A stretch of DNA of 64,000 bases from Chitinophaga niabensis (lineage in GTDB: Bacteria; Bacteroidota; Bacteroidia; Chitinophagales; Chitinophagaceae). The DNA lies in the NCBI GenBank assembly GCA_017849435.1, contig JAFIGY010000014.1, positions 62,001 to 126,000 of the forward strand, read 5' to 3'. Below are positions 1-64,000 of the stretch, piece by piece. The notes beneath the pieces were generated by a model. It was not told the DNA's origin. It searched no databases and saw only the letters and a program-made list of their open reading frames with translations. How positions within the stretch are numbered: position 1 is the stretch's first letter; each line of letters opens with the position of its first letter. A program made the position numbers and the translations under genes.

Positions 1-1392
1 TTTGAACAGCGTATCCTTGCAGCCCACTGTATTGTGCACGATCAGCCGCGCGGTTTTGCTGCCGCCGGAAGAATAAGCGTAGGAAGGATTCTGCAGGCTG
101 GAGAAATCTGTCATCGTGGCCAGGTCGCCAAAATCCCAGTCCCAGTAATTCACCGTGCCAAACACGGAAATGCTCTCATCTGTGAACAATGCGGGTTTGT
201 TGATGCAACCGCCGGTAACCGCAAAGTCCGGCCTGAACCCCGGGTACACCAGCACCTTGGAAGTAGTGGAATCCGGGCATTGCAGACCTCTGTTGGTGGC
301 CAGTTTAATGGAGTAGGTGCCGGGTGTGGTGAACGTGTGATCCGCCACCGGGTTGGTGGAGCTGTATACAATGTTGCCTGCGCTGTTTTTGAATTCCCAG
401 TAGTAAGCGGCGATCAGCGGACTGTTGGATTGATTGGCCAGCATGAGCTGTTGGGAGTTACCGCACAGCATGTATTCTGGCAACAGCGAGGCTGCGGCCA
501 CCGTACAACCGGTAATGTTGATCTGCAGGTCTTTTCGTTGTGTGGCAATGGCTACGCCGTTGCGGATCTCCTGTACGCAAACGGTTACAACATAGATGCC
601 GGTTTCGGGCGCAATGCCGGAGATGAGCCCTGTATTAGGGTTGATGGTCACCCTGCCGCCGAGCGGCGCGCCGCCGCCATAGCCTGCTCCATAAGGTACG
701 GAGGCATAGGGTGGCGGTACCGGGGGGCGACTGTTGTTACCGCCTGTTCCGCCGCCACTATAGCCTGTTGTCTGATAGGCCTCGCAGAAGGAATAACGAA
801 GCTGGTCGCCGTCGGGATCTTCGGCCGCAAAGCTGTAGGAGAAAGGGTTCTGGGCGCATACCGTTACGAGGTCACTGCCAGTGAATCTCGCGCTGTTATT
901 TTTCGGCGCAGTGGGAAGCGATTGGGTTCCGGGGATCTCTGCGGTGTAGGTGGCTCCGATCCTGCCATAACCGCTCACCAGGTTGTTGATCAGGTCCACG
1001 CGAAAGGTGACCTGGGACGTTAGTACATATCCGTCAGATGTTGCCGGCAGGGAAATATCAAAAATCCAGTATCCTACATAGTAGCATACAAAAGGTGCGC
1101 GGGTGATGCAGGGATCGTTGCTGGTGGCGCTGATCTGTTCTTCATTCGTGAGTGGAACGGCAATGTCTTTGACGCGTTCTCCTGTTGCTTTGTTGAAAAT
1201 ACTGATGTAGCAGGGATTATAGAACTGTCGGTTAGGGGTGCTGCAGCTTCTGAATTGCTTCAGGGTAACATGGTAATTGTACATCCCGTTGCTGGCGCCT
1301 GTGATCGTGTAAAACATTTCCCCGCCGGTGATATGATCGGCTCTGGCAGTCAGGAATGCTCCCAAGAATATAAGCACCAGGATGCGCTTCAT
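1..1392 (-). CDS. PKD-domain surface protein, N-terminal part (runs off window)
   Basis: Reading the minus strand from the ATG at 1392 gives 464 codons with no stop up to base 1, so only the N-terminal part is present. Residues 1-18 form a signal peptide (MKRILVLIFLGAFLTARA). The following beta-rich region starts DHITGGEMFY, and a glycine-rich stretch follows near residues 215-245. Near the truncated end is a PKD-type repeat with the hallmark WDWDFGD and an aromatic-rich strand after it. PKD repeats in Bacteroidota usually sit in large extracellular adhesins or gliding-motility/T9SS cargo proteins, often with a sorting domain at the C-terminus, which is missing here. Role in the cell is therefore inferred: exported, surface or secreted, binding or adhesion. 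It is divergent from the sulfatase gene at 1629. I see no catalytic motif. Confidence 0.85.
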   Translation of the reverse strand, partial: MKRILVLIFLGAFLTARADHITGGEMFYTITGASNGMYNYHVTLKQFRSCSTPNRQFYNPCYISIFNKATGERVKDIAVPLTNEEQISATSNDPCITRAPFVCYYVGYWIFDISLPATSDGYVLTSQVTFRVDLINNLVSGYGRIGATYTAEIPGTQSLPTAPKNNSARFTGSDLVTVCAQNPFSYSFAAEDPDGDQLRYSFCEAYQTTGYSGGGTGGNNSRPPVPPPYASVPYGAGYGGGAPLGGRVTINPNTGLISGIAPETGIYVVTVCVQEIRNGVAIATQRKDLQINITGCTVAAASLLPEYMLCGNSQQLMLANQSNSPLIAAYYWEFKNSAGNIVYSSTNPVADHTFTTPGTYSIKLATNRGLQCPDSTTSKVLVYPGFRPDFAVTGGCINKPALFTDESISVFGTVNYWDWDFGDLATMTDFSSLQNPSYAYSSGGSKTARLIVHNTVGCKDTLFK

Positions 1393-1628
1393 GCAGATGG
1401 ATTTGGCTGATCTGGGGATACGTAAGTGCCCGGTTAATGGTTGCTCGTTGCAGGATACTGTCAGGTTACATGATCCTTGTAAATGTAGCATTCCTTTGCA
1501 TACGCCGCGCGGGATTTTTTACATGTATTTAATGTTTAATGCGATTGGAACTGCGTATGAAGGTTCTGCTGAAATTATCCATCCGGAATATTATTTTTGA
1601 GAGAAGACCCGCTTTTATTCTTTTTTGT

Positions 1629-3146
1629 ATGACAAGCCTGAAACGCATATTGATTCTTTTGGCCTTCCTCGGTACATTCCGGGTGCAGGCGCAGAACCGT
1701 CCGAACATCGTGTTGTTCCTGGTGGACGACATGGGCTGGCAGGATACCAGCGAACCTTTCTGGACGCAACTAACGGAGCTGAATAAACGATATCATACGC
1801 CGAATATGGAACGCCTTGCCAAACGCGGCATGAAGTTCACAGATGCGTATGCCACGCCTGTTTGTACGCCCACGCGGGTGAGCCTGATGACGGGCATGAA
1901 CGCCACGCGGCATAAGGTGACCAACTGGACGAACTACGAACGGGATCAGCGTTCTGATTATAAAGATTCCACGATGTTGCAGGAAGACTGGAACTGGAAC
2001 GGACTAAGCCCTCTCCCCAACGTTCCCCACACCATCCATGCAACCCCGTTACCACAGGTGTTGAAGAATGCCGGCTATTACACCATCCACTGCGGCAAAG
2101 CGCACTATGCCTCCAACGGTACTCCCGGCGCGGATCCCCTGAACATGGGCTATGATGTGAACATAGCGGGCCATGCGGCAGGGCACCCGGCGAGCTATCT
2201 GCCGGAGAAGAAGTACGGGGCGGCCAGTGCTTCGCATGGGGTACCCGGACTCGAGGAATTTTACGGAACGGATGTGTTCCTCACCGAAGCCCTCACCCGC
2301 AAAGCCCTTGCAGCGCTTGTCAAGCCCGTGGCCGATAAAAAACCGTTCTTCCTCTATATGGCGCACTATGCCGTGCATGTGCCGCTGGAAGCGGATAAAC
2401 GGTTTTATCAACGTTATATGGAGAAAGGTCTGGAACCGAATGAAGCGAAGTATGCAGCGCTTATCGAAGGAATGGATAAAAGTCTGGGAGATATTATGGA
2501 TTACCTGGACCAGCATCAACTCACACAAAATACCGTCATCCTTTTCATGTCAGACAATGGCGGCCTGAGCCTGTCGCCTCCCCGCGCGAAACCCGCGCAT
2601 ACGCAGAACCTCCCGCTAAAGGCCGGTAAAGGTTCTGTATATGAAGGCGGCATCCGGGAACCGATGATCGTGAGCTGGCCGGGTGTGGTGAAAGCGGGCA
2701 GTGTAACGGCGCAACCCGTGATCATTGAAGATTTCTTTCCTACCCTGCTGGAAATGGCCGGTGTGAAGAAGCCCCGCATCCTGCAAAGAACAGATGGAAA
2801 AAGTTTTGTGCCGGTGCTGAAAGACGCCGCAGGGAAAGATACAACGAGGGTACTGGTATGGCATTATCCGCATCGCTGGACTCCGGGCGAAGGACCCGGC
2901 CTGCATTTTTTCTCCGCTGTCCGGAAAGGCAACTGGAAGCTGGTTTACAACCAGCGCACAGAGCGGGTATATCTGTATGATCTGAGAACAGATATCGGGG
3001 AGGAGCATGATCTGGCAACCAGCTATCCTGCCAAAGCCAAAGAGCTGGCCATGGCGTTAACAGCGTACCTGAAAGAGCGCGGTGAGAAGATGCCGTTGCA
3101 TGAGCCTTCCGGAAAACCGGTAGCATGGCCGGATGCGACACTTTAA
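1629..3146 (+). CDS. Formylglycine-dependent sulfatase (S1 family)
   Basis: 505 residues, exported. The ATG at 1629 is preferred over an in-frame ATG at 1539 because it starts a clean signal peptide (residues 1-22, ending VQAQ). Metal-ligand Asp33-Asp34 follow in LVDDMGW. The sulfatase signature CTPTR is at 79-83, and its Cys79 is the residue oxidised to formylglycine in this family. Further family marks are SDNGG and the C-terminal YEGGIREP block. The usual GKWH block reads GKAHYA, so the catalytic Lys and His are kept while the Trp is replaced. The substrate is probably a sulfated sugar released from a polysaccharide, as it sits at the head of a locus with two more sulfatases and a PL8 lyase. 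Its last 4 bases overlap the end of the convergent receiver gene. Confidence 0.93.
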   Translation: MTSLKRILILLAFLGTFRVQAQNRPNIVLFLVDDMGWQDTSEPFWTQLTELNKRYHTPNMERLAKRGMKFTDAYATPVCTPTRVSLMTGMNATRHKVTNWTNYERDQRSDYKDSTMLQEDWNWNGLSPLPNVPHTIHATPLPQVLKNAGYYTIHCGKAHYASNGTPGADPLNMGYDVNIAGHAAGHPASYLPEKKYGAASASHGVPGLEEFYGTDVFLTEALTRKALAALVKPVADKKPFFLYMAHYAVHVPLEADKRFYQRYMEKGLEPNEAKYAALIEGMDKSLGDIMDYLDQHQLTQNTVILFMSDNGGLSLSPPRAKPAHTQNLPLKAGKGSVYEGGIREPMIVSWPGVVKAGSVTAQPVIIEDFFPTLLEMAGVKKPRILQRTDGKSFVPVLKDAAGKDTTRVLVWHYPHRWTPGEGPGLHFFSAVRKGNWKLVYNQRTERVYLYDLRTDIGEEHDLATSYPAKAKELAMALTAYLKERGEKMPLHEPSGKPVAWPDATL

Positions 3147-3538
3147 CTGGCGGCAGGGAACAGGAGGCCGTGCAGCAGACCTACGAGCTCGGAGAATTTC
3201 TCGGGTTTGGAAATGAAATCATGTGCGCCCAGTTGCTTCGTTTCTTCGATGGTGCGGTTGTCTGATGCTGTGGAGTAAATGATCACGGGAATGTCTTTCA
3301 GTCGTTCCGTAGCCTTCACTTCCCGCAGGAATTGTACGCCGTTCATCATTGGCATGTTGAGGTCAAGGAAAATAAGATCGGGGAGAAGGGCCATGTCTTT
3401 CAGCTGCATGATACCTTCGTAACCATTCGGGGCGATGTTGCACACAATGGAATTGTCTATGAATGCCAGTGCAGAAGTGAATATCTCCTGATCATCCATA
3501 TCATCATCTATCAACAATATTGTGGGTATACTAAACAT
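3143..3538 (-). CDS. Single-domain response regulator (CheY/Rcp1-like)
   Basis: 131 residues consisting only of a receiver domain. The acidic pocket is DDD at 11-13, the phospho-acceptor is Asp59 in FLDLNMP, the switch Thr/Ser lies in IIYSTAS, and the conserved Lys is Lys111 in ISKP. There is no output domain, so it must act by protein contact or as a phosphate shuttle. The spacing and the insert between strand 2 and helix 2 resemble Rcp1-type regulators that work with bacteriophytochrome or hybrid kinases. No kinase is adjacent. The gene is convergent with the upstream sulfatase, with stop codons overlapping by 4 bases. Whether it serves this locus is unknown. Confidence 0.9.
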   Translation of the reverse strand: MFSIPTILLIDDDMDDQEIFTSALAFIDNSIVCNIAPNGYEGIMQLKDMALLPDLIFLDLNMPMMNGVQFLREVKATERLKDIPVIIYSTASDNRTIEETKQLGAHDFISKPEKFSELVGLLHGLLFPAAS

Positions 3539-3703
3539 AATTCAAATAGTAAAATAATTGCATGTATCGACGGTCGTGCTATTGTGCCAGGGTAACAAGC
3601 GAATGTCAAGATAGTCAATTTGTGCCATCCTTTCGTGTATTTTAGAAAAAATAAAAAGGAATTAGCAGTAAGATTGCATTCCGCTTGCTAAAAAGATATT
3701 ATA

Positions 3704-5221
3704 ATGAAACGATTACTCTTTGTTGCGCTGGCAGGGATGCTGATCCAGTCTGCATTTGCGCAGAAAAAGCCAAATGTGGTGATCATTTATGCCGATGATC
3801 TGGGATATGGGGACCTGAGTTGTTACGGGGCTACAAAAGTTCGGACCCCGAACATTGACCGGCTGGCGAAGGAAGGCGTCCGTTTTACAAACGGGCATTG
3901 TACTTCCGCCACCTGCACGCCTTCCCGTTACGCCCTCATCACAGGCCGCTATCCCTGGCGGCAGACCGGCACCGGCGTACTGCCGGGCGATGCGAAACTG
4001 ATTGTGCCGATGGATAAGGGGTCTGTTGCTTCCATGATGAAGAAGGCCGGTTACCGGACCGCACAGGTGGGAAAATGGCATCTGGGACTGGGAGATGGAA
4101 AGGAGATCGACTGGAACGGTGAAGTGAAACCCTCGCCGAATGAGGTGGGATTCGATTATTCGTTTTGTTTTCCCGCTACAGCGGACCGTGTTCCAACGGT
4201 TTTTGTGGAAGATCACAAGGTATTGGGGTTGGACAGGAACGACCCGATCACCGTCAACTACAAACAAAAAGTGGGCGATGACCCTACCGGCAGGGAACAT
4301 CCGGAATTACTGAAAATGCAATCGTCCCCAGGTCAGGGCCACGATAACACCATCGTGAACGGCATCGGTCGTATCGGTTATATGAAAGGTGGTCACAAGG
4401 CCCGCTGGACAGATGAAGAGCTTGCTTATGTGTTCACGGACCGCGCTGAGCAGTTCATCGAAGACAACCGTCAACGCCCTTTCTTCCTGTACTTCTGCCT
4501 GAGCGATATTCATGTGCCGCGGATGCCCGGTACTCCGTTCAAGGGTAAAAGCGGACTGGGATACAGGGGAGATGCGATCCTGCAGATGGACTGGACGGTG
4601 GGCCGTATTATGCAGAAGCTGAAAAGTCTTGGTTTGGATAAGAACACCCTCGTTCTTTTCACCAGCGACAATGGTCCAGTGCTGGACGATGGCTACCAGG
4701 ATGAAGCGGTCACTCAGCTGAACGGTCACCAGCCCGCCGGCCCGCTCCGCGGCGGTAAATACAGCGCTTTCGAAGGTGGCACCCGCGTGCCTTTCATCGT
4801 AAGCTGGCCGGGCGCTGTCAAAGGCAACCAGACGTCGGATGCGCTTGTTTGCCAGATAGATCTCTTTGCTTCTTTTGCCAGGCTTACCGGTCAGCAACTG
4901 GCGGATGATGATGCGCCTGACAGCTTTGACGTAATGGATGCATTGCTCGGGAAATCCCCTAAAGGCCGCGCCTGGCTCATTCAGCAGGGAGGCCCTTTAT
5001 CGCTCGTAAAAGGTGATCTGAAATACATCGTGCCGTCAAAAGGCCCGAAACTTCTTTCCGGTGTGAACATCGAATCCGGTCACGATCCGGAGCCGCAATT
5101 GTATGATCTGAAAAAAGATATCGGGGAGCAGCATAATATTGCAGCGCAATACCCGGAAAAAGTAAAAGCAATGGCAGACGAATTGCAGCGCCTGAAAGCT
5201 GCGGATAAAACCAGAAAATAA
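3704..5221 (+). CDS. Arylsulfatase-type sulfatase (S1 family)
   Basis: 505 residues with a signal peptide at 1-19 (ending SAFAQ). The calcium-binding Asp pair is in YADDLGYGD, and the formylglycine signature CTPSR is followed by YALITGR. The blocks GKWHLGLG, FTSDNGP and FEGGTRVPF are all intact, so it should be an active hydrolase of sulfate esters once its Cys is converted to formylglycine. It works in the periplasm or on the surface. The exact sugar and sulfate position cannot be read from motifs alone. It is followed after 8 bases by another sulfatase, so the two are surely co-transcribed. The 165-base gap before it holds no promoter I can defend. Confidence 0.94.
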   Translation: MKRLLFVALAGMLIQSAFAQKKPNVVIIYADDLGYGDLSCYGATKVRTPNIDRLAKEGVRFTNGHCTSATCTPSRYALITGRYPWRQTGTGVLPGDAKLIVPMDKGSVASMMKKAGYRTAQVGKWHLGLGDGKEIDWNGEVKPSPNEVGFDYSFCFPATADRVPTVFVEDHKVLGLDRNDPITVNYKQKVGDDPTGREHPELLKMQSSPGQGHDNTIVNGIGRIGYMKGGHKARWTDEELAYVFTDRAEQFIEDNRQRPFFLYFCLSDIHVPRMPGTPFKGKSGLGYRGDAILQMDWTVGRIMQKLKSLGLDKNTLVLFTSDNGPVLDDGYQDEAVTQLNGHQPAGPLRGGKYSAFEGGTRVPFIVSWPGAVKGNQTSDALVCQIDLFASFARLTGQQLADDDAPDSFDVMDALLGKSPKGRAWLIQQGGPLSLVKGDLKYIVPSKGPKLLSGVNIESGHDPEPQLYDLKKDIGEQHNIAAQYPEKVKAMADELQRLKAADKTRK

Positions 5222-5229
5222 ATCGACAC

Positions 5230-6747
5230 ATGCGTTACATCCTGTTCCTCTTCCTGATCATCGGTCATCTTCCTTCACAGGCACAACAAAAAGGGAAGCG
5301 GCCGAACATTGTGATCATCGTTTCAGATGACCACGCTTTTCAAGCCATCAGCGCTTATGGCGGCAAGCTGATGCAAACGCCCAACATCGACCGGCTGGCG
5401 AAAGAAGGCGGTATCTTTAACAAAGCCTACGTTACCAACTCCCTGTGCGGCCCGAGCCGCGCTACCATTCTCACGGGGAAGTACAGCCACAAGAACGGTT
5501 TCAAAGACAACCGCTCTTCTTTTGACGGCAGCCAGGATAACTTCGCCAAAAGATTGCAGGCCGGCGGTTACCAAACGGCATGGATCGGGAAATGGCACCT
5601 GGAAACAGAGCCGCAGGGGTTTGACTACTGGCAGGTATTGCCGGGGCAGGGTGCTTATTATAATCCCGACTTTCTCGTAGCCGGTAAAAAGATCCGGAAG
5701 GAAGGATATGTTACCAATCTCATTTCCGATGCTGCGGAACAATGGCTGGACGGGCGGGATGCCTCCAAACCCTTCTGCCTCGTGATCGGCCACAAGGCCA
5801 CGCACCGCAACTGGCTGCCTGACACTACGGACCTTGGCCGTTTCGATAACAGCACATTCCCGCTGCCGGCCAACTTCTATGATACCTATGAAGGTCGCGC
5901 TGCCGCACAGCATCAGGATATGACCATCGCTAAAACCATGCAACTGGCATCCGATCTGAAGATGCTGCCTGACAGCGGTTTTCGCAAAGGTGAGTTTTCC
6001 CGCATGAATGCTGCACAGCGTGCGAAATTTGAAGCATATTACAAACCCATCATCGCAAAATTCCGCGCCGCGGGCCTGAAAGGGAACGCGCTTACGGAAT
6101 GGAAATATCAACGCTACCTCAAAGATTACCTGAGCACTGCCGCTGCGCTGGACCGGAATATCGGTCGCATCCTTCATTACCTCGATGCACATCAGTTGAG
6201 CCGGAACACGCTGGTGATCTATCTTTCCGATCAGGGTTTTTATATGGGAGAGCACGGCTGGTTCGACAAGCGGTTTATGTATGAGGAGTCTTTCCGCACG
6301 CCGATGGTGATCCGCTATCCCGGTGTTGTGAAGCCCGGCAGCAGGATCAACGGTATGGTCATGAACCTGGATATTGCGCCCACCTGTCTGGAAGTGGCCG
6401 GAGTGCCTGTGCCCGGGGACGTTCAGGGGAAATCATTCCTTTCGCTGTTGAAGAATCCCTCCGGCAGTATCCGGAAATCCATGTACTATCACTACTATGA
6501 AATGGCCGAGCATTCCGTGTGGCCGCATTTCGGGATACGTACGCAGCAATATAAGCTCATCCGTTTTTACCAGGAAGGCGAAAAATGGGAGCTTTTCGAT
6601 CTGCTAAAAGATCCTTCCGAGATGCATAATGTTTACGGGCAGAAAGGATACGAACAAATCACCGTTAAATTGAAGGAAGAACTGAAGGGATTGATCAGGG
6701 AGTATGAGGACGAGGAGGCGATGCAAATATTCAATAAAGAGATTTAG
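5230..6747 (+). CDS. Sulfatase, N-acetylglucosamine-6-sulfatase-like (S1_11-like)
   Basis: 505 residues with a signal peptide at 1-19 (ending SQAQ). The N-terminal metal block reads VSDDHAFQAISAYGG and the formylglycine signature is CGPSR inside NSLCGPSRATILTGK. This combination (SDDH...Q.ISAYG, NSLC.PSRA.ILTGK) is, from memory, typical of the S1_11 / GlcNAc-6-O-sulfatase group that removes 6-sulfate from glucosamine in mucin, keratan or heparan sugars. The subgroup call is inference. IGKWHLE and LSDQGFYMGEHGWFDK are intact. It is the last gene of the two-sulfatase operon and ends just before a strong terminator. Confidence 0.93.
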   Translation: MRYILFLFLIIGHLPSQAQQKGKRPNIVIIVSDDHAFQAISAYGGKLMQTPNIDRLAKEGGIFNKAYVTNSLCGPSRATILTGKYSHKNGFKDNRSSFDGSQDNFAKRLQAGGYQTAWIGKWHLETEPQGFDYWQVLPGQGAYYNPDFLVAGKKIRKEGYVTNLISDAAEQWLDGRDASKPFCLVIGHKATHRNWLPDTTDLGRFDNSTFPLPANFYDTYEGRAAAQHQDMTIAKTMQLASDLKMLPDSGFRKGEFSRMNAAQRAKFEAYYKPIIAKFRAAGLKGNALTEWKYQRYLKDYLSTAAALDRNIGRILHYLDAHQLSRNTLVIYLSDQGFYMGEHGWFDKRFMYEESFRTPMVIRYPGVVKPGSRINGMVMNLDIAPTCLEVAGVPVPGDVQGKSFLSLLKNPSGSIRKSMYYHYYEMAEHSVWPHFGIRTQQYKLIRFYQEGEKWELFDLLKDPSEMHNVYGQKGYEQITVKLKEELKGLIREYEDEEAMQIFNKEI

Positions 6748-6750
6748 CTT

Positions 6751-6785
6751 AAAGGGCACTTCACGCGGAAGTGCCCTTTTTCTTT
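6751..6785 (+). terminator. Rho-independent terminator after the sulfatase operon
   Basis: A perfect 12-bp stem (AAAGGGCACTTC at 6751-6762, GAAGTGCCCTTT at 6768-6779) with a 5-base loop, followed by a T-rich tract. It starts 3 bases after the sulfatase stop codon. Confidence 0.9.
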
Positions 6786-6824
6786 TTACCCCCAGCCGGA
6801 TGTTCATCCGTTCCGCGCCGTAGA

Positions 6825-6866
6825 TTAGAATTCTCTCATCTCAACATTAGAATCTTCTAATAACCA
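6825..6866. promoter_or_regulatory. TTCTAA-motif cluster upstream of the OmpR-type regulator
   Basis: Two minus-strand TTCTAAT elements (seen as ATTAGAA on the plus strand; TTAGA cores at 6825 and 6847) lie exactly 22 bases apart, and a plus-strand TTCTAATAACC lies at 6855-6865. The same hexamer forms the 11-bp array at 8960-9014. This suggests the regulator encoded at 6911 controls its own operon; the link is inference. Confidence 0.5.
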
Positions 6867-6910
6867 ATGAAATAGGAAGAGATGCCCTAATTTAGCCCCA
6901 GATTGAGATT

Positions 6911-7585
6911 ATGAACATTTTATTGATTGAAGACGAACCCCGTGTTGTAACGCTCATAAAGAAAGGATTGGAAGTTCATGAGCACCAGGTGACGGTCGCT
7001 TATGACGGGCAGGATGGATGCCACGCAGCGATGCAGCATGATTATGATCTGGTGATCCTGGATGTGTTATTGCCGTCGCTGAACGGACTGGAAGTATGTC
7101 AACGGATCAAGGCTTTTAAAAAAGGGTTGCCGGTATTGATGCTGACGGCGCTGGGCACCGTGCGGGACAAAGTGATGGGCTTCGAATGCGGAGCGGATGA
7201 TTATATGCCCAAGCCCTTTCACCTCGATGAACTGCTGGCGCGCATCAAAGCCCTCGGCCGCAGGAGCCAGACCGTTTCCCCCACTGCCGTTTACCGGGTG
7301 GCGGACCTGGAAATGGACTGCTACAAACGAAGCGTGTCAAGGGGAGGGAAGGAGATCGTGCTGACCGTGAAAGAATTCGCGCTGCTGGAAGTACTGATCA
7401 CGAACAAGAACCGCGTACTGTCAAGGGCCTTCATGGCGGAAACGGTATGGGGCATAGATTTCAACAGGGGAACCAATCTCATCGATGTATATATCAATTA
7501 CCTGCGCGCAAAAATAGACAAAGGATTTTCCCACCCGTTGATACATACGGTTATCGGTGTGGGGTATGTATTGAAGGAACAATGA
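6911..7585 (+). CDS. OmpR/PhoB-family DNA-binding response regulator
   Basis: 224 residues. The receiver domain is at about 1-118, with acidic residues Glu7/Asp8, phospho-acceptor Asp51 in VILDVLLP, and Lys101 in YMPKPF. A winged-helix trans_reg_C domain at about 128-222 ends VIGVGYVLKE. It resembles CusR-type regulators of Bacteroidota. The sensor kinase gene follows after 10 bases, so the two form one operon. Both flanks carry copies of a TTCTAA motif, and downstream of the kinase there is a five-copy 11-bp array before susC. Members of this family bind tandem 11-bp direct repeats, so the adjacent SusC/SusD operon is the likely target. Confidence 0.95.
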   Translation: MNILLIEDEPRVVTLIKKGLEVHEHQVTVAYDGQDGCHAAMQHDYDLVILDVLLPSLNGLEVCQRIKAFKKGLPVLMLTALGTVRDKVMGFECGADDYMPKPFHLDELLARIKALGRRSQTVSPTAVYRVADLEMDCYKRSVSRGGKEIVLTVKEFALLEVLITNKNRVLSRAFMAETVWGIDFNRGTNLIDVYINYLRAKIDKGFSHPLIHTVIGVGYVLKEQ

Positions 7586-7595
7586 ATATCGGAGT

Positions 7596-8945
7596 ATGAC
7601 GGTAAGGAACAGGTTGTCGCTGCAATTCACTTTCCTGTTTGCGGTGTTGCTTTTCATTCTGCTGGCAGGAATCTACTCGCTGGTAGAACGGAACCGACGG
7701 ATCAATTTTTATGAAAAGCTGGACGACCGGGCTATGACAGTAGCACAATTCTATCTGGCGGAAGATAATTTGTCGGAAGAAGGTTTCATGGCAGTGCTGA
7801 AGAAGTATCCCCGCTCACTCAATCAGGAAGTGATCAGGATCTACAATCGTCGGTTTGAACCTGTTTTTATCCGGGAAGATTCCTTACGATGGAGTAAAGA
7901 AATATTGCAGCGGGCCGTGACGGAAAAGAAACTGCATTTCACCTGGCAGGGGCAGCAGGCTTCGGCGATCTATTATGTGGATAATTCGGGTGATTTCATC
8001 ATCATCGCCACAGCGCTGGATGCAGCAGGCATGGAGAGCGTCCGGCAATTGGGATGGATCATGCTGGTGGCCTTCCTGGTATCGCTGCTGATCACTTACA
8101 TGCTGGGCCGTATTTTCTCGAGGATGGCGTTAACACCCATTAACCGGGTGATCGCCAATGTGAAGATCATTCGGGCCACGAGCCTTGACAGCCGCCTGCA
8201 GGTCAGCAGCAGAAAGCATGATGAGATCGATGAACTCTGCGTGACCATCAACAATCTGCTGGAACATCTGGAACAGTCGTTCGAATCGCAGCGCGCTTTC
8301 ATCGCCAACGCATCCCATGAACTGCGCACGCCCATAGCAGCCATCATGGGAGAAGCAGAGATCGCACTGTTGCAAAACAGGGATACGGAAGAGTATAAAG
8401 TCACGTTGCAGAATGTGGTGGAAGATTCGGCACGACTGACCAGCCTCATCAACAGTCTGCTGGAGCTGGCCCAGGCAAACATGGACAATAACGATTTGCA
8501 ACTCATATGCATGAACGAACTCCTTTGGGAGGTTGTGGATGAATGGAGCAATGGCGGCAAATACCCGGTCAAGCTCATCTTCAGTTTCGGAACAGACGTA
8601 ACGAAAGTGACGATGCCGGGTAACCGCCATTTGCTTTTTCTGGCGCTGGGCAATGTAGTGAAGAATGCGATCAAATTCTCCAACGGCGCTGCGGTACATT
8701 GTGAGTTGAACTATACCGGTAACCAGATCATCATCCTGATCAAAGATCAGGGCATCGGCATTCCCGCCGATGAAAAAGATAAAATATTCAGACCTTTTTA
8801 CAGGAGCGCCAACGCCATCAGGTTTGACGGTTTCGGCATTGGCCTCTCTCTGACGGAAAAAATTATCCGTTTGCACAATGGCACGATTGAAGTACAATCG
8901 GAGCCCGGTGTTGGTACTACTTTCAGGTTTGTATTCCCCCGTTAA
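7596..8945 (+). CDS. Sensor histidine kinase (HAMP, HisKA, HATPase)
   Basis: 449 residues in the inner membrane. Transmembrane helix 1 is at about 8-28 and helix 2 at about 148-171, enclosing a sensor loop of roughly 120 residues in the periplasm. A HAMP linker is at about 172-225. The dimerisation/phospho-acceptor helix has His241 in ASHELRTPIAA. The ATP-binding domain carries the N box (VVKNAIKF), DQGIGIP and GFGIGLSL. It should phosphorylate the regulator encoded 10 bases upstream. The signal is not evident; the position next to SusC/SusD and sulfatases suggests a sugar- or envelope-linked cue. The gene starts at the ATG just after the regulator stop. Confidence 0.95.
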   Translation: MTVRNRLSLQFTFLFAVLLFILLAGIYSLVERNRRINFYEKLDDRAMTVAQFYLAEDNLSEEGFMAVLKKYPRSLNQEVIRIYNRRFEPVFIREDSLRWSKEILQRAVTEKKLHFTWQGQQASAIYYVDNSGDFIIIATALDAAGMESVRQLGWIMLVAFLVSLLITYMLGRIFSRMALTPINRVIANVKIIRATSLDSRLQVSSRKHDEIDELCVTINNLLEHLEQSFESQRAFIANASHELRTPIAAIMGEAEIALLQNRDTEEYKVTLQNVVEDSARLTSLINSLLELAQANMDNNDLQLICMNELLWEVVDEWSNGGKYPVKLIFSFGTDVTKVTMPGNRHLLFLALGNVVKNAIKFSNGAAVHCELNYTGNQIIILIKDQGIGIPADEKDKIFRPFYRSANAIRFDGFGIGLSLTEKIIRLHNGTIEVQSEPGVGTTFRFVFPR

Positions 8946-8959
8946 TGCACATTAAATTT

Positions 8960-9014
8960 TTCTAACAGGTTTCTAACTGGTTCTCAACCTGCCTCTAAAT
9001 ATCCTCTAATAGGC
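8960..9014. repeat. Five tandem 11-bp direct repeats, probable response-regulator binding array
   Basis: Five 11-mers abut without gaps: TTCTAACAGGT (8960), TTCTAACTGGT (8971), TCTCAACCTGC (8982), CTCTAAATATC (8993) and CTCTAATAGGC (9004). The central AA pair recurs at 8964, 8975, 8986, 8997 and 9008, an exact 11-base period. The array ends 6 bases before a TAGCTTTG -7 box of the susC promoter. OmpR/PhoB-type regulators bind 11-bp direct repeats, and one is encoded just upstream. Confidence 0.75.
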
Positions 9015-9020
9015 CCCTCC

Positions 9021-9028
9021 TAGCTTTG
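9021..9028 (+). promoter_or_regulatory. Bacteroidota -7 box (TAGCTTTG) of the susC operon
   Basis: A perfect match to the TAnnTTTG consensus, 34 bases before the susC start codon. No good -33 TTG element is present at the usual distance; that region is filled by the 11-bp array, as expected for an activator-dependent promoter. Confidence 0.6.
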
Positions 9029-9062
9029 CATTGATAAATAAAGACCTGTTAAAATCATTTTT

Positions 9063-12000
9063 ATGCAATTGAAATCTATCTTTTTATGGATGGGCCTGAT
9101 GATGCTCGCCGTTATTTCCCGCGCGCAGGAAAGGCTGGTCAAAGGCACCGTTACAGATTCCCTGTCAAAACAACCGCTGATCGGCGTGTCCGTTGCCGTA
9201 AAAGGCACAAAGACCGGCGTCGTTACAGATGTGAATGGCAACTATGCTGTTCAGGTGCCGGCACATGGAACGGCGCTTGTGTTTTCGTATGTGGGTTACA
9301 GTGATCAGGTGGTTGCACTTACATCGGGCAGCAATGTGGTGGATGTAACGCTTGCTGCGGCATCCAAATCCTTGTCTGGTGTGATCATCACGGGATACAC
9401 CAGCCAGAGCAAGGCCAGAACTACCGGGGCTGTTACCAGTCTCCCCGTAGCGGTTACCACGCAGGCGCCGGTGGGATCATTTGACGTCATGCTGCAAGGG
9501 CGTGCTCCCGGATTGTACGTGGGAACGCCCACCGGTCAGCCCGGTGAGCCCGGCCGTGTTTCCATTCGCGGCCTCGGTTCCATTAACGGGGATGTGATGC
9601 CCCTGTACGTGGTAGATGGTGTGCCCATTGCCAATAATTCATTCGCAGCGTTGAACCCTGAAGATTTTGAAACGATCCACGTGCTGAAAGATGCAGCTTC
9701 CACTGCACAGTACGGTTCCCGTGCCGCCAACGGCGTGATTATGCTGACCACCAAAAAAGGGAAAGCATGGGAAGACGGGAAAGTGCGCGTGAATTATCGC
9801 GCCCAGTTCGGTGTATCTGCTGTCAACAGTTCCAAGTGGGACATGATGAATACATCGGAACGCCTTCGCTTTGAAGAGATATTACAGGATCCGGGATTGC
9901 CGGGATGGGCTTATTCCCGGAATAATCCGAATAAACTTGTAAATGGCACTTTGGTGCCTAAGACAACAGATGATTTTGCTTTCGGGGATCGTTACCTTGA
10001 CAGTCTTCGCGCAATTAATACGGACTGGCGGAAGTACCTGCTGCGGCAGGGACACATGCAGTCGCATAACCTCAATTTGTCCGGCGGAAATGAAAACACC
10101 ACCTTCTATCTGTCCGGCGCTTACTTTAAACAGGAGGGGATTGCGCTCAACTCCGGTCTTGAGCGATACAGTCTGCGTGCGAACATCCAGAACCGCGCCG
10201 GTCGTTTCCGGTCTACGCTGAACATGGGAATATCCTCTGCGGCTGTCAGGTATATACAGGATGAGGGTGTTGCGTCAGACGGAGGTGCGGCTACCGGTGG
10301 TGGTGGTATCACGGAAAAGAACCCGATCGCGGCTTTGTATTATGCGCTGCCTTATGAATCGCCTTATGGAATGCCCGGCCTTGGCCATTATGGGGCGAAT
10401 GCACTGAATACATATGCCAATACCCTGAAGAAAGATAACCAGTTGAAAGGCGTGATGTCATTCAATGAAACAATACAGCTGAATGATGTTTTGCAATTGA
10501 CAGGCACCGTTGGGATGGACTTTCAACAAACCACTGCTACCAACTATCTCAACCCCGATTCCTGGTACGGACAAATGGTGAGCAATGGTAACCAGGGTTC
10601 TTTGCAGAAGGGAGTGGCCAACCGACTGGGACTGGTAGCTACCGGCGGAGTGCGTTATAACAGGCAGTGGAAAAATGGTAATGAGATAGAAGCTAACCTG
10701 CTGGCGGAAGTGAACAAGATCAAAGGAGACGGCTTCGGGTTTACCGGATATGGTCTTGTTCCGGAGTTGCCGAAAACACCGGCGGGTATCACGCCCGGTT
10801 CGCCGGACAATAATTTCATTCCGGATATCTATGGGAATACTACGCCCAATCGTTTATTGATCTCACAGATCGCGTTGTTCCGGTATTCTCACGGTGACAG
10901 ATACACGCTGTCTGCCAGCCTGCGCCGTGATGGCTCTTCGCAGGTGCCCGCGCAGAACCGGTATAAGTACTTTTACGCGTTGGGGGGCAGCTGGAATTTG
11001 CTGGCCGAGGAGTTCATGAAAGGCAGCCATGCTTTCAGCACATTGCGGCTGCGCGCCAGTTACGGTCTCACGGGTAATGCGGGCGGATTTACAAGCGACT
11101 ATGGGTTCAGGACCTTATACGGACCTTCTTATTACAGCGGCCGCAAAGCGTTGATACCGCAAACGCCCGGTAATCCCGCTTATAACTGGGAGATGAACCG
11201 CATCGGTGATGTTGGGCTGGAGTTCGGTTTCTTCCGCAACCGCCTCCGTGGTGAAATAGATGTATATAACCGCGTGACGGAAGGATTGTTCGTTAACCGT
11301 AACCTCTCGCTCACCACCGGCTTCCCCGTAATGGCCGCCAATGCCGGCAAGGTACGGAACCGCGGTGTGGAACTGATGCTCGAAGGAGATGCGATCCGGC
11401 AAAAAGATCTGAAGCTGACGTTTGGTTTGAACCTCGCATATAACAAGAATAAAGTATTGAGCCTTGGTGAGGAAAAACAGCTCTTCACGGATGAAGCGAC
11501 CATGAACCTCACAGGTCTTCCGCTGGGAAGCTTTTACGCCGTGCGCTGGAAGGGAGTGGACCCGCAGACCGGAGCGCCTGTTTATCTCGACAAAGATGGA
11601 AAGGAAACTAATGTCTATAGTACCGATGATGCAGTGCCTTTGAAAGCCACTTACGATCCTCCGTTGATCGGCGGTGTCACGACAAGTTTGACGTACAAAC
11701 GCTTCGAGTTTTCCATGCTGGTGAGTTTCATCCGCGGTATGTATCGCCTGAACTACCCGAACCTGTATGCGCATTCCGGAAGCCCCAACTACCGCCAGTA
11801 CAGCCAGTCGAAAGACATGCTCAACATCTGGCAGAAACCGGGAGATATCAGTGATTATCCCGGAGCACAGTATGCTACGCACTTTACCTCCCGCGATGTG
11901 ATGAGCGCGGATTATGTAAAGCTCCGCAACATAACGGTCGGGTATAACATTCCCGTACCCCGTGGTATGACGAAAGCCATTCGCAACGCGAAAGTATTTG

Positions 12001-12128
12001 CAAGCGGACAAAACCTGTTGTCTATCATGAAATGGCGAGGGTTTGATCCGGAAGATGCCAATGATATCGCCCAGTATGAGTATCCCATGCCCCGCACCAT
12101 TGCCGGTGGTATCAGTGTTTCATTCTAA
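9063..12128 (+). CDS. SusC-like TonB-dependent outer-membrane transporter
   Basis: 1021 residues with a signal peptide at 1-21 (ending ISRAQ). A CarboxypepD_reg-like domain at about 26-100 (GTVTDSLSKQPLIGVSV) is followed by the plug domain with IRGLGSI, PLYVVDGVPI and the SusC hallmark YGSRAANGVI. The rest is a beta-barrel ending in aromatic SVSF. There is no N-terminal STN domain, so signalling to an anti-sigma factor is not expected. It imports oligosaccharides across the outer membrane together with the SusD lipoprotein 21 bases downstream. Upstream lies the 11-bp array, so control by the neighbouring two-component system is likely. The substrate is inferred from the locus to be a uronic-acid polysaccharide fragment. 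Confidence 0.96.
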   Translation: MQLKSIFLWMGLMMLAVISRAQERLVKGTVTDSLSKQPLIGVSVAVKGTKTGVVTDVNGNYAVQVPAHGTALVFSYVGYSDQVVALTSGSNVVDVTLAAASKSLSGVIITGYTSQSKARTTGAVTSLPVAVTTQAPVGSFDVMLQGRAPGLYVGTPTGQPGEPGRVSIRGLGSINGDVMPLYVVDGVPIANNSFAALNPEDFETIHVLKDAASTAQYGSRAANGVIMLTTKKGKAWEDGKVRVNYRAQFGVSAVNSSKWDMMNTSERLRFEEILQDPGLPGWAYSRNNPNKLVNGTLVPKTTDDFAFGDRYLDSLRAINTDWRKYLLRQGHMQSHNLNLSGGNENTTFYLSGAYFKQEGIALNSGLERYSLRANIQNRAGRFRSTLNMGISSAAVRYIQDEGVASDGGAATGGGGITEKNPIAALYYALPYESPYGMPGLGHYGANALNTYANTLKKDNQLKGVMSFNETIQLNDVLQLTGTVGMDFQQTTATNYLNPDSWYGQMVSNGNQGSLQKGVANRLGLVATGGVRYNRQWKNGNEIEANLLAEVNKIKGDGFGFTGYGLVPELPKTPAGITPGSPDNNFIPDIYGNTTPNRLLISQIALFRYSHGDRYTLSASLRRDGSSQVPAQNRYKYFYALGGSWNLLAEEFMKGSHAFSTLRLRASYGLTGNAGGFTSDYGFRTLYGPSYYSGRKALIPQTPGNPAYNWEMNRIGDVGLEFGFFRNRLRGEIDVYNRVTEGLFVNRNLSLTTGFPVMAANAGKVRNRGVELMLEGDAIRQKDLKLTFGLNLAYNKNKVLSLGEEKQLFTDEATMNLTGLPLGSFYAVRWKGVDPQTGAPVYLDKDGKETNVYSTDDAVPLKATYDPPLIGGVTTSLTYKRFEFSMLVSFIRGMYRLNYPNLYAHSGSPNYRQYSQSKDMLNIWQKPGDISDYPGAQYATHFTSRDVMSADYVKLRNITVGYNIPVPRGMTKAIRNAKVFASGQNLLSIMKWRGFDPEDANDIAQYEYPMPRTIAGGISVSF

Positions 12129-12149
12129 AAACAAGACAAACCGCTTTTT

Positions 12150-13589
12150 ATGATCCTTCCTACTTTCAAGAAACTGGCATTAGCGCTTGGCGCAATGACC
12201 ATCATATACAGTGTTTCATCCTGCAATAAAATGCTGGACGTGAAACCGACCGACCAGGTGGATGGGAGTGAAATATTCAACTCCATCAGCACCGTAAACA
12301 AAGCCGTATTGGGCGTATATGCCGACTGGCAAACAGAATACATGCTCCGCATCGGATCCGTGATGGCAGACGAGTGCAGGATCGGCCTTAGGAACGCAGG
12401 TGTGAACGGTTCTGCGCAAAACCTTTTCAGATGGAGGTATGCCGCCGGCGATGCAGAGATCTCCGCACCCTGGGTCAATGCCTACCAGGTGATCAATCGT
12501 GCTAACAGGATACTGGAAGGCATTGACAAGGTTCCGGCTGATAACGAGGCCGACGTAAAAGCGCGCGCACAACTTAAAGGCGAGCTGCTGGCTATCCGTG
12601 CATTTGAACATTTCGAGCTTTACCGCGGCTTCAGTTTTTCCGGTGTTTATAACGCTGAAGCCTGGGCAGTGCCTTATGTTACGAGCACCGATATCAGCAA
12701 TAAACCAGCCAGACCCACATCTGCAGCATTCTTCCAGGCGCTCGGCAAAGACATTGAAACCGCTGTGCCGTTAATGGAGAATGAAGATAATAAGGATGTT
12801 ACAAGGATGAACATCCTCGCCCTATACGCCCTCCAGTCACGCGTAGCGCTCTACACCGGCAACTGGCAGACCGCCGTGGAAAGCGCCACCAGGGCGATCG
12901 GGAAAGTACCGCTGGCCGGCAGGGACGAGTTCCCCAATATCTGGACGGACCAGGGCAATGCGGAAGTGCTTTTCAGGCTCCGGAGAACGAACCAGAGCAC
13001 CTTACGCCCCGGCGATATCTGGCGCAACGGCACATTGGGCATCTACTATTTTGCACCCTCCCTGAAATTGCTTGCCGCGTACGATCAGCAGAACGACGTC
13101 CGCTACGCCAGCTATTTTTATAATGATCCTTCCCTTGCCGCCGGCGGGCAGCTGACCGATGTGATCGGGAAATATGCCGGCACGCAGGGCGCCGTTAACC
13201 TGAACGATGTAAAAGTATTCCGCATCGCAGAGATGTACCTGATCCGTGCGGAAGCGTACCAGCACCTGGGCCGCCTTGAAGATGGCTCCGCGGATCTGAA
13301 TATACTGCGAAGCGCCCGGATCAACGGATATGTGCCAAAGATTTACACCGATGGTGCAAAGCTGCTGAACGCTATACTCACGGAGCGTTTCCGGGAACTG
13401 CCCTTTGAAGGGCACCGCTACTTCGACCTGAAGCGGCTGGGTCTTCCCGTAACGCGCCTTGCTGCCGATCTGCAACAGGGCGATACCCAAACAGACCTGG
13501 CGTTTACGGATCAATATTACTATCTGCCTGTTCCGCAGGCAGAAACACTCGCTAACCCGAACATTAAACCCAATAACCAAGGTTGGTAG
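12150..13589 (+). CDS. SusD/RagB-like surface glycan-binding lipoprotein
   Basis: 479 residues. The lipoprotein signal has a lipobox Cys in VSSCNKMLD, and the downstream DVKPTDQ is typical of SusD N-termini. The TPR-like helical core includes RANRILEGIDKV and RAQLKGELLAIRAFEHFEL, and the C-terminal RFRELPFEGHRYFDLKRLG and PNIKPNNQGW mark the RagB/SusD fold. It caps the SusC barrel encoded 21 bases upstream and binds the glycan at the cell surface. It is the last gene of the operon and is followed by a terminator. Confidence 0.96.
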   Translation: MILPTFKKLALALGAMTIIYSVSSCNKMLDVKPTDQVDGSEIFNSISTVNKAVLGVYADWQTEYMLRIGSVMADECRIGLRNAGVNGSAQNLFRWRYAAGDAEISAPWVNAYQVINRANRILEGIDKVPADNEADVKARAQLKGELLAIRAFEHFELYRGFSFSGVYNAEAWAVPYVTSTDISNKPARPTSAAFFQALGKDIETAVPLMENEDNKDVTRMNILALYALQSRVALYTGNWQTAVESATRAIGKVPLAGRDEFPNIWTDQGNAEVLFRLRRTNQSTLRPGDIWRNGTLGIYYFAPSLKLLAAYDQQNDVRYASYFYNDPSLAAGGQLTDVIGKYAGTQGAVNLNDVKVFRIAEMYLIRAEAYQHLGRLEDGSADLNILRSARINGYVPKIYTDGAKLLNAILTERFRELPFEGHRYFDLKRLGLPVTRLAADLQQGDTQTDLAFTDQYYYLPVPQAETLANPNIKPNNQGW

Positions 13590-13655
13590 GCGCTCCGGAT
13601 CTCCGGAGGGCAGATGAATAAAGCGGACGTCCACAGTCCGCGAGCATGCACCCTG

Positions 13656-13690
13656 AAGCGGATGACTTAACCGGTCATCCGCTTTTTATT
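13656..13690 (+). terminator. Rho-independent terminator after susD
   Basis: An 11-bp perfect stem (AAGCGGATGAC at 13656-13666, GTCATCCGCTT at 13674-13684) with a 7-base loop, followed by a TTTATTTT tract. It separates the SusC/SusD operon from the lyase gene. Confidence 0.9.
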
Positions 13691-13721
13691 TTCATATCAA
13701 TTCCCTAAATTGAGGAAGTTT

Positions 13722-13735
13722 TGCAAACGTTTGCA
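13722..13735. promoter_or_regulatory. 14-bp perfect palindrome, LacI/GalR-type operator
   Basis: TGCAAACGTTTGCA is a perfect palindrome with the central ACGT typical of LacI/GalR-family operators. It lies 56 bases before the lyase start codon and after the terminator of the preceding operon. No LacI-family gene is present in the window, so the regulator would act in trans. Confidence 0.6.
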
Positions 13736-13791
13736 TAGTGTCGCGATTTTTACCACGTTCGTACCTATTTATTCATCTCAATCCTCATCCA

Positions 13792-16700
13792 ATGAGAAAA
13801 TTAATGCTACTCCTCGCACTGTTTGCCTTCTTTCACTCCCATCTGCAGGCCCAGGCCACGGAATATACGCTGATCATGGATCGCGTCCGGGCGGATCAGC
13901 AGGCCTCCGTTTCCGGGAATATCTCTTCCCTCGATAATGGCGTGACCACCAACCTGGCCTCCCTGCAGAATGACGGATCCTGGGCGGACATCAGCTATGC
14001 CTACAGTGCTACCTCCTACACTGCGGACACACATCTGGCCCGCGTGAAGAACTTTGCACTGGCGTATTCCCTGCCCACCAGCAGCTACTACAGCAACGAC
14101 ACGCTTTTTCAGGCGATCATTCAAAGCCTTGCATATTGGAACCAGGCCGATCCGCAAAGCTGGAACTGGTATCATAACCAGATATCCAATCCGCAGCGCC
14201 TCGGCGAGATCATGATCGTGCTGTATCCCGGTCCGCAATTGCTGCCGGATACGCTGAAGAATAAACTCCTCACCCAGATGAACCGTGGCAACCCCGCCGC
14301 GCAAACAGGTGCCAACAAACTGGATGTAGCTACCCACTTCATCTACCGCGCCTGCCTCACCGCCAACGCCAGCCTGATGCAAACGGGCGTTACAGAGGCT
14401 TTTAATCCTATTTCCTACACAACGGCGGAAGGTATTCAGCATGATCTTTCCTATCAGCAACATGGTGCTCAATTATACATTTTTGGTTACGGCTCCGTAC
14501 TGGTGAGCGGCGAGATCAATATAGCCACTTACCTGCAAGGCACTTCCTACGCTCTTAGTGGAACGAAACTGACGCTGCTGGCGGATTTTGTGCGGAAGGG
14601 GTTCCTGGCGCCAATCCGCGGCCGGAACATCGATTTCAGCGTGAACGGTCGCAGTATCAGTCGTACCAACAATCTCAGTCAGGGTGGCATATGGGGACTG
14701 ATCTCGAAGATGAAAGCGCTGGACAGCGCGAACAGTGCAGCATACGATCAGGCAATTGCCCGCCTGCGCGCGCAGCAACCACCTTCTTACATGATAACGC
14801 CCGGTCACACACAGTTCTGGCGTTCGGATTACACGGTACATCACCGGAGCAATTATTTCTTCGGGTTGAGGAATGTATCTACCCGTACGGCTAAATCGGA
14901 AAATGGGAATGGCGAGAACCTGAAAGGATATTATTTATCAGATGGCGCTACCAATACGATGGTAAGCGGACTGGAATACGATAACATCTTCCCGATATGG
15001 GACTGGAGCAGGATCCCCGGCACCACAGTCCCCTACATCACAACGTTCCCTTTGCGCACGGCCTGGGGCGTGAACATGGGCACTGCGGCTTTTGTTGGAG
15101 GCGCTTCGGATTCCCTGTACGGAGTTTCCACTTATGCCATGAATGATTACAGTACCACGGCAAAGAAATCGTGGTTCTTCTTCGATGATGAAGTAGTTTG
15201 TTTGGGCGCAGGGATCACCTCTACCGCTTCACAGGCGATCAATACCACCGTGGAGCAAAATCTGAAGAACGGCGCGGTGACGGTGTCTGCGAATGGCACG
15301 ACAGACACGGTGGCTACAGGCTCCTATACCTACAACAACCTGAAATGGATATGGCACAATAACATCGGATATTATTTCCCGTCCGGCGGCAATCTCGCAC
15401 TCAGCACGCAAACGCAAACAGGCAACTGGAAGAGCATCAACACCGGCGGCAGCACTACCAACATTACGAAGAATGTGTTCAAACTCTGGGTGGATCATGG
15501 AACACAACCTTCCAACGCGAGTTATGCCTACTATGTACTTCCCGGTAAAGCGCTGGCAGACGTGCAGCAGTACGACACTTCGGCCATCCGCATCCTTGCC
15601 AATACCAGCGCCGTACAGGCCGTTAAACATAAGGGTCTGAATATCCGGCAGATGGTGTTCTTCCAGGCAGGCACTTACACCTACGATTCCGTGACGATCA
15701 CGGTGGATCATCCCTGTGCGATGATATTGAAGAATATCGGCAGTAGTAATGTGCAGGTGAGTATTGCAGATCCGGCGCAGGCTTTCAGCCAGATCAATGT
15801 TTACCTGACGCTGCCGGGCATTGATTCCGTGCGGTTGCTCTCCTGCTCCATGCCCACCGGTCCCTATGCAGGAAGCACCGTGGTATATACCGTGAACAGC
15901 ACTACACCGGTCTATCGTCCGGAGGGTATCCTGCCTGTGGCGGATTCCTACGTTCGGGACGGCAGTTATGCGAATGATAACTATGGGGGACAAAGTATAC
16001 TGACGGTGAAAGCAGACGGTACCGGCTATACGCGGGAGACCTTTCTGAAATTCGATCTTTCCGGTTTAACCGGCAGCTACGTAGCCGCGAAACTGCGCCT
16101 GACCATTTCCGGCGCCAATACGGACGCCGGCACCACCTCCTGGAACGTTCATTATCTCAGTAACGACAGCTGGACGGAGACAGGGCTTACCTGGAATAAC
16201 AAACCGGCCACAGGCGCACTGCTGGCCACACAGCCAGGCCGTACCAGCGGCGTGGTGGAGTGGGATATCAGCCAGCAGGTGATCTCCGAGCTGGCAGGCG
16301 ATAAAATACTTTCCCTCCGGGTGTCTTCTACTACTGCCGGCGCCAAAACAGATGCTTCCTTTTATTCCCGCGAAGCCAGCGTGCAGGCATCCGCACCGCG
16401 GCTGATCCTGGAAACTTCCCGCAGCACTACCGCCATTGCAGATGCATACGTACGCAACGGTACTTACGGAAATACCAACTACGGCTCCGTTACCTCGCTT
16501 GTGCTGAAGAAAGACGGGGACGGTTACGCGCGGGAAGCTTTCGTGAAGTTTGATGTAAGTAATGTACCGCCCTTAGCGGACACAGTGAAGATGCGGATCT
16601 ATGTGAACTACGCGAATACAGATATTGCCACCACGGGCTGGTCGCTGTATTTCGTGAATAACGACAGCTGGACGGAGAGCGGCATCACCTGGAATAACAT

Positions 16701-17208
16701 GCCTGTTACCACTTCTCTCATCGGTACCGTCACCGGAAAACCGGCGGGCAATTATATGGACTGGGATGTTACAGGTATCGCGCAAAGCGAACGTGCCGGC
16801 GATGGCATCTTATCGCTCAAATTAGTATCCACCACTACCGGCGCCAAAACAGACGGTTCCTTCAGTTCCCGGGAAACTGCCGACGATCTGCAAAAGCCCA
16901 CTCTGATGGCTTATGCCGCCGGGGGGAATCCGCTGTTACTAAGCGCTGCGGCAAAGGAATTCACGACTCCCGTCAGCACCGTGAAATTATTTCCCAATCC
17001 GGTTTCCGGCATAATGACGATAGAAAGCAAAGTATCTTACGACAGAGCCGAACTGCGGGATGCGCGGGGCGGATTGATGCGGTCCGTTATGTTGAAGGAT
17101 CAACAGAAATTTCAGATCGATATGACGGCTTTTCAGCAGGGCATCTATTTTTTGCACTTGTTTGGAAAAGACGGAGTGCGGGTGGAGAAGGTGGTGAAGG
17201 TGAAGTAA
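13792..17208 (+). CDS. Secreted PL8 polysaccharide lyase with two DNRLRE/CBM96-like domains and T9SS tail
   Basis: 1138 residues. The ATG at 13792 starts a signal peptide (1-21, ending LQAQ); an upstream in-frame ATG at 13738 gives a poor leader. The PL8 alpha-toroid and beta-sandwich cover about 25-700. Catalytic residues match the spacing of chondroitin AC/hyaluronate lyases: Asn175 (GANK), His224 (QQHG), Tyr233 (FGYG), Arg287 and Arg291 (NGRSISR) and Glu370 (KSENGNGEN). These enzymes cut glycosaminoglycans or related uronates by beta-elimination, leaving unsaturated uronic acid. Two tandem DNRLRE-type modules follow at about 715-878 and 880-1040, each with DSW/TWNN signatures. Residues about 1062-1138 (KLFPNPVSG...) are a type A T9SS sorting domain, so the enzyme is secreted or surface-anchored. 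The exact substrate (chondroitin, hyaluronan, xanthan) is not settled by motifs. Confidence 0.93.
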   Translation: MRKLMLLLALFAFFHSHLQAQATEYTLIMDRVRADQQASVSGNISSLDNGVTTNLASLQNDGSWADISYAYSATSYTADTHLARVKNFALAYSLPTSSYYSNDTLFQAIIQSLAYWNQADPQSWNWYHNQISNPQRLGEIMIVLYPGPQLLPDTLKNKLLTQMNRGNPAAQTGANKLDVATHFIYRACLTANASLMQTGVTEAFNPISYTTAEGIQHDLSYQQHGAQLYIFGYGSVLVSGEINIATYLQGTSYALSGTKLTLLADFVRKGFLAPIRGRNIDFSVNGRSISRTNNLSQGGIWGLISKMKALDSANSAAYDQAIARLRAQQPPSYMITPGHTQFWRSDYTVHHRSNYFFGLRNVSTRTAKSENGNGENLKGYYLSDGATNTMVSGLEYDNIFPIWDWSRIPGTTVPYITTFPLRTAWGVNMGTAAFVGGASDSLYGVSTYAMNDYSTTAKKSWFFFDDEVVCLGAGITSTASQAINTTVEQNLKNGAVTVSANGTTDTVATGSYTYNNLKWIWHNNIGYYFPSGGNLALSTQTQTGNWKSINTGGSTTNITKNVFKLWVDHGTQPSNASYAYYVLPGKALADVQQYDTSAIRILANTSAVQAVKHKGLNIRQMVFFQAGTYTYDSVTITVDHPCAMILKNIGSSNVQVSIADPAQAFSQINVYLTLPGIDSVRLLSCSMPTGPYAGSTVVYTVNSTTPVYRPEGILPVADSYVRDGSYANDNYGGQSILTVKADGTGYTRETFLKFDLSGLTGSYVAAKLRLTISGANTDAGTTSWNVHYLSNDSWTETGLTWNNKPATGALLATQPGRTSGVVEWDISQQVISELAGDKILSLRVSSTTAGAKTDASFYSREASVQASAPRLILETSRSTTAIADAYVRNGTYGNTNYGSVTSLVLKKDGDGYAREAFVKFDVSNVPPLADTVKMRIYVNYANTDIATTGWSLYFVNNDSWTESGITWNNMPVTTSLIGTVTGKPAGNYMDWDVTGIAQSERAGDGILSLKLVSTTTGAKTDGSFSSRETADDLQKPTLMAYAAGGNPLLLSAAAKEFTTPVSTVKLFPNPVSGIMTIESKVSYDRAELRDARGGLMRSVMLKDQQKFQIDMTAFQQGIYFLHLFGKDGVRVEKVVKVK

Positions 17209-17215
17209 AGGAGGT

Positions 17216-20200
17216 TTAAGGGAGAGGGCTTTCCGGTATCGAACCGGGAAGCTCTTCCTTTTCTGCATATTCCGAAGGCGTTTTGCCGAACTGTTTCTTG
17301 AACTCCCTGCTGAAATATTTCCGGTCCGCATACCCTACCATGTACGCCACCTCATACACGGTATGCTCCCGCTTCCGGATCAGCATCGCGGCTTTTTTGA
17401 GGCGCAGGGATTTTACAAAGTCGTTGACGGACATATTGGTGACGGCTTTCAGCTTTCTGTACAACACCGGCTGGCTCATCGCCACCTTGCGGGACAACAT
17501 CTCCACACCAAACGCCGGATCATCCATGTGCTCTTCCACCAATTGCATGACCTTTTGCAGGAAAGCAGCATCCACACTGTTTACCATCGTATCGTTCTCC
17601 GGCGGATTGAAATTGGTTTGCAGCTGCCGGCTGAACTTCTCCCGCATTTTTTCCCGCGCAGTGAGCAGGTTGCGGACGTGCAGTTCGAGGATTCTTGTGC
17701 TGAAGGGTTTGGTAAGATAAAGGTCCGCTCCGGTCTCCAGTCCGCTCACATAATCTGCCTGCGAGCTTTTGGCGGTAAGCAGTATTACGGGTATGTGGCT
17801 GGTACGCTCATCCGTTTTGAGCTGATGACAGAAAGCCAGTCCATCCATTTCCGGCATCATCACATCGCTGATCACGAGGTCGGGGATTTGTGTGGTGGCA
17901 ACTTCCAGGCCCAACGCCCCATTCTCGCTTTCCATGATCTGATAAGCAGGTTGCAGGGTTTGTACAATGAGGCTGCGGAGCTCAGGATTGTCTTCCACAA
18001 TCAGTATCGTAAATGACTGTCCACCGGCAGCCGTATCGCTGATGGCAACTGGCTGAACTGTTGCTGTGGACGTTGTTCCCAGACTTTCTGCAGCCTGATC
18101 TCCCAATATATGTTGCGTTCCTTCAAAGTGCGCTTTCCCCTGCAACAGGGTAACGGTGAAAGATGTTTTCCCTTCTTTGTCAGCAGATGCGGGTCTGCTT
18201 TCTGCCGTGATCGTCCCTTTATGCAGCTCCACGATATTCTTTGACAACGCCAGCCCGATGCCATAACCGGTGTTCTGCAATCCATGATCGGCTACCTGGA
18301 AGAAGTTAGTAAAGAGCTTATCCAGGTACTCCGGTGCAATGCCCCGCCCGTTATCTGTAACTGTTACCTTTACCGTTTTGCCTTCCTGTGCGGCATGCAA
18401 TAATATTTGTCCGCCATCCGGGGTGAACTTGAAGGCATTGGTCAGCAGGTTGAAGAAAACTTTTCCCAGCTGCTCCCTGTCAAAATACAGGAAAGCATGA
18501 TCCATGCTGTGAATGAAAGAAATGCTGATGTGCCGCTGCTGGGAGAGTTCTTCAAAAGTACGATAGACCTCCTGCAGGAAAGGGATAAGATCCTGTTCCG
18601 CCACCTGCATCCGGAGATGATGGGTTTCGGCTTTCCGGAAATCCATCAGTTCGCTGACCAGCCGCAGTAGCCGGTCTGCATTTTTCTTCATGCCGGCCAG
18701 CTGTTCACGCATGGGCGTGTTTTGTTTCAGCGTCTCCATCATCTTTTCTACCGGCGCCATCAGCAACGTAAGATGGGTGCGGATCTCGTGGGAGATATTG
18801 GTGAAAAAATTTAGTTTCACCTGGTGTAGCTCTTCTTCTTTTTTCAGTAAAGCGCGCAGGAAGAAAAAGCGGGTGACGAAAAAGAAAATGCCGGCCGCCA
18901 GTATCGCGTAAAGACAATAGGCCCACCAGGTGCGCCAGAAAGGAGGTAATATCTCTATGTTCAGCCGTACCGGCTCACTCCAGACGCCGTCATTATTAGC
19001 CCCCTTGACCTGAAAAGTATAAGATCCCGGTGGAAGATTCGTATAGGTGACGGCGTTATTGTTCGTTTCATTCCATGCACGGTCCGCCCCCTCGAGCTTG
19101 TAAGCATAGCGGTTCTTGTCGCTTTTGATATAGTTCAGCAATGCGTATTCAATCGTGAATACAGCCTGTTTGGGCGCAAAGCGGAGAGATTTTGTAAGAC
19201 TGATATTCTGTTTGAGCAATCCGTCTTTCTGTGCAACGCCCACCGGTTCGTTGAACAGCCGCAGGCCGGTGAACACCATCGGTGCGGGATGGGTATTGGC
19301 GGCGATCTTGTCCGGATAAAAACTGGTGATGCCATTAAAACCGCCGAAGAAAAACTCGCCTTTACTGTCCCGCAGGAAAGAATTGTAATTGAAATTATTA
19401 CCGGCGAGACCATCGCTGGTGGTATAGGTCTGGAAAGTGTTCCGGGCCGGGTCGAATTTAGCAAGACCATTATCCGTACTGATCCAGAGAAATTTCCGGT
19501 CGTCTTCCAGCAGGCCCATGACGTTGTTGTTGGGCAGGCCGTCTTTCTCTGTGAACAGTTTTGTGGTGCGGAGGTCGGGGGAATATTGCAGCAGGCCGCC
19601 ATAATAGAGGCTGACCCAGATGTTGCCACCGGAATCTTCCTGGATCGTATTGATGTAAAGGTCTTTTCGCAGCCGCTGCAGGCTGTCGCCGGTCATCACA
19701 TACAACCCGCCGATCCCTCCCACCCAAAGCCGGTGTTTGGAATCTTCCAGCAATGTGCGCACGGAGAGTGTGCTGCAAGGGCCGGCTAATGTAGAATCCG
19801 CTTCACTGGTCAGTTCCCTGCCTTTGCGATGGAACAGTTGCAGGCCCGCGCTGGTGCCCACCCAGAATCTGCCTCCGGCGGTTTCCTCCAACGCCGTCAC
19901 CTCCAGTATAAAGGATGCCGTATTCTGTGGATCGAAGAGATATTTCCGGAATGTTCCTTTGCCGGGTTCGAGGAGGTTCAGTCCTCCGCCGTGCGTGCCT
20001 ACCCAGATGTTTCGGTCGGCATCCTGGTAAACGACTTTCACGAGGTTGGAGCCGAGGCTGCCGGCATTTGTGGGGCTGTGTTTGTAATAGGTGTATTGAT
20101 TGGTTTGCCGGTTGAGGTAATTCAATCCGCCTCCTTCCGTGCCGATCCAGAGATGGTGCTGCGGATCTTCCACAATATTGCTGATCACGTTATTGCTCAA

Positions 20201-21262
20201 CCCGGTTCTGGTATCGCCGCTTTGTAAGGTGATAAAAGAGGTGGTGTAGGAATAGATCATATTCACCCCGCCGAAGTACGTACCGATCCAGATCGATCCG
20301 TTGTTGTCTTCAAAAAGACTGTGGATAGAATTCTGGCTCAGACTTTTTTTGCTGGAGGGATTGTATTGCCAGGCGCTGCTGGTTTTCGTTACCGGATCTA
20401 TCACGTTCAGCCCTTCCTGTGTACCTACCCAAAGCTTGCCCGTCTTATCCAGCAGCACTTTCCGGATGTTGTCATTAATGATATAGGGATGGGTGTAGTT
20501 TGTAAAAGTGCCGGTGGCAGGATCGTACAGGCTGATGCCATTGGTTTGGGTACCGATCCAGAGACGGCCAAGATGATCCCCGGTAATAGTGGTGATGAAA
20601 TTGCCCACGAGCCCTTTATCCTGGCGGAACACTTCATATTGCGCCGTATTGCCGGTCAGGACAACTTTCGTGAGACCATTGTTTGTTCCCAGCCAGAGGT
20701 TTCCTTTCACATCCTCGTACATACTGCGGATGCTATGCCCGGAAGTGCGGCCGTTCTGCCCCGGGAAGCGCACGAATTTTCTCCGCTGAGGGCCGTCTTC
20801 TACATATAGTCCGCTGGAGGTACCTACCCACATCCGTCCCCGGTGGTCTTCCAGCATACAATTGATGGCCCTGCTGCCGGGAGGAACAGGATCGAGTGTG
20901 ATCCGGTCAAATACATCTTTCTCCGCATTATATTTATTGAGTCCGTTTGGAGAACCCGCCCAAAGCGCTTTTCCGGCATCCACGAAAAGGCAGTTCACCA
21001 TGTAATCGAAAAGTCCTTCGTCGTTGATACCCCCTTTATATATTTTGAACCGCTGCCCGTCATACCGGTTCAGTCCATAACGGGTGCCATACCACATAAA
21101 TCCCTGGCCGTCCTGTATAATAGATAATACCGAATTGTTGGAAAGACCATTCTCCACCGTCAGATGATTGAAGGCAACATTTTGTCCCGCACTTCTGAAA
21201 GAAGCCGTTAAACAGCACCATAAAAAGACCAGAAAAATTGCAGCCCCGCCCCGGTATCTCAT
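17216..21262 (-). CDS. Hybrid two-component system sensor/AraC regulator (HTCS)
   Basis: 1348 residues from the ATG at 21262, which begins a good signal peptide. A longer reading frame exists only with a TTG start at 21295. The periplasmic part, about 30-690, is built of Reg_prop beta-propeller repeats (for example GFMWYGTRYGLNRYDG). A Y_Y_Y domain follows, then a transmembrane helix at about 778-800. The kinase helix has His825 in SHEIRTHLTL, where Pro of the usual HEIRTPL is His. The HATPase domain has NAFKFTPDG. The receiver has Asp1133 in VISDVMMPEMDG, and a C-terminal AraC HTH is at about 1235-1335. HTCS proteins sense oligosaccharides in the periplasm and activate their polysaccharide locus. 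It lies between the PL8 lyase (convergent, 7 bases) and the second susC (divergent), so those are the likely targets. Confidence 0.96.
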   Translation of the reverse strand: MRYRGGAAIFLVFLWCCLTASFRSAGQNVAFNHLTVENGLSNNSVLSIIQDGQGFMWYGTRYGLNRYDGQRFKIYKGGINDEGLFDYMVNCLFVDAGKALWAGSPNGLNKYNAEKDVFDRITLDPVPPGSRAINCMLEDHRGRMWVGTSSGLYVEDGPQRRKFVRFPGQNGRTSGHSIRSMYEDVKGNLWLGTNNGLTKVVLTGNTAQYEVFRQDKGLVGNFITTITGDHLGRLWIGTQTNGISLYDPATGTFTNYTHPYIINDNIRKVLLDKTGKLWVGTQEGLNVIDPVTKTSSAWQYNPSSKKSLSQNSIHSLFEDNNGSIWIGTYFGGVNMIYSYTTSFITLQSGDTRTGLSNNVISNIVEDPQHHLWIGTEGGGLNYLNRQTNQYTYYKHSPTNAGSLGSNLVKVVYQDADRNIWVGTHGGGLNLLEPGKGTFRKYLFDPQNTASFILEVTALEETAGGRFWVGTSAGLQLFHRKGRELTSEADSTLAGPCSTLSVRTLLEDSKHRLWVGGIGGLYVMTGDSLQRLRKDLYINTIQEDSGGNIWVSLYYGGLLQYSPDLRTTKLFTEKDGLPNNNVMGLLEDDRKFLWISTDNGLAKFDPARNTFQTYTTSDGLAGNNFNYNSFLRDSKGEFFFGGFNGITSFYPDKIAANTHPAPMVFTGLRLFNEPVGVAQKDGLLKQNISLTKSLRFAPKQAVFTIEYALLNYIKSDKNRYAYKLEGADRAWNETNNNAVTYTNLPPGSYTFQVKGANNDGVWSEPVRLNIEILPPFWRTWWAYCLYAILAAGIFFFVTRFFFLRALLKKEEELHQVKLNFFTNISHEIRTHLTLLMAPVEKMMETLKQNTPMREQLAGMKKNADRLLRLVSELMDFRKAETHHLRMQVAEQDLIPFLQEVYRTFEELSQQRHISISFIHSMDHAFLYFDREQLGKVFFNLLTNAFKFTPDGGQILLHAAQEGKTVKVTVTDNGRGIAPEYLDKLFTNFFQVADHGLQNTGYGIGLALSKNIVELHKGTITAESRPASADKEGKTSFTVTLLQGKAHFEGTQHILGDQAAESLGTTSTATVQPVAISDTAAGGQSFTILIVEDNPELRSLIVQTLQPAYQIMESENGALGLEVATTQIPDLVISDVMMPEMDGLAFCHQLKTDERTSHIPVILLTAKSSQADYVSGLETGADLYLTKPFSTRILELHVRNLLTAREKMREKFSRQLQTNFNPPENDTMVNSVDAAFLQKVMQLVEEHMDDPAFGVEMLSRKVAMSQPVLYRKLKAVTNMSVNDFVKSLRLKKAAMLIRKREHTVYEVAYMVGYADRKYFSREFKKQFGKTPSEYAEKEELPGSIPESPLP

Positions 21263-21315
21263 GCTTAAATATAAGGAGTATGCTGGTTTTTTCAAAAAAA
21301 TACCTGTTTATCATG

Positions 21316-21328
21316 ATTGATTATCAAT
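21316..21328. promoter_or_regulatory. 13-bp dyad between HTCS and susC
   Basis: ATTGATTATCAAT is a perfect inverted repeat (6+1+6), located 54 bases upstream of the HTCS start and about 125 bases upstream of the divergent susC start. The position suits a binding site for the HTCS or another regulator; no function is proven. Confidence 0.4.
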
Positions 21329-21453
21329 GAGATAGAGTGCGTTTATAAAATTCCCCCTATTCTTTTATAATTATCTCCCCCCGGTTTTGAATGAAATCAC
21401 ATAATTGCAGGAGCGACGTATGTATAAGACATAATTCCACCAAAATCACAGAT

Positions 21454-24400
21454 ATGCGATTGAAGAAATTTGCAGTTGAACACTCCCGTTATGCCTTACA
21501 TTTTTTTTCGGGGACAATTTGGATGCTACTCTTTCCTGTTTTACTGTTCGCTCAGCAAAAGACCGTTACCGGTACTGTGAGCGACGAAAATGGAAATCCG
21601 CTGCCCGGTGTTTCCATCGGTGTGAAGGATCAGAAAACGGGGGTGAGCTCGGATGCTGCCGGTAAATTCAGTTTATCCATTCCGGCAGGTGCTACCCTCG
21701 TTTTTTCCTTCCTGGGTTTTGAAAGACGGGAGATCGTGGTGGGGAATCAGGCGGTGCTGACCGTTAAACTGAAAGAAAAAGCCGGCACGCTCAGCGACGT
21801 GGTAGTGATAGGATATGCCACCCAGCGGCGGAAAGACCTCACCGGCGCCGTAGGTAGCGTGAACATGAAGGATTTTGAAAAGGCGCCGATAAAATCCTTC
21901 GATGAAGCGCTGGCCGGAAGGGTCGCAGGTGTGGTAGTAGCGAGTAACGACGGGCAACCGGGTTCCGTGGCCAATATCGTTATCCGCGGCGCCGGCTCCA
22001 TCACACAAGATAACTCCCCGTTATACGTGATAGACGGTTTCCCCTCCGAGAACTCTAACGCCAACGCGATCAGTCCTGCGGACATCGAATCCATCGATAT
22101 CCTCAAAGACGCTTCCGCTACCGCCATCTACGGCGCCCGCGGCGCCAACGGGGTGATCCTGATCACTACCAAGAAAGGGAAACAAGGTCCGCCGACCGTC
22201 ACTTACAATGGATATTATGGCTGGCAGAAGATACCTGAGAAGGAACAACTTATGGGCCCTTATGATTTCGTGAAGTACGTAGGCGAGCTTAATCCGGCGA
22301 TAAGGGATTCCATTTACCTGAAAGGCGGCGTGAAACTGGATGACTACAGGAACGTCAAAGGGCTGGACATGCAGGATTATATCTACCAGACCGGCCAGAA
22401 CCAGAATCATGATATTTCCGTACGCGGCGGGACCGACAAAACCCGGTATTCAATTTCCGGTAACTTCAATAATCAGAAAGGGATCATCGTCAACAGTGGT
22501 TTCAAACGTTATCAGGGAAGGTTTGTACTTGATCAGACGGTGAGCGACCGGCTCAAGGTGGGCGTAAACGCAAACTATGCCTACAGCGAAGCCTTCGGCC
22601 TCCCCGTATCCGCCACCAACTTCTACGCCTCGGCCACACCCCTGTATTCCGTGTGGGGATACCGGCCCACTACCAGTATTGCCGGGCGCGACAGTGCAGT
22701 GGATCTGCTGAACGAGTTTTACGATCCTACCAACGACATTGCCAACAACCAGGATTACCGGGTAAACCCGGTGCAGAATATCAAGAACCAGCTGACACTG
22801 ATCAAAACCAACAGCCTTATCGCCAATGCGTATGCCGAGTATGCGATCACGAAGGAACTGAGTCTTCGTATTGTAGGCGGTATCACCAATATCAATGTAG
22901 AAACCGATATTTTCAATAATTCCAAAACGCAGTCCGGCAGCAAATGGAATTCCAACGGTGTGAACGGCAGCATCGGGTTTACCCCGTCGTCCGTCTGGCG
23001 CAGTGAGAACTCCCTGACCTATCGTAAAACCATTAACCGGGATCATCATCTCACAGCGCTCGGGGTGTTTGAGCTGCAAGGGAGCCGAAGTTCTGTCCGC
23101 CGATTCTCCGCCACGCAGGTACCGAATGAAGACATGGGACTGGATGCGATCGATCTGGCGCCGGCCGCTAATACCTCCCTCGTATCTTCTGCCTCCAGCT
23201 GGACGATGGCTTCTGCGCTGGCGCGTTTGAACTACGATTATAAATCAAAATACCTGTTCACAGCATCCCTTCGTGCAGATGGATCTTCCAAATTTGCGTC
23301 CGGTCATAAATGGGGGTATTTTCCTTCTGCGTCCGTTGCGTGGAGATTTAGCAGTGAGGAGTTCATGAAACAACTTCCCTTCGTTTCAGATGCAAAACTC
23401 AGAATTGGTTATGGTGCTTCCGGTAACAACCGGGTAGGGGACTTTGCTTACATGGCGCAACTGCAGATGACCAATCAGAACTACTGGTACTCCGCTGGTA
23501 ACAATCCCCCGGCCATGGGTTCTGTGATCACCGCTGCGGCTAACAGGAACCTGAAATGGGAAACCAATGAGCAGACCAATATCGGGTTGGACCTGGCCTT
23601 TTTGCAAGACCGCCTCAGCCTCACCGTAGACGCTTACAAGCGTACCACCAAAGACCTTCTGTTGTTAGCCTCTCTGCCTTATATGCAGGGGATTGAAAGC
23701 TCTCAGGGCTACAAGAATGTGGGCAAGCTGCAGAACCAGGGGCTGGAGTTTTCACTGAATGCGTTGATCGTGCAGGGGAAGGGAAGAGCCTTTAACTGGA
23801 GCAGCAATTTCAACATCAGCTTCAATCAGAATAAGATATTATCACTCGCGGAAGGACAGGTATCTATCCTTTCCGGTTCCGGCACTTTCTTCAATACCAC
23901 CTACTCCGGCCTCTTCCCGTATATTTCCGTGGTGGGCCGCCCGCTGGGAGAAATGTACGGACTGGTGTTTGACGGAGTGTACCAGTTTGCAGATTTCGAT
24001 CTGCTGCCGAACGGTACCTATCTGCTCAAACCGAATATACCCACTAATGGTTCGGCCCGCGCCTCTATTCGTCCGGGTGATGTCAAATACAAAGATCTGA
24101 ACGGAGATCTTCAGGTGAACAACCAGGATTACACGATCATCGGCAGTGGTCTTCCGAAACATACCGGCGGTTTTACCAATAACTTCAGCTGGAAGAATTT
24201 CGATCTGAACGTATTACTGCAATGGTCTTATGGTAATGACATCATCAATGCCAACCGCTACATATTTGAAGGAGGCGTGGTCACGAATCCCAACCTGAAC
24301 CAGTTTGCCAGCTACGCCAACCGCTGGACGCCCGATAATCCCAGCAATACTATGTTCCGTGCAGGCGGTATGGGGAATGCGGCGTATTCTTCACGCGTAG

Positions 24401-24651
24401 TGGAAGATGGTTCTTATCTGAAACTGAGAACAGTGTCTCTCGGTTACAATGTGCCTGCCCGCGCGCTGAAACAGATCAAGGTGAAGAGTATCCGCGCATA
24501 TGCTTCTGCACAGAACCTGTATACGTGGACGAAGTATTCCGGAAAAGATCCCGAAGTATCCGCCCGGAACACCAACCTCACACCGGGTTTCGACTATACG
24601 GCCTATCCACATTCCCTTTCCGTGGTACTGGGATTAAACGTAACATTCTGA
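21454..24651 (+). CDS. SusC-like TonB-dependent outer-membrane transporter
   Basis: 1065 residues from the ATG at 21454; an upstream ATG at 21391 only adds a non-signal leader. The signal peptide ends near residue 34 (LLFAQQ). A CarboxypepD_reg-like domain (GTVSDENGNPLPGVSI) is followed by the plug with VVVIGYATQRRKDLTG, PLYVIDGFPS and YGARGANGVILITTKKG, then a 22-strand-type barrel ending LGLNVTF. It lacks an STN domain. It is divergent from the HTCS and is the first gene of a four-gene operon (SusC, SusD, DUF5017-like lipoprotein, GH88), all spaced by 8 to 32 bases. The cargo is inferred to be lyase-generated oligosaccharides. Confidence 0.96.
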   Translation: MRLKKFAVEHSRYALHFFSGTIWMLLFPVLLFAQQKTVTGTVSDENGNPLPGVSIGVKDQKTGVSSDAAGKFSLSIPAGATLVFSFLGFERREIVVGNQAVLTVKLKEKAGTLSDVVVIGYATQRRKDLTGAVGSVNMKDFEKAPIKSFDEALAGRVAGVVVASNDGQPGSVANIVIRGAGSITQDNSPLYVIDGFPSENSNANAISPADIESIDILKDASATAIYGARGANGVILITTKKGKQGPPTVTYNGYYGWQKIPEKEQLMGPYDFVKYVGELNPAIRDSIYLKGGVKLDDYRNVKGLDMQDYIYQTGQNQNHDISVRGGTDKTRYSISGNFNNQKGIIVNSGFKRYQGRFVLDQTVSDRLKVGVNANYAYSEAFGLPVSATNFYASATPLYSVWGYRPTTSIAGRDSAVDLLNEFYDPTNDIANNQDYRVNPVQNIKNQLTLIKTNSLIANAYAEYAITKELSLRIVGGITNINVETDIFNNSKTQSGSKWNSNGVNGSIGFTPSSVWRSENSLTYRKTINRDHHLTALGVFELQGSRSSVRRFSATQVPNEDMGLDAIDLAPAANTSLVSSASSWTMASALARLNYDYKSKYLFTASLRADGSSKFASGHKWGYFPSASVAWRFSSEEFMKQLPFVSDAKLRIGYGASGNNRVGDFAYMAQLQMTNQNYWYSAGNNPPAMGSVITAAANRNLKWETNEQTNIGLDLAFLQDRLSLTVDAYKRTTKDLLLLASLPYMQGIESSQGYKNVGKLQNQGLEFSLNALIVQGKGRAFNWSSNFNISFNQNKILSLAEGQVSILSGSGTFFNTTYSGLFPYISVVGRPLGEMYGLVFDGVYQFADFDLLPNGTYLLKPNIPTNGSARASIRPGDVKYKDLNGDLQVNNQDYTIIGSGLPKHTGGFTNNFSWKNFDLNVLLQWSYGNDIINANRYIFEGGVVTNPNLNQFASYANRWTPDNPSNTMFRAGGMGNAAYSSRVVEDGSYLKLRTVSLGYNVPARALKQIKVKSIRAYASAQNLYTWTKYSGKDPEVSARNTNLTPGFDYTAYPHSLSVVLGLNVTF

Positions 24652-24670
24652 TCAACGAAAATTCTGCAAC

Positions 24671-26701
24671 ATGAAACGTATTGGCATATTTGCATGTGTG
24701 ATGATAGCGGGACTTACTTCCTGCAAAAAATTCCTCGATACAAAACCTACCGATTTTTATACGCCTGAAACATACTATACTTCCGAAGGGCAGCTTCAGC
24801 AGGCGCTGAACGGCGCTTACAGTAACCTCATACGAAGTGAGCTGTACGGGCAGGTGATGGGATTCAACTTCACCACTACAACAGATGAGGTGATGTCTAA
24901 CAGGGGAGCAGACGGCGACGCCCGCGGCCTCCGGTATAATTATGATGCGTCCCAGGCATATGTGGCCGGCATCTGGCGTTATTGCTACATGGGCATCAAT
25001 AACCTGAACTCATTGCTGGATAATATCGGCAAACCGGTGATGGATGAAGGCAGGAGAAGCATTATCAAAGGGCAGGCCTTGTTCCTGCGCGGTTATTATT
25101 ACTTCCTGCTGGCCAGCAACTATGGAGATGTTCCCCTGATCCTGCACTCACCTGCCATCAGCGATGTGAACGTTCCCGCTGCCGCCCAGAAAGATGTGTA
25201 TGTGCAGATAGAAAAAGATATGAAAGCGGCGGAAGGATTGCTGGCGAATTATACACTGGCCAAACTGGGGTATAACGACGTGGTTACCCTTACGGCTGTG
25301 CAGGCTGTGCTGGCCCGTGTGTATCTCTACTGGGCCGGTTATCCCCTGAATGATATAAGTAAGTATCAGGATGTATTGACATATACCAATAAAGTAGTGA
25401 GCTCCGGTTTGCATGCGCTGAACCAGGATTATCGCCAGATCTTTATCAATCTTTGCAGGGATCAGTATGATGTGAAGGAGAATATCTGGGAACTAGGCTC
25501 TTACGGCGCCGCACCGGGCGTGGTGAATAAAACGGGCAATGATATCGGGAACTTTGTGGGGATCGCTTCCGGTTTAACGGCTGCGGATACCAGCTCTTAT
25601 ACCGGCGCAGCCTGGGTATGGGTGACGAAGAAACTGTTTGATGCATACGACGTAGATCCCGCCAACACGGCCACACCGTTGAAATCATCGCTGGATGTGA
25701 GGAGGGACTGGAACTGCGCCAACTATGTGTATGGCGGCTCCCCGCGTGTGAAGCAGGCCCGCACAAATGTTTGGCAGATGTGTGCGGGTAAGTTCAGAAG
25801 GGAGTATTGTCCCGGGTACATGCGTAACATCAACGGTGCTCAGGGAACCTATAATATTAACTGGCCGGTGATCCGTTATGCGGATGTATTGCTGATGCGT
25901 GCGGAAGCGGAGAACTTCCTGAACGGACCCGGTAATGCATATACGGATGTGAACCAGGTGCGGAAAAGAGGGTACGGCATTTTGTACGGGAACGTGGTGA
26001 AGTCTGTGACCATTACGAACCAGGGCTCCGGCTATACTACCGCACCGGTCATAACCATTAATGGAGGCGGAGGAAGCGGGGCCACAGCTACCGCCATTCT
26101 CACTACCGGCAAAGTGACGGGTATTTACCTCAACACTCCCGGTGCATTAACAGCGGGCTCCTATTATGCTTCAGCGCCGGTTGTGGTGATTGGTACGCCC
26201 TGGACCCCAGGCACCACTTACACTGCCAACGCGCAAGTGACCGTAGGCGGTAACCTGTACACCGTAACAACAGCCGGTACATCCACCACAACGGCACCTT
26301 CGCAAACATCCGGTGCATCCAGCGCGGCCGTGACCGGCGCGGTGTTCACTTATGCGGGGGTAGCTGCCACCGCCACTGCGGCCATCACCAGCGGTACGGA
26401 AGCGGACCTTCCGGCGAATCTTAGCAAAGACGTCTTTCAGCTGGCGATCCGCGATGAAAGGATGCGTGAATTATGTTTTGAAGCCTTGCGAAAAGCAGAC
26501 CTGATCCGCTGGGGTAATTTCTATCAGGATATGCAGACGTTTGCTGCATGGGCATCTGCAAACGGCGCTGCGAACACTTCCACCGGTAATGCCAACGGAT
26601 TGCAGGGGGTAATGAGCGCGCTGCCGCGGCATGTGTTTCTTCCTAAACCTACATATGAACTGAACCTGAATCACGCACTTGTACAAAATCCCGGTTGGTA
26701 A
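24671..26701 (+). CDS. SusD-like lipoprotein with a glycine/threonine-rich inserted domain
   Basis: 676 residues, clearly longer than most SusD proteins. The lipobox Cys is in GLTSCKKFLDTKP. The SusD helical core reads through RADVLLMRAEAENFL-type repeats (VIRYADVLLMRAEAENFL). At about residues 444-577 (bases 26000-26400) the C-terminal half is interrupted by a Gly/Ala/Thr-rich beta-type segment with GSGYTTAPVITINGGGG and related repeats. The SusD sequence then resumes at LSKDVFQLAIRDERMREL and ends HALVQNPGW. The fold at both sides of the insert is canonical, so this looks like a domain insertion and not an error. It pairs with the SusC encoded 19 bases upstream. Confidence 0.95.
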   Translation: MKRIGIFACVMIAGLTSCKKFLDTKPTDFYTPETYYTSEGQLQQALNGAYSNLIRSELYGQVMGFNFTTTTDEVMSNRGADGDARGLRYNYDASQAYVAGIWRYCYMGINNLNSLLDNIGKPVMDEGRRSIIKGQALFLRGYYYFLLASNYGDVPLILHSPAISDVNVPAAAQKDVYVQIEKDMKAAEGLLANYTLAKLGYNDVVTLTAVQAVLARVYLYWAGYPLNDISKYQDVLTYTNKVVSSGLHALNQDYRQIFINLCRDQYDVKENIWELGSYGAAPGVVNKTGNDIGNFVGIASGLTAADTSSYTGAAWVWVTKKLFDAYDVDPANTATPLKSSLDVRRDWNCANYVYGGSPRVKQARTNVWQMCAGKFRREYCPGYMRNINGAQGTYNINWPVIRYADVLLMRAEAENFLNGPGNAYTDVNQVRKRGYGILYGNVVKSVTITNQGSGYTTAPVITINGGGGSGATATAILTTGKVTGIYLNTPGALTAGSYYASAPVVVIGTPWTPGTTYTANAQVTVGGNLYTVTTAGTSTTTAPSQTSGASSAAVTGAVFTYAGVAATATAAITSGTEADLPANLSKDVFQLAIRDERMRELCFEALRKADLIRWGNFYQDMQTFAAWASANGAANTSTGNANGLQGVMSALPRHVFLPKPTYELNLNHALVQNPGW

Positions 26702-26733
26702 GCGGGGATCCAATAAACATTCAATATTACCTT

Positions 26734-27654
26734 ATGAAACGATCACTTCTCATCATATCGGCTGTACTCGCGATCCTGATCTGCTCCTGCAATAAAAGGA
26801 TGGATGTGGATGCGCCGTCTTTCTCCGTAAGTATTGATCCCGCACGCCGTGCTGTAGATACTTTTGTATACCGGCTCGGAGATACTACGCAGTTCTTATT
26901 TAGCGGAACGGCAGGCAATATCGCTTTTTACAGCGGTGAGCCCGGCAGGAAATATGAGAACAGGAACCGCGTTCTCAAACAGGGAGCCACTACATTGTCA
27001 TTCTCCTCGAAAGCGGAGTGGGGCACGCAAACGAATACCCTGCAATTGCTGGCCATCAGCAAGTTGAATGTACTGGATTCCACCGCTGTAGTGAATGCTG
27101 CCTGGAAAGATATCACCTCCAGGGCTGCATTGGCCAATAGCGCTACTGTAGTGAATTCTGGTGCCATCGATCTGTCTGACCTCGTATCCGGAGAGAAAGA
27201 CTCCCTCTACCTCGCATTCAAATACACCGGCGTAACGGGCTCTACCCAACGCACCTGGACGATCACAAATTACGTGGTGAACAATGTGCTGCCGGACCTG
27301 TCCTACACCCTCAGCTCCCTCGCTACGGACGCCAGCTACTGGACCCGGTACGGGAACGTATGGTCCCCCGCCAGCGCCAGATGGACGGCCAGCGCCACTT
27401 CTCTGACGCTCACAGGCGGTACCGCCACAGCTCCGTCCAATACCAGCTGGATCATCAGCCGGCCGATCTATGTAGGACAGATATCTCCGGACGTAAGCAT
27501 CGGGGTGAAGAGCATCACAGACCCTGACAAGGCAGGATATGCCTACAAGTATACCGCCCCCGGCATCTACAAAGCCACCTTCGTTGCCTTCAATCACACC
27601 GTGGCCGCGGAAAAATCCATTGTAAAGGAACTTATCATCAAAGTCATACCATAA
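26734..27654 (+). CDS. DUF5017-like surface lipoprotein, probable glycan-binding protein
   Basis: 306 residues from the ATG at 26734, which directly starts a lipoprotein signal (lipobox Cys in LICSCNKRMD). An earlier in-frame ATG at 26695 overlaps the SusD stop and lacks a signal. The N-terminal beta domain contains VYRLGDTTQFLFSGTAGNI and FYSGEPGRKYENRNR, which resembles DUF5017 domains found in polysaccharide utilisation loci (family recalled, not searched). The C-terminal part is another beta-sandwich-like segment. It sits between susD and GH88 in the operon, the usual place for a surface glycan-binding protein that helps SusCD capture substrate. No enzyme motif is seen. Confidence 0.85.
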   Translation: MKRSLLIISAVLAILICSCNKRMDVDAPSFSVSIDPARRAVDTFVYRLGDTTQFLFSGTAGNIAFYSGEPGRKYENRNRVLKQGATTLSFSSKAEWGTQTNTLQLLAISKLNVLDSTAVVNAAWKDITSRAALANSATVVNSGAIDLSDLVSGEKDSLYLAFKYTGVTGSTQRTWTITNYVVNNVLPDLSYTLSSLATDASYWTRYGNVWSPASARWTASATSLTLTGGTATAPSNTSWIISRPIYVGQISPDVSIGVKSITDPDKAGYAYKYTAPGIYKATFVAFNHTVAAEKSIVKELIIKVIP

Positions 27655-27662
27655 GCACAGAT

Positions 27663-28904
27663 ATGAAGCCATTATTTTTTAGCCTGTTGTTTGTCAGCCT
27701 GCTGGCTTTCAAAGAAGCCGGCACAGAACAGGATTTTGTCAGGGAGAATTTTTCTTATGCAAAGCAGCAGCTGGATCTGATGCTGAAGGATGCGGAAAGC
27801 CAGAAAAAACTATCGTTCCCCCGCACCATCAACGCCGGCGGGAAAATGGTGAGCACCAATATGTACGACTGGACGCCGGGATTCTTCCCCGGCAGCCTCT
27901 GGTACCTGTACGAATACACGAAAGACAAAACATTATCGGCAGAAGCCACTGCCTGGACGGAAAAGCTGGAGCCGCTGAAAACCTTTACCGGTCACCATGA
28001 CCTCGGATTTATGATGTATTGCAGCTACGGCAATGCCTACCGGCTCACAGGCAATCCCGCTTACAGGAACGTTCTGATACAGGCGGCAAGATCGCTTTCC
28101 ACCCGTTTTTCACCGGTCACCGGCAGTATCAAATCCTGGAACGTGTTCAAATCGTGGCACGGGAATACAACCTACAATTACCCTGTGATCGTAGATAATA
28201 TGATGAACCTGGAGTTGCTGTTCTTCGCGTCCAAAGCCACAGGAGATACTTCCTTCCGGCATGTTGCCGTTACACATGCGCTCACTGCCATGAAGAATCA
28301 GGTACGCCCGGATTACAGCACTTATCATGTTGTTTGCTATGATACCGCCACCGGGAAAGTAGTGGGTCGCGAAACTGCGCAGGGATACGCGGATAATTCC
28401 ACCTGGGCAAGAGGACAGGCATGGGCCATTTATGGATTTACGATGGTGTATCGCGAAACCAAAGACCCGCGGTTCCTCAAAACCGCGATGGGGTTGGCCG
28501 AATGGTATATCTATCACAAGAACCTCCCGGCTGATATGATCCCTTACTGGGATTTCAATGCTCTCGAACCCGGTTACACACCCGGTGAACGCTCCAATGC
28601 GCTGAAAGTAAAAGATAAACCCCGGGATGCTTCCGCTGCGGCCATCACCGCTTCCGCACTGCTTGAGCTGAGCGGATATGCCGGCATAAAAGGAAATGCA
28701 TACAAGCAGGCGGCTGAGAAGATGCTGCATTCGTTAGGGAGTGCGGCTTACAGGGCGCCCGTGGGCAGTAACGGGAATTTCCTGCTGATGCACTGCGTGG
28801 GCAGCATACCGCACAACAGCGAGATCGATGTGCCATTGGTGTACGCGGATTATTATTACCTGGAGGCGTTGACGCGGTATAGGGACCTGCCGGGAAAGAA
28901 ATGA
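27663..28904 (+). CDS. GH88 unsaturated glucuronyl hydrolase
   Basis: 413 residues with a signal peptide at 1-20. The six-hairpin (alpha/alpha)6 fold is shown by WTPGFFPGSLWYLYEYT, GHHDLGFMMYCSYG, VDNMMNLELLFFA and STWARGQAWAIYGF. The two catalytic Asp residues of the family correspond to Asp113 (HHDLGF) and Asp178 (IVDNMM). GH88 enzymes hydrate and remove the 4,5-unsaturated uronic acid that PL8-type lyases leave on glycosaminoglycan disaccharides. This fits directly with the PL8 gene at 13792. It ends the four-gene SusCD operon and starts 8 bases after the DUF5017-like gene. GH105 is an alternative for this fold, but the motif set favours GH88. Confidence 0.94.
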   Translation: MKPLFFSLLFVSLLAFKEAGTEQDFVRENFSYAKQQLDLMLKDAESQKKLSFPRTINAGGKMVSTNMYDWTPGFFPGSLWYLYEYTKDKTLSAEATAWTEKLEPLKTFTGHHDLGFMMYCSYGNAYRLTGNPAYRNVLIQAARSLSTRFSPVTGSIKSWNVFKSWHGNTTYNYPVIVDNMMNLELLFFASKATGDTSFRHVAVTHALTAMKNQVRPDYSTYHVVCYDTATGKVVGRETAQGYADNSTWARGQAWAIYGFTMVYRETKDPRFLKTAMGLAEWYIYHKNLPADMIPYWDFNALEPGYTPGERSNALKVKDKPRDASAAAITASALLELSGYAGIKGNAYKQAAEKMLHSLGSAAYRAPVGSNGNFLLMHCVGSIPHNSEIDVPLVYADYYYLEALTRYRDLPGKK

Positions 28905-28911
28905 CGCTTGC

Positions 28912-29667
28912 TCAGGCCCCCAGCCACAACTTGAACGCCGGTACCTTCTCCCGGCTTACATAGATATCCTCGTCCCCACACCTCCTTAACTGCACCTTCA
29001 GTTTCCCGTTGAAGTGGTTTTCGATCTTTTCGATACTGTCTGCGGAGGAAATGTATTGCCGGTTGAGGCGGAAGAAATGTGCCGGGTCGAGGAGTTTTTC
29101 CAGCTCATCGAGGGATTCGTCGGTGAGGTGTTCTTTTCCGTCTATCGTTTGTACGAATACCTGTTTGTCCTGCGCACGGAAAAACGTGATGTCTTCCGTA
29201 TGCAGACTTTCAAACCCGTCGTGCGTTTTCACCACCAGCCTTTTCTTCCAGGCTTTGGCAATAGGGATGTTATCCAGCAGGCGATTGATCTTTTCCTGCA
29301 GCGATCCTGCTCCCGTGGTGCGCGTGAATTTTTCGAATGCCTGCCGGAGTTCGGTTTGGTCAATGGGCTTCAGCAGATAGTCGATGCTGTTCACTTTGAA
29401 TGCCTGTAAGGCGTATTCATCGTAGGCGGTAGTGAAGATGACCGGCGCGTTAACGGAGGTTTGACGGAAGATGTCAAAGCTGATACCATCTGCCAGTTGT
29501 ATATCCATCAGTATGAGATCCGGGGAGGGATTGTTTTTCAGCCAGGTAACGGTGTCGGCTACACTTTCCAGCACCGCGAGGATGGTGCAGTCGGGTTGAA
29601 TAGCCTGTATCAGCTGTGTGATCTGCCGGGCAGCGGCGGCCTCATCTTCTGCTATTAATATCTTCAT
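28912..29667 (-). CDS. LytTR-family response regulator
   Basis: 251 residues from the ATG at 29667 (MKILIAEDE); an ATG 24 bases upstream would add eight residues before the receiver and is less likely. The receiver has Asp55 in LILMDIQLADG and the switch block VIFTTAYDEYA. The C-terminal LytTR DNA-binding domain (about 150-250) contains TEDITFFRAQDKQVFVQT and FFRLNRQYI. Its start overlaps the end of the kinase gene by 26 bases, so the two are translationally coupled. LytTR/LytS pairs in Bacteroidota control cell-surface or metabolic genes; the target here is unknown. It is convergent with the GH88 gene (7 bases). Confidence 0.95.
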   Translation of the reverse strand: MKILIAEDEAAAARQITQLIQAIQPDCTILAVLESVADTVTWLKNNPSPDLILMDIQLADGISFDIFRQTSVNAPVIFTTAYDEYALQAFKVNSIDYLLKPIDQTELRQAFEKFTRTTGAGSLQEKINRLLDNIPIAKAWKKRLVVKTHDGFESLHTEDITFFRAQDKQVFVQTIDGKEHLTDESLDELEKLLDPAHFFRLNRQYISSADSIEKIENHFNGKLKVQLRRCGDEDIYVSREKVPAFKLWLGA

Positions 29668-30679
29668 CGGATAACAAAGGAATTTTAACAATGAATTGAT
29701 CGGCCGTATCGGCTACCAGCACCGGTTTGCGGGTAATGTGCCGATAGCGTTGCTGCAGGTTGCCCAGCCCGATACCATTCGAACCGTCGATCGCTTTTTT
29801 TACCTGCAGGTTATTGGCCACACATACGTAATGATCTTCTGTATAAACCTTGATGTGTAAAGGTCTTGCGGTGGATATTTCGTTGTGCTTGATCGCATTT
29901 TCCACGAGCATCAGCAGGCTGTGGGTCATGATCTGCCCCGTTTCCGTCACCTCTATCCTGTAATGCAGTTTACCGGCAAAACGTTGCTGGCACACCAGCA
30001 GGAAGGCGTCCGTGACCTGCAGTTCCTTTTGGATATCTACCGTGTGCTGATCCGCATACTGCAAGGCATACCGGAATACTCTTGACAATTGTTGCACGAA
30101 TGCTGCCGCTTTGTGCTGATCCTCATGAATGAGCGTGGTCAGCGTATTGAGCGCATTGAACAGAAAATGTGGGTTCACCTGATTCTTCAGGGTTTCGTAT
30201 CGGCTGTCGCTAATGGCCTCTTGTAGTTCCTTCGCTTCGTCCACTCCTTTTTTCCATTGGTGGAGGAAATAACGCAGGGAAATGATCAGCGTGATGATCA
30301 GGGTGATAAGGATGGAAAAGGTGATGTTGATGATGTAATCTTCTTTCCGCACCTGTATATGGAAGAGCGGTGTAACGATGCGGATATAGGCATACATCAG
30401 TAATCCGCCGTACAGTGCAGAGAAAAGCAGGAAGAAGATAAAACTCCGGGTAGGATGGTTCTTCCAGTCGAAATACCTTTTCAGCAAGGCCTGCAGCGGC
30501 CACGTAAAGCTGAGCCACCCGAGTGTGGTGATCCCGAAGGAGAACAGCAGACTGGTTTTCCAGTTGCCGCTCCCGTTGAGGTATGCGTTCCCGTTCGCCA
30601 TGAGATTGACGATCAGCACGATCCCGTATGCGAGGAGCAGGTGCCTGCCGTATCTGAGCAAAGTGGCTTTCCTGTTCAT
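29642..30679 (-). CDS. LytS-like sensor histidine kinase (His_kinase family)
   Basis: 345 residues. Four membrane helices are predicted from the hydrophobic runs at about 12-30, 43-62, 79-98 and 116-138, with little periplasmic sequence. The His_kinase (PF06580-type) domain follows, with phospho-acceptor His171 in NQVNPHFLFNALN, and the ATPase part has MLVENAIKHN and GIGLGNLQQRY. It should phosphorylate the LytTR regulator whose start overlaps its end. A short spacing of 17 bases to the upstream gene at 30697 on the same strand suggests a common transcript with the exported EreA/ChaN-like protein. Confidence 0.95.
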   Translation of the reverse strand: MNRKATLLRYGRHLLLAYGIVLIVNLMANGNAYLNGSGNWKTSLLFSFGITTLGWLSFTWPLQALLKRYFDWKNHPTRSFIFFLLFSALYGGLLMYAYIRIVTPLFHIQVRKEDYIINITFSILITLIITLIISLRYFLHQWKKGVDEAKELQEAISDSRYETLKNQVNPHFLFNALNTLTTLIHEDQHKAAAFVQQLSRVFRYALQYADQHTVDIQKELQVTDAFLLVCQQRFAGKLHYRIEVTETGQIMTHSLLMLVENAIKHNEISTARPLHIKVYTEDHYVCVANNLQVKKAIDGSNGIGLGNLQQRYRHITRKPVLVADTADQFIVKIPLLSDEDINSRR

Positions 30680-30696
30680 TTGAACGAATGTACTGG

Positions 30697-31947
30697 TTAT
30701 TTTTCAAGAAAGGGTTCCGCCCATCCGGAATGACGGATGAGGATGAGGTATTGGAAATGCAGGGCAGCGGGGTCGTTCATGGTAACGCTGAAGCCGCGGG
30801 GCAAGGGGATTTCCGTATCCATAAAGCTGCTGTACCCTTTCACGAAAGGTCTGGCCTGCCGCATGTCAAACACGGTGATGCTGTTGGGTGATGTGATGGC
30901 TTTTAGCATTTGACTGCCTTTCACTTTCATGAGCATACCATCCTGACTGAAGATATCGGTTTGCAGGTATTGCCGGGTACCGGAGCGGTTGGGGATCATG
31001 CGCAATTTTTCTTTGGGGATGAAAGGGGGGAAAGGAATAGGGTTCATGGTGGCGTCCAGCATGAAGTCGCTTTCCGTGTAGACCAGGTTCATGGAAATGA
31101 TATGATCCTTTAATGTGGGAATGGATTGTTGTAAGCGGCCGGCGAAAGCGTAGGTGTCGTTTACCCTGTCCTGAATAGTATGAAAGAATCCGAGGAAGCC
31201 GTAGGCCTTGTGCTGATCCAGCCGGAAGTTGTGGTACAGCGTGATGAAGTTATCCGTGAGTTGCTGTTCCCGCCCGGTTTTCAGGAAGTGTGCCCGAAGA
31301 TTTTGTGCGAGATAGCGGAGGGCAGGATAATCATCGCCCAGCCAGTGCTGTTGCCGGTCTATTGCGGCAAGGAGTTCGCCGGATACGGTTGTGGCTGCCG
31401 GCAATCGTTTTTCCCAGCCTTTATGCCGCTGAAGGAGGGTGTTGAAATATTGAAGGGCGAGCGGCAATTGCTGGATTTTATCGATGCCGAGAATCGTGAT
31501 ACGATCGGAAAGCGGGAGGGAAAGGTTCCATTGGCGGATGTTTTGGAGTTTGCGGTAGAGGGCTTTGTTGCCCCATTGCAAGCCGGCCCTGACCCAGTAG
31601 TTGAATACCGTGTCCAGAAGTTTTTCATCGCCGTTTTGCAGATACCGGTTAAAGCACCATGCCTGGGCGGCATCGATCTCCATCACGTAGTGCCGTACCC
31701 CGGCGCGGGCGTGAAGGTATTGCAGCATGAGGAAGTCCAGCGTATGCGCTTTTTCATAGCCATGCACTTCTCCCATCAGGAATAATTGTTGCCGGGGAAA
31801 GCTGGTGTCAAACGAGAAAGGAACGGAAGCCTGTTCCCGCACCGGCCAGCTGTGCTGTTGGAGGTATTGCTGCAAGGCGGTGGAATCCTGCCCCCACAGC
31901 CCCCTCCCGATCAGCAAACTTACTAACACAAGGTAGATCGTCTTCAT
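30697..31947 (-). CDS. Exported erythromycin-esterase/ChaN-like protein
   Basis: 416 residues from the ATG at 31947, which opens a signal peptide (1-20, ending LWGQ); a longer reading with a start at 32037 has no leader function. The mature protein begins with LFLMGEVHGYEKAHTLDF, and the GEVHG block (Glu60, His62) followed by VMEIDAAQAWCFNRYL is the signature of the erythromycin esterase / ChaN-like fold. Members hydrolyse macrolide esters or bind haem/iron; for the secreted Bacteroidota forms the substrate is mostly unknown. It sits 17 bases upstream of a LytS/LytTR pair on the same strand, so it may be the output or sensor partner of that system. Function is inferred at fold level only. Confidence 0.7.
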   Translation of the reverse strand: MKTIYLVLVSLLIGRGLWGQDSTALQQYLQQHSWPVREQASVPFSFDTSFPRQQLFLMGEVHGYEKAHTLDFLMLQYLHARAGVRHYVMEIDAAQAWCFNRYLQNGDEKLLDTVFNYWVRAGLQWGNKALYRKLQNIRQWNLSLPLSDRITILGIDKIQQLPLALQYFNTLLQRHKGWEKRLPAATTVSGELLAAIDRQQHWLGDDYPALRYLAQNLRAHFLKTGREQQLTDNFITLYHNFRLDQHKAYGFLGFFHTIQDRVNDTYAFAGRLQQSIPTLKDHIISMNLVYTESDFMLDATMNPIPFPPFIPKEKLRMIPNRSGTRQYLQTDIFSQDGMLMKVKGSQMLKAITSPNSITVFDMRQARPFVKGYSSFMDTEIPLPRGFSVTMNDPAALHFQYLILIRHSGWAEPFLEK

Positions 31948-32034
31948 AAAAAGCATTTTTATAACGCTAAGTTGAAGTGTTTGCAGGAGCGTGGCAACGG
32001 TATGGCGACGAAGTGTAGAAAACCGGGCGTGAAG

Positions 32035-32071
32035 CATAAAAAAAGGCCGCTTTCAGAGAAAGCGGCCTTTT
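32035..32071 (-). terminator. Terminator of the SusC/SusD/LamG operon
   Basis: A near-perfect inverted repeat (AAAAGGCCGCTTTC at 32041-32054 and GAAAGCGGCCTTTT at 32058-32071, 3-base loop). Read on the minus strand the stem is followed by a run of T, as expected for termination 22 bases after the LamG gene stop. Confidence 0.9.
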
Positions 32072-32092
32072 GTATTTCATGATATCTGACTA

Positions 32093-32989
32093 TTATTTGC
32101 CCGTCAGGCCCAGATTATAGAGGGCTTTGATGTGCGCATCCGTCAAACAGGCTTTATAGACCCTTACTTCATCAATGCTGCCGGTCATCGGAGCAAAGGA
32201 AACGTCTGTATTCACCTGCTTTCCGGGAATGGTATTGTAGTTCCCGCCGATGATCACCTCGCTGGGCTCGAAGGATTTGAAGAAGTTGGTGCCCCTGTTC
32301 TGGTAAGCGGGTACGCCTACTTTCACGCCATCCGCCCATATCTGGAAGTTATTGGCCACGCCGTCATAAGTAATAACGAGATGAGTCCATTTATCCGCTC
32401 CGATCTTGGGCGACAGGAAAGGAAAGCTGCCGTTGGCCGTGTTCAGGTTATCCTGTGTACCGCCGTTGGTTGCGGTGAAAGTGGGGTGGATGGTGAGCTT
32501 TTCCAGTTCGGTGGCGGCATATTTGTTCGTTTCCAATACGAAATTGATGTTCCCGTTAAACACGCCCGGCCTCGCCAGCTGGAAAACCATCGTTTTCTTG
32601 GAGCCGTTGTTGAGTATCTGCACCCAGGCGCTGATGGTGAAGCTTTTCAGCGAATCCGTTTTGAACGCCGGGAGCTGAACAGGATAATACACATAACCGG
32701 CATTCAGACGCAGGGCCTTGCCACGCACACCTTTGTCGATATACGTATTCCCCGCGGTTCCGCCGGGAGTAGTGCCGCTGAAGGTTTCGTTCATGGTACC
32801 GTCAAATGACCAGTAAGCGATGAGGCTTTTCTGGAACACTTCATCCGAAGTGAGATATCCGTCTATCTTCCCGGCATAGGACTCCGGTGAAACGTCCGGC
32901 AGTTTATTCGGATTCCCGTCTTTTTTACATGATGCCAGCAGGATGGTGGCACAGAGAATATATACAGTGGTTGATCTCATAAACGTCAT
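32093..32989 (-). CDS. LamG-domain lipoprotein, probable surface glycan-binding protein
   Basis: 298 residues (295 if the ATG at 32980 is used). A lipoprotein signal with lipobox Cys in LLASCKKDG is followed by a concanavalin/LamG-type domain at about 55-295: SLIAYWSFDGTMNETF, FTISAWVQI, WTHLVITYDG and GSIDEVRVYKACLTDAHI. Laminin-G-3-type domains bind carbohydrate or protein. It lies 2 bases after the SusD gene, in the usual position for a surface glycan-binding lipoprotein of a SusCD locus. No catalytic residues are apparent. Confidence 0.9.
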   Translation of the reverse strand: MTFMRSTTVYILCATILLASCKKDGNPNKLPDVSPESYAGKIDGYLTSDEVFQKSLIAYWSFDGTMNETFSGTTPGGTAGNTYIDKGVRGKALRLNAGYVYYPVQLPAFKTDSLKSFTISAWVQILNNGSKKTMVFQLARPGVFNGNINFVLETNKYAATELEKLTIHPTFTATNGGTQDNLNTANGSFPFLSPKIGADKWTHLVITYDGVANNFQIWADGVKVGVPAYQNRGTNFFKSFEPSEVIIGGNYNTIPGKQVNTDVSFAPMTGSIDEVRVYKACLTDAHIKALYNLGLTGK

Positions 32990-32991
32990 TT

Positions 32992-34491
32992 TTAATAGCC
33001 AAAGTTTTGCGTCAGCACGCCTTTGCTGATATCTATCTGTGTTTGCGGAATGGGCAGCAGTTCATGTTTCCCGGCTATAAAGTTCTTCCCGGCAGCCTGC
33101 ATTACGCTGGCGGCGATGCCCCATCTTACCAGGTCAAAGAAACGTTCGTGTTCCAGTGCCAGCTCAATTCTCCTTTCATGGCGGATCGCATCCCGCAGTT
33201 GCTGCTGATCGGTAGTGGTCACTTTGGGAAGTATGGCGGGATTGCCTGCTCTGGCCCGTTGGCGCACCATTTCAAGTTTGGCCAGCGCCTCCGGTGCGTC
33301 GCCGGTCTCATTGGCGGCTTCTGCATACATGAGCACTACATCTGCATAACGCAGCAGCCGTACATTCATCCAGTAACTAAAATTGTCCAGCAGGGAACTC
33401 CGCATGGCAGGGTTGCTGAGTACTTTGTGATTGTACATCGGATTGGGTAACCCGGCTGGTACGGCTTCTCCATACACGGAGGTACCTCCGGCATACAAAA
33501 TAGTTCTGCTCTTGCGTGGGTCGCCGGATTCGTAGGCGGCTTCCAGTAATGTGCTGGGTGTGTTGAATCCCCAGCCGAGGTTCCAGATGCCGGTGCCTCT
33601 TACACTTTGCACGCTGGCGTACTGGGAACCGTTCTTTCTCAGCTCGCTCAGTGTTGCAGTGGCCTGTACTTCAAAGAGGGATTCTTTGCTGTTCTCCCCG
33701 TCTTCCCCAAATATTTTGGTGTAAGGCGTGGAAAGATCGTATTGCAGGGAGGTGATCACCGCGTTGGCGGCATCTTTCGCCTGTGCCCATTTTTTCTCGG
33801 TCAGATACACTTTGGCGAGTAATCCGTTGGCCGCTCCTTTAGTAGCCCGGCCGATGAAACGCGCATCCCAGCTTAACGGGAGGTTTTCCGCTGCAAACCG
33901 CAGGTCAGATTCGATCAGCGCATAAATAGCATCCGGCTGGCTTTGCGGTACGTTGGACTGTGCGGCGGGATCATCAAACACTTTGTCGATCAACGGTACG
34001 CGACCGAAGAGACGTACGAGCATGAAGTAGCCATAGCCGCGGAGGAACTTCGCTTCTGCCTCTGCCTGTATCTTGGCGGCCTGCGGTGTGCCGGGATTGG
34101 GATCTTTTTGTATCTGCCACAGCACAATGTTGCATTTGTTGATCAGGTTGTAATGCCCTGCCCACAATGCATTGCACATACCGTTGGATGCGGTGATGGT
34201 AAAGTTATCCATTTGCAACGCTTCCGGTCCGTCTGAAGGCGTACTGCCTTTGTCTGAATCGTCGCTGCGGATGCAGGCTGAGGCGATGAACGGGAAAACG
34301 GTCACATCATAAGACCGCAGCGCGTCATATCCTGCAAAAATGAATTGATCATATGGTCCGGAACCTCCGGGGTAAGGGTACGTATTTTCCGTGTAAAGCC
34401 CCTGCGGCGCACGATCCAGGAAGCCTTTCCCGCAACCCGCCAGTAAAGCCAGGCAGATGATCGTCCAGCATGTTGTTTTCAGTATTTTCAT
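32992..34491 (-). CDS. SusD/RagB-like surface glycan-binding lipoprotein
   Basis: 499 residues. The lipobox Cys is in LLAGCGKGFLDRAPQG. The SusD core includes NKCNIVLWQIQKD, AEAEAKFLRGYGYFMLVRLFG, LLRYADVVLMYAEAANE and the C-terminal RHERRIELALEHERFFDLVRWG, and it ends LTQNFGY. It pairs with the SusC encoded 24 bases upstream. The operon context (ECF sigma, FecR, SusC with STN) points to trans-envelope induction by the imported substrate. Confidence 0.96.
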   Translation of the reverse strand: MKILKTTCWTIICLALLAGCGKGFLDRAPQGLYTENTYPYPGGSGPYDQFIFAGYDALRSYDVTVFPFIASACIRSDDSDKGSTPSDGPEALQMDNFTITASNGMCNALWAGHYNLINKCNIVLWQIQKDPNPGTPQAAKIQAEAEAKFLRGYGYFMLVRLFGRVPLIDKVFDDPAAQSNVPQSQPDAIYALIESDLRFAAENLPLSWDARFIGRATKGAANGLLAKVYLTEKKWAQAKDAANAVITSLQYDLSTPYTKIFGEDGENSKESLFEVQATATLSELRKNGSQYASVQSVRGTGIWNLGWGFNTPSTLLEAAYESGDPRKSRTILYAGGTSVYGEAVPAGLPNPMYNHKVLSNPAMRSSLLDNFSYWMNVRLLRYADVVLMYAEAANETGDAPEALAKLEMVRQRARAGNPAILPKVTTTDQQQLRDAIRHERRIELALEHERFFDLVRWGIAASVMQAAGKNFIAGKHELLPIPQTQIDISKGVLTQNFGY

Positions 34492-34515
34492 CTTTATATC
34501 GATTTAAAGATTGCA

Positions 34516-37500
34516 TTAAAAAGTCACGTTCACACCCAGCGTGTATACAGACGGGATGGGATAAACCCCATTGTCTGCCCCGGCACCCAGAATGGTGCTG
34601 ATGGGCGCTTCGGGAGAATAACCGGTGGTCTTGCTGAAGGTGTACAGGTTCTGTCCGCTCGCAAAGATCCTGAATGCCTGTATCCCCGCGCGTTTGAGCA
34701 GGTTATGGTTCAGGTTGTAACCGATCTGCACGGTGCGGATGCGGAAATAGTCACCCGGCTCCAGGAAATAGCTGCTGAAGAGGTAGTTGTTACCGCGACT
34801 ATTATCAAGTACAGGCTCTACGTTGCTGGTGCCGGGGCCGGACCATGCCTTCAGGCGGTTGGCCTCATAATTCAGCACTGCAAAGTTGGAAGTACGGCGT
34901 TGGGTATAAACGAAGTTGCCGGCTACGCCTTGTCCTTCAAGGATCACGTCAAAGTCCTTATACCGCAGGGAAACATTCATCCCAAAGCTGTAGTCAGGGA
35001 AGGGGGAACCGAGGTTGATCCTGTCTTTGGGCGTGATCTCTCCGTCCCCGTCCATATCTCTGTAAGCGATATCGCCCGGGAGGGAGTTGGACATTCTCGG
35101 CATTTTGTCGAGGTCTGCAGAGGATTGATAGATACCTGCCTGTTTGTATCCATAGAAATGACCGATGGATTCGCCGGTGATCGTTCTGTTAACGCCTCCG
35201 TTACCTGTCAGCAGGAAGTTGATGCTGTTGCCGATGGATTCCACCCTGTTCTTGTTATAGCTGAAGTTGGGAGAAACGCTGTAGCTGAAATCTTTCCCGA
35301 TCTTGTCGTTCCATCCCAGGCTGATCTCTATACCTTTGTTGGTGATGGTACCGGCATTGGTAATGAAGGGATATCCGCCGGCTGCGCTGGGCAGGGTTAC
35401 GGCTGTAATGATGTCTTTCGTTTTCCGGTTGTACAGATTAATCTCTGCGGAAAGCCGGTTGTGCAGCGCTTTAACATCCACTCCCACGTCAACGCCCCGT
35501 ACTACTTCCCATTTCAGGTTCGGGTCCGGTACATAGGCCGGTTTTATGGATGTATAGATGTTGTTACCGAATACGCCGGTAGCGGCTGTAGAAAGCACAG
35601 GCAGGTAGATGTTGGAGCCGATGCCCTGGGCGCTTCCCACAGTGCCCCAGGAGCCGCGTATCTTCAGGAAGTCGATCGACTTTATATCCCGGAAGAAGTT
35701 CTCTTCACTGATCACCCAGCCTACGCCTACGCCACCGAAGTTGCCCCATCTGTTCTGCGGGCTTAGTTTGGATAAGCCGTCCCTCCGGTAAGAAACATTC
35801 AACAGGTATTTGTTGCTGTAAGCATAGCTCACTCGTCCAAGGAAGCCCATGGAAGCGTTTTCGTTACCGCCGCCGGTGAAGTTGCCCGGCATGGAAGGAT
35901 CAACGATACCGATGTACCAGAATTCCGGGCTCCGTGGAATGTTCAGTGTAGTATCCGTGCGATGGCCGGAAAGATTGGTGCTGCTTTCGAAGATCGTTGT
36001 GAAACCTGCTACAGCACTGATCTTGTGCCGTTTGTTAAAAGTACTGTCAAAGGTGAGTGTATGATCCTGCTGGAATTTGCGGAACTCTTCCTGTTTCTGG
36101 TTCACGCCGGTTTTTACGTTCGTGTTATAGGTTCTGTCCGTTGGCGTATTGCCTTCCCCAAGGTTGATGAATGTAAAGGGAAGGGGCGTATAGCCGCGGG
36201 AGTTATTAAACCCAAGGTCTGTGTATATCACTGATCTCCATTTGAATTGCCGGAATAACCTCACTTCCCCGTACAGGCTGCCCACAATGCGGAAACCTTT
36301 GTTGACGGTGTTGCCATCGTTCTGATACAGTTTTGCCAGCGGATTGCTCACCTGCGCCCGCTGAAAGCTCGGCATGCTGTAATAGGTTTTTTCATCTTCC
36401 CGCGTTCCCACAATGGGAGCGGCCCAAAGGGCATTGTTCAGATCGGCGGCGGTATTGTCCAGTATCCAGTGGGAGCCGGTAACGTCCCCGCCTATCTTAA
36501 TGTTGTCGTTAACCCGCAGTTCCTCGTTCAACCGTGCGATGAACCGCTGGTGACGGCCATTCCGCACTACGCCGTCCTGCGTGCTGTAGCCGACGTTGAA
36601 GAGGGTGGAACTTTTTTCGTTGCTGTTGGAGATATTCAGACTGTTGTTGTTCATGAATGCATCCCGCAGAATGAGCTTTTGCCAGTTGGTGTTGGCGGTG
36701 TAGTTTGTATAATCAAATGCCGGTGCATTGATATTGGCGAGCTGTGCATTGTAGAGTTTTTTGAACCCGGCGGCATCGGTCACGTCTATCAGGCGATTCA
36801 CTTTCTGCAGGCTCACGGAGCTTTGAAATGTAACACGCGTCTGACCTTTCTGGGCTCTCCGGGTAGTGATCACGATCACGCCGTTCCCGCCGGTAAGCCC
36901 GAAAATAGCGATGGAGGAAGGATCCCTCAGCACTTCGATGCTTTCTATTTCGGAAGGACTGATATAATCGATATTCGTCTGAATCACCCCATCCACTACG
37001 TACAACGGGTTAGAGTTGTTGGTGCTGTTCACCCCGCGGATTCGCACGGTAGGCGCCGCACCGGGCGTACCGCTGTTCACCACGGTAAGACCGGCTACTT
37101 TGCCCTGCAGGGAGGAGATGGGATTGGTATTGGGCATCCGGGCGATTTCATCTCCTTTGATGGAAGACACGGAGCCGGTGAGGTCCCGCTTCTTCTGGGT
37201 GCCGTAGCCGATCACTACCACCTGTTCCAGGTCTTTGGAGGAGGCCGTGAGCGTGATGTTGATAGCCGTACGGCCATTCACGGATATTTCCTGCGCGGTG
37301 AACCCGATGGACGAAAATACCAGTATGGCATTGTCCGGCGCATTGATGGTATAGCTGCCATCCACACCGGATTGTGTGCCCCTGCTGGTGCCTTTAACGT
37401 GGATGGTTACGCCGGGAATGGGCTGGCCGGTTTCATCGGTCACCTTGCCGGTAATGGTAAGGTCTTCAACCGCCGCGTCTTTCTTCTTCAGCACTACCAG

Positions 37501-37839
37501 CTCATTATCCAGCAGCCGGTAGCCCAACGGTGTTTGCAGCAGCAGCCGGTCGAGCACCTGGGCCACTGTTTCGTCGTTGGCTTCTATCGAGACTTTCTCC
37601 AGACCCTTCAACAGCGCCTGGTTGTAAAGGAAACGATATCCTGATTTCTTTTCGATCTCGTTCAGTACTTTCTTAAGTTGTACTTCGCTCATACTGATGC
37701 TGATCTTCCTTTGTGAATAGCCGCTTGCAGAAACATGCAGACAGATGAGCAGAAAGAGCGTGGTAAGTTTCATCATCTTGATTAGATTTTGGATGGCCGG
37801 AAGGCGCAAAATCCCCAACCATTGTTGGCTTTTTTTCAT
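34516..37839 (-). CDS. SusC-like TonB-dependent transporter with STN signalling domain
   Basis: 1107 residues from the ATG at 37839; a longer frame to 37935 has no signal. The signal segment ends near residue 43 (SASGYSQ). An STN domain (about 48-115, ISMSEVQLKKVLNEIEKK) is followed by a CarboxypepD_reg domain (GKVTDETGQPIPGVTIHV), then the plug with VVVIGYGTQKKRDLTG, PLYVVDGVIQ and FGLTGGNGVIVITT, and a barrel ending LGVNVTF. The STN domain is the hallmark of transporters that signal through an anti-sigma factor; the FecR and ECF sigma genes lie directly upstream on the same strand. The substrate is not evident because no enzyme gene is adjacent. Confidence 0.96.
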   Translation of the reverse strand: MKKSQQWLGILRLPAIQNLIKMMKLTTLFLLICLHVSASGYSQRKISISMSEVQLKKVLNEIEKKSGYRFLYNQALLKGLEKVSIEANDETVAQVLDRLLLQTPLGYRLLDNELVVLKKKDAAVEDLTITGKVTDETGQPIPGVTIHVKGTSRGTQSGVDGSYTINAPDNAILVFSSIGFTAQEISVNGRTAINITLTASSKDLEQVVVIGYGTQKKRDLTGSVSSIKGDEIARMPNTNPISSLQGKVAGLTVVNSGTPGAAPTVRIRGVNSTNNSNPLYVVDGVIQTNIDYISPSEIESIEVLRDPSSIAIFGLTGGNGVIVITTRRAQKGQTRVTFQSSVSLQKVNRLIDVTDAAGFKKLYNAQLANINAPAFDYTNYTANTNWQKLILRDAFMNNNSLNISNSNEKSSTLFNVGYSTQDGVVRNGRHQRFIARLNEELRVNDNIKIGGDVTGSHWILDNTAADLNNALWAAPIVGTREDEKTYYSMPSFQRAQVSNPLAKLYQNDGNTVNKGFRIVGSLYGEVRLFRQFKWRSVIYTDLGFNNSRGYTPLPFTFINLGEGNTPTDRTYNTNVKTGVNQKQEEFRKFQQDHTLTFDSTFNKRHKISAVAGFTTIFESSTNLSGHRTDTTLNIPRSPEFWYIGIVDPSMPGNFTGGGNENASMGFLGRVSYAYSNKYLLNVSYRRDGLSKLSPQNRWGNFGGVGVGWVISEENFFRDIKSIDFLKIRGSWGTVGSAQGIGSNIYLPVLSTAATGVFGNNIYTSIKPAYVPDPNLKWEVVRGVDVGVDVKALHNRLSAEINLYNRKTKDIITAVTLPSAAGGYPFITNAGTITNKGIEISLGWNDKIGKDFSYSVSPNFSYNKNRVESIGNSINFLLTGNGGVNRTITGESIGHFYGYKQAGIYQSSADLDKMPRMSNSLPGDIAYRDMDGDGEITPKDRINLGSPFPDYSFGMNVSLRYKDFDVILEGQGVAGNFVYTQRRTSNFAVLNYEANRLKAWSGPGTSNVEPVLDNSRGNNYLFSSYFLEPGDYFRIRTVQIGYNLNHNLLKRAGIQAFRIFASGQNLYTFSKTTGYSPEAPISTILGAGADNGVYPIPSVYTLGVNVTF

Positions 37840-38007
37840 AATTTTCCATTGACGTGTTAATGAATAGGAAATCCCTTTCACGAGGGGAACCGTAAATTTT
37901 CCGAAAGTTGACATCCACGGGGAATGTGTGCGCATTTCCCGTTTTTGTGACCATATGTTGGCAGTGGTTACGATGTATTCATGTGCAGCGTAATTTGTAT
38001 CAATTTT

Positions 38008-39054
38008 TTAACGTGTGATCTCAATATGGTTTCCGTGGATTGTATAGGAAAAGTCCGCAGTGATCTGCAGCGCTTTTAATGCCTGTTCTATCGTCTCTTT
38101 CTCGAACTTCCCTGTAAAGCGAAGATGGGCGATGGCAGGATCGTTCAGCCTGATCTCCACGCCATACCAGCGCTCCATCTGCGTGGCCAGCTGGCTGAAG
38201 GAGATATCCTCGAACATCAGTTTATTATCTACCCAGGCCGTTTCCACCGGCGTTTGAGTATGGCCCGCATAATGCAGGGGCTTTACTTCCATTTGCAGTG
38301 CACGGGCGTCCTCTTTTACTTCCCTTTGCAATACGAGCTTTTCGTTGGCCCGGAGAACCACCGGGGCCATGGAACTGTTACTGACACTCACTTCCACACT
38401 TCCCCGGATAAGGGTAGTTTCCGTTGTGCTTTCATCGGGATAGGCGCGTACATTGAATGCAGTGCCGAGCACTTTCACGTTCATCTGTCCCGCATGAATG
38501 ATAAAAGGCCGGGAAGCCTCTTTTTGTATATCGAAATAAGCTTCGCCGGTGAGGGTCACTTCCCGGGATGCGGCATGGAAAGCGGAGGGATAGCTCAACC
38601 GGCTGTCCGCATTGAGCCATACCACGGACCCGTCCGGCAAGAGGATGCGGGACCGTGTTCCTTTTTCCGTGTGTATCTCTTCGTTCGTACCGGCAGTATG
38701 AGGGCCTGTTCCGGCGGATCGTTGCGCCAACTGCCACCACCAGGCGCCTGCGGCCAGTAACAGCACCGCAGCAGCCATTCCGGCTATCCTCAGCAGCCGT
38801 ACCTTGCGCCGGGCCGGCGGTATATCCCAGTCAACGCCTGCATTTCTCATCCTTTCCAGGTGATCTGCAAATGCCTGTTCCCTTTGGGCCATCGGTACCT
38901 CGGCCCGCTGATCCCAGAGGTCGGTGATGTGGCCTGCAGCATAGTGTGTTTCGGGATGGGACTGCAGTAATTTCTCCAGTTCGGCCAGCTCTTCTTGCGT
39001 GGCCTCCCCGGCGAGTTTTTTAGACAGCAGTTCCCAGATGGCATCTTGTGACAT
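38008..39054 (-). CDS. FecR-family anti-sigma factor
   Basis: 348 residues. The cytoplasmic N-terminus (about 1-85) binds sigma. A single transmembrane helix is at about 89-107 (AGMAAAVLLLAAGAWWW). The periplasmic FecR domain contains EKGTRSRILLPDGSVVWLNA, EAYFDIQKEASRPFIIHAG and VLGTAFNVRAY. The C-terminal STN-like DUF4974 segment (FTGKFEKETIEQALKALQ) contacts the transporter. It controls the ECF sigma factor encoded 47 bases upstream and receives the signal from the STN-containing SusC encoded downstream. Confidence 0.96.
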   Translation of the reverse strand: MSQDAIWELLSKKLAGEATQEELAELEKLLQSHPETHYAAGHITDLWDQRAEVPMAQREQAFADHLERMRNAGVDWDIPPARRKVRLLRIAGMAAAVLLLAAGAWWWQLAQRSAGTGPHTAGTNEEIHTEKGTRSRILLPDGSVVWLNADSRLSYPSAFHAASREVTLTGEAYFDIQKEASRPFIIHAGQMNVKVLGTAFNVRAYPDESTTETTLIRGSVEVSVSNSSMAPVVLRANEKLVLQREVKEDARALQMEVKPLHYAGHTQTPVETAWVDNKLMFEDISFSQLATQMERWYGVEIRLNDPAIAHLRFTGKFEKETIEQALKALQITADFSYTIHGNHIEITR

Positions 39055-39101
39055 GCTACTAGGACAAAATTTTTTGGGAATACCCTTAGTGTGGGCAAAA
39101 A

Positions 39102-39701
39102 TTATTTTTCTGCGCCCGATCCGGGGCGGAGCGGGAGGGAACGGTGGGATTCAAAACGGATGGTGTTAGCCAGTTTCCGGATGGCCATAGACATCTGGGC
39201 CTCCACTGTTTTCACGGAAAGGTCCAGCAGCTCGGCCACTTCCCGGTATTTGAGGCCATCTTCCTTCACCAGCTTGAAGATCATTTTGCAGCGGGGAGGC
39301 AGCTGGTTCACCGCAAAGCTCACCCTGTCATACATCTGCCGGGTGATCATCAGTTGTTCCGGATCGGCATACAGGCTGGATATCTCCACTGACAGTTCTT
39401 CCAGCTGAAAAGCGCGGTTCTTCCGGATCTTCTGGAGGTAGTTGAGGGAAAAATTTTTCGTGGATACATAGAGATAAAGCCGGAGATTGGCCACTCCGGA
39501 TAATTGTTTCCGCTTCTCCCATACCCGGATGAACACATCCGAAACGATCTCTTCCGCCAGCTCATGGGATTTAATGTAGGAGTAGGCGAACTGATAAAGC
39601 CAGGGCTGGAAATGAAGATAGAGGCCCTTGTAGGCCTGCTGATCGTCCGCCGTGCAAAGCTGGTGCTGGAAGTTGGCAATATCTGTATCGGATAATTTCA
39701 T
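39102..39701 (-). CDS. ECF RNA polymerase sigma factor (SusC/FecR-linked)
   Basis: 199 residues. Region 2 is at about 20-90 (LYLHFQPWLYQFAYSYIKS, EEIVSDVFIRVWEKR) and region 4 at about 135-185 (LPPRCKMIFKLVKEDGLKY, EVAELLDLSVKTVEAQM). It is of the Bacteroidota FecI-like type (RpoE-19-like group). It is followed by its FecR anti-sigma gene and the STN-type SusC/SusD operon, which is the predicted target. The 168-base gap between fecR and susC would hold the sigma-dependent promoter; I could not define its sequence. Confidence 0.95.
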   Translation of the reverse strand: MKLSDTDIANFQHQLCTADDQQAYKGLYLHFQPWLYQFAYSYIKSHELAEEIVSDVFIRVWEKRKQLSGVANLRLYLYVSTKNFSLNYLQKIRKNRAFQLEELSVEISSLYADPEQLMITRQMYDRVSFAVNQLPPRCKMIFKLVKEDGLKYREVAELLDLSVKTVEAQMSMAIRKLANTIRFESHRSLPLRPGSGAEK

Positions 39702-39746
39702 CGTGGATCTCCGCTCCGAAGGTAGTGCAAATTGCCGGATTCCCTG

Positions 39747-40115
39747 CTATGCCCTGCGCATGAGGCGGTTGGCACGTGATACCAGTTCACCGGGGGTGAA
39801 GGGTTTTTTCAGATAATCATCCGCACCGAGATAGAATGCATATTGCATTGTTTTTTCATTGGTAACGGAAGAAACAACAATAACCGGTGTTTCCCGGTCG
39901 GTTTCCCGCTGTTTGAATTCATTGATCAGGTCCAGCCCGCTGGAGAAGGGCAGCATGATGTCCGTAAGGATCAGGTCAAAATGGTGTTGATTGAATTGAT
40001 GCAATGCTTCCGTGCTGCCGGCAGCCAGTGTAACCTCGTGGCCCTGCCTGGTCAGTATCAGGCTGATGGCGCGTGCCATAAAAGCATCGTCTTCAATAAC
40101 AAGTATCCGCTTCAT
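39747..40115 (-). CDS. Single-domain response regulator
   Basis: 122 residues, a receiver domain only. The acidic pocket is Glu8/Asp9/Asp10, the phospho-acceptor is Asp52 in LILTDIMLPFSSG, and the conserved Lys104 is in DYLKKPFTPGEL. The C-terminal residues (SRANRLMRRA) end right after helix 5, so there is no DNA-binding domain. No kinase is adjacent. It is separated by 45 bases from the ECF sigma gene on the same strand. A role in a multistep phosphorelay is possible but not shown. Confidence 0.9.
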   Translation of the reverse strand: MKRILVIEDDAFMARAISLILTRQGHEVTLAAGSTEALHQFNQHHFDLILTDIMLPFSSGLDLINEFKQRETDRETPVIVVSSVTNEKTMQYAFYLGADDYLKKPFTPGELVSRANRLMRRA

Positions 40116-40283
40116 ACGTTCAATTTGGATTCAGAAAATAAAAACGCGGTTTTTACTGAAGAGAGATCAGATGTTCACTGCACTGCTCCAGGCATAGTGT
40201 ACGGTTAAAAATATCTGAGGGTGGGTATTCGCTGCGTAAAGGTAGACATATTTCATGCCAAATAGCGTAGACGTTAATCAACA

Positions 40284-41564
40284 TTAACAAGCGAGGCCGG
40301 ATAGTTTCTTTCGAAGGAGATCTTTTTCCGCGGCGGATTGCGTGAGTTGCAATGCCGTTTCATAAGATGTTTTGGCCGCAGCCGGGTCAGTATTGGCGAA
40401 GATATCGCCCATCAGGGCGTGAAAGAGATAATTCCTGTTCCATTCCCGGATGCAGGAGGACTGGCTGATTTCGTTCAGCGTACGTGCGGCACCGTAGACT
40501 TTGAAGATCACGGTGAGCCTGTTCAGCAGCACGATGGAAGTGGGGTGGATGGAAACAAGCAGATCGTAGTACCGGAGGATGTTCTGCCAGTTGGTGGTTT
40601 CAAAGGACGGCGCCATGCAATGCTCATAAGCGATGGCGGCTTCTACATGATAGCTGCTGATCTCCTCCCCGAAAGCGGCCTTGTTGAGGAATTCATTTCC
40701 CTTGCCGATGAGATGCCGGTCCCAAAGGCTGCGGTCCTGCTGCGCCAGCAGCACGATTCCGCCGGTATCATCGATCCGGCTGTTGATCCGCGCAGCATGA
40801 AAACACATCAGCGCCATCGCGGCAAAAACTTCCGGGAGCCGTGTGTGCTGGCTGCCGCAAAGTAATCCGCAGAGGTACATGGCCTGCTCCAGCAGGTCTT
40901 TCCGGATGAGTTCATCTGTGTGGGTGGAGTTGTAGCCTTCGTTGAAAAGCAGGTAAATGGTGCGTAGTACGGCCGCTGTTCTGTCTTTGAGCAGCGCAGG
41001 GGGCGGGAATTCCGGTTTTACACGATGTTCCCGGAAGAATTCCTTCGTCCGGTAAAGCCGTTTGGACACGGCGTCTTCAGATGTAACAAAAGCTTTGGCG
41101 ATCTCCGCGGTGGAGAAGCCGCAGAGTGTTTTCAGGATCAGCGTGATCTGGTTTTCCTCGGAAATACCGGTATGGCAACAGGCATACATCATCCGGAGCA
41201 GATCGTCCCGTATCTCATCTTCGTTCCATATTCTGTCCATCATGATGCTGAGGGTATATTCCGATTGCAGCAGCGTTCTTTCCGGATCGCTGAAATCAAT
41301 GAGTGTGGAGAACTTGTTCCTGCGGAGGGTATCGACCGCTTTGTTCCTGGCGGCCCGCATCAGCCAGGCCGAGGGATTGTCAGGGATGCCTTTCAGAGAC
41401 CAGGTGTGGAGGGCGTTGGCAAAAGTATCCTGCACAACGTCTTCAGATAATTGCAGGTTTTCCGTTCCAAATATTTTGGTCAATACAGCCACCATCTTTC
41501 CCGCTTCCCTGCGGAAAAGCTGATCGCCCAGTTTGTTGATATCGAATTGCGCATCCCGGTTCAT
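40284..41564 (-). CDS. ECF42-like RNA polymerase sigma factor with C-terminal extension
   Basis: 426 residues, about twice the length of ordinary ECF sigmas. Region 2 is at about 20-90 (LSEDVVQDTFANALHTW, AWLMRAARNKAVDTLRR), and region 4 at about 130-180 (LILKTLCGFSTAEIAKAF, SEDAVSKRLYRTKEF). A long helical C-terminal part (about 185-426) includes LFNEGYNSTHTDELIRKDL and TPR-like SIVLLNRLTVIFKVYG. This architecture matches the ECF42 group, whose members lack a classical anti-sigma factor and lie next to YciI/DGPF genes. Here such a gene is 47 bases upstream on the same strand. Targets are likely the neighbouring YciI, VOC and DinB genes. Confidence 0.93.
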   Translation of the reverse strand: MNRDAQFDINKLGDQLFRREAGKMVAVLTKIFGTENLQLSEDVVQDTFANALHTWSLKGIPDNPSAWLMRAARNKAVDTLRRNKFSTLIDFSDPERTLLQSEYTLSIMMDRIWNEDEIRDDLLRMMYACCHTGISEENQITLILKTLCGFSTAEIAKAFVTSEDAVSKRLYRTKEFFREHRVKPEFPPPALLKDRTAAVLRTIYLLFNEGYNSTHTDELIRKDLLEQAMYLCGLLCGSQHTRLPEVFAAMALMCFHAARINSRIDDTGGIVLLAQQDRSLWDRHLIGKGNEFLNKAAFGEEISSYHVEAAIAYEHCMAPSFETTNWQNILRYYDLLVSIHPTSIVLLNRLTVIFKVYGAARTLNEISQSSCIREWNRNYLFHALMGDIFANTDPAAAKTSYETALQLTQSAAEKDLLRKKLSGLAC

Positions 41565-41611
41565 AGAATTACCCGGATGGCAATTTACATCACCATCCGG
41601 GTTTTCCGGTT

Positions 41612-41968
41612 TTACATTTTCAGTTCTTTGATCTCCCGCACTTCTACCATGCCGTCATGCTCCAGCACCGGACATCCTTTGGATATCTCCACTGCTTCGT
41701 CCAGGCTGCCGGCCTTGCAGATAAGGTATCCGCCTACCATTTCCTTCCCTTCCATAAAAGGCCCGTCTGTTACTACTTTGCCAGTGCCTGCTACCTGTTT
41801 GCCCGTGTCTTTCAGGGGTTGCGCTCCTACCAGTTTGCCTTGCGCGGACAAGCCGCCCATCCATTGCATCCATTTCTGCATGTGTTCCTGCCATTTTTCG
41901 GGAGCATCCTGTAATGCTTCTTCCCGCATGTCTGCACCACCGCGGAACAGGAAAAGATATTCTGCCAT
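41612..41968 (-). CDS. YciI/DGPF-domain protein
   Basis: 118 residues, the size of a single YCII-related domain. It begins MAEYLFLFRGG and carries the family motif in VTDGPFMEGKE, then GGYLICKAGSLDEAVEI and PVLEHDGMVEVREI. The domain forms a ferredoxin-like dimer with a conserved His/Asp pair, but the biochemical function of DGPF proteins is not established. The pairing with a downstream ECF42-like sigma factor is the known conserved gene neighbourhood of this group. Confidence 0.94.
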   Translation of the reverse strand: MAEYLFLFRGGADMREEALQDAPEKWQEHMQKWMQWMGGLSAQGKLVGAQPLKDTGKQVAGTGKVVTDGPFMEGKEMVGGYLICKAGSLDEAVEISKGCPVLEHDGMVEVREIKELKM

Positions 41969-42007
41969 ATTGCTGCTTTTTTTTGGATTAAAATTAACGA
42001 ATCGTGT

Positions 42008-42406
42008 TTATTTGCCGGCGTGTAAGGCCACGCGGTTGCCTTCCGTGTCAATAAGGAATGCCATGTAACCTATCTCTTCACTGATTTGGGTTTTGGGCAT
42101 CACGATCTTGCCGCCTGCTTTTTCTACTTTGTCCAGCACGGTCTGGATGGACGGATTCGCGTTGAGGTATACGATGGCGCCGTCGGTGGAGGGTTTATGC
42201 ATCTGGCTTTTCACCAGCGCGCCGGAAACCTTGCCATTCTGGGCTTCCATGTCATACGGGAAGAAAACCATTTCCATGCCCATCATTTCCTGCGTATGCA
42301 TCTTGATGTCAAAGATATGTTCGTAAAATTTTTGGGCCCTCTTGGTGTCAGTGGCCGGGATCTCGAACCAATTCAGTGCGTTGGTTTTTTCAGATAATTT
42401 TTCCAT
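42008..42406 (-). CDS. VOC-family (glyoxalase/bleomycin-resistance fold) protein
   Basis: 132 residues. It starts with NALNWFEIPATDTKRAQKFY, the classical VOC betaalphabeta unit, and ends with a second unit containing GYMAFLIDTEGNRVALH. Candidate metal ligands (Glu near position 16 and C-terminal Glu) are retained, but the specific reaction is unknown for this subgroup. It lies 39 bases upstream of the YciI gene and 31 bases downstream of the DinB gene, all on the minus strand, and is a probable member of the ECF42-like regulon. Confidence 0.92.
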   Translation of the reverse strand: MEKLSEKTNALNWFEIPATDTKRAQKFYEHIFDIKMHTQEMMGMEMVFFPYDMEAQNGKVSGALVKSQMHKPSTDGAIVYLNANPSIQTVLDKVEKAGGKIVMPKTQISEEIGYMAFLIDTEGNRVALHAGK

Positions 42407-42437
42407 GGTGTGTGATTTGAGGTGAGCAGATTGATGA

Positions 42438-42923
42438 TCAGTTGTATTGCATCGCTTTTTGCGTGTAGTACTTTTTCAGGAAGGCGATCTGGCCGATGTC
42501 ATAGCTTTCGTGCTGCGCGAGGAAGGCGATAGTGCCCTTGTTGGTTTGATCGCCGATGGGGTTTTTAAACGGAGTTTCCGCGGAAAGCTGCTCCGGTGTT
42601 ACGGACTGAAAAGCTTCCTTCAACAAGTCCGCCGATTTGCTCCACTCCGCCTTTACACGCTCCAGAGAGGGAAGATGGTCAGCAGCATTGTAAGGCCTGA
42701 AATTTTCAAACAATCCTTCAAACGGATTTTTAGCGGGTTTACCGAGGCAGACCAGCGCCAGGTACCTGGCCCAGATGGTATGTGCCGCAATCCAGATGAT
42801 GGGATTGTTATGGTCGCTCAGCCTTTCTCTTGCCTGGTGCTCGGTGAGCCCGTCCAGCGCATTGATGAAAAGGCGGTCATTAAGGCCGAAGATGAGCGAT
42901 GCTGTACTTGTTGCGTTTGTCAT
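42438..42923 (-). CDS. DinB-family putative metal-dependent protein
   Basis: 161 residues with a four-helix-bundle pattern. His48 lies in IWIAAHTIWARYL and His138 in AQHESYDIGQIAFLKKYY. The second motif has Asp142 where many DinB proteins have His (HxxxHxGQ), so metal binding would use a mixed His/Asp set. DinB-like proteins include thiol-dependent transferases, but most are uncharacterised. It is the most upstream gene of the minus-strand set DinB, VOC, YciI, ECF42-like sigma. Confidence 0.9.
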   Translation of the reverse strand: MTNATSTASLIFGLNDRLFINALDGLTEHQARERLSDHNNPIIWIAAHTIWARYLALVCLGKPAKNPFEGLFENFRPYNAADHLPSLERVKAEWSKSADLLKEAFQSVTPEQLSAETPFKNPIGDQTNKGTIAFLAQHESYDIGQIAFLKKYYTQKAMQYN

Positions 42924-43025
42924 CGTGTAAGGTTTTTAGCGTTGATATTTATACTTGTTGTACTGTAATGACGAACGATGGAGCAGTATTTGGACAGGGG
43001 TACTAACTTTTTTTTAAAAATACTG

Positions 43026-43062
43026 AAAAGCCCCGGGGGACCGACCGGTTCCCGGGGCTTTT
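43026..43062. terminator. Strong hairpin terminator
   Basis: AAAAGCCCCGGG (43026-43037) and CCCGGGGCTTTT (43051-43062) form a 12-bp stem with a 13-base loop. Flanking A and T runs let it act in either direction. It follows the decayed glycosidase gene on the minus strand and precedes the DinB operon. Confidence 0.85.
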
Positions 43063-43103
43063 AACATAAAAATAAGACGTTAGAATAGGATTAATGAAGA
43101 AGA

Positions 43104-43908
43104 TCAAAGTTTTACCGCCTGTGTACTGCCATCGCGGACCGTGTACTTCGTTGACGGGCCGCCGTCTTTCTTAACAGTGATGAGCAATTTCCCGGCGGCT
43201 GTTCTTGCTACTTCCAGGTCAAAGGTTTGCCCGAATGCATGTATCCTGCGAAGCGCCATATTGTTCCAGCCTTCCGGCAAACGAGGGGTACAATCGAAAG
43301 CGTTGAGCCCGGCAGGGCGGATGCCAAAGAGTCCTTCTATATAGATACGGCAGTAGAGTCCGCTTTCGGCGGACAAATGCCGCTGGTTTCCTTCCGGATA
43401 AGCCTCCACCGGGTAAGGCACATGTTCGCCCAGCAGCCGGCGCCGGGAATAGTAGCGGATGAAGTCCATGGCTTTTTCCGTTTCACCTGCCTGCAATACT
43501 CCGCGTAGCGCGTAGAGGGTGGAACGGTCCCAGAAAGTTCCTTTCCCCGCTTCGGTGGCCAGCCCATCCGCAGTCCATAACCTCGGAGAGAAAAGCGCCT
43601 GTATGATCGCTGTCAGAAAAGGAGCAACTGATATGGGAACGGGTGGCGTCGGGCAACATACGAAAGGTAGGGAAAACAACCGTGCGAAAAACATCACATC
43701 GCCCGATGCTGTCGATCCCGTAACGCACCCAAAAGGATACTTTTTCGCCGCTCATTTCAATGTGGTCCGTGTGCGGAAGACGGTCTTTTACTTCCCAGCG
43801 GATGCTCCCGTCATCCTGGATCGTCCATCTGTCCTGTTGTACGGGTAATACCGTTTGTGCAAGAACGTTAGAGGTTCAGCATACTAACATCCATAGTAAA
43901 TGTTTCAT
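43104..43908 (-). pseudogene. Decayed six-hairpin-type glycosidase
   Basis: A start at 43908 opens a signal peptide (MKHLLWMLVC), but the eleventh codon is TGA (43876-43878). Reading on gives TSNVLAQ, the expected end of a signal peptide, then a beta-domain segment with WTIQDDGSIRWEVKD and EKVSFWVRYGIDS. At about 43590-43640 the frame changes, and the next frame gives an (alpha/alpha)6-barrel C-terminus with GTFWDRSTLYALRGVLQAG, YPEGNQRHLSAESG and LPEGWNNMALRRIHAFG. The whole is about 268 codons, far shorter than enzymes with both parts, so an internal deletion probably accompanies the frameshift. Two independent lesions make sequencing error an unlikely explanation for both. The family is judged from fold-like features only. 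Confidence 0.75.
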
Positions 43909-44015
43909 TTCATTGAATATTTAAGGATCAACCGCTAACGGGGAAAATGATGGGATAAGTAACAAGATATAGGAAAAAAAAGATAAATATCCCTGAAATT
44001 TTTATCTTCAGGATC

Positions 44016-44423
44016 ATGAAGATGGACGATGGCAAATACGATCAGAACGGCCAACTGAGGAATGGTTCCTTTGCAGAACATTTCAAAGACGGAAGTATTG
44101 CCTGTGAAGGAAAGCATAAGGATGGGAACAAGACCGGTACCTGGAAATATTATCACAAGAACGGTCTGCTGCAAGCCATCGGTGAATACCTGGACGACGA
44201 GATAAAAGGGGAATGGAAATGGTATCGTGAGAACGGAAGGCTCATGCAAACCGGATCCTTCACGAACGGGAAAAAATCAGGCGTATGGAGGCGGTACCAC
44301 AAGAACGGTAACCTGATGGACGAAGGAGGATACCTGGCAGATAAACGTATCGGCCGCTGGCATTATTACAATGAAAAAGGCGATCTGATCAAAACGACAG
44401 AATTCAAACCCAAAACGAAGTGA
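44016..44423 (+). CDS. MORN_2-repeat (YwqK-like) protein
   Basis: 135 residues made of about five repeats of the type GxWxxYxxNGxLxxxGxYxxxxxxG, for example GTWKYYHKNGLLQAIGEY, GEWKWYRENGRLMQTGSF and GVWRRYHKNGNLMDEGGY. No signal peptide is present, so it is probably cytosolic. YwqK of Bacillus subtilis is annotated as an antitoxin, but in Bacteroidota the repeat is widespread and no toxin gene is adjacent here. The repeat likely serves as a protein or membrane contact surface. The stop codon abuts that of the convergent deacetylase gene. Confidence 0.85.
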   Translation: MKMDDGKYDQNGQLRNGSFAEHFKDGSIACEGKHKDGNKTGTWKYYHKNGLLQAIGEYLDDEIKGEWKWYRENGRLMQTGSFTNGKKSGVWRRYHKNGNLMDEGGYLADKRIGRWHYYNEKGDLIKTTEFKPKTK

Positions 44424-45173
44424 TTATTTATCCGGATAGAACCGCAGATGTTCGAAAAGATAGTTCTCATGCTGTTTCAGTTTTTCGATCAACTGTTTCA
44501 ACTCGCTCTCTTCCCATCTCTTCTGGAACATCTCATCATGTATCAGCACCACGATGTGATCTTTAGTAAAAGTTTTCCCGCTTTCCAGACGACTCTCTAT
44601 CGCTTTCACCATCTGATCCACCGGTTGCACCGGTGCACCGGTAGCGGCGTTATGCTGCCATTCAATATCCCATCCGCATAATTTATAACCATTCTCTGCC
44701 AGCAGGTCTGCCGAAGAAGCACCACTGGTGCCATCATCCAGCTTACGCGTACCAATGCGCCAGATGTTCCGTCCGGGCAGGCGAACGATTTTGAACCGGA
44801 GGCCGAGGAGCTGTTCATTCAGCCGGATATCTGTCAATACCTTTTCCGGATTGCGATAGAACGCTTCGTATTTGTTTTCTGCATGCGTGAGACTGTGGTT
44901 GTAAGATTCCACAAAGGGATTTTGTTCATACATCTTGTAATAGATGCCCAGCCGTTTGCTTTTCTCCACATGTTCTCCAACGAGGAAGACGCTTATTTTC
45001 AAACGCTCCGCGAGCACTACACTGTCGATATGCTCACTACCGTTCAGCGGACCGTCGTCGAAAGAAAGATAGATGTATTTGACCGGCAGCGGTGTTTGGC
45101 TTTTGTCAGCGGGTGTGCCGAGGAGGGAAACACCCAGCGCGACAAACAGGATTTTTTGCAAGGCTGTGAACAT
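44424..45173 (-). CDS. Polysaccharide deacetylase (NodB-homology) protein
   Basis: 249 residues from the ATG at 45173, which starts a hydrophobic leader (residues 1-20); a longer frame to 45350 crosses the promoter. NodB motifs: YLSFDDGP with Asp39/Asp40, metal-binding NHSLTH (His93, His97), and RLPGRNIWR as the third motif. The His-rich C-terminal HDEMFQKRW block has the last catalytic His. It probably removes N- or O-acetyl groups from a cell-surface or cell-wall glycan outside the cytoplasmic membrane. It is a single gene with its own promoter. Confidence 0.9.
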   Translation of the reverse strand: MFTALQKILFVALGVSLLGTPADKSQTPLPVKYIYLSFDDGPLNGSEHIDSVVLAERLKISVFLVGEHVEKSKRLGIYYKMYEQNPFVESYNHSLTHAENKYEAFYRNPEKVLTDIRLNEQLLGLRFKIVRLPGRNIWRIGTRKLDDGTSGASSADLLAENGYKLCGWDIEWQHNAATGAPVQPVDQMVKAIESRLESGKTFTKDHIVVLIHDEMFQKRWEESELKQLIEKLKQHENYLFEHLRFYPDK

Positions 45174-45206
45174 ATCTGTAACGGTTTGGTAAATGTTGCA
45201 ACGGCG

Positions 45207-45214
45207 CAAATTTA
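45207..45214 (-). promoter_or_regulatory. TAAATTTG -7 box of the deacetylase gene
   Basis: On the minus strand TAAATTTG matches TAnnTTTG exactly, 33 bases before the ATG at 45173. A -33 TTG is not seen at the usual spacing. It supports the shorter start of the deacetylase. Confidence 0.5.
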
Positions 45215-45327
45215 CTGAATTTACATGCTTCGCCCGTTTGGTATCAGTATGCCACCCGCAAACTGCAGGCCCATGGAAATGATTTGCCAGCATTGCCTCT
45301 AATATGCTTAACTTTAAAAAAAAGAAA

Positions 45328-46179
45328 ATGGCAAGAGCATTTTTAGGCATGGGCCTTTTAGGATCGAATTTTGTAAAAGCGATGTTGGAAAAAGGGGAGG
45401 CAGTGCAGGTATGGAACCGGAATCCGGCAAAGGCGCAGGAATTACAGACATATGGTGCTAAAGCTTTTGCTTCCGTGACAGCAGCAGTAAAGGATGCAGA
45501 TTATATACATCTTACATTGAAAGATGACGGCAGCGTCAATGAAGTGCTGGCTGCTGCGGCTCCCGGGTTGAAGCCCGGCGCTATGATCATCGATCACACC
45601 ACTACATCGGCAGAGGGAGCTGTTGCGCGTACGAGGGAGTGGAAGGAAGCGGGGTTCACCTATCTGCATGCGCCCGTGTTCATGGGGCCGGCCAACGCGC
45701 GGGAAAGCAGCGGGTATATGCTGGTGTCCGGGGATCAGGAGGTGATTGCGCAAGTCAAACCATTGCTCGATAAAATGACCGGAAAAGTGATCAACTTCGG
45801 ACCGGAAGAAGGGAAAGCTGCCGCTATGAAGCTGGTGGGGAACTGCTTCCTCGTTACCTTCACCGCAGGCCTTTCAGATACGCTTTCGCTTGGTAAATCA
45901 TTACACGTTTCTCCGAAGGATATCGAGGCCCTGTTTGATATGTGGAACCCTGTACGGATGTTGCCAGCCCGTTTGCAACGGATGAGCAGCGGGGATTACA
46001 GTAAGCCTTCCTGGGAACTCAATATGGCGAGGAAGGACACACAACTGTTCATCAATTCCGTGAAGCAGGGGAATGGGACGCTGACGGTAGTACCGGCTAT
46101 TGCCGCTGAGATGGATAAGTGGATTGAGAAGGGTTTTGGGAATAGTGACTGGACGGTGATTGCGAAGGATGCGGTGTAG
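45328..46179 (+). CDS. NAD(P)-dependent beta-hydroxyacid dehydrogenase-like oxidoreductase
   Basis: 283 residues from the ATG at 45328 (an ATG at 45304 adds a lysine-rich leader and overlaps the probable promoter). The Rossmann motif GMGLLGSNFVKAM starts at residue 7, and the NADP-preferring VWNRNPAKA follows strand 2. The C-terminal all-helical domain contains the conserved catalytic Lys in AAAMKLVGNCFLV. This is the 6-phosphogluconate / 3-hydroxyisobutyrate dehydrogenase superfamily. The substrate is unknown; many close relatives reduce semialdehydes such as succinic semialdehyde or glyoxylate. It is a single gene, divergent from the deacetylase. Confidence 0.92.
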   Translation: MARAFLGMGLLGSNFVKAMLEKGEAVQVWNRNPAKAQELQTYGAKAFASVTAAVKDADYIHLTLKDDGSVNEVLAAAAPGLKPGAMIIDHTTTSAEGAVARTREWKEAGFTYLHAPVFMGPANARESSGYMLVSGDQEVIAQVKPLLDKMTGKVINFGPEEGKAAAMKLVGNCFLVTFTAGLSDTLSLGKSLHVSPKDIEALFDMWNPVRMLPARLQRMSSGDYSKPSWELNMARKDTQLFINSVKQGNGTLTVVPAIAAEMDKWIEKGFGNSDWTVIAKDAV

Positions 46180-46395
46180 GCGTTACCGTAGGGTACAATT
46201 ATTCAGAAGTTTTTGAGATGTTTGTTTGTGGAAGTAATGCGATCGTGGCAGTTTGAGGGCGCATACACCCTTTTTCATGAAAGTAAAATATTGATATAAT
46301 ATATTTTATATATGGTGAATGCAGCTTTGTTAACAGTTGAGATATTTTCCGTATTTTAATATAGCTTATACTATCCTTTAACCCAAATATCCGGT

Positions 46396-46917
46396 ATGAA
46401 TGCGAACAAAAAGAAAGAGAAAACCAAGCCATATCTGGGCTCGCTGGTTTTGACAAACGAAACCCTTTCATTCAGCGGCGTAACCATCCAATTGCGTAAT
46501 GTAACAAGATTTTCGATGCATGAGATTAAACGGCATCACAGAGTATCCCTTGGTTTACTTATCATATCTGCGGTACTATTCCTGTTATCATGGTCATGGA
46601 AGGGTTGGGGTTTTCTATCTTTCATCACAGCGCTGATCACGGGATACGGAATTTACGAGTATTTCCGCCCGAAATTGTATGGCCTCGTAATTGAATTGAG
46701 TTCTGCCTTTCATTACATATTAAGCAGTACGGATAAAGAAGGTATAGAAAAGGTATATGGGAGAATCAGCGAAGCCATGAGGAATCCAAAGCGCGTCAGT
46801 TTCGCAGCGGACTTTAAGCCGGACAAAATAATATTCGGCGACTATATTGCAGGGGATAAATACGAAGTCAACGATTCTAACATCGACAAGATGGGATCTT
46901 TTAATAGTAACTCATAA
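46396..46917 (+). CDS. Two-helix membrane protein of unknown function (DUF6232-like), first gene of a cassette
   Basis: 173 residues; I cannot assign a function. A Lys-rich N-terminus and a beta-rich segment (about 14-48, YLGSLVLTNETLSFSG) precede two close membrane helices (about 51-67 and 72-90). A cytosolic beta/helix segment follows (YGLVIELSSAFHYILSSTD) with a helix GIEKVYGRISEAMRN. This layout resembles DUF6232-type proteins. The C-terminus carries GDYIAGDKYEVNDSNI, which resembles GDKINISHSAIGAVG in the next gene. It starts 8 bases before that gene, so the two form an operon. The region is more AT-rich than its neighbours, suggesting transfer. Confidence 0.75.
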   Translation: MNANKKKEKTKPYLGSLVLTNETLSFSGVTIQLRNVTRFSMHEIKRHHRVSLGLLIISAVLFLLSWSWKGWGFLSFITALITGYGIYEYFRPKLYGLVIELSSAFHYILSSTDKEGIEKVYGRISEAMRNPKRVSFAADFKPDKIIFGDYIAGDKYEVNDSNIDKMGSFNSNS

Positions 46918-46925
46918 ATGCAGCT

Positions 46926-47273
46926 ATGAAGAAGAAAGACCAGGTCATGGGAGACAAAATAAATATTAGTCATTCAGCGATCGGGGCTGTTGGCAGAGGC
47001 GCCGTTAATCATGGCGATATTATTTCTACAACGGAAAGTTTTGATTTCAACGTGATTGCGGATGAACTCAGAAAGCTCAAAGATAAACTTTATTCCATGC
47101 CGAAGAGCGATGCGCAGATAGTAGCTTTGTCAGAAATTATTCAGGCTGAAGAAGCGGTGTCTGGAAAGGATGGTCATGCGTTGGTGAAACATTTAAAGAA
47201 ATTGGGATTATGGGTATTGGATGTAGCGAGGGATATTGGCGTGAATGTTATTGCCAGTTTTATTGGAAAATGA
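46926..47273 (+). CDS. Small protein with GDK-type glycine motif, second gene of the cassette
   Basis: 115 residues, function unknown. The N-terminal stretch GDKINISHSAIGAVG and GRGAVNHGDI is of the low-complexity beta type seen near effector-associated domains in bacterial conflict proteins (a resemblance, not a search result). The middle has an amphipathic helix (VIADELRKLKDKLYSM), and the C-terminus is hydrophobic (LKKLGLWVLDVARDIGVNV), possibly a membrane-associating helix. The gene follows the DUF6232-like gene by 8 bases and ends before a bidirectional terminator. A linked function with the upstream membrane protein is likely. Confidence 0.7.
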   Translation: MKKKDQVMGDKINISHSAIGAVGRGAVNHGDIISTTESFDFNVIADELRKLKDKLYSMPKSDAQIVALSEIIQAEEAVSGKDGHALVKHLKKLGLWVLDVARDIGVNVIASFIGK

Positions 47274-47308
47274 TGTATTGAAAAGGCGACGCAGATCATT
47301 TGAATCAT

Positions 47309-47341
47309 AAAAAAAGCATCGATCATCATCGATGCTTTTTT
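47309..47341. terminator. Bidirectional terminator between the cassette and tRNA-Glu
   Basis: An 8-bp perfect stem GCATCGAT (47316-47323) / ATCGATGC (47328-47335) with loop CATC, flanked by A7 on the left and T6 on the right. It serves both the plus-strand cassette and the minus-strand tRNA gene. Confidence 0.9.
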
Positions 47342-47343
47342 CG

Positions 47344-47415
47344 TACCGCGTACGGGAGTCGAACCCGTCATTCCTCCGTGAAAGGGAGGCGTCTTAGCCG
47401 ATTGACCAACGCGGC
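47344..47415 (-). tRNA. tRNA-Glu (anticodon TTC)
   Basis: 72 nt on the minus strand. The acceptor stem pairs GCCGCGT with ACGCGGT (first pair G-U). The anticodon arm is CCTCC-CTTTCAC-GGAGG with anticodon TTC, and the T arm is ACGGG-TTCGACT-CCCGT. The discriminator base is A, and CCA is not encoded. The D arm has three pairs plus one mismatch. Confidence 0.93.
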
Positions 47416-47470
47416 AATGGTTATTTTGGGATGGCAAAGGTAGTAGAATTCTTCACAAATCCAAAAATAT

Positions 47471-47830
47471 TTATCTCCCCCGCTTTTTCTCCCGGTGCAT
47501 ATTTCCCCAGTCTGACATGCTGTTCAGCATATCTTCCGTGGACCGTCCCAGGGCCGTTAACTCGTATTCCACCCGGGGTGGTACCTCCGGGTATACGATC
47601 CGTTTCACCAGACCAGCTTCCTCCAGCTCCCGGAGCTGCGCCACCAGCATCCGCTCCGAAACACCGTCGATGGCTCTCCGCAGTTCATTATAGCGCATCT
47701 TCCCATCCATCAGATTAAACAGGATGGCAGGTTTCCATCGTCCGCTGATCACTGACAAAGTGTAAGCCATCCCGCAATTACGAAGGATAACGGATTCATT
47801 GAGGGCGTTGGTTGACTCCTGTTTTCGCAT
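47471..47830 (-). CDS. HxlR-family transcriptional regulator
   Basis: 119 residues from the ATG at 47830; a longer frame runs to 47875 across the operator. The winged-helix HxlR fold is shown by CGMAYTLSVISGRWKPAILF, MRYNELRRAIDGVSERML, LRELEEAGLVKRIVY and PPRVEYELTALG. The Cys near the N-terminus is the position used for redox or electrophile sensing in several HxlR-family members; sensing here is inference. It is divergent from the short-chain dehydrogenase gene, which is the probable target, with a perfect dyad in the gap. Confidence 0.94.
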   Translation of the reverse strand: MRKQESTNALNESVILRNCGMAYTLSVISGRWKPAILFNLMDGKMRYNELRRAIDGVSERMLVAQLRELEEAGLVKRIVYPEVPPRVEYELTALGRSTEDMLNSMSDWGNMHREKKRGR

Positions 47831-47840
47831 ACTTACTTTT

Positions 47841-47857
47841 TTGTTAGTACTTAACAA
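47841..47857. promoter_or_regulatory. Inverted repeat, probable HxlR operator
   Basis: TTGTTA GTACT TAACAA is a perfect 6-bp inverted repeat with a 5-base spacer, 11 bases upstream of the HxlR start codon and between the two divergent genes. It is the natural site for autoregulation. Confidence 0.6.
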
Positions 47858-47892
47858 TTTCAGCTGTACCTGCAAATTTAATGCTTCCCTTC

Positions 47893-47900
47893 TACATTTG
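47893..47900 (+). promoter_or_regulatory. TACATTTG -7 box of the dehydrogenase gene
   Basis: An exact TAnnTTTG match that ends 4 bases before the ATG at 47905. If used, transcription would begin about at the start codon, giving a leaderless mRNA. No -33 element is seen. Confidence 0.4.
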
Positions 47901-47904
47901 CCTT

Positions 47905-48645
47905 ATGAAAAAGTTATCCAATCAAACAGTCCTGGTAACAGGCGGAAGTCGCGGTATAGGAGCGGCAATAGCAAAAAGGCTGGCGCGTGAAGGGGCAAAC
48001 GTGGCCATTACTTATCATGCATCGCCGGAGAAAGCGGAAGCTGTAGTGGCAGAGATCCGGCAATCGGGGGTGAAGGCCCTCGCCCTGCAGGCCAATAGTG
48101 CAGACCCGGAAGCCCTCACCCGCGCGGTAGATCAGGCAGCCATGGAGCTGAACGGCCTCCACATCCTGGTGAACAATGCAGGCATTGCTTTTTATAAAGA
48201 CGTACACGAACTCAGCCTGGAAGAATTCGACCTGATCTCTGCTGTGAACATCCGCGCGGTGTTTGCCGGCTCAAAGGCTGCGCTTCGGTACCTTCCGCGT
48301 GGCGGGCGTATCATCAACATCGGCAGTTGCCAGGCGGAGCGCATGCCGGGACCGGGCGGTACCTTATATGCCATGAGTAAAAGCGCATTGATCGGTCTTA
48401 CCAAAGGAATGGCGAGGGACCTTGGCCCCAGGGGCATCACCGTCAACCTCGTTCACCCCGGCCCGGTGAATACGGATATGAATCCCGCCGATGGTCCACA
48501 TTCGGATCACCAGCGATCATTGATGGCGTTGGATGAATTTGGGACGGGAGAGGATATAGCGGGACTCGTAGCCTATCTTGCCAGTGCGGAAAGCGCTTAT
48601 ATCACCGGTACGGGGATCGTGATGGACGGGGGAACCAATATCTGA
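47905..48645 (+). CDS. Short-chain dehydrogenase/reductase
   Basis: 246 residues from the ATG at 47905. The cofactor motif TGGSRGIGAAIA is near residue 12, the NNAG motif is LVNNAGIAFY, the catalytic Ser is in INIGSCQAE, and the Tyr-Lys pair is in YAMSKSAL. The C-terminal GTGIVMDGGTNI is typical of FabG-like classical SDRs. The substrate is a carbonyl or hydroxyl compound not set by motifs. It is divergent from an HxlR regulator, a common pairing for electrophile- or quinone-induced reductases. Confidence 0.95.
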   Translation: MKKLSNQTVLVTGGSRGIGAAIAKRLAREGANVAITYHASPEKAEAVVAEIRQSGVKALALQANSADPEALTRAVDQAAMELNGLHILVNNAGIAFYKDVHELSLEEFDLISAVNIRAVFAGSKAALRYLPRGGRIINIGSCQAERMPGPGGTLYAMSKSALIGLTKGMARDLGPRGITVNLVHPGPVNTDMNPADGPHSDHQRSLMALDEFGTGEDIAGLVAYLASAESAYITGTGIVMDGGTNI

Positions 48646-48646
48646 T

Positions 48647-49759
48647 CTACCGGCAGTGCAAGACCCCTTCTTTCCAGTAAAAATCAACCTGCCCGGTAGC
48701 GTTAAAATAATCGATGAATGTTTGCAGTGGCTGGTGGCGGTAAAGCTTGCCGCGAAGGGCAACTTTAGCCGCTGCCGGCTCATCTATCACCACCTGTATA
48801 TCATACCAGCGGCCGATTATATCTGCGATCTCCTTTACGGTGGCCGATTGGAAATAATGAATGCCCTCGCGCCAGGAAAGGGTGGCTTCAGGATCGAAAT
48901 GACGTTCTACGATAGGGGTGTTGGTGGCGGTAACGGCTTCCCGGCCAGGTTGCAGGGTCAGTTCATGGCTGCCGTTACGAATGGCTACCTTGCCCTGAAC
49001 GAGGGAGGTGACCACCCTTGTAGCCGTGTAGGCGTTCACGTTAAATGCCGTTCCCAGCACCCGGATATCTGTTTGTCCTGCATGCACAATGAATGGACGG
49101 GTCGCGTCTTCTTTCACGGAAAGGTAAGCCTCGCCTTCAATGAACACTTCTCTTTGCGGTCCCTTGAATTTAAGCGGGAAGCGGATCTTGGATGCGCTGT
49201 TCAGCCATACTTCCGTGCCGTCCTCCAGCACGATCCGGTAATCCAGCCGGGTCGGAACGGTCAGCGTGTTCCAGCCGGACGTGCCACCGGCTGAGGCATT
49301 GAGCCGAAGTACCCGGTTGTTGTTCTGCAGACTGGCCTGTTGTGTGGAAACATCCTGCTGACCGGAATCATGGAGCGGGATCACATGACCGTCAGCCAGC
49401 TGCAGGGTGGCGGTATGGGCGGGGATGGATGCGGTAGTGGCCGGAGCGGTTGTGTCATGGCGGGACAGGAGCAGGTAAGCGCCTGTGGCAATGCTTCCCA
49501 ATAGCAGCAATGCAGCAATGCGTCTGCGGCGACGGCGGGCATGATGTTGCACGAAAGCGTTCTGCAGGCGTCCGGATACATCCACCTTTTGAAGATACTG
49601 CTTCGCTTCGTCTATATCAGCGCTCCGGATGGCAGCACGCATGCGGCGGGCTTCCTCGCTTTCAGCAAGGATCGCGTCCAGCTCCTGCTGTTCCGCTTCG
49701 GTGATCAGGCCGTAATATTCCTTCACCAGTAATTCCCTGATGTGCAGTTCATGCTCCAT
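48647..49759 (-). CDS. FecR-family anti-sigma factor
   Basis: 370 residues. The N-terminal cytosolic segment (1-75) is rich in charged residues and ends in a run of Arg before the transmembrane helix at about 82-97 (IAALLLLGSIATGAYLLL). The periplasmic FecR domain includes LEDGTEVWLNSASKIRFPL, EAYLSVKEDATRPFIVHAG and VLGTAFNVNAY, and the DUF4974-like C-terminus ends with YHQPLQTFIDYFNATGQ-type sequence (RHQPLQTFIDYFNATG). It is convergent with the dehydrogenase gene (1 base apart) and divergent from the ECF sigma gene at 49970. No SusC gene is adjacent. Confidence 0.95.
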   Translation of the reverse strand: MEHELHIRELLVKEYYGLITEAEQQELDAILAESEEARRMRAAIRSADIDEAKQYLQKVDVSGRLQNAFVQHHARRRRRRIAALLLLGSIATGAYLLLSRHDTTAPATTASIPAHTATLQLADGHVIPLHDSGQQDVSTQQASLQNNNRVLRLNASAGGTSGWNTLTVPTRLDYRIVLEDGTEVWLNSASKIRFPLKFKGPQREVFIEGEAYLSVKEDATRPFIVHAGQTDIRVLGTAFNVNAYTATRVVTSLVQGKVAIRNGSHELTLQPGREAVTATNTPIVERHFDPEATLSWREGIHYFQSATVKEIADIIGRWYDIQVVIDEPAAAKVALRGKLYRHQPLQTFIDYFNATGQVDFYWKEGVLHCR

Positions 49760-49863
49760 ATCTGAATATAAGATACTTTATTGACCCCTGTAGGGTGAAT
49801 GCTGTGGAAAAAAGAGGTCACGGCGTTAACAGGTTTTTAACTACACCGCTCGCTTTTTTATTC

Positions 49864-49929
49864 AAAATTGCAACCCTATCCTGAATCGTCATTGCAATTT
49901 TCTCTCTGATGCCTGCACACTGTATGCAG
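49864..49929. promoter_or_regulatory. Two inverted repeats between divergent fecR and ECF-sigma genes
   Basis: AAAATTGCAA (49864-49873) and TTGCAATTTT (49892-49901) form a perfect 10-bp inverted repeat with an 18-base spacer. A second dyad, CTGCACACTGTATGCAG (49913-49929), pairs at 7 of 8 positions around a central T. Both sit in the 210-base divergent gap and could be operators for either gene; no protein is assigned. Confidence 0.45.
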
Positions 49930-49969
49930 ATATGATATTGATGTTTTAACAAGACACGATATTTTTCTC

Positions 49970-50548
49970 ATGGACGACCAAAGTATTTTAACAGCATTGA
50001 GAAATGGCGGGCAGGATGCCTTCGACCAATTGTATGCACAATACTTCCGGCAACTTTTCTCCTTCGCGCACGCCATGCTCGGCAGTGTGCAGGATGCGGA
50101 AGATGTAGTGCAGGAGCGGTTCATCTTCCTGCTGGGCCGGCCGCATATCTGGAAAAGGGTTACCGAGCTTCGCCCTTATCTTTTCAAAGTCATCAACAAT
50201 GCCTGCCTGCGTCATATCGGATCCGTGGAGTCCGCGGCGAAGAAAGAACAGATGTACCTCCGTTATCTTTCCTCCTGGCATGAGAACGATCAGCCGGAAA
50301 TACTGCGACAGCTGAATGCGGCGCAAAGGGCCCGCATCCTCGCCCCACTGCTCTCCCGGCTCGGCCGGCAATGTCGCCGGGCGATAGAACTGGTATATTT
50401 TGACGATAAAACATATGCCGAAGCTGCCAGCATCATGGGGATATCAAAAGACAGCATAAAAACACACCTGAGCGCGGGGAAAGCCTTCTTCCGCAAAAGG
50501 ATAGACGCACTTATGCATGTGGTATTGATGTTATGTGTTTTCCGGTAA
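49970..50548 (+). CDS. ECF RNA polymerase sigma factor
   Basis: 192 residues. Region 2 is at about 15-80 (YAQYFRQLFSFAHAMLGS, DAEDVVQERFIFLL) and region 4 at about 125-180 (LSRLGRQCRRAIELVYFD, TYAEAASIMGISKDSIKTHL). It is of the Bacteroidota FecI-like type. It is divergent from its likely anti-sigma FecR gene, an unusual order, since most such pairs are co-directional with sigma first. It is followed on the same strand by two paralogous proteins of unknown function and an RteC-type protein, which are candidate targets. Confidence 0.93.
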   Translation: MDDQSILTALRNGGQDAFDQLYAQYFRQLFSFAHAMLGSVQDAEDVVQERFIFLLGRPHIWKRVTELRPYLFKVINNACLRHIGSVESAAKKEQMYLRYLSSWHENDQPEILRQLNAAQRARILAPLLSRLGRQCRRAIELVYFDDKTYAEAASIMGISKDSIKTHLSAGKAFFRKRIDALMHVVLMLCVFR

Positions 50549-50621
50549 AAAAAGTCATTTTTTCGTTCACCCTCACAGCCGCCTTTTACTGTCTTATATA
50601 TACCAGGTTACGAAACACACC

Positions 50622-51470
50622 ATGCGCACCTTGCAACAGATCATACTGGAACAGCTCTCCCCGGATGCGCTGCACCTTTCCCGGCAGCACATCCCTGCTT
50701 ATCTTGCCGAGATATCATCCCGGAAGCAGATCATCATGGTACAGCTGCAAAACCTGGCCCGCGAAGAAAGCGCGTATGATCATAAATTGCAAACAGTACA
50801 GAACTTTCAGTTCCAGATGACCCTCTGGCTGGAACTTCTCCATCACTACATCCGCAAGTCCGACGTACAGCTCATCGGCTTCTACATGGAAGTGGAAAAT
50901 ATCCTGGAAGAAGTATTGCAAAACCTTGAACAGTATTTCTCCCCTTTCCTCGCAGTCGATTATCTGTTGCCACAGCATTACGGACAACTGGCCGGTCGCC
51001 AGCTCAAAAGAAAGATCGTGGAAACGAAAATCCGGCTGACCGGGCAAGGCCTGAAAGAAGAACTGCCTGATATTATCTTTAATCCCTTTCTTACCCGGAA
51101 GGAAGCACTGACCTTCCGGCTGGTGTTATATTACCGGAACCTGCTGTGGCAGCTGGCGCACAACGAACGCATGCAGCAGGGGAACGTTCACCGGCAGATA
51201 CATTACCTGTTGTTTGAACTCAACTTTAACTCCCCCGAGTACTTCGCTTACTGTACTTCCGAACTACGGGGAAGGCTGAACGCCTATGGAACGCTGTATG
51301 AAAAGAAAGCCTGTCTTTCATGGTGCCGGCGGGCATTGAAGCATCTTCCGCAACAAGATCTGGCGCTGAATACAACGCAAAGCGCCATCAAATCCCGCAT
51401 GCTGAACTGGCTGGCAGAAGAGCAGCATTGCATACAATCCCGCATATCTCTGCAACACGCACACGTGTAA
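50622..51470 (+). CDS. Helical protein related to the RteC-like paralogue at 51757 (no C-terminal domain)
   Basis: 282 residues from the ATG at 50622 (the reading frame extends upstream into the sigma gene, but that part does not align with its paralogue). The protein is largely alpha-helical and aligns along its whole length with the first two thirds of the 51757 protein. Shared blocks are LQQIILEQLSPDAL vs LNQLVAVQLSPEAI, IHYLLFELNFNSPEYFAYC vs VHYILLHLNFNAIEYYLFC, and SELRGRLNAY vs NRLRGKLKRY. It ends before the C-terminal winged-helix-like part found in the longer paralogue. No signal peptide or membrane helix is present. Function is unknown; gene order suggests a regulatory partner. Confidence 0.75.
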   Translation: MRTLQQIILEQLSPDALHLSRQHIPAYLAEISSRKQIIMVQLQNLAREESAYDHKLQTVQNFQFQMTLWLELLHHYIRKSDVQLIGFYMEVENILEEVLQNLEQYFSPFLAVDYLLPQHYGQLAGRQLKRKIVETKIRLTGQGLKEELPDIIFNPFLTRKEALTFRLVLYYRNLLWQLAHNERMQQGNVHRQIHYLLFELNFNSPEYFAYCTSELRGRLNAYGTLYEKKACLSWCRRALKHLPQQDLALNTTQSAIKSRMLNWLAEEQHCIQSRISLQHAHV

Positions 51471-51526
51471 CCACCCACTCTCTGTTCCTTCCTGTTGAAG
51501 TCTGGCAAACGATTTCAGAAGATGGT

Positions 51527-51586
51527 ATTTTTTTTCAGAAGAAATTTTTCTGAAAAAAATATTTCACAGCTGTGAGAAACTGTGAA
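51527..51586. promoter_or_regulatory. Hairpin, 12-bp palindrome and 11-bp spaced CTGTGA repeat upstream of the 51757 gene
   Basis: An AT-rich inverted repeat (ATTTTTTTTCAGAA at 51527-51540 with TTCTGAAAAAAAT at 51548-51560) may end the upstream transcript. Next to it is the perfect 12-bp palindrome TCACAGCTGTGA (51564-51575). The hexamer CTGTGA then repeats 11 bases on (51570 and 51581). The remainder of the 286-base gap up to the 51757 start shows no promoter that I can defend. Confidence 0.5.
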
Positions 51587-51756
51587 GTTAATCTAGAATA
51601 ATATCCTCAAATCTACATCTCGGCAAAAAAAATGCCGCCCCCACTTTAGTTATGACAAAACCATCATCAGTGAATTAAAACCAAGCCAGATCTGTATGAA
51701 TATTGTTACGGTAAAACACTACCCCCATTTTACGACTACACTTATTTCACTGTTTT

Positions 51757-52992
51757 ATGACGACATTAAATCAACTGGTGGCGGTACAGCTAAGCCCTGA
51801 AGCTATCGTGCACTCAATAGACAGGCTGTCCCATTACCTCGAGCAGGTAAGAGAGGAAAAGCGGTTGATCACGCGGCAGTTGCTGGAGATCACGTATTCA
51901 GGGGATGATACGGATGCCAAGGGCGCCGTTATCAGGCAGCTGCAGGCCTCCATCACCCGTTTGCTGGATATGATACACTTTTATCAGGTGAGTCATCAGT
52001 CGGCACATTCCGGAGACTGGCCGATGCATGATGAGCTGACGACATTCTACACAGAGGTGGATGAAGTGCTGCTGAGCGTGATGATCGGGCTGGATCAGCA
52101 TTTCTCCGAATTGCTGGAGCCGGACCTTCCGCTGCCGTACAGCTACGCGGCGAAGGCAAAGCGACAGCTCGGTATACAGCTTCAGGACCTGGAACGTTTG
52201 CTGCAGGAACTGGGGCTGGATAGCGTGTTGCAGGAGATAGTGATGCGGCCGGTCAAGGATTTTCTGTTGCACACAGATGGCCGCACCAGCTTCCGCACAC
52301 TGAACTTTTACAGAGGGATGCTGAACCTCCTGCAGCAATTCACGGACCTTGGTATCTCGCCTCCTGAAAAGTTTGCGAGGGAAGTTCATTACATATTGCT
52401 GCACCTGAACTTCAACGCGATCGAATACTATCTTTTTTGTATCAACCGGCTGAGAGGAAAGCTCAAGCGGTATGATAACCTGCAGAACAAGATCACCTAC
52501 CTCGCATGGTGTATCAGGGAGATCAAAAGTATCCCCTCTGCTAAAAAAGGGATGGCGCTGGATCATTCTCAGCAACCCATCCTGGAACAGATACAGCAGT
52601 GGCTGGAAGAAGAACGGACTTACCTGCAGGAGCTGCACAGCACTACATCAGCAAACAGTCTGCCATCCATGGGCAATAATGGTAAGGATGTACACGAAAT
52701 ACTGGAGCCATCGGAAAAATTGCAGACGAGCCTTACGGTTCCGCAATTGGCCCTGATGGTACGGATTTACATTGAAGAAGGGATTATCAGGAATACATCG
52801 TTGGGTCAGGTAATATTTTTTATTACCCGCCTGTTGACCACAAAGAAGTCGGAAAGCATGGAGGCCGGTAGCTTTGAGCGGAAGTACGATAATCCAGGCC
52901 TGTCTACCATTACTACCTGTAAGGCTTTGCTCGAGCGCCTGGTGGCGAGGCTGGGAGACTATGAAGAGAAAATCCGGGCCTGCATGGATTGA
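51757..52992 (+). CDS. RteC-like protein with C-terminal winged-helix-like domain
   Basis: 411 residues, no signal peptide. Residues 1-280 are helical and paralogous to the protein encoded at 50622. After a poorly conserved linker (about 285-320), the C-terminal part LTVPQLALMVRIYIEEGIIRN ... SFERKYDNPGLST resembles, at pattern level, the C-terminal helix-turn-helix of RteC proteins (compare the gene at 53068). A DNA-binding role is therefore plausible. The gene ends 75 bases before the RteC gene on the same strand. The relationship to RteC is my inference from eye alignment and should be treated as such. Confidence 0.65.
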   Translation: MTTLNQLVAVQLSPEAIVHSIDRLSHYLEQVREEKRLITRQLLEITYSGDDTDAKGAVIRQLQASITRLLDMIHFYQVSHQSAHSGDWPMHDELTTFYTEVDEVLLSVMIGLDQHFSELLEPDLPLPYSYAAKAKRQLGIQLQDLERLLQELGLDSVLQEIVMRPVKDFLLHTDGRTSFRTLNFYRGMLNLLQQFTDLGISPPEKFAREVHYILLHLNFNAIEYYLFCINRLRGKLKRYDNLQNKITYLAWCIREIKSIPSAKKGMALDHSQQPILEQIQQWLEEERTYLQELHSTTSANSLPSMGNNGKDVHEILEPSEKLQTSLTVPQLALMVRIYIEEGIIRNTSLGQVIFFITRLLTTKKSESMEAGSFERKYDNPGLSTITTCKALLERLVARLGDYEEKIRACMD

Positions 52993-53067
52993 CGTTCCAT
53001 GAAGGCCGTCCATAAAACTTTTATTTAGATCTCCCGGGCTTTTGGGAGGTATTGAAAAAAAAGAAAA

Positions 53068-53910
53068 ATGACAAATCTATTTACGCAGCTCCAGGAGGAG
53101 CTTGATCAACAGCTTGCAATCTTAGAGAAAAAATATCCCAACCTGTTAGAGCGGTACAAAACAGGGGCCGGGATCGCGAGCAAAACGATCGCAAGCATGA
53201 AAGAGCTTATTACAGCAGCCGGGTTCAGGAATGATGAAGAAGAGATATTTTTCTTCAAACACATTCACCCGAAGATACTCAGCAGGAAGATCTACTACAG
53301 CCGGTTGTTTCAGATCGAGGCGGACAAGATAAGGTATTCAAGGGATGCGTATAAACGTTTCCTGGATCAGGAACTGGAGCATTTGAGCGCCTTTATTGAA
53401 ACGCATAGCCTGCTATCGTTGTATTATAATCAGGAGTCGACAGATAAAGACAAGGAGTATTTTCTGCGGAACAGCCAATACAATAATGAGTACCCGGATG
53501 ATCTGGACGATATGCTGGATGTGCGTTATTGTACCCTGGCTTCCGTAAAGCTGGCGGAACTGATCGCGAACGAAGATATCAGGGAATACCTGATGAAGAA
53601 GATACAGGAGGTGTATGAACAGATCAAGCGGGGCGAGACGTTGAAACCCAAGCCGCAGTGGACAATGACAAAAGCAGATCTGGTAGAACTGATCTATGCG
53701 CTGGGAGTAGGTAAATGCTTCAACAATGGTGATGTGGAATTGAAGCAGTTGTTTGATGCGTTGGGGGATTATTGGGGCGTAGACCTGAGCCATGCACATA
53801 CCTATATGAGAGATATCCGGGAGCGCAAAAAGGACAAGACCAGCTTTCTGTCGTACCTCCTGGAAAGCCTGCGCGGGGAGATCGAAAAGGACGAGGAGGC
53901 GGAAGGATAG
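53068..53910 (+). CDS. RteC-family regulatory protein
   Basis: 280 residues. The N-terminal helical domain has EEEIFFFKHIHPKILSRKIYY, and the C-terminal winged-helix region reads WTMTKADLVELIYALGVGKC, FNNGDVELKQLFDALGDYWG, and ends with RDIRERKKDKTSFLSYLLES. This matches the RteC family, named for the regulator that activates excision genes in Bacteroides conjugative transposons. In non-mobile genomic copies the target is unknown, and no integrase or tra gene is seen here. Its gene follows the RteC-like gene at 51757 by 75 bases. Confidence 0.88.
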   Translation: MTNLFTQLQEELDQQLAILEKKYPNLLERYKTGAGIASKTIASMKELITAAGFRNDEEEIFFFKHIHPKILSRKIYYSRLFQIEADKIRYSRDAYKRFLDQELEHLSAFIETHSLLSLYYNQESTDKDKEYFLRNSQYNNEYPDDLDDMLDVRYCTLASVKLAELIANEDIREYLMKKIQEVYEQIKRGETLKPKPQWTMTKADLVELIYALGVGKCFNNGDVELKQLFDALGDYWGVDLSHAHTYMRDIRERKKDKTSFLSYLLESLRGEIEKDEEAEG

Positions 53911-54002
53911 CCACCTTCGCGGGATGGCCTTTCATCCATTTAATTATATCCGGGTAAAGAAATTATTATCTTTAGTTCCCGAACAAACCGGATGTAATCA
54001 AT

Positions 54003-55565
54003 ATGATAAGGTCATTTTCTCTCTTGCTGGGGTGTTTACTCTTCGCCCGGATCACATCGGCTCAACAACAATGCCCGATTATACCGCTCCCTGAACAATA
54101 TGAACAGGTGAACGGGCAATTCCTGCTAAATGATAATACTCCCATCGTGGTCACCGATATGGGATTGGAAGCAGCAGCCTATACACTTCAGAAACAGTTG
54201 CTGAAATACACCGGTGCGCGCGTGAGTATACAAACCAGGGCAGCCCGTCCGTCCATTATCCTGCGGCGTCAGAAAGGGCTGGCAAATGAAGCTTATACAC
54301 TAAGCATGAGTGGTAAATCCGTGGAGATCAGCGCCACGTCCGACGAAGGAATATTTTACGGGACCATTTCTTTCCTGCAACTGGCCAGAAAAGCCAAAGG
54401 TCAACCCATCGCCTGCTGGAATATCAAGGATGCTCCCCTGTACAGGTGGAGGGGCTTTATGCTGGACGAATCAAGACATTTTTTCGGCAAAGAAGAAGTG
54501 AAGAAGTTGCTGGATGAAATGGCATTCTACAAACTCAATCGCTTTCACTGGCATCTGACAGATGAACCGGGGTGGCGCATCGAGATCAAACAATACCCCC
54601 GCCTGGCGCTGGTAGGAGGGATCGGCAGTTATACGGATTCCACAGCCCCGGCAAAATATTACACCCAGCAGGATGTGGAAGAGATTGTAGCATATGCCCG
54701 CGAAAGACAGATCACGGTTATTCCTGAGATAGACATGCCGGGTCATGCTACCGCCGCTAACAAAGCTTATCCGGAGTTTAGTGGCGGCGGGTCCGCGCGG
54801 TATCCCGAGTTTACTTTCAATCCCGGCAGAGAGGGTACTTACCAATATCTCAGTAATGTGCTGAAAGAAGTGGATGCCTTGTTCCCCTCCCAGATGATCC
54901 ACATCGGTGGCGATGAAGTAAGCTTCGGAACGGAGAAATGGAAAACAGATCCCGATGTACAGGCACTGATGAAAAAAGAAAACCTGCCTACGCTGGAAGC
55001 GGTGGAACATTATTTTGTGAAGCGGATGGCAGATACACTGCTTCGGCTCAACAACCTGGTATTAGGCTGGGATGAAGTAACCGCCTCCGCTTTACCAGCG
55101 AAACAAACGATCGTGTTTTGGTGGCGGCAGGAAAAACCGGAACAACTGAAGAACGCGCTGGATAAAGGATATAAGGTAGTGCTCTGTCCGCGTCTGCCCT
55201 TTTACTACGATTTTGTGCAGGATAGTTCTAACCTAGTAGGGCGCAGATGGAGCGGGAGTTTTAACCCACTGAGAAGCATATACGAATTTTCCACGGCTAA
55301 GTTTCCGGCCGCTGTAAATGGAAATAACCCGCTGATAGAAGGTATTCAGGCGAACCTGTGGACGGAGACTATCGCTTCCGTACAACGCATGCACTATATG
55401 ACCTTCCCCCGCTTGCTGGCCTTGGCAGAAGCAGCCTGGACGAGCCCGGACAAGAAGGATTTTGTGCAGTTCGAAAAACGGCTGAAAGGGTTTTTACCAT
55501 TGCTGAAACAGCAGGGCATCTATTATTTCGATAATCCTAAACAAACACCGGAACCCATCAGGTAA
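54003..55565 (+). CDS. GH20 beta-N-acetylhexosaminidase
   Basis: 520 residues with a signal peptide at 1-20 (ITSAQ). An N-terminal GH20b domain (about 22-145) precedes the TIM barrel: RWRGFMLDESRHFFGKEEVK, FHWHLTDEPGWRIEIK, VIPEIDMPGHATAANKAYPE and the catalytic Asp304-Glu305 pair in HIGGDEVSFG. It removes terminal beta-GlcNAc or beta-GalNAc residues. That activity would fit glycosaminoglycan or mucin sugars as well as chitin oligomers, so a link to the locus at 1629-28904 is possible but not shown. It is followed 16 bases later by the M1 peptidase gene, probably in one operon. Confidence 0.95.
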   Translation: MIRSFSLLLGCLLFARITSAQQQCPIIPLPEQYEQVNGQFLLNDNTPIVVTDMGLEAAAYTLQKQLLKYTGARVSIQTRAARPSIILRRQKGLANEAYTLSMSGKSVEISATSDEGIFYGTISFLQLARKAKGQPIACWNIKDAPLYRWRGFMLDESRHFFGKEEVKKLLDEMAFYKLNRFHWHLTDEPGWRIEIKQYPRLALVGGIGSYTDSTAPAKYYTQQDVEEIVAYARERQITVIPEIDMPGHATAANKAYPEFSGGGSARYPEFTFNPGREGTYQYLSNVLKEVDALFPSQMIHIGGDEVSFGTEKWKTDPDVQALMKKENLPTLEAVEHYFVKRMADTLLRLNNLVLGWDEVTASALPAKQTIVFWWRQEKPEQLKNALDKGYKVVLCPRLPFYYDFVQDSSNLVGRRWSGSFNPLRSIYEFSTAKFPAAVNGNNPLIEGIQANLWTETIASVQRMHYMTFPRLLALAEAAWTSPDKKDFVQFEKRLKGFLPLLKQQGIYYFDNPKQTPEPIR

Positions 55566-55581
55566 TCATAAAAGCAATTCC

Positions 55582-57432
55582 ATGAAATACGCAATGCTCG
55601 CAGGGGTGCTGCTGGTAGCCGCCGCCTGCCAGACGCCCACACCAAAACAAACACAGGAAGTGCCTGCCGCAAAGGACCAGCATACATTGTCCAATGCGGA
55701 TAGCATCAGGATGCAGCACCTGAGCCTTGATGTTGCCGTGAATTTTGAACAGCATCAGATCAGCGGCCAGGCTGTGTGGACGATCGAAAACCCGTCCAAA
55801 TTGCCTGTACTGAAACTGGATACGTATGGATTGACGATAGACAGCGTGACGGTCGATGGAAAGAAAGTGCCGCACACCCTCGACCCTACACTCCCTCACC
55901 TCGGCAACCGCCTGAACATCCCGGTGGAAGCGGCCTCCCGGAAAGTGGCCATCTGGTACAAGACCGGCAGCAAAGCCACAGCACTGCAATGGCTGGAACC
56001 ATCACAAACACTGGGCAGGAAACATCCTTTCCTCTACACCCAGTCGGAATCCATCTACGCCCGCACCTGGATCCCTTGTCCCGACGGGCCCGGTATCCGC
56101 TTCACCTACGATGCCTGTGTAACTGTTCCCAAAGGACTGATGGCGCTCATGAGCGCTGAAAACACCCAGCAGCGCAGCGATAGCGGCATCTATCATTTTA
56201 AAATGGAACAACCCGTACCCGCCTACCTCATGGCGCTCGCCGCAGGAGACATCGCCTTCCGTGCGATCGACCAACGGACAGGGGTATACGCAGAACCGGC
56301 TATGCTGGAAAAAGCGCACTATGAACTGGGGGAGGTCGGTAAAATGGTCAGCACCGCAGAATCCCTCTATGGCCCCTACAGATGGGGACGGTATGATGTG
56401 CTCATCCTGCCTCCCGGATTCCCGCTGGGCGGCATGGAGAACCCGAGACTAACGTTCAGCACGCCCACTATCATCGCCGGAGACCGATCCCTGGTATCGC
56501 TGATTGCGCATGAGCTGGCCCATAGCTGGAGCGGTAACCTCGTAACCAATGCTACCTGGGAAGACTTCTGGCTGAACGAAGGCTTTACAGTGTATTTCGA
56601 ACGCCGTATCATGGAAGCTATGATGGGAGCGGATTATGCAGATATGTTGTGGGAGCTGGGTTACCAGGATCTTGAAAACGAAGTGAAAAGTCTGGGTAAA
56701 GACAGCAAGGATACACATCTTAAACTGGACCTTAAAGACCGGGATCCTGATGACGGGCTTACCAGTATCGCTTATGAGAAAGGTGCGCACTTTCTCCGGC
56801 TGATCGAAGAAACGGCCGGCCGCGCCAAACTGGACACCTTCCTTCGCCACTATTTCGACGGGCATGCCTTCCAGACCATGAGCACGGAACAGTTCCTGCA
56901 ATACCTGGATGCGAACCTGATCCAAGGAGATACGACCCTGGCCCGTAAGATCAATATCAAAGCCTGGGTATACGGTCCCGGTATCCCCGCCAACTGTCCG
57001 CGGGTACCGCAGAAACGTTTTGAGAAAGTAGATGCGGAACGCAACCGCTTCCTGCAGGGAACAGCCGCTACGCAATTGGCAACACAGGGCTGGACTTCGC
57101 ACGAATGGCTGCACTTCCTTCGCAAAATGCCGCAGCCGCTGACTGTAGCGCAAATGGAACAGCTGGACAAAGCTTTCCATTTTACGCAAACCGGTAACAG
57201 CGAAGTAGCGGATCGCTGGTTCATTATGTCCGTGGCGGCGGATTACACACCGGCTTATGGCAGCATGGAGCAATTCCTTAGCACCGTAGGCCGTCGTAAA
57301 TTCCTGACCCCGCTCTACACAGAAATGATGAAAACCCCGAAAGGGCAGGAAATGGCGAAGCGCATCTACGGAAAATACAAACAGAATTATCATCCGCTCG
57401 CACAGGAAACGCTGGACAAGCTGATCAAATAA
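55582..57432 (+). CDS. M1 aminopeptidase, leukotriene-A4-hydrolase-like lipoprotein
   Basis: 616 residues. A lipobox Cys in VAAACQTPT makes it a probable lipoprotein. The N-terminal beta-saddle is followed by PLGGMENPRLTF (the GxMEN exopeptidase motif) and the zinc site HELAH at 310-314 with third ligand Glu333 (WLNEG). The C-terminal helical domain (about 480-616), with WLHFLRKMPQPLTVAQMEQL, matches the leukotriene-A4 hydrolase C-terminal domain. It cleaves N-terminal residues of peptides outside the cytoplasmic membrane. It follows the GH20 gene by 16 bases. Confidence 0.94.
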   Translation: MKYAMLAGVLLVAAACQTPTPKQTQEVPAAKDQHTLSNADSIRMQHLSLDVAVNFEQHQISGQAVWTIENPSKLPVLKLDTYGLTIDSVTVDGKKVPHTLDPTLPHLGNRLNIPVEAASRKVAIWYKTGSKATALQWLEPSQTLGRKHPFLYTQSESIYARTWIPCPDGPGIRFTYDACVTVPKGLMALMSAENTQQRSDSGIYHFKMEQPVPAYLMALAAGDIAFRAIDQRTGVYAEPAMLEKAHYELGEVGKMVSTAESLYGPYRWGRYDVLILPPGFPLGGMENPRLTFSTPTIIAGDRSLVSLIAHELAHSWSGNLVTNATWEDFWLNEGFTVYFERRIMEAMMGADYADMLWELGYQDLENEVKSLGKDSKDTHLKLDLKDRDPDDGLTSIAYEKGAHFLRLIEETAGRAKLDTFLRHYFDGHAFQTMSTEQFLQYLDANLIQGDTTLARKINIKAWVYGPGIPANCPRVPQKRFEKVDAERNRFLQGTAATQLATQGWTSHEWLHFLRKMPQPLTVAQMEQLDKAFHFTQTGNSEVADRWFIMSVAADYTPAYGSMEQFLSTVGRRKFLTPLYTEMMKTPKGQEMAKRIYGKYKQNYHPLAQETLDKLIK

Positions 57433-57439
57433 CTACTTC

Positions 57440-57470
57440 AGGGGGATGTTGCACAACAGCGCATCCCCCT
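57440..57470. terminator. Hairpin shared by convergent genes
   Basis: AGGGGGATG (57440-57448) pairs with CATCCCCCT (57462-57470), a 9-bp stem, in the gap between the peptidase and the DUF1345 gene. No strong T tract follows in either direction, so termination strength is uncertain. Confidence 0.5.
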
Positions 57471-58152
57471 AATGTTTTAAACCTGCAATGAGGTTAATGG
57501 TGAGGGCAACCACAAAAGTGTTCAGCAGGAAGGAGATCAGTCCGTGTACCAGTGCAGTGCGCCGGATCAGCCGGGAAGTGATCTGCACATCAGACACCTG
57601 GAAGGTCATGCCGATCACAAAAGCGAAGTACGCGAAATCAAGATAATCAGGTTTGCCTTCATGCGGGAACTCAAGCCCTGCCGCATGTTTAGATCGATCG
57701 TTCTTATCGTCCCCATAATAAAGCCGCGCATAATGCACACTGAAAGTGGTATGCACCATCGCCCAGGAAGCCAGCATGCCCGTGATCACTGCGGGAAGGT
57801 AGATATCCCCTGTTTCTTCTTTGGCCAGTAGCAATAACAGCACAGCGACCATACTGAAGAAAGAAGCCAGCAGTATCACGAGGAAAACAAAAATGCGGCT
57901 CCCGTCATCTATCTGCGCCCGTTTCCGGATCTCTTCCGGTGTACGGTAAAAGAAGGTTACCCAACTCACAGCGATATAACAGAAAGCAAATACATCCCAC
58001 AATAATATATACACCACCAGCGGTGTCAGTTTTGTCTGGTGCAAGAAAAAGAATGCAGCAGCCGTCGCAATAAGGCTTAATAGTACACGCTGCAGCGGAT
58101 GCAGCTGCAACAGGAAGCGAATGGTTTTGTTTCGCGATGTTCGATCAGGCAT
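57469..58152 (-). CDS. DUF1345 integral membrane protein
   Basis: 227 residues from the ATG at 58152. About six membrane segments are visible: VLLSLIATAAAFFFLH, LVVYILLWDVFAFCYIAVSW, IFVFLVILLASFFSMVAVLLL, LPAVITGMLASWAMVHTTF, LDFAYFAFVIGMTF and ISFLLNTFVVALTINLIAG. The motif TFSVHYARLYYG and the DYLDFAYFAF block are typical of DUF1345. Function is unknown; the family is widespread among aerobic bacteria. It is a single gene, convergent with the M1 peptidase gene. Confidence 0.92.
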   Translation of the reverse strand: MPDRTSRNKTIRFLLQLHPLQRVLLSLIATAAAFFFLHQTKLTPLVVYILLWDVFAFCYIAVSWVTFFYRTPEEIRKRAQIDDGSRIFVFLVILLASFFSMVAVLLLLLAKEETGDIYLPAVITGMLASWAMVHTTFSVHYARLYYGDDKNDRSKHAAGLEFPHEGKPDYLDFAYFAFVIGMTFQVSDVQITSRLIRRTALVHGLISFLLNTFVVALTINLIAGLKH

Positions 58153-58316
58153 ATATATAAAGATAAGGATTCCCTTTTCAGACGGAATGAACAAATAGTC
58201 GTATTGAAGAAAAACTACGTACGGGTTCAGGTATTAATACGCTTTCCCTCCGATGTACCCATGACTAACTTGCATACCTATACTTCGATTGTTTAACACC
58301 AAAATTGAATATTGAT

Positions 58317-58892
58317 ATGAAAAAACTTTCCCTTTTTTGTTTGTTGGGTCTCGGTATATTCGCTTTCACTGCATGTACGAAAGAAGGTCCTGTTGGACCT
58401 CAGGGCCCGCAGGGTGCACAAGGTGCACAAGGCGCACAAGGTAACGCCGGAACACCAGGCGCACAAGGCCCGCAGGGTCCGCAAGGTAATGCCAATGTAT
58501 ATTCGAAGACTATTGCGCTTGCCAGCATTACCTGGACGCCGACAGCTTTATATGGCACCAATTACTTAACAACCAGTTTTAGTATTCCGGAGATCGATGC
58601 GGATATTGTCAACAACGGCGCAGTATTGGTGTATGGAGGATTTAATTATGCGGAGCCCTGGACAGCCCTTCCGCTTACCTACCTCGAAGGAACTAAAACG
58701 TCCTATTGGGCTTTTGGGGTGAAGATAGGTGGCGTTACCATTCGGTATAGCAATTCTGCGAATACGACGCCCGGTACGCCCGCTATCCCGTTCAAAGTGG
58801 TGCTCATCAGAGGCAACGCATTGGGAAGGATGGCAGGAGTAGATTTCAGGAATTACGAAGAAGTGAAACGGGTCTTCCGGTTGAAAGATTAA
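58317..58892 (+). CDS. Collagen-like (GXX-repeat) lipoprotein
   Basis: 191 residues from the ATG at 58317; an ATG four codons upstream is less likely. The lipobox Cys is in AFTACTKEG. Residues about 24-60 are twelve uninterrupted collagen-type triplets (GPQ, GAQ, GNA, GTP and similar). A C-terminal beta-rich domain of about 125 residues follows, with WTPTALYGTNYLTTSF and GVKIGGVTIRYSN. Short GPQ stalks in Bacteroidota lipoproteins usually trimerise and project a head domain from the cell surface. The function of the head is unknown. It is a single gene with its own terminator. Confidence 0.9.
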   Translation: MKKLSLFCLLGLGIFAFTACTKEGPVGPQGPQGAQGAQGAQGNAGTPGAQGPQGPQGNANVYSKTIALASITWTPTALYGTNYLTTSFSIPEIDADIVNNGAVLVYGGFNYAEPWTALPLTYLEGTKTSYWAFGVKIGGVTIRYSNSANTTPGTPAIPFKVVLIRGNALGRMAGVDFRNYEEVKRVFRLKD

Positions 58893-58912
58893 AACAGGTC
58901 AGAACCCATAGG

Positions 58913-58946
58913 AAAAAGGGCTGGGAGCTATTCCCGGCCCTTTTTT
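58913..58946 (+). terminator. Rho-independent terminator after the collagen-like gene
   Basis: A 14-bp stem with one G-T pair (AAAAAGGGCTGGGA at 58913-58926, TCCCGGCCCTTTTT from 58932) and loop GCTAT, ending in T6. It lies 20 bases after the stop codon. Confidence 0.9.
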
Positions 58947-59054
58947 GTGGAATGGGCCCACCGCGGCCATGGTAGCTTTAAGCTTTCATAAAGTTTCATA
59001 TCCTATTGCGAATCCGTTTCATTATTTGTTACGATTAATTAACTATAATTTAAT

Positions 59055-59085
59055 TTTGTTAAATTTCATTTTTTCTCTACTTTCG
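59055..59085 (+). promoter_or_regulatory. Bacteroidota promoter (-33 TTTG, -7 TACTTTCG)
   Basis: TTTG at 59055-59058 and TACTTTCG at 59078-59085 are separated by 19 bases, the spacing of the Bacteroidota sigma-A promoter (TTTG-N19-TAnnTTTG, one mismatch). It would start transcription near 59092, more than 320 bases upstream of the susC ATG. Confidence 0.65.
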
Positions 59086-59091
59086 TATTCT

Positions 59092-59418
59092 CTCACCTTC
59101 ACCCTGAATGGTGGGCCGATGTAGAGGAGTTCCACTGTTACCTGGATTTTAAAACCAGGATTGTCATTAGCCAGGATTTTTTTTTGGACAGGTTGCCGCC
59201 GGTATTACAGGTGCCATTTATTACAGCTTTTTAAAGCCAGCATAGGCCAAAATGCATGGTCTGATATCGTTTTTTGCCATAAAAAAACGGTCAGGGAAAG
59301 TTTTTTTAATAACAAGGATCACCGGCATCTGCCCTTCGTTTTCAAATATATCTGCTGCGAACTGAATCAATCTATCAATTCCTATTAAGTCTGGGTTACC
59401 AAACAAAAACGTTGTTGC
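59092..59418 (+). other. Long 5' leader of the fourth susC gene
   Basis: About 325 untranslated bases lie between the predicted start and the susC ATG. No gene is seen in it on either strand. It contains a small hairpin (CCTGG at 59141, CCAGG at 59155) and a T-rich stretch at about 59175-59185. The length would allow leader-based control, but no known riboswitch was recognised. Confidence 0.4.
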
Positions 59419-62400
59419 ATGAAACATTTTTTCCTACTTGTCCTTGGCCTGCCTTTGTGTGCCGGTAGCGCCGCATTGGGGAAGGCCACATCCAAACATC
59501 CCGCTTCTTTACCACCCGACAAAAACCTCCATTATCCCCGGATGCTGTCTGCAAGGGCCGACAGCGAAGTAGTGGTACGCGGTAAAGTGACGGACGAAAA
59601 AGGGGAAGCATTGATCGGGGTGAACATTAAAATTAAACACAGTCCGAGGGGGCTCGTAAGCGACAAGAACGGCAATTTTATGATTACCGCTTCTTCTGGT
59701 GATGTGCTTGTTTTTTCATTTGTAGGGTATATTACCCGCGAAGTGCGCCTGGAAAAAACGCAGAAACTGGATATCCGGCTTCAGCCCGATCCAAAGGCGT
59801 TGAACGAAGTAGTGGTGACCGCCCTCGGTATCAAGCGCGAAGAGAAAGCGCTCGGTTATGCCGCTACAGTAGTGCAGGGGGAACAACTCACGGAGGCATT
59901 GCCGTCCAACTGGACGGACGCCTTGTCCGGAAAGGTGGCAGGCCTGAACCTGGTACGCTCTAACAGCGGTCCCACCGGTTCCAATAAGATCATCCTCCGT
60001 GGGGAAAATAACCTTACGGAAAACAATGAAGCGCTGATCGTAGTGGATGGTGTTGTGATCAATCAGGGCAGCGCACGCCGTACTTCCAACAGGGGAGAAG
60101 TAGCCTACGGCGTGGGTGCGGATAACATGCCTGCCGATTACGGCAGCGGTCTGAACGATATTAATCCTGAAGACATAGAATCGGTGACCGTGCTGAAAGG
60201 TCCGGGCGCTGCCGCGTTGTATGGCCAGCGCGGTGCGAACGGTGCCATTATCATCACCACAAAATCCGGCAGCAGCAAACGGAAGGGCTTGGGGATTACG
60301 CTGAACTCTAACGCATCAATCGAGCAGGTGAACCGCTGGCCGGATATGCAATATGAATATGGTCAGGGCCTTGGTGGCGCTGCCTATTATTCATATGGCG
60401 CCTCTGCGGACGGTGGCAGCACTTCCGGAACCAGCTCTGCTTACGGCCCCAGGTTCGACGGGCAGAAATTTTTTCAGTACAATCCGGTAAAACAGGGCCA
60501 GGATTCTGTGAGAACACCCTGGGTGCCCTACAAGAACCAGTCGAGAAGTTTCTTCGATGTGGGACAAACATTCACTAACACCATCAGCGTTGACGGTGGT
60601 TCCGACAGAACATCCGCCCGCTTCTCCGTGACGAACGTTTCCAACAAATGGATCGTTCCCAACACCGGATACGCCCGCAATACGGTGTCTATGTCCGTAA
60701 GCTCAAAGGTGAACGACAAACTGCAGATCACGTCAAAGGTGAACTATACGAACAAGAAGAGCGATAATCTTCCCGGTGCCGGTTATGGTAACCAGTCCAT
60801 CATGTACTGGTACATCTTCTGGCAGCCGAATGCCAACCTCGATTGGATCAAAAATTACTGGGCCAATGGCCAGGAAGGCCGCGCGCTGAAATATCCCTAC
60901 AGCTCCTTCCCGTCCAATCCCTATGCCGTGGCATACGAATACATTAACAGATCTAACCGCCATGGGGTTACCGGTAACGTACAGGCTACTTATAACTTCA
61001 CCAAAGAACTCAGCCTGCAGGTAAGGACTTCTATTGACTTCTCCTATGAAGCACGTGCACAGGAACGGCCCTATACCGCCGCTGCCAAAATGCAGAAGGG
61101 AAGCTATCGTACGCAGAATATATTTTCCATGGAGGCCAGCAGCGACTTCCTCCTGAAATACGCCCGGAAAATCAGTCGGGATATAGACTTCTCCGTAACC
61201 GCAGGTGGAAGCGTGCTCAAGAATACTTACAACAGGGATGAAGTTCGCGCGGATTCACTGACTTATCCCGGTAATTTCTCCATGGCCAACAGCGCCGGAC
61301 CACTGGTTACCATGCCCTGGAAAAGCCAGTACGCCATCAACAGTTTTTATGGTTTGATCACGGCGAGCTACAGGAATTATCTTTTTGCGGATATCACTGC
61401 GCGCCAGGACTGGAACAGTGTACTGGCAACGCCCGATCGTACCGCTAATGCAGGATTCTTTTATCCCTCCGCCAACCTCAGCCTTGTTTTGTCTGATGTT
61501 ATGAAGATGCCGAAGTATGTGAACTTTGCAAAACTGCGTTTCTCTGTATCCGGTGTGGGCAGCGGGCAAACCACGCCTTACCGTACCGCTTATAATTATG
61601 TTTCTGCAGGAAGTCTTTACAATGGCGGATTATCGAATCCTTCCGTGCTGGCGAACCCGGACCTTCGTCCACTCAAGACCGTCACCTATGAAGTCGGTAC
61701 GAATGTAAAGCTGCTGAAAAACCGTCTTGGCTTTGATGTTGCCTTATATTCCGGTAACACCAAAGACCAGATTCTTGAGCGGATTGTAGACCGCGCTTCC
61801 GGCTTTACGAAATCCGTGATCAATATTGGAAGGGTGAGCAATAAGGGGATAGAAGTGGCCGTGAATGGCACGCCGCTGAAATCAACGAAAGGTCTTACCT
61901 GGAATACCAGCATCGTGTTCTCTGCGAACCGTAATACGATCAAAGAACTGGCGGATAGCTCTGTTGTGCTGCAAACCGGTCCTGTTGGCGGCGGCCAGAT
62001 CGTAGCCAAGGTAGGCGGCAGCATGGGGGATCTTTATGGAAGAGGCTATCAGCGTGCTCCGGACGGGCAGGTGATCTACGATGCGCAAACAGGATTCGCG
62101 CTGCTGACCGAAGATGTGGTATATCTCGGTAATACCATCCCGAAATGGAAGCTGGGCTTCAGTAATGAATTCCAATACAAACAATTCCGCCTCAGCCTCT
62201 TGTTTGACGGACAATATGGCGCCGTAGCGCATTCGCTCATGCATTATAAACTCGCGGAACAGGGTAAAACCACCAACACGCTCCCGGGCCGGTATAACGG
62301 CATCATCGGACATGGCGTGATAAAAGGTACTGATGGAAAATACAGGCAGAACGACGTGATTGCTACCGATATCGATTATTACTACCGTTCACACTACGGA

Positions 62401-62676
62401 CAGGATAATGCGGAAGGCAGTACTTTCCGTACGGACTTCATCAAGTTCCGCGAAGCGCGTCTTGATTACACCCTTAATCCGCAGATGATCCGCAGGCTCG
62501 GCCTGCAACGTGCAACAGTGGGTGTATACGGCCGTAACCTTTACATCTGGTCAAAATGGCCCATGTTCGATCCTGAATTTGGTACGCTTAGCGGAACAGA
62601 CATCGTGCAGGGGTTTGAAGTGGGTCAGTTCCCGTCTACCCGCACCCTCGGCATTAACCTGGTTGTTGGATTTTAA
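59419..62676 (+). CDS. SusC-like TonB-dependent outer-membrane transporter
   Basis: 1085 residues with a signal peptide at about 1-21. A CarboxypepD_reg domain (VRGKVTDEKGEALIGVNIKI) is followed by the plug with VVVTALGIKREEKALGY, IVVDGVVINQ and the SusC hallmark YGQRGANGAIIITTKSG, then a long beta-barrel ending LGINLVVGF. This is the RagA-like subgroup that pairs with SusD_RagB-type-2 proteins. There is no STN domain. It starts an operon with the SusD-like gene 11 bases downstream; no enzyme gene is in view, so the cargo could be glycan or peptide. Confidence 0.95.
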   Translation: MKHFFLLVLGLPLCAGSAALGKATSKHPASLPPDKNLHYPRMLSARADSEVVVRGKVTDEKGEALIGVNIKIKHSPRGLVSDKNGNFMITASSGDVLVFSFVGYITREVRLEKTQKLDIRLQPDPKALNEVVVTALGIKREEKALGYAATVVQGEQLTEALPSNWTDALSGKVAGLNLVRSNSGPTGSNKIILRGENNLTENNEALIVVDGVVINQGSARRTSNRGEVAYGVGADNMPADYGSGLNDINPEDIESVTVLKGPGAAALYGQRGANGAIIITTKSGSSKRKGLGITLNSNASIEQVNRWPDMQYEYGQGLGGAAYYSYGASADGGSTSGTSSAYGPRFDGQKFFQYNPVKQGQDSVRTPWVPYKNQSRSFFDVGQTFTNTISVDGGSDRTSARFSVTNVSNKWIVPNTGYARNTVSMSVSSKVNDKLQITSKVNYTNKKSDNLPGAGYGNQSIMYWYIFWQPNANLDWIKNYWANGQEGRALKYPYSSFPSNPYAVAYEYINRSNRHGVTGNVQATYNFTKELSLQVRTSIDFSYEARAQERPYTAAAKMQKGSYRTQNIFSMEASSDFLLKYARKISRDIDFSVTAGGSVLKNTYNRDEVRADSLTYPGNFSMANSAGPLVTMPWKSQYAINSFYGLITASYRNYLFADITARQDWNSVLATPDRTANAGFFYPSANLSLVLSDVMKMPKYVNFAKLRFSVSGVGSGQTTPYRTAYNYVSAGSLYNGGLSNPSVLANPDLRPLKTVTYEVGTNVKLLKNRLGFDVALYSGNTKDQILERIVDRASGFTKSVINIGRVSNKGIEVAVNGTPLKSTKGLTWNTSIVFSANRNTIKELADSSVVLQTGPVGGGQIVAKVGGSMGDLYGRGYQRAPDGQVIYDAQTGFALLTEDVVYLGNTIPKWKLGFSNEFQYKQFRLSLLFDGQYGAVAHSLMHYKLAEQGKTTNTLPGRYNGIIGHGVIKGTDGKYRQNDVIATDIDYYYRSHYGQDNAEGSTFRTDFIKFREARLDYTLNPQMIRRLGLQRATVGVYGRNLYIWSKWPMFDPEFGTLSGTDIVQGFEVGQFPSTRTLGINLVVGF

Positions 62677-62687
62677 TTTTAGCAAAA

Positions 62688-64000
62688 ATGAAGAAGATAA
62701 TATATACGATCACGAGTGTTGCCTTGCTGTTCAGTATGCTGCTGGCATCCTGTACGAAAGATTTCACAAAGATCAATACCGATCCGAACAATACGCCTAA
62801 CGCATTGCCACAGCAGTTGCTGGCGCCTGCGCTGGTGAACACATTAAGTTACAACCTGATCCGGAACCGTAACTTTAATAATGAGCTGATGCAGGTATCC
62901 GTGGATCTCAGCGATGCGGAAGGAAAAGTATTCCGGTACGATTTCCGCGCCAGCTGGGCGGACTATACCTACAATGGCTGGTATTCCGAATTGACCAATT
63001 TCAAGGATATCTACAAGATCGCCAACCAGGAGCTGAACTATAACAAATCCTTCATCGGTATATCCCTCATCTGTCAGACCTGGGTATATTCCATGCTCAC
63101 GGATACTTATGGCGATATCCCCTACTTCAGATCCAATCTTGCAAAAGATTCTGCTGTTTACGAACCGCCCTTCGACAGGCAGAAGGATATTTATCTGGAT
63201 ATGTTCAGCAAGCTGGAACAGGCGAATGAATTGTTGAAGGCCAATAAGGATATCCCTGCAAACAGTGATCCCGTTTTCAGCGGCAACATTTCCCGCTGGC
63301 GCAAATTTGGGAACTCCCTGTATTTACGGTTGCTGATGCGCATCTCCGGCAAACCGGATGTGGCTGCGAACTGCATCGCTAAGATCAAGGAAATTGTAGA
63401 CCTGAAACCGGGAGATTATCCCCTCATGACAACCGTAGATGAATCCGCCATCCTGAAATGGACCGGCGGCGGCCCTTATACCTCACCGTTGATGGGTGTA
63501 CGGGAACAGGATTTTCGTCAACCGGGCATCGCCAGCTTTTTTATCGATCACCTCGTAGCCTGGAACGATCCCCGCATTGACCAGACGCAGTGGACCGGCA
63601 CCAACAACAGATGGGGGATTGCGACTTATTCCGGTGCTTATCTGGGTGTGCCAAGCGGCTATGCACAGGGTGAGAACCCTGTCAAGAAATCCTATTTCCT
63701 CTCCACCACCTCAGCCGTTACCTTAATGAACGAGCCGCTGACAGGTATCATGATGAATGTTGCCGAATTGAAATTCATTCTGGCCGAAGCAGCTGTAAAA
63801 GGCTGGATCAGTGGAGCTGCCGATACTTATTATAACGATGGCGCGCTGCTTAGTATCAAACAATGGTTGCCTAACTGGGCCGTTCCCATCACCACTTTCC
63901 TGACCAATGCGGATATGGCATGGGATAACAGTGCCACGCCGGATCAGAAAATGGAAAGAATCCATCTGCTGAAGTATTACGCGCTCTTCCTTACGGATAT
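62688..64000 (+). CDS. SusD/RagB-like lipoprotein (runs off window)
   Basis: Open from the ATG at 62688 for 437 codons to the window end, with no stop; the C-terminus is missing. The lipobox Cys is in LLASCTKDFTKINTDPNN, and this N-terminus is typical of the SusD_like-2 family. Further family blocks are WVYSMLTDTYGDIPYF, RWRKFGNSLYLRLLMRISG and MNVAELKFILAEAAVKGW. It partners the SusC encoded 11 bases upstream. Proteins of this subgroup often serve peptide or unknown-substrate uptake rather than classical glycans. Confidence 0.95.
   Translation, partial: MKKIIYTITSVALLFSMLLASCTKDFTKINTDPNNTPNALPQQLLAPALVNTLSYNLIRNRNFNNELMQVSVDLSDAEGKVFRYDFRASWADYTYNGWYSELTNFKDIYKIANQELNYNKSFIGISLICQTWVYSMLTDTYGDIPYFRSNLAKDSAVYEPPFDRQKDIYLDMFSKLEQANELLKANKDIPANSDPVFSGNISRWRKFGNSLYLRLLMRISGKPDVAANCIAKIKEIVDLKPGDYPLMTTVDESAILKWTGGGPYTSPLMGVREQDFRQPGIASFFIDHLVAWNDPRIDQTQWTGTNNRWGIATYSGAYLGVPSGYAQGENPVKKSYFLSTTSAVTLMNEPLTGIMMNVAELKFILAEAAVKGWISGAADTYYNDGALLSIKQWLPNWAVPITTFLTNADMAWDNSATPDQKMERIHLLKYYALFLTD

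What the first reader, a model, noticed from the sequence alone, without database searches (positions are those of the whole stretch)
8960..9014. Five-copy 11-bp repeat array before susC, next to an OmpR-type regulator
Five contiguous 11-mers with consensus (T/C)TCTAAcNGGt and exact 11-base phasing fill the activator region of a TAGCTTTG promoter. The same TTCTAA element occurs three times upstream of the regulator operon (6825-6866). OmpR/PhoB-family regulators bind 11-bp direct repeats, so this looks like a dedicated, autoregulated two-component switch for a SusC/SusD pair, separate from the hybrid regulator of the same locus.
Basis: partly seen in the sequence, partly recalled or inferred. 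Interest (0 to 1): 0.72.

Follow-up and report, generated by a model that had tools for sequence, protein, structure and literature searches.

The report
Shared operator for SusC/D and efflux
A row of evenly spaced 11-base repeats in front of a nutrient-importer gene is very probably the landing strip of the neighbouring two-component regulator, and the same landing strip marks a heavy-metal-type efflux pump in this and related bacteria, so the importer looks like part of an import/efflux regulon rather than a simple sugar-uptake switch.

Summary
The array at 8960-9014 is real and beyond chance (0 of 2000 shuffles). It belongs to a larger, rigid operator: an inverted half-site (8951-8959), five 11-bp positions (the third degenerate), 6 nt, then the -7 element TAGCTTTG (9021-9028). 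All 11 SusC promoters whose SusD is at least 49% identical to the window's have units in 11-bp register with TAnnTTTG. The regulator is CusR/CopR-like (below that family's cut-off); before its operon stands a palindrome (6846-6861), within 3 mismatches in 21 of 24 regulator promoters. In Pedobacter and three family genomes the same regulator-kinase pair precedes a CusA/CzcA-type efflux operon. In the window's genome an unlinked efflux operon, orthologous to the linked one of those family genomes, carries the exact palindrome; ATTARANNNTTCTAAY has three sites in 5.0 Mb: regulator, SusC, efflux. Regulator-kinase-SusC-SusD lies between terminator-like hairpins and has other neighbours elsewhere, so it is probably not part of the chondroitinase locus. 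Best reading: an autoregulated two-component module activating a SusC/D importer and an efflux pump. Binding, signal, sign and substrate are untested.

The parts
6751..6779 (+). terminator-like hairpin (12 pairs) after the last sulfatase gene; left border of the cassette
   Evidence: the number of terminator-like hits in the region is not above shuffles (6 against a mean of 7.6), but this and the one at 13655 have the longest stems of the six
6825..6830 (-). outer single half-site (TTAGAA), 22 bp upstream of the palindrome's first half
6846..6861 (.). palindrome ATTAGAATCTTCTAAT (6-4-6), presumed autoregulatory operator
   Evidence: at most 3 mismatches of 15 in 21 of 24 regulator promoters (window included); exact TTAGAANNTTCTAA at only 2 places in the genome
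6888..6895 (+). -7-like element TAATTTAG of the regulator operon (one mismatch to TAnnTTTG)
   Evidence: a TAnnTTT stands 42-44 nt after the palindrome start in 15 of 24 regulator promoters; here TAATTTAG starts at +42
6911..7585 (+). OmpR/CusR-type response regulator
   Evidence: Response_reg, Trans_reg_C; best NCBIfam TIGR01387 cztR_silR_copR, 238.5 bits, below its cut-off 279.2
7596..8945 (+). sensor histidine kinase
   Evidence: best NCBIfam TIGR01386 cztS_silS_copS, 181.2 bits, below its cut-off 292.55
8951..8959 (-). inverted half-site (ATTAAATTT) that makes an imperfect palindrome with unit 1 (8951-8966)
   Evidence: taken alone this imperfect palindrome is matched by 7 of 500 shuffles
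8960..8970 (+). array unit 1 TTCTAACAGGT
8971..8981 (+). array unit 2 TTCTAACTGGT
8982..8992 (+). array unit 3 TCTCAACCTGC, degenerate and not conserved in the genus
8993..9003 (+). array unit 4 CTCTAAATATC
9004..9014 (+). array unit 5 CTCTAATAGGC
9021..9028 (+). -7 element TAGCTTTG, 6 nt after unit 5
   Evidence: TAnnTTTG starts exactly 70 nt after the palindrome start in 16 of 25 target promoters
9063..12128 (+). SusC/RagA-type TonB-linked transporter
   Evidence: TIGR04056, 663.8 bits, cut-off 368.25; closest solved relative RagA 6sli
12150..13589 (+). SusD-type lipoprotein
   Evidence: SusD_RagB, SusD-like_3
13655..13685 (+). terminator-like hairpin (13 pairs) between susD and the PL8 gene; right border of the cassette

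Best explanation
The array is the operator of the adjacent CusR/CopR-like response regulator. Shown: the sequence, its rigid layout (inverted half-site, 11-bp phased units, 6 nt, TAnnTTTG), its conservation with the regulator and with two target types, and the palindrome before the regulator operon. Inferred: the phosphorylated regulator binds the palindromic pair (inverted half plus unit 1) and further molecules line up head-to-tail on the same DNA face along units 2, 4 and 5 down to RNA polymerase, activating transcription; the palindrome alone serves autoregulation. Targets in this genome are the adjacent susC-susD operon and an unlinked CusA/CzcA-type RND efflux operon, so the module couples a SusC/D importer to an efflux pump under one membrane-bound sensor kinase.
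For: Array beyond chance. YTAAY pairs at 11 bp in 19 promoters of the ortholog group: 31 against a shuffle mean of 0.36, maximum 3 in 200. All 11 SusC promoters whose SusD is at least 49% identical have 2-5 matching units in register with TAnnTTTG (frame ending 6 nt before it): 10 by script, each with 0 of 500 shuffles as good, and G437 by reading. 12 of 17 efflux promoters also show it (L011, L013 and G123 with 2 units only; L011 matched by 2 of 500 shuffles, the others by none). Loci were chosen by protein homology, not by motif. Palindrome before the regulator within 3 mismatches in 21 of 24. In the own genome ATTARANNNTTCTAAY lies only at regulator, SusC and the contig-18 efflux operon, reversed control 0; in G011 exact ATTAGAATNTTCTAA lies only at regulator and SusC. 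The contig-18 pump is 79-81% identical to the regulator-linked pumps of G123, G252 and G437 and groups with them at 100/100. Its operon's orthologs in G016 and G022, unlinked too, keep the palindrome (2 mismatches of 15) and in-register units. SusC of two Pedobacter genomes, on another contig than the regulator, has the layout. SusD orthologs (E 1e-100): 5 of 394 family genomes, all 5 among the 8 with the regulator ortholog (E 1e-90; P 7e-10, ignoring relatedness).
Against: No binding or expression data. A paralogous two-component system of the same genome (contig 8, 58-59% identical) uses nearly the same half-site, so its regulator could bind here. The contig-18, G016 and G022 efflux promoters, and those of G437 and G252, have no TAnnTTTG at the expected place, and on contig 18 the units after the palindrome are out of the array's register. 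The Pedobacter linked pump is a different RND lineage (57-58% to the contig-18 pump; closer to pumps of the paralog group, 71-75%; its own-genome nearest by pump is contig 14, 67%, which has no palindrome), so 'efflux' as a target is not one orthologous operon. Exceptions: L012 (Puia) has the regulator palindrome but no array before its neighbouring TonB receptor; the unlinked efflux operon of G274 has no palindrome (5 mismatches at best); regulator promoters of G252, G426 and one of G123 have 4-6 mismatches; next genes of G426 and G163 have no array. ATTARANNNTTCTAAY was shaped after seeing the three sites, so only its specificity is informative; in two Pedobacter genomes it hit the regulator promoter plus one unexamined place each, with control hits of 2 and 3. 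ATTAGAATNTTCTAA found nothing in G016 and only two one-mismatch places in G022, whose palindromes differ. The window's SusC palindrome alone is matched by 7 of 500 shuffles. At the regulator promoter the palindrome is in a different register to the -7 element than the array, so autoregulation could be of either sign.
Confidence: 0.72

Rival explanations
1. One reading: a dedicated switch for a glycan-importing SusC/SusD pair of this glycosaminoglycan locus, with the efflux link incidental.
For: The cassette lies between three sulfatases and a PL8 lyase, beside a hybrid regulator; SusC/D pairs usually import glycans or peptides (recalled); sulfatase-domain genes are near the cassette in two of seven genomes (the window's and G123), a glycoside hydrolase in G123 and a GH95 gene in G022.
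Against: Terminator-like hairpins on both sides; no match to the window's PL8, sulfatases or (beyond kinase and receiver domains) hybrid regulator in the stretches read around the cassette in G011, G016 and G022; no enzyme type common to the seven genomes whose flanks were scanned, not every flanking gene being scanned. The regulator type, the kinase sensor domain (41-55% identical between the window and ten efflux-linked kinases, about as their kinase parts, 46-53%) and an efflux operon share the control.
Confidence: 0.2
2. The array is bound mainly by the paralogous regulator of the contig-8 efflux system, or by both (cross-regulation).
For: The paralog's own target has four units of the same half-site and its recognition helix differs little. 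CusR, CopR and CzcR of Pseudomonas share one palindrome (PMC11195947, passages).
Against: Layouts differ: 14 of 18 paralog-group promoters have four direct units with a 6-nt spacer, none of the 14 with the inverted half-site, while the window's group has inverted half plus five positions; the layout follows the regulator ortholog group across genera.
Confidence: 0.15
3. Same operator, opposite sign: the regulator activates efflux and represses susC-susD to close an entry route under stress.
For: Efflux up and porin down is a known logic in other bacteria (recalled). A stress-type regulator over an outer-membrane importer would fit.
Against: The frame ends at the same 6 nt from TAnnTTTG in 12 of 17 efflux and in all 11 SusC promoters; the same geometry suggests the same sign. 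The efflux promoter of this very genome lacks that geometry, so this argument rests on relatives.
Confidence: 0.15
4. Chance or a structural repeat without regulatory role.
For: Short AT-rich units; another window site reaches the same consensus-free score.
Against: Conserved layout in promoters chosen by protein homology, across genera.
Confidence: 0.02

Closest known systems
AgrR box of Cupriavidus metallidurans (OmpR-family, silver resistance; PMC7380067, passages read)
   Same: 16-bp inverted repeat 6-4-6 (ATKACANNNNTGTMAT; [quoted passage not shown] both kinds of repeat contribute to activation; positive autoregulation proposed.
   Different: There an extra direct repeat up- and/or downstream at some operators; here up to five positions at 11 bp with fixed distance to a Bacteroidota -7 element, and a SusC/SusD target.
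CusR palindrome of E. coli AAAATGACAAnnTTGTCATTTT (PMC11195947, passages read)
   Same: CusR-type regulator, palindrome of the same geometry between cusRS and cusC(F)BA; very restricted regulon.
   Different: Half-site sequence, the added direct array, and the importer as a second target.
PHO box of PhoB/PhoP (two 11-nt direct repeat units; simple and complex operators in Streptomyces; PMC4415409, passages read)
   Same: 11-bp direct repeats as regulator sites.
   Different: Palindromic first pair, degenerate third unit, other regulator subfamily.
Regulators of Bacteroides polysaccharide loci (SusR, HTCS, ECF sigma/anti-sigma; PMC3878776, passages read)
   Same: Control of SusC/SusD pairs.
   Different: Three Bacteroidetes-specific types are named there (and 11 regulators of other families); the term OmpR does not occur in its main text, and HTCS motifs have two sites on average 21 bp apart.

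Membership tests
CusR/CopR/CzcR heavy-metal response regulators | scores above the TIGR01387 cut-off | tested here: not met
   238.5 bits against 279.2; still the best-scoring of 96 NCBIfam matches (25 shown). So CusR-like, not filed as a member.
CusR/CopR/CzcR heavy-metal response regulators | 16-bp 6-4-6 palindromic operator at the regulator promoter | tested here: met
   ATTAGAATCTTCTAAT at 6846-6861; 21 of 24 regulator promoters within 3 mismatches. The geometry is met; binding is not shown.
CusR/CopR/CzcR heavy-metal response regulators | control of a heavy-metal-type RND operon | tested here: inconclusive
   Adjacent efflux operons in 11 of 12 named close relatives (L002-L011, L013, not L012) and in G123, G252, G437; pumps scanned are all above the CusA/CzcA cut-off of 701.45: contig 18 844.5, G437 866.2, L003 950.6, G252 861.8, G123 861.7. 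In this genome the operon is unlinked and control is not shown.
CusR/CopR/CzcR heavy-metal response regulators | metal-responsive kinase | not testable with these tools
   No His or Cys column of the sensor domain is shared by half of the 19 kinases aligned, which gives no support for a simple metal site
PhoB-type 11-bp direct-repeat operators | direct repeats of 11 bp in phase next to the promoter | tested here: met
PhoB-type 11-bp direct-repeat operators | head-to-tail binding by the phosphorylated regulator | not testable with these tools
   needs footprints or a structure
SusC/SusD pairs | SusC/RagA signature and SusD domains in tandem | tested here: met
Polysaccharide utilization locus member | shared transcription unit or conserved neighbourhood with glycan enzymes | tested here: not met
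   terminator-like hairpin before PL8; no enzyme type common to the flanks of G011, G016, G022, G235, G274, G123 and the window, though sulfatase-domain genes occur in two of the seven. Transcription itself not measured.

The most novel reading that the evidence does not exclude
A conserved Bacteroidota regulon in which one CusR-like two-component system drives both CusA/CzcA-type efflux pumps (of two different pump lineages) and a SusC/SusD importer through a composite operator, with paralogous systems in one cell kept apart by the number and orientation of an almost identical half-site rather than by its sequence; the importer would then serve metal or toxicant homeostasis (for instance uptake of a chelate or peptide) rather than glycan feeding.
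Probability: 0.3. Interest if true: 0.72.

Novelty: new variant of a known kind. Interest (0 to 1): 0.52.

Why it matters
If right, some SusC/SusD pairs, usually read as food importers, belong to efflux-type regulons, which changes how such pairs should be annotated and what substrates to test. The strict layout also gives a testable case of regulator insulation by operator arrangement between two paralogous two-component systems of one genome. In nine literature searches (open-licence PMC papers only; listings seen, and passages of seven papers) I found no description of this operator or of a CusR-like system over SusC/SusD.

Tried and rejected
Considered and rejected: chance (shuffles and conservation); a purely local polysaccharide switch (hairpins, varied neighbours); direct repeats at the regulator promoter (it is a palindrome); a simple one-way history from efflux to SusC/D: in the regulator tree the five genus members form a 100/100 clade inside a 99/98 group of 24, but SusC/D linkage also occurs elsewhere in that group and G437 has both targets in one locus, so an ancestral double regulon is as likely. 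My first view that the contig-18 efflux operon is the ortholog of the Pedobacter linked operon was dropped on checking: by outer-membrane factor it is the best own match (46% against 41% for contig 14), but by pump it belongs with G123, G252 and G437 and the Pedobacter pump is another lineage.

Tried without use: SusC/SusD relatives at 36-42% identity in seven loci of named relatives (L223-L229) were meant as controls, but the stretch I cut was not their promoter (their SusC has an extra N-terminal part), so they were dropped. The first layout count for the paralog group missed arrays that overlap the kinase gene and was repeated with more upstream sequence and spacers 5-7 allowed. Structure prediction and fold search were not used. 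The Flavobacterium coevolution paper (PMC10197871, passages), the iron-stimulon paper (PMC10434189, passages) and a copper-signalling review (PMC10141476, passages) gave nothing decisive.

Rows dropped before counts: the column table uses the 16 promoters that have TAnnTTTG at +70, so its -7 columns are conserved by construction, and the palindrome was placed by best match; four near copies were then left out (12 rows). Pair counts use 19 of the target promoters for the same reason. 19 of 24 regulator promoters and 11 target promoters went into the shuffle test. G437 SusC is counted by eye because the called start cut off its -7 element.

Full report
Observation. Only period 11 stands out in the gap between kinase and susC (score 25 of 30, periods 8-10 and 12-15 give 16-19), and no shuffle of 2000 reaches it. 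The -7 element TAGCTTTG is at 9021-9028. That TAnnTTTG is the Bacteroidota -7 element is recalled; a search counted 16 papers that hold the term (listing only).

The real element is larger. Aligning promoters of orthologous loci shows an inverted half-site ATTARANNN directly before unit 1, so that the first 16 bp form a palindrome with 6-4-6 geometry, then positions at 11-bp steps, 6 nt, and TAnnTTTG. TAnnTTTG starts exactly 70 nt after the palindrome start in 16 of 25 target promoters, while the distance from the kinase stop codon to the palindrome runs from about 5 nt (window) to about 160 nt (G011). In the 12 non-redundant rows (chosen for TAnnTTTG at +70) the TAA of units 1 and 2 is invariant, unit 4 nearly so, unit 5 strong, unit 3 weak. 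In all five SusC promoters of the window's genus unit 3 is degenerate, and in three of them (G016, G022, G235) unit 5 is weak too. G274 and L004, L007, L008, L009, L010 keep all five.

Regulator promoter. The palindrome has at most 3 mismatches of 15 in 21 of 24 regulator promoters (exceptions G252, G426 and one of two in G123) and lies 63-71 nt before the start codon in 19 of 24. Of 19 of these promoters tested against 500 shuffles each, 12 had 3 or fewer shuffles as good; weaker ones were G274 (6), L013 (9), G163 (17), L002 (19), G123b (39), G252 (61) and G426 (491). Of 11 target promoters in the same test, 8 had 0 or 1; the window's SusC had 7, G274 SusC 11 and G252 efflux 139.

Who is the regulator? 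It is an OmpR-type protein whose best NCBIfam model is TIGR01387 (CopR/SilR/CztR), below the cut-off; the kinase likewise fits TIGR01386 best, below its cut-off. Among 59 genomes (own and relatives) three others of the genus have a close ortholog (G011 84%, G016 73%, G022 72%), and G235 adds a fifth species (74%). Named relatives are Pedobacter records (65-69%), a Sphingobacteriales bin (66%), a Puia bin (64%) and a Bacteroidetes bin (62%); four more hits are below 48%.

Two kinds of targets. In the five genus members the order is regulator, kinase, SusC, SusD; in G011, G016 and G022 SusC is 77-79% and SusD 61-66% identical to the window's. G274 has the same order. In 11 of the 12 named close relatives (L002-L011, L013; not L012) the kinase is followed by outer-membrane factor, adaptor and RND pump genes (in L009 a gene without Pfam match comes first), likewise in G123, G252 and G437. 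G437 holds both in one locus: regulator, kinase, efflux operon, a frame without Pfam match, a second regulator, SusC, SusD. In the window's genome the exact palindrome was found at one more place, 117 nt upstream of an efflux operon on contig 18; with one mismatch allowed there are 6 places, control 4. Its pump is 79-81% identical to the regulator-linked pumps of G123, G252 and G437 and forms a 100/100 clade with them; all pumps scanned from the group exceed the CusA/CzcA cut-off (closest solved relative of the contig-18 pump is ZneA 4k0e). The Pedobacter linked pump is another lineage, closer to pumps of a paralogous regulator group. So the operator and regulator stay together while the efflux partner has changed.

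The contig-18 operon has close orthologs in G022 (outer-membrane factor 79%) and G016 (77%), also on another contig than the regulator, which carry the palindrome with 2 mismatches and two matching units in register; the two sequences are near copies and count as one observation. G011 and G235 lack a close ortholog, and G274 has one (56%) without the palindrome. These unlinked efflux promoters lack TAnnTTTG at the expected place, which I cannot explain. Conversely, three genomes of named relatives have SusC/SusD (SusD 51-54%) on another contig than the regulator: G457 keeps the half-site, units 2 and 5 and the exact spacing, G454 a shorter version with the 6-nt spacer, and G456 a phased array before a second regulator that precedes SusC. 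Of the other genomes in that search, G449, G450, G252, G426, G163, G458 and G459 have no SusD at E 1e-60, and G451, G452, G453 and G455 have only 38-41% relatives. In 394 family genomes SusD orthologs occur in 5, all among the 8 with the regulator ortholog (hypergeometric 7e-10, which ignores relatedness).

Specificity. In 5.0 Mb ATTARANNNTTCTAAY matches only the regulator, SusC and contig-18 efflux promoters; the reversed control matches nothing. The pattern was shaped after those sites were known, so this shows specificity only, and in two Pedobacter genomes it is no better than its control (2 places each against 2 and 3 control hits). In G011 (8.1 Mb) exact ATTAGAATNTTCTAA lies only at the regulator and SusC. 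A paralogous group of regulators (52-59% identical), all 18 followed by RND operons, uses the same half-site in another layout: 14 of 18 promoters have four direct units and a 6-nt spacer to CAnnTTTG or CAnnTTTA (CATCTTTG in 11), none of the 14 with the inverted half. One member is in this genome (contig 8). Further regulator groups use other 11-mers, for example TTCTTACC (L114, L122, L132, L135).

Locus context. The three upstream sulfatases, the PL8 chondroitinase-AC-like lyase, the hybrid regulator and a second SusC/SusD pair form a glycosaminoglycan-type locus. The cassette is bordered by terminator-like hairpins at 6751-6779 and 13655-13685. In other genomes it sits beside an AMP-binding NRPS-type gene and GH95 (G022), an NRPS-type gene and a TonB receptor (G016), DUF4397 (G011), MFS and FecR (G235), DUF2961 (G274) or a sulfatase and a glycoside hydrolase (G123). 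Sulfatase genes thus occur beside it twice in seven, which keeps the glycan reading alive, but no enzyme is common to all.

Mechanism. Sensor domains of the window's kinase and of ten efflux-linked kinases are 41-55% identical, kinase parts 46-53%, which suggests one kind of signal. No His or Cys column is shared by half of the 19, so I do not assume a metal. The closest worked-out precedent is AgrR, which needs both its inverted and its direct repeats for activation (PMC7380067, passages). I propose binding first at the palindrome and then in line down to RNA polymerase; equal spacing at most efflux and SusC promoters argues for the same sign, activation. Binding, sign, signal and the substrate of SusC/D are not shown. 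SusC's closest solved relative is RagA, a peptide importer by recall, which is a hint and no more.

Verdict. It is a new variant of known OmpR-family operators.

Noticed in passing
window 1539-28904: Glycosaminoglycan-type locus: three sulfatases, PL8 chondroitinase-AC-like lyase with CBM96 and a T9SS tail, a hybrid two-component regulator, a second SusC/SusD pair, DUF5017 and GH88 genes.
   Followed up: partly
window 13738-13794: The PL8 frame opens at GTG 13738, but an in-frame ATG at 13792 is a likelier start.
   Followed up: no
window 32992-41564: Another SusC/SusD pair with FecR and ECF sigma factor, and a second sigma-like protein with DUF6596.
   Followed up: no
L174 (G437), 134-17843: One locus with regulator, kinase, efflux operon, a frame without Pfam match, a second regulator (52%), SusC, SusD and a second RND pump gene on the other strand.
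   Followed up: partly
L009, 8036-9904: A 543-aa frame without Pfam match stands between kinase and efflux operon in Pedobacter panaciterrae, and both it and the efflux operon have an 11-bp phased array.
   Followed up: partly
L114, L122, L132, L135: Regulators of the wider group whose downstream gap carries 11-bp repeats of TTCTTACC; the recognition-helix region has K where the window's protein has N at one position; next genes of L114 include a bestrophin-like protein.
   Followed up: no
G000 contig 9 end and contig 18 start: Fragments of a regulator gene lie at two contig ends (residues 109-223 and 2-114), so the assembly may break inside one gene.
   Followed up: no
G000:C18:108237-108252: The contig-18 efflux promoter has the exact palindrome but its further AT-rich units are out of register and no TAnnTTTG follows.
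   Followed up: partly
L117: A cation-transporting P-type ATPase gene stands behind one regulator-kinase pair of the wider group.
   Followed up: no
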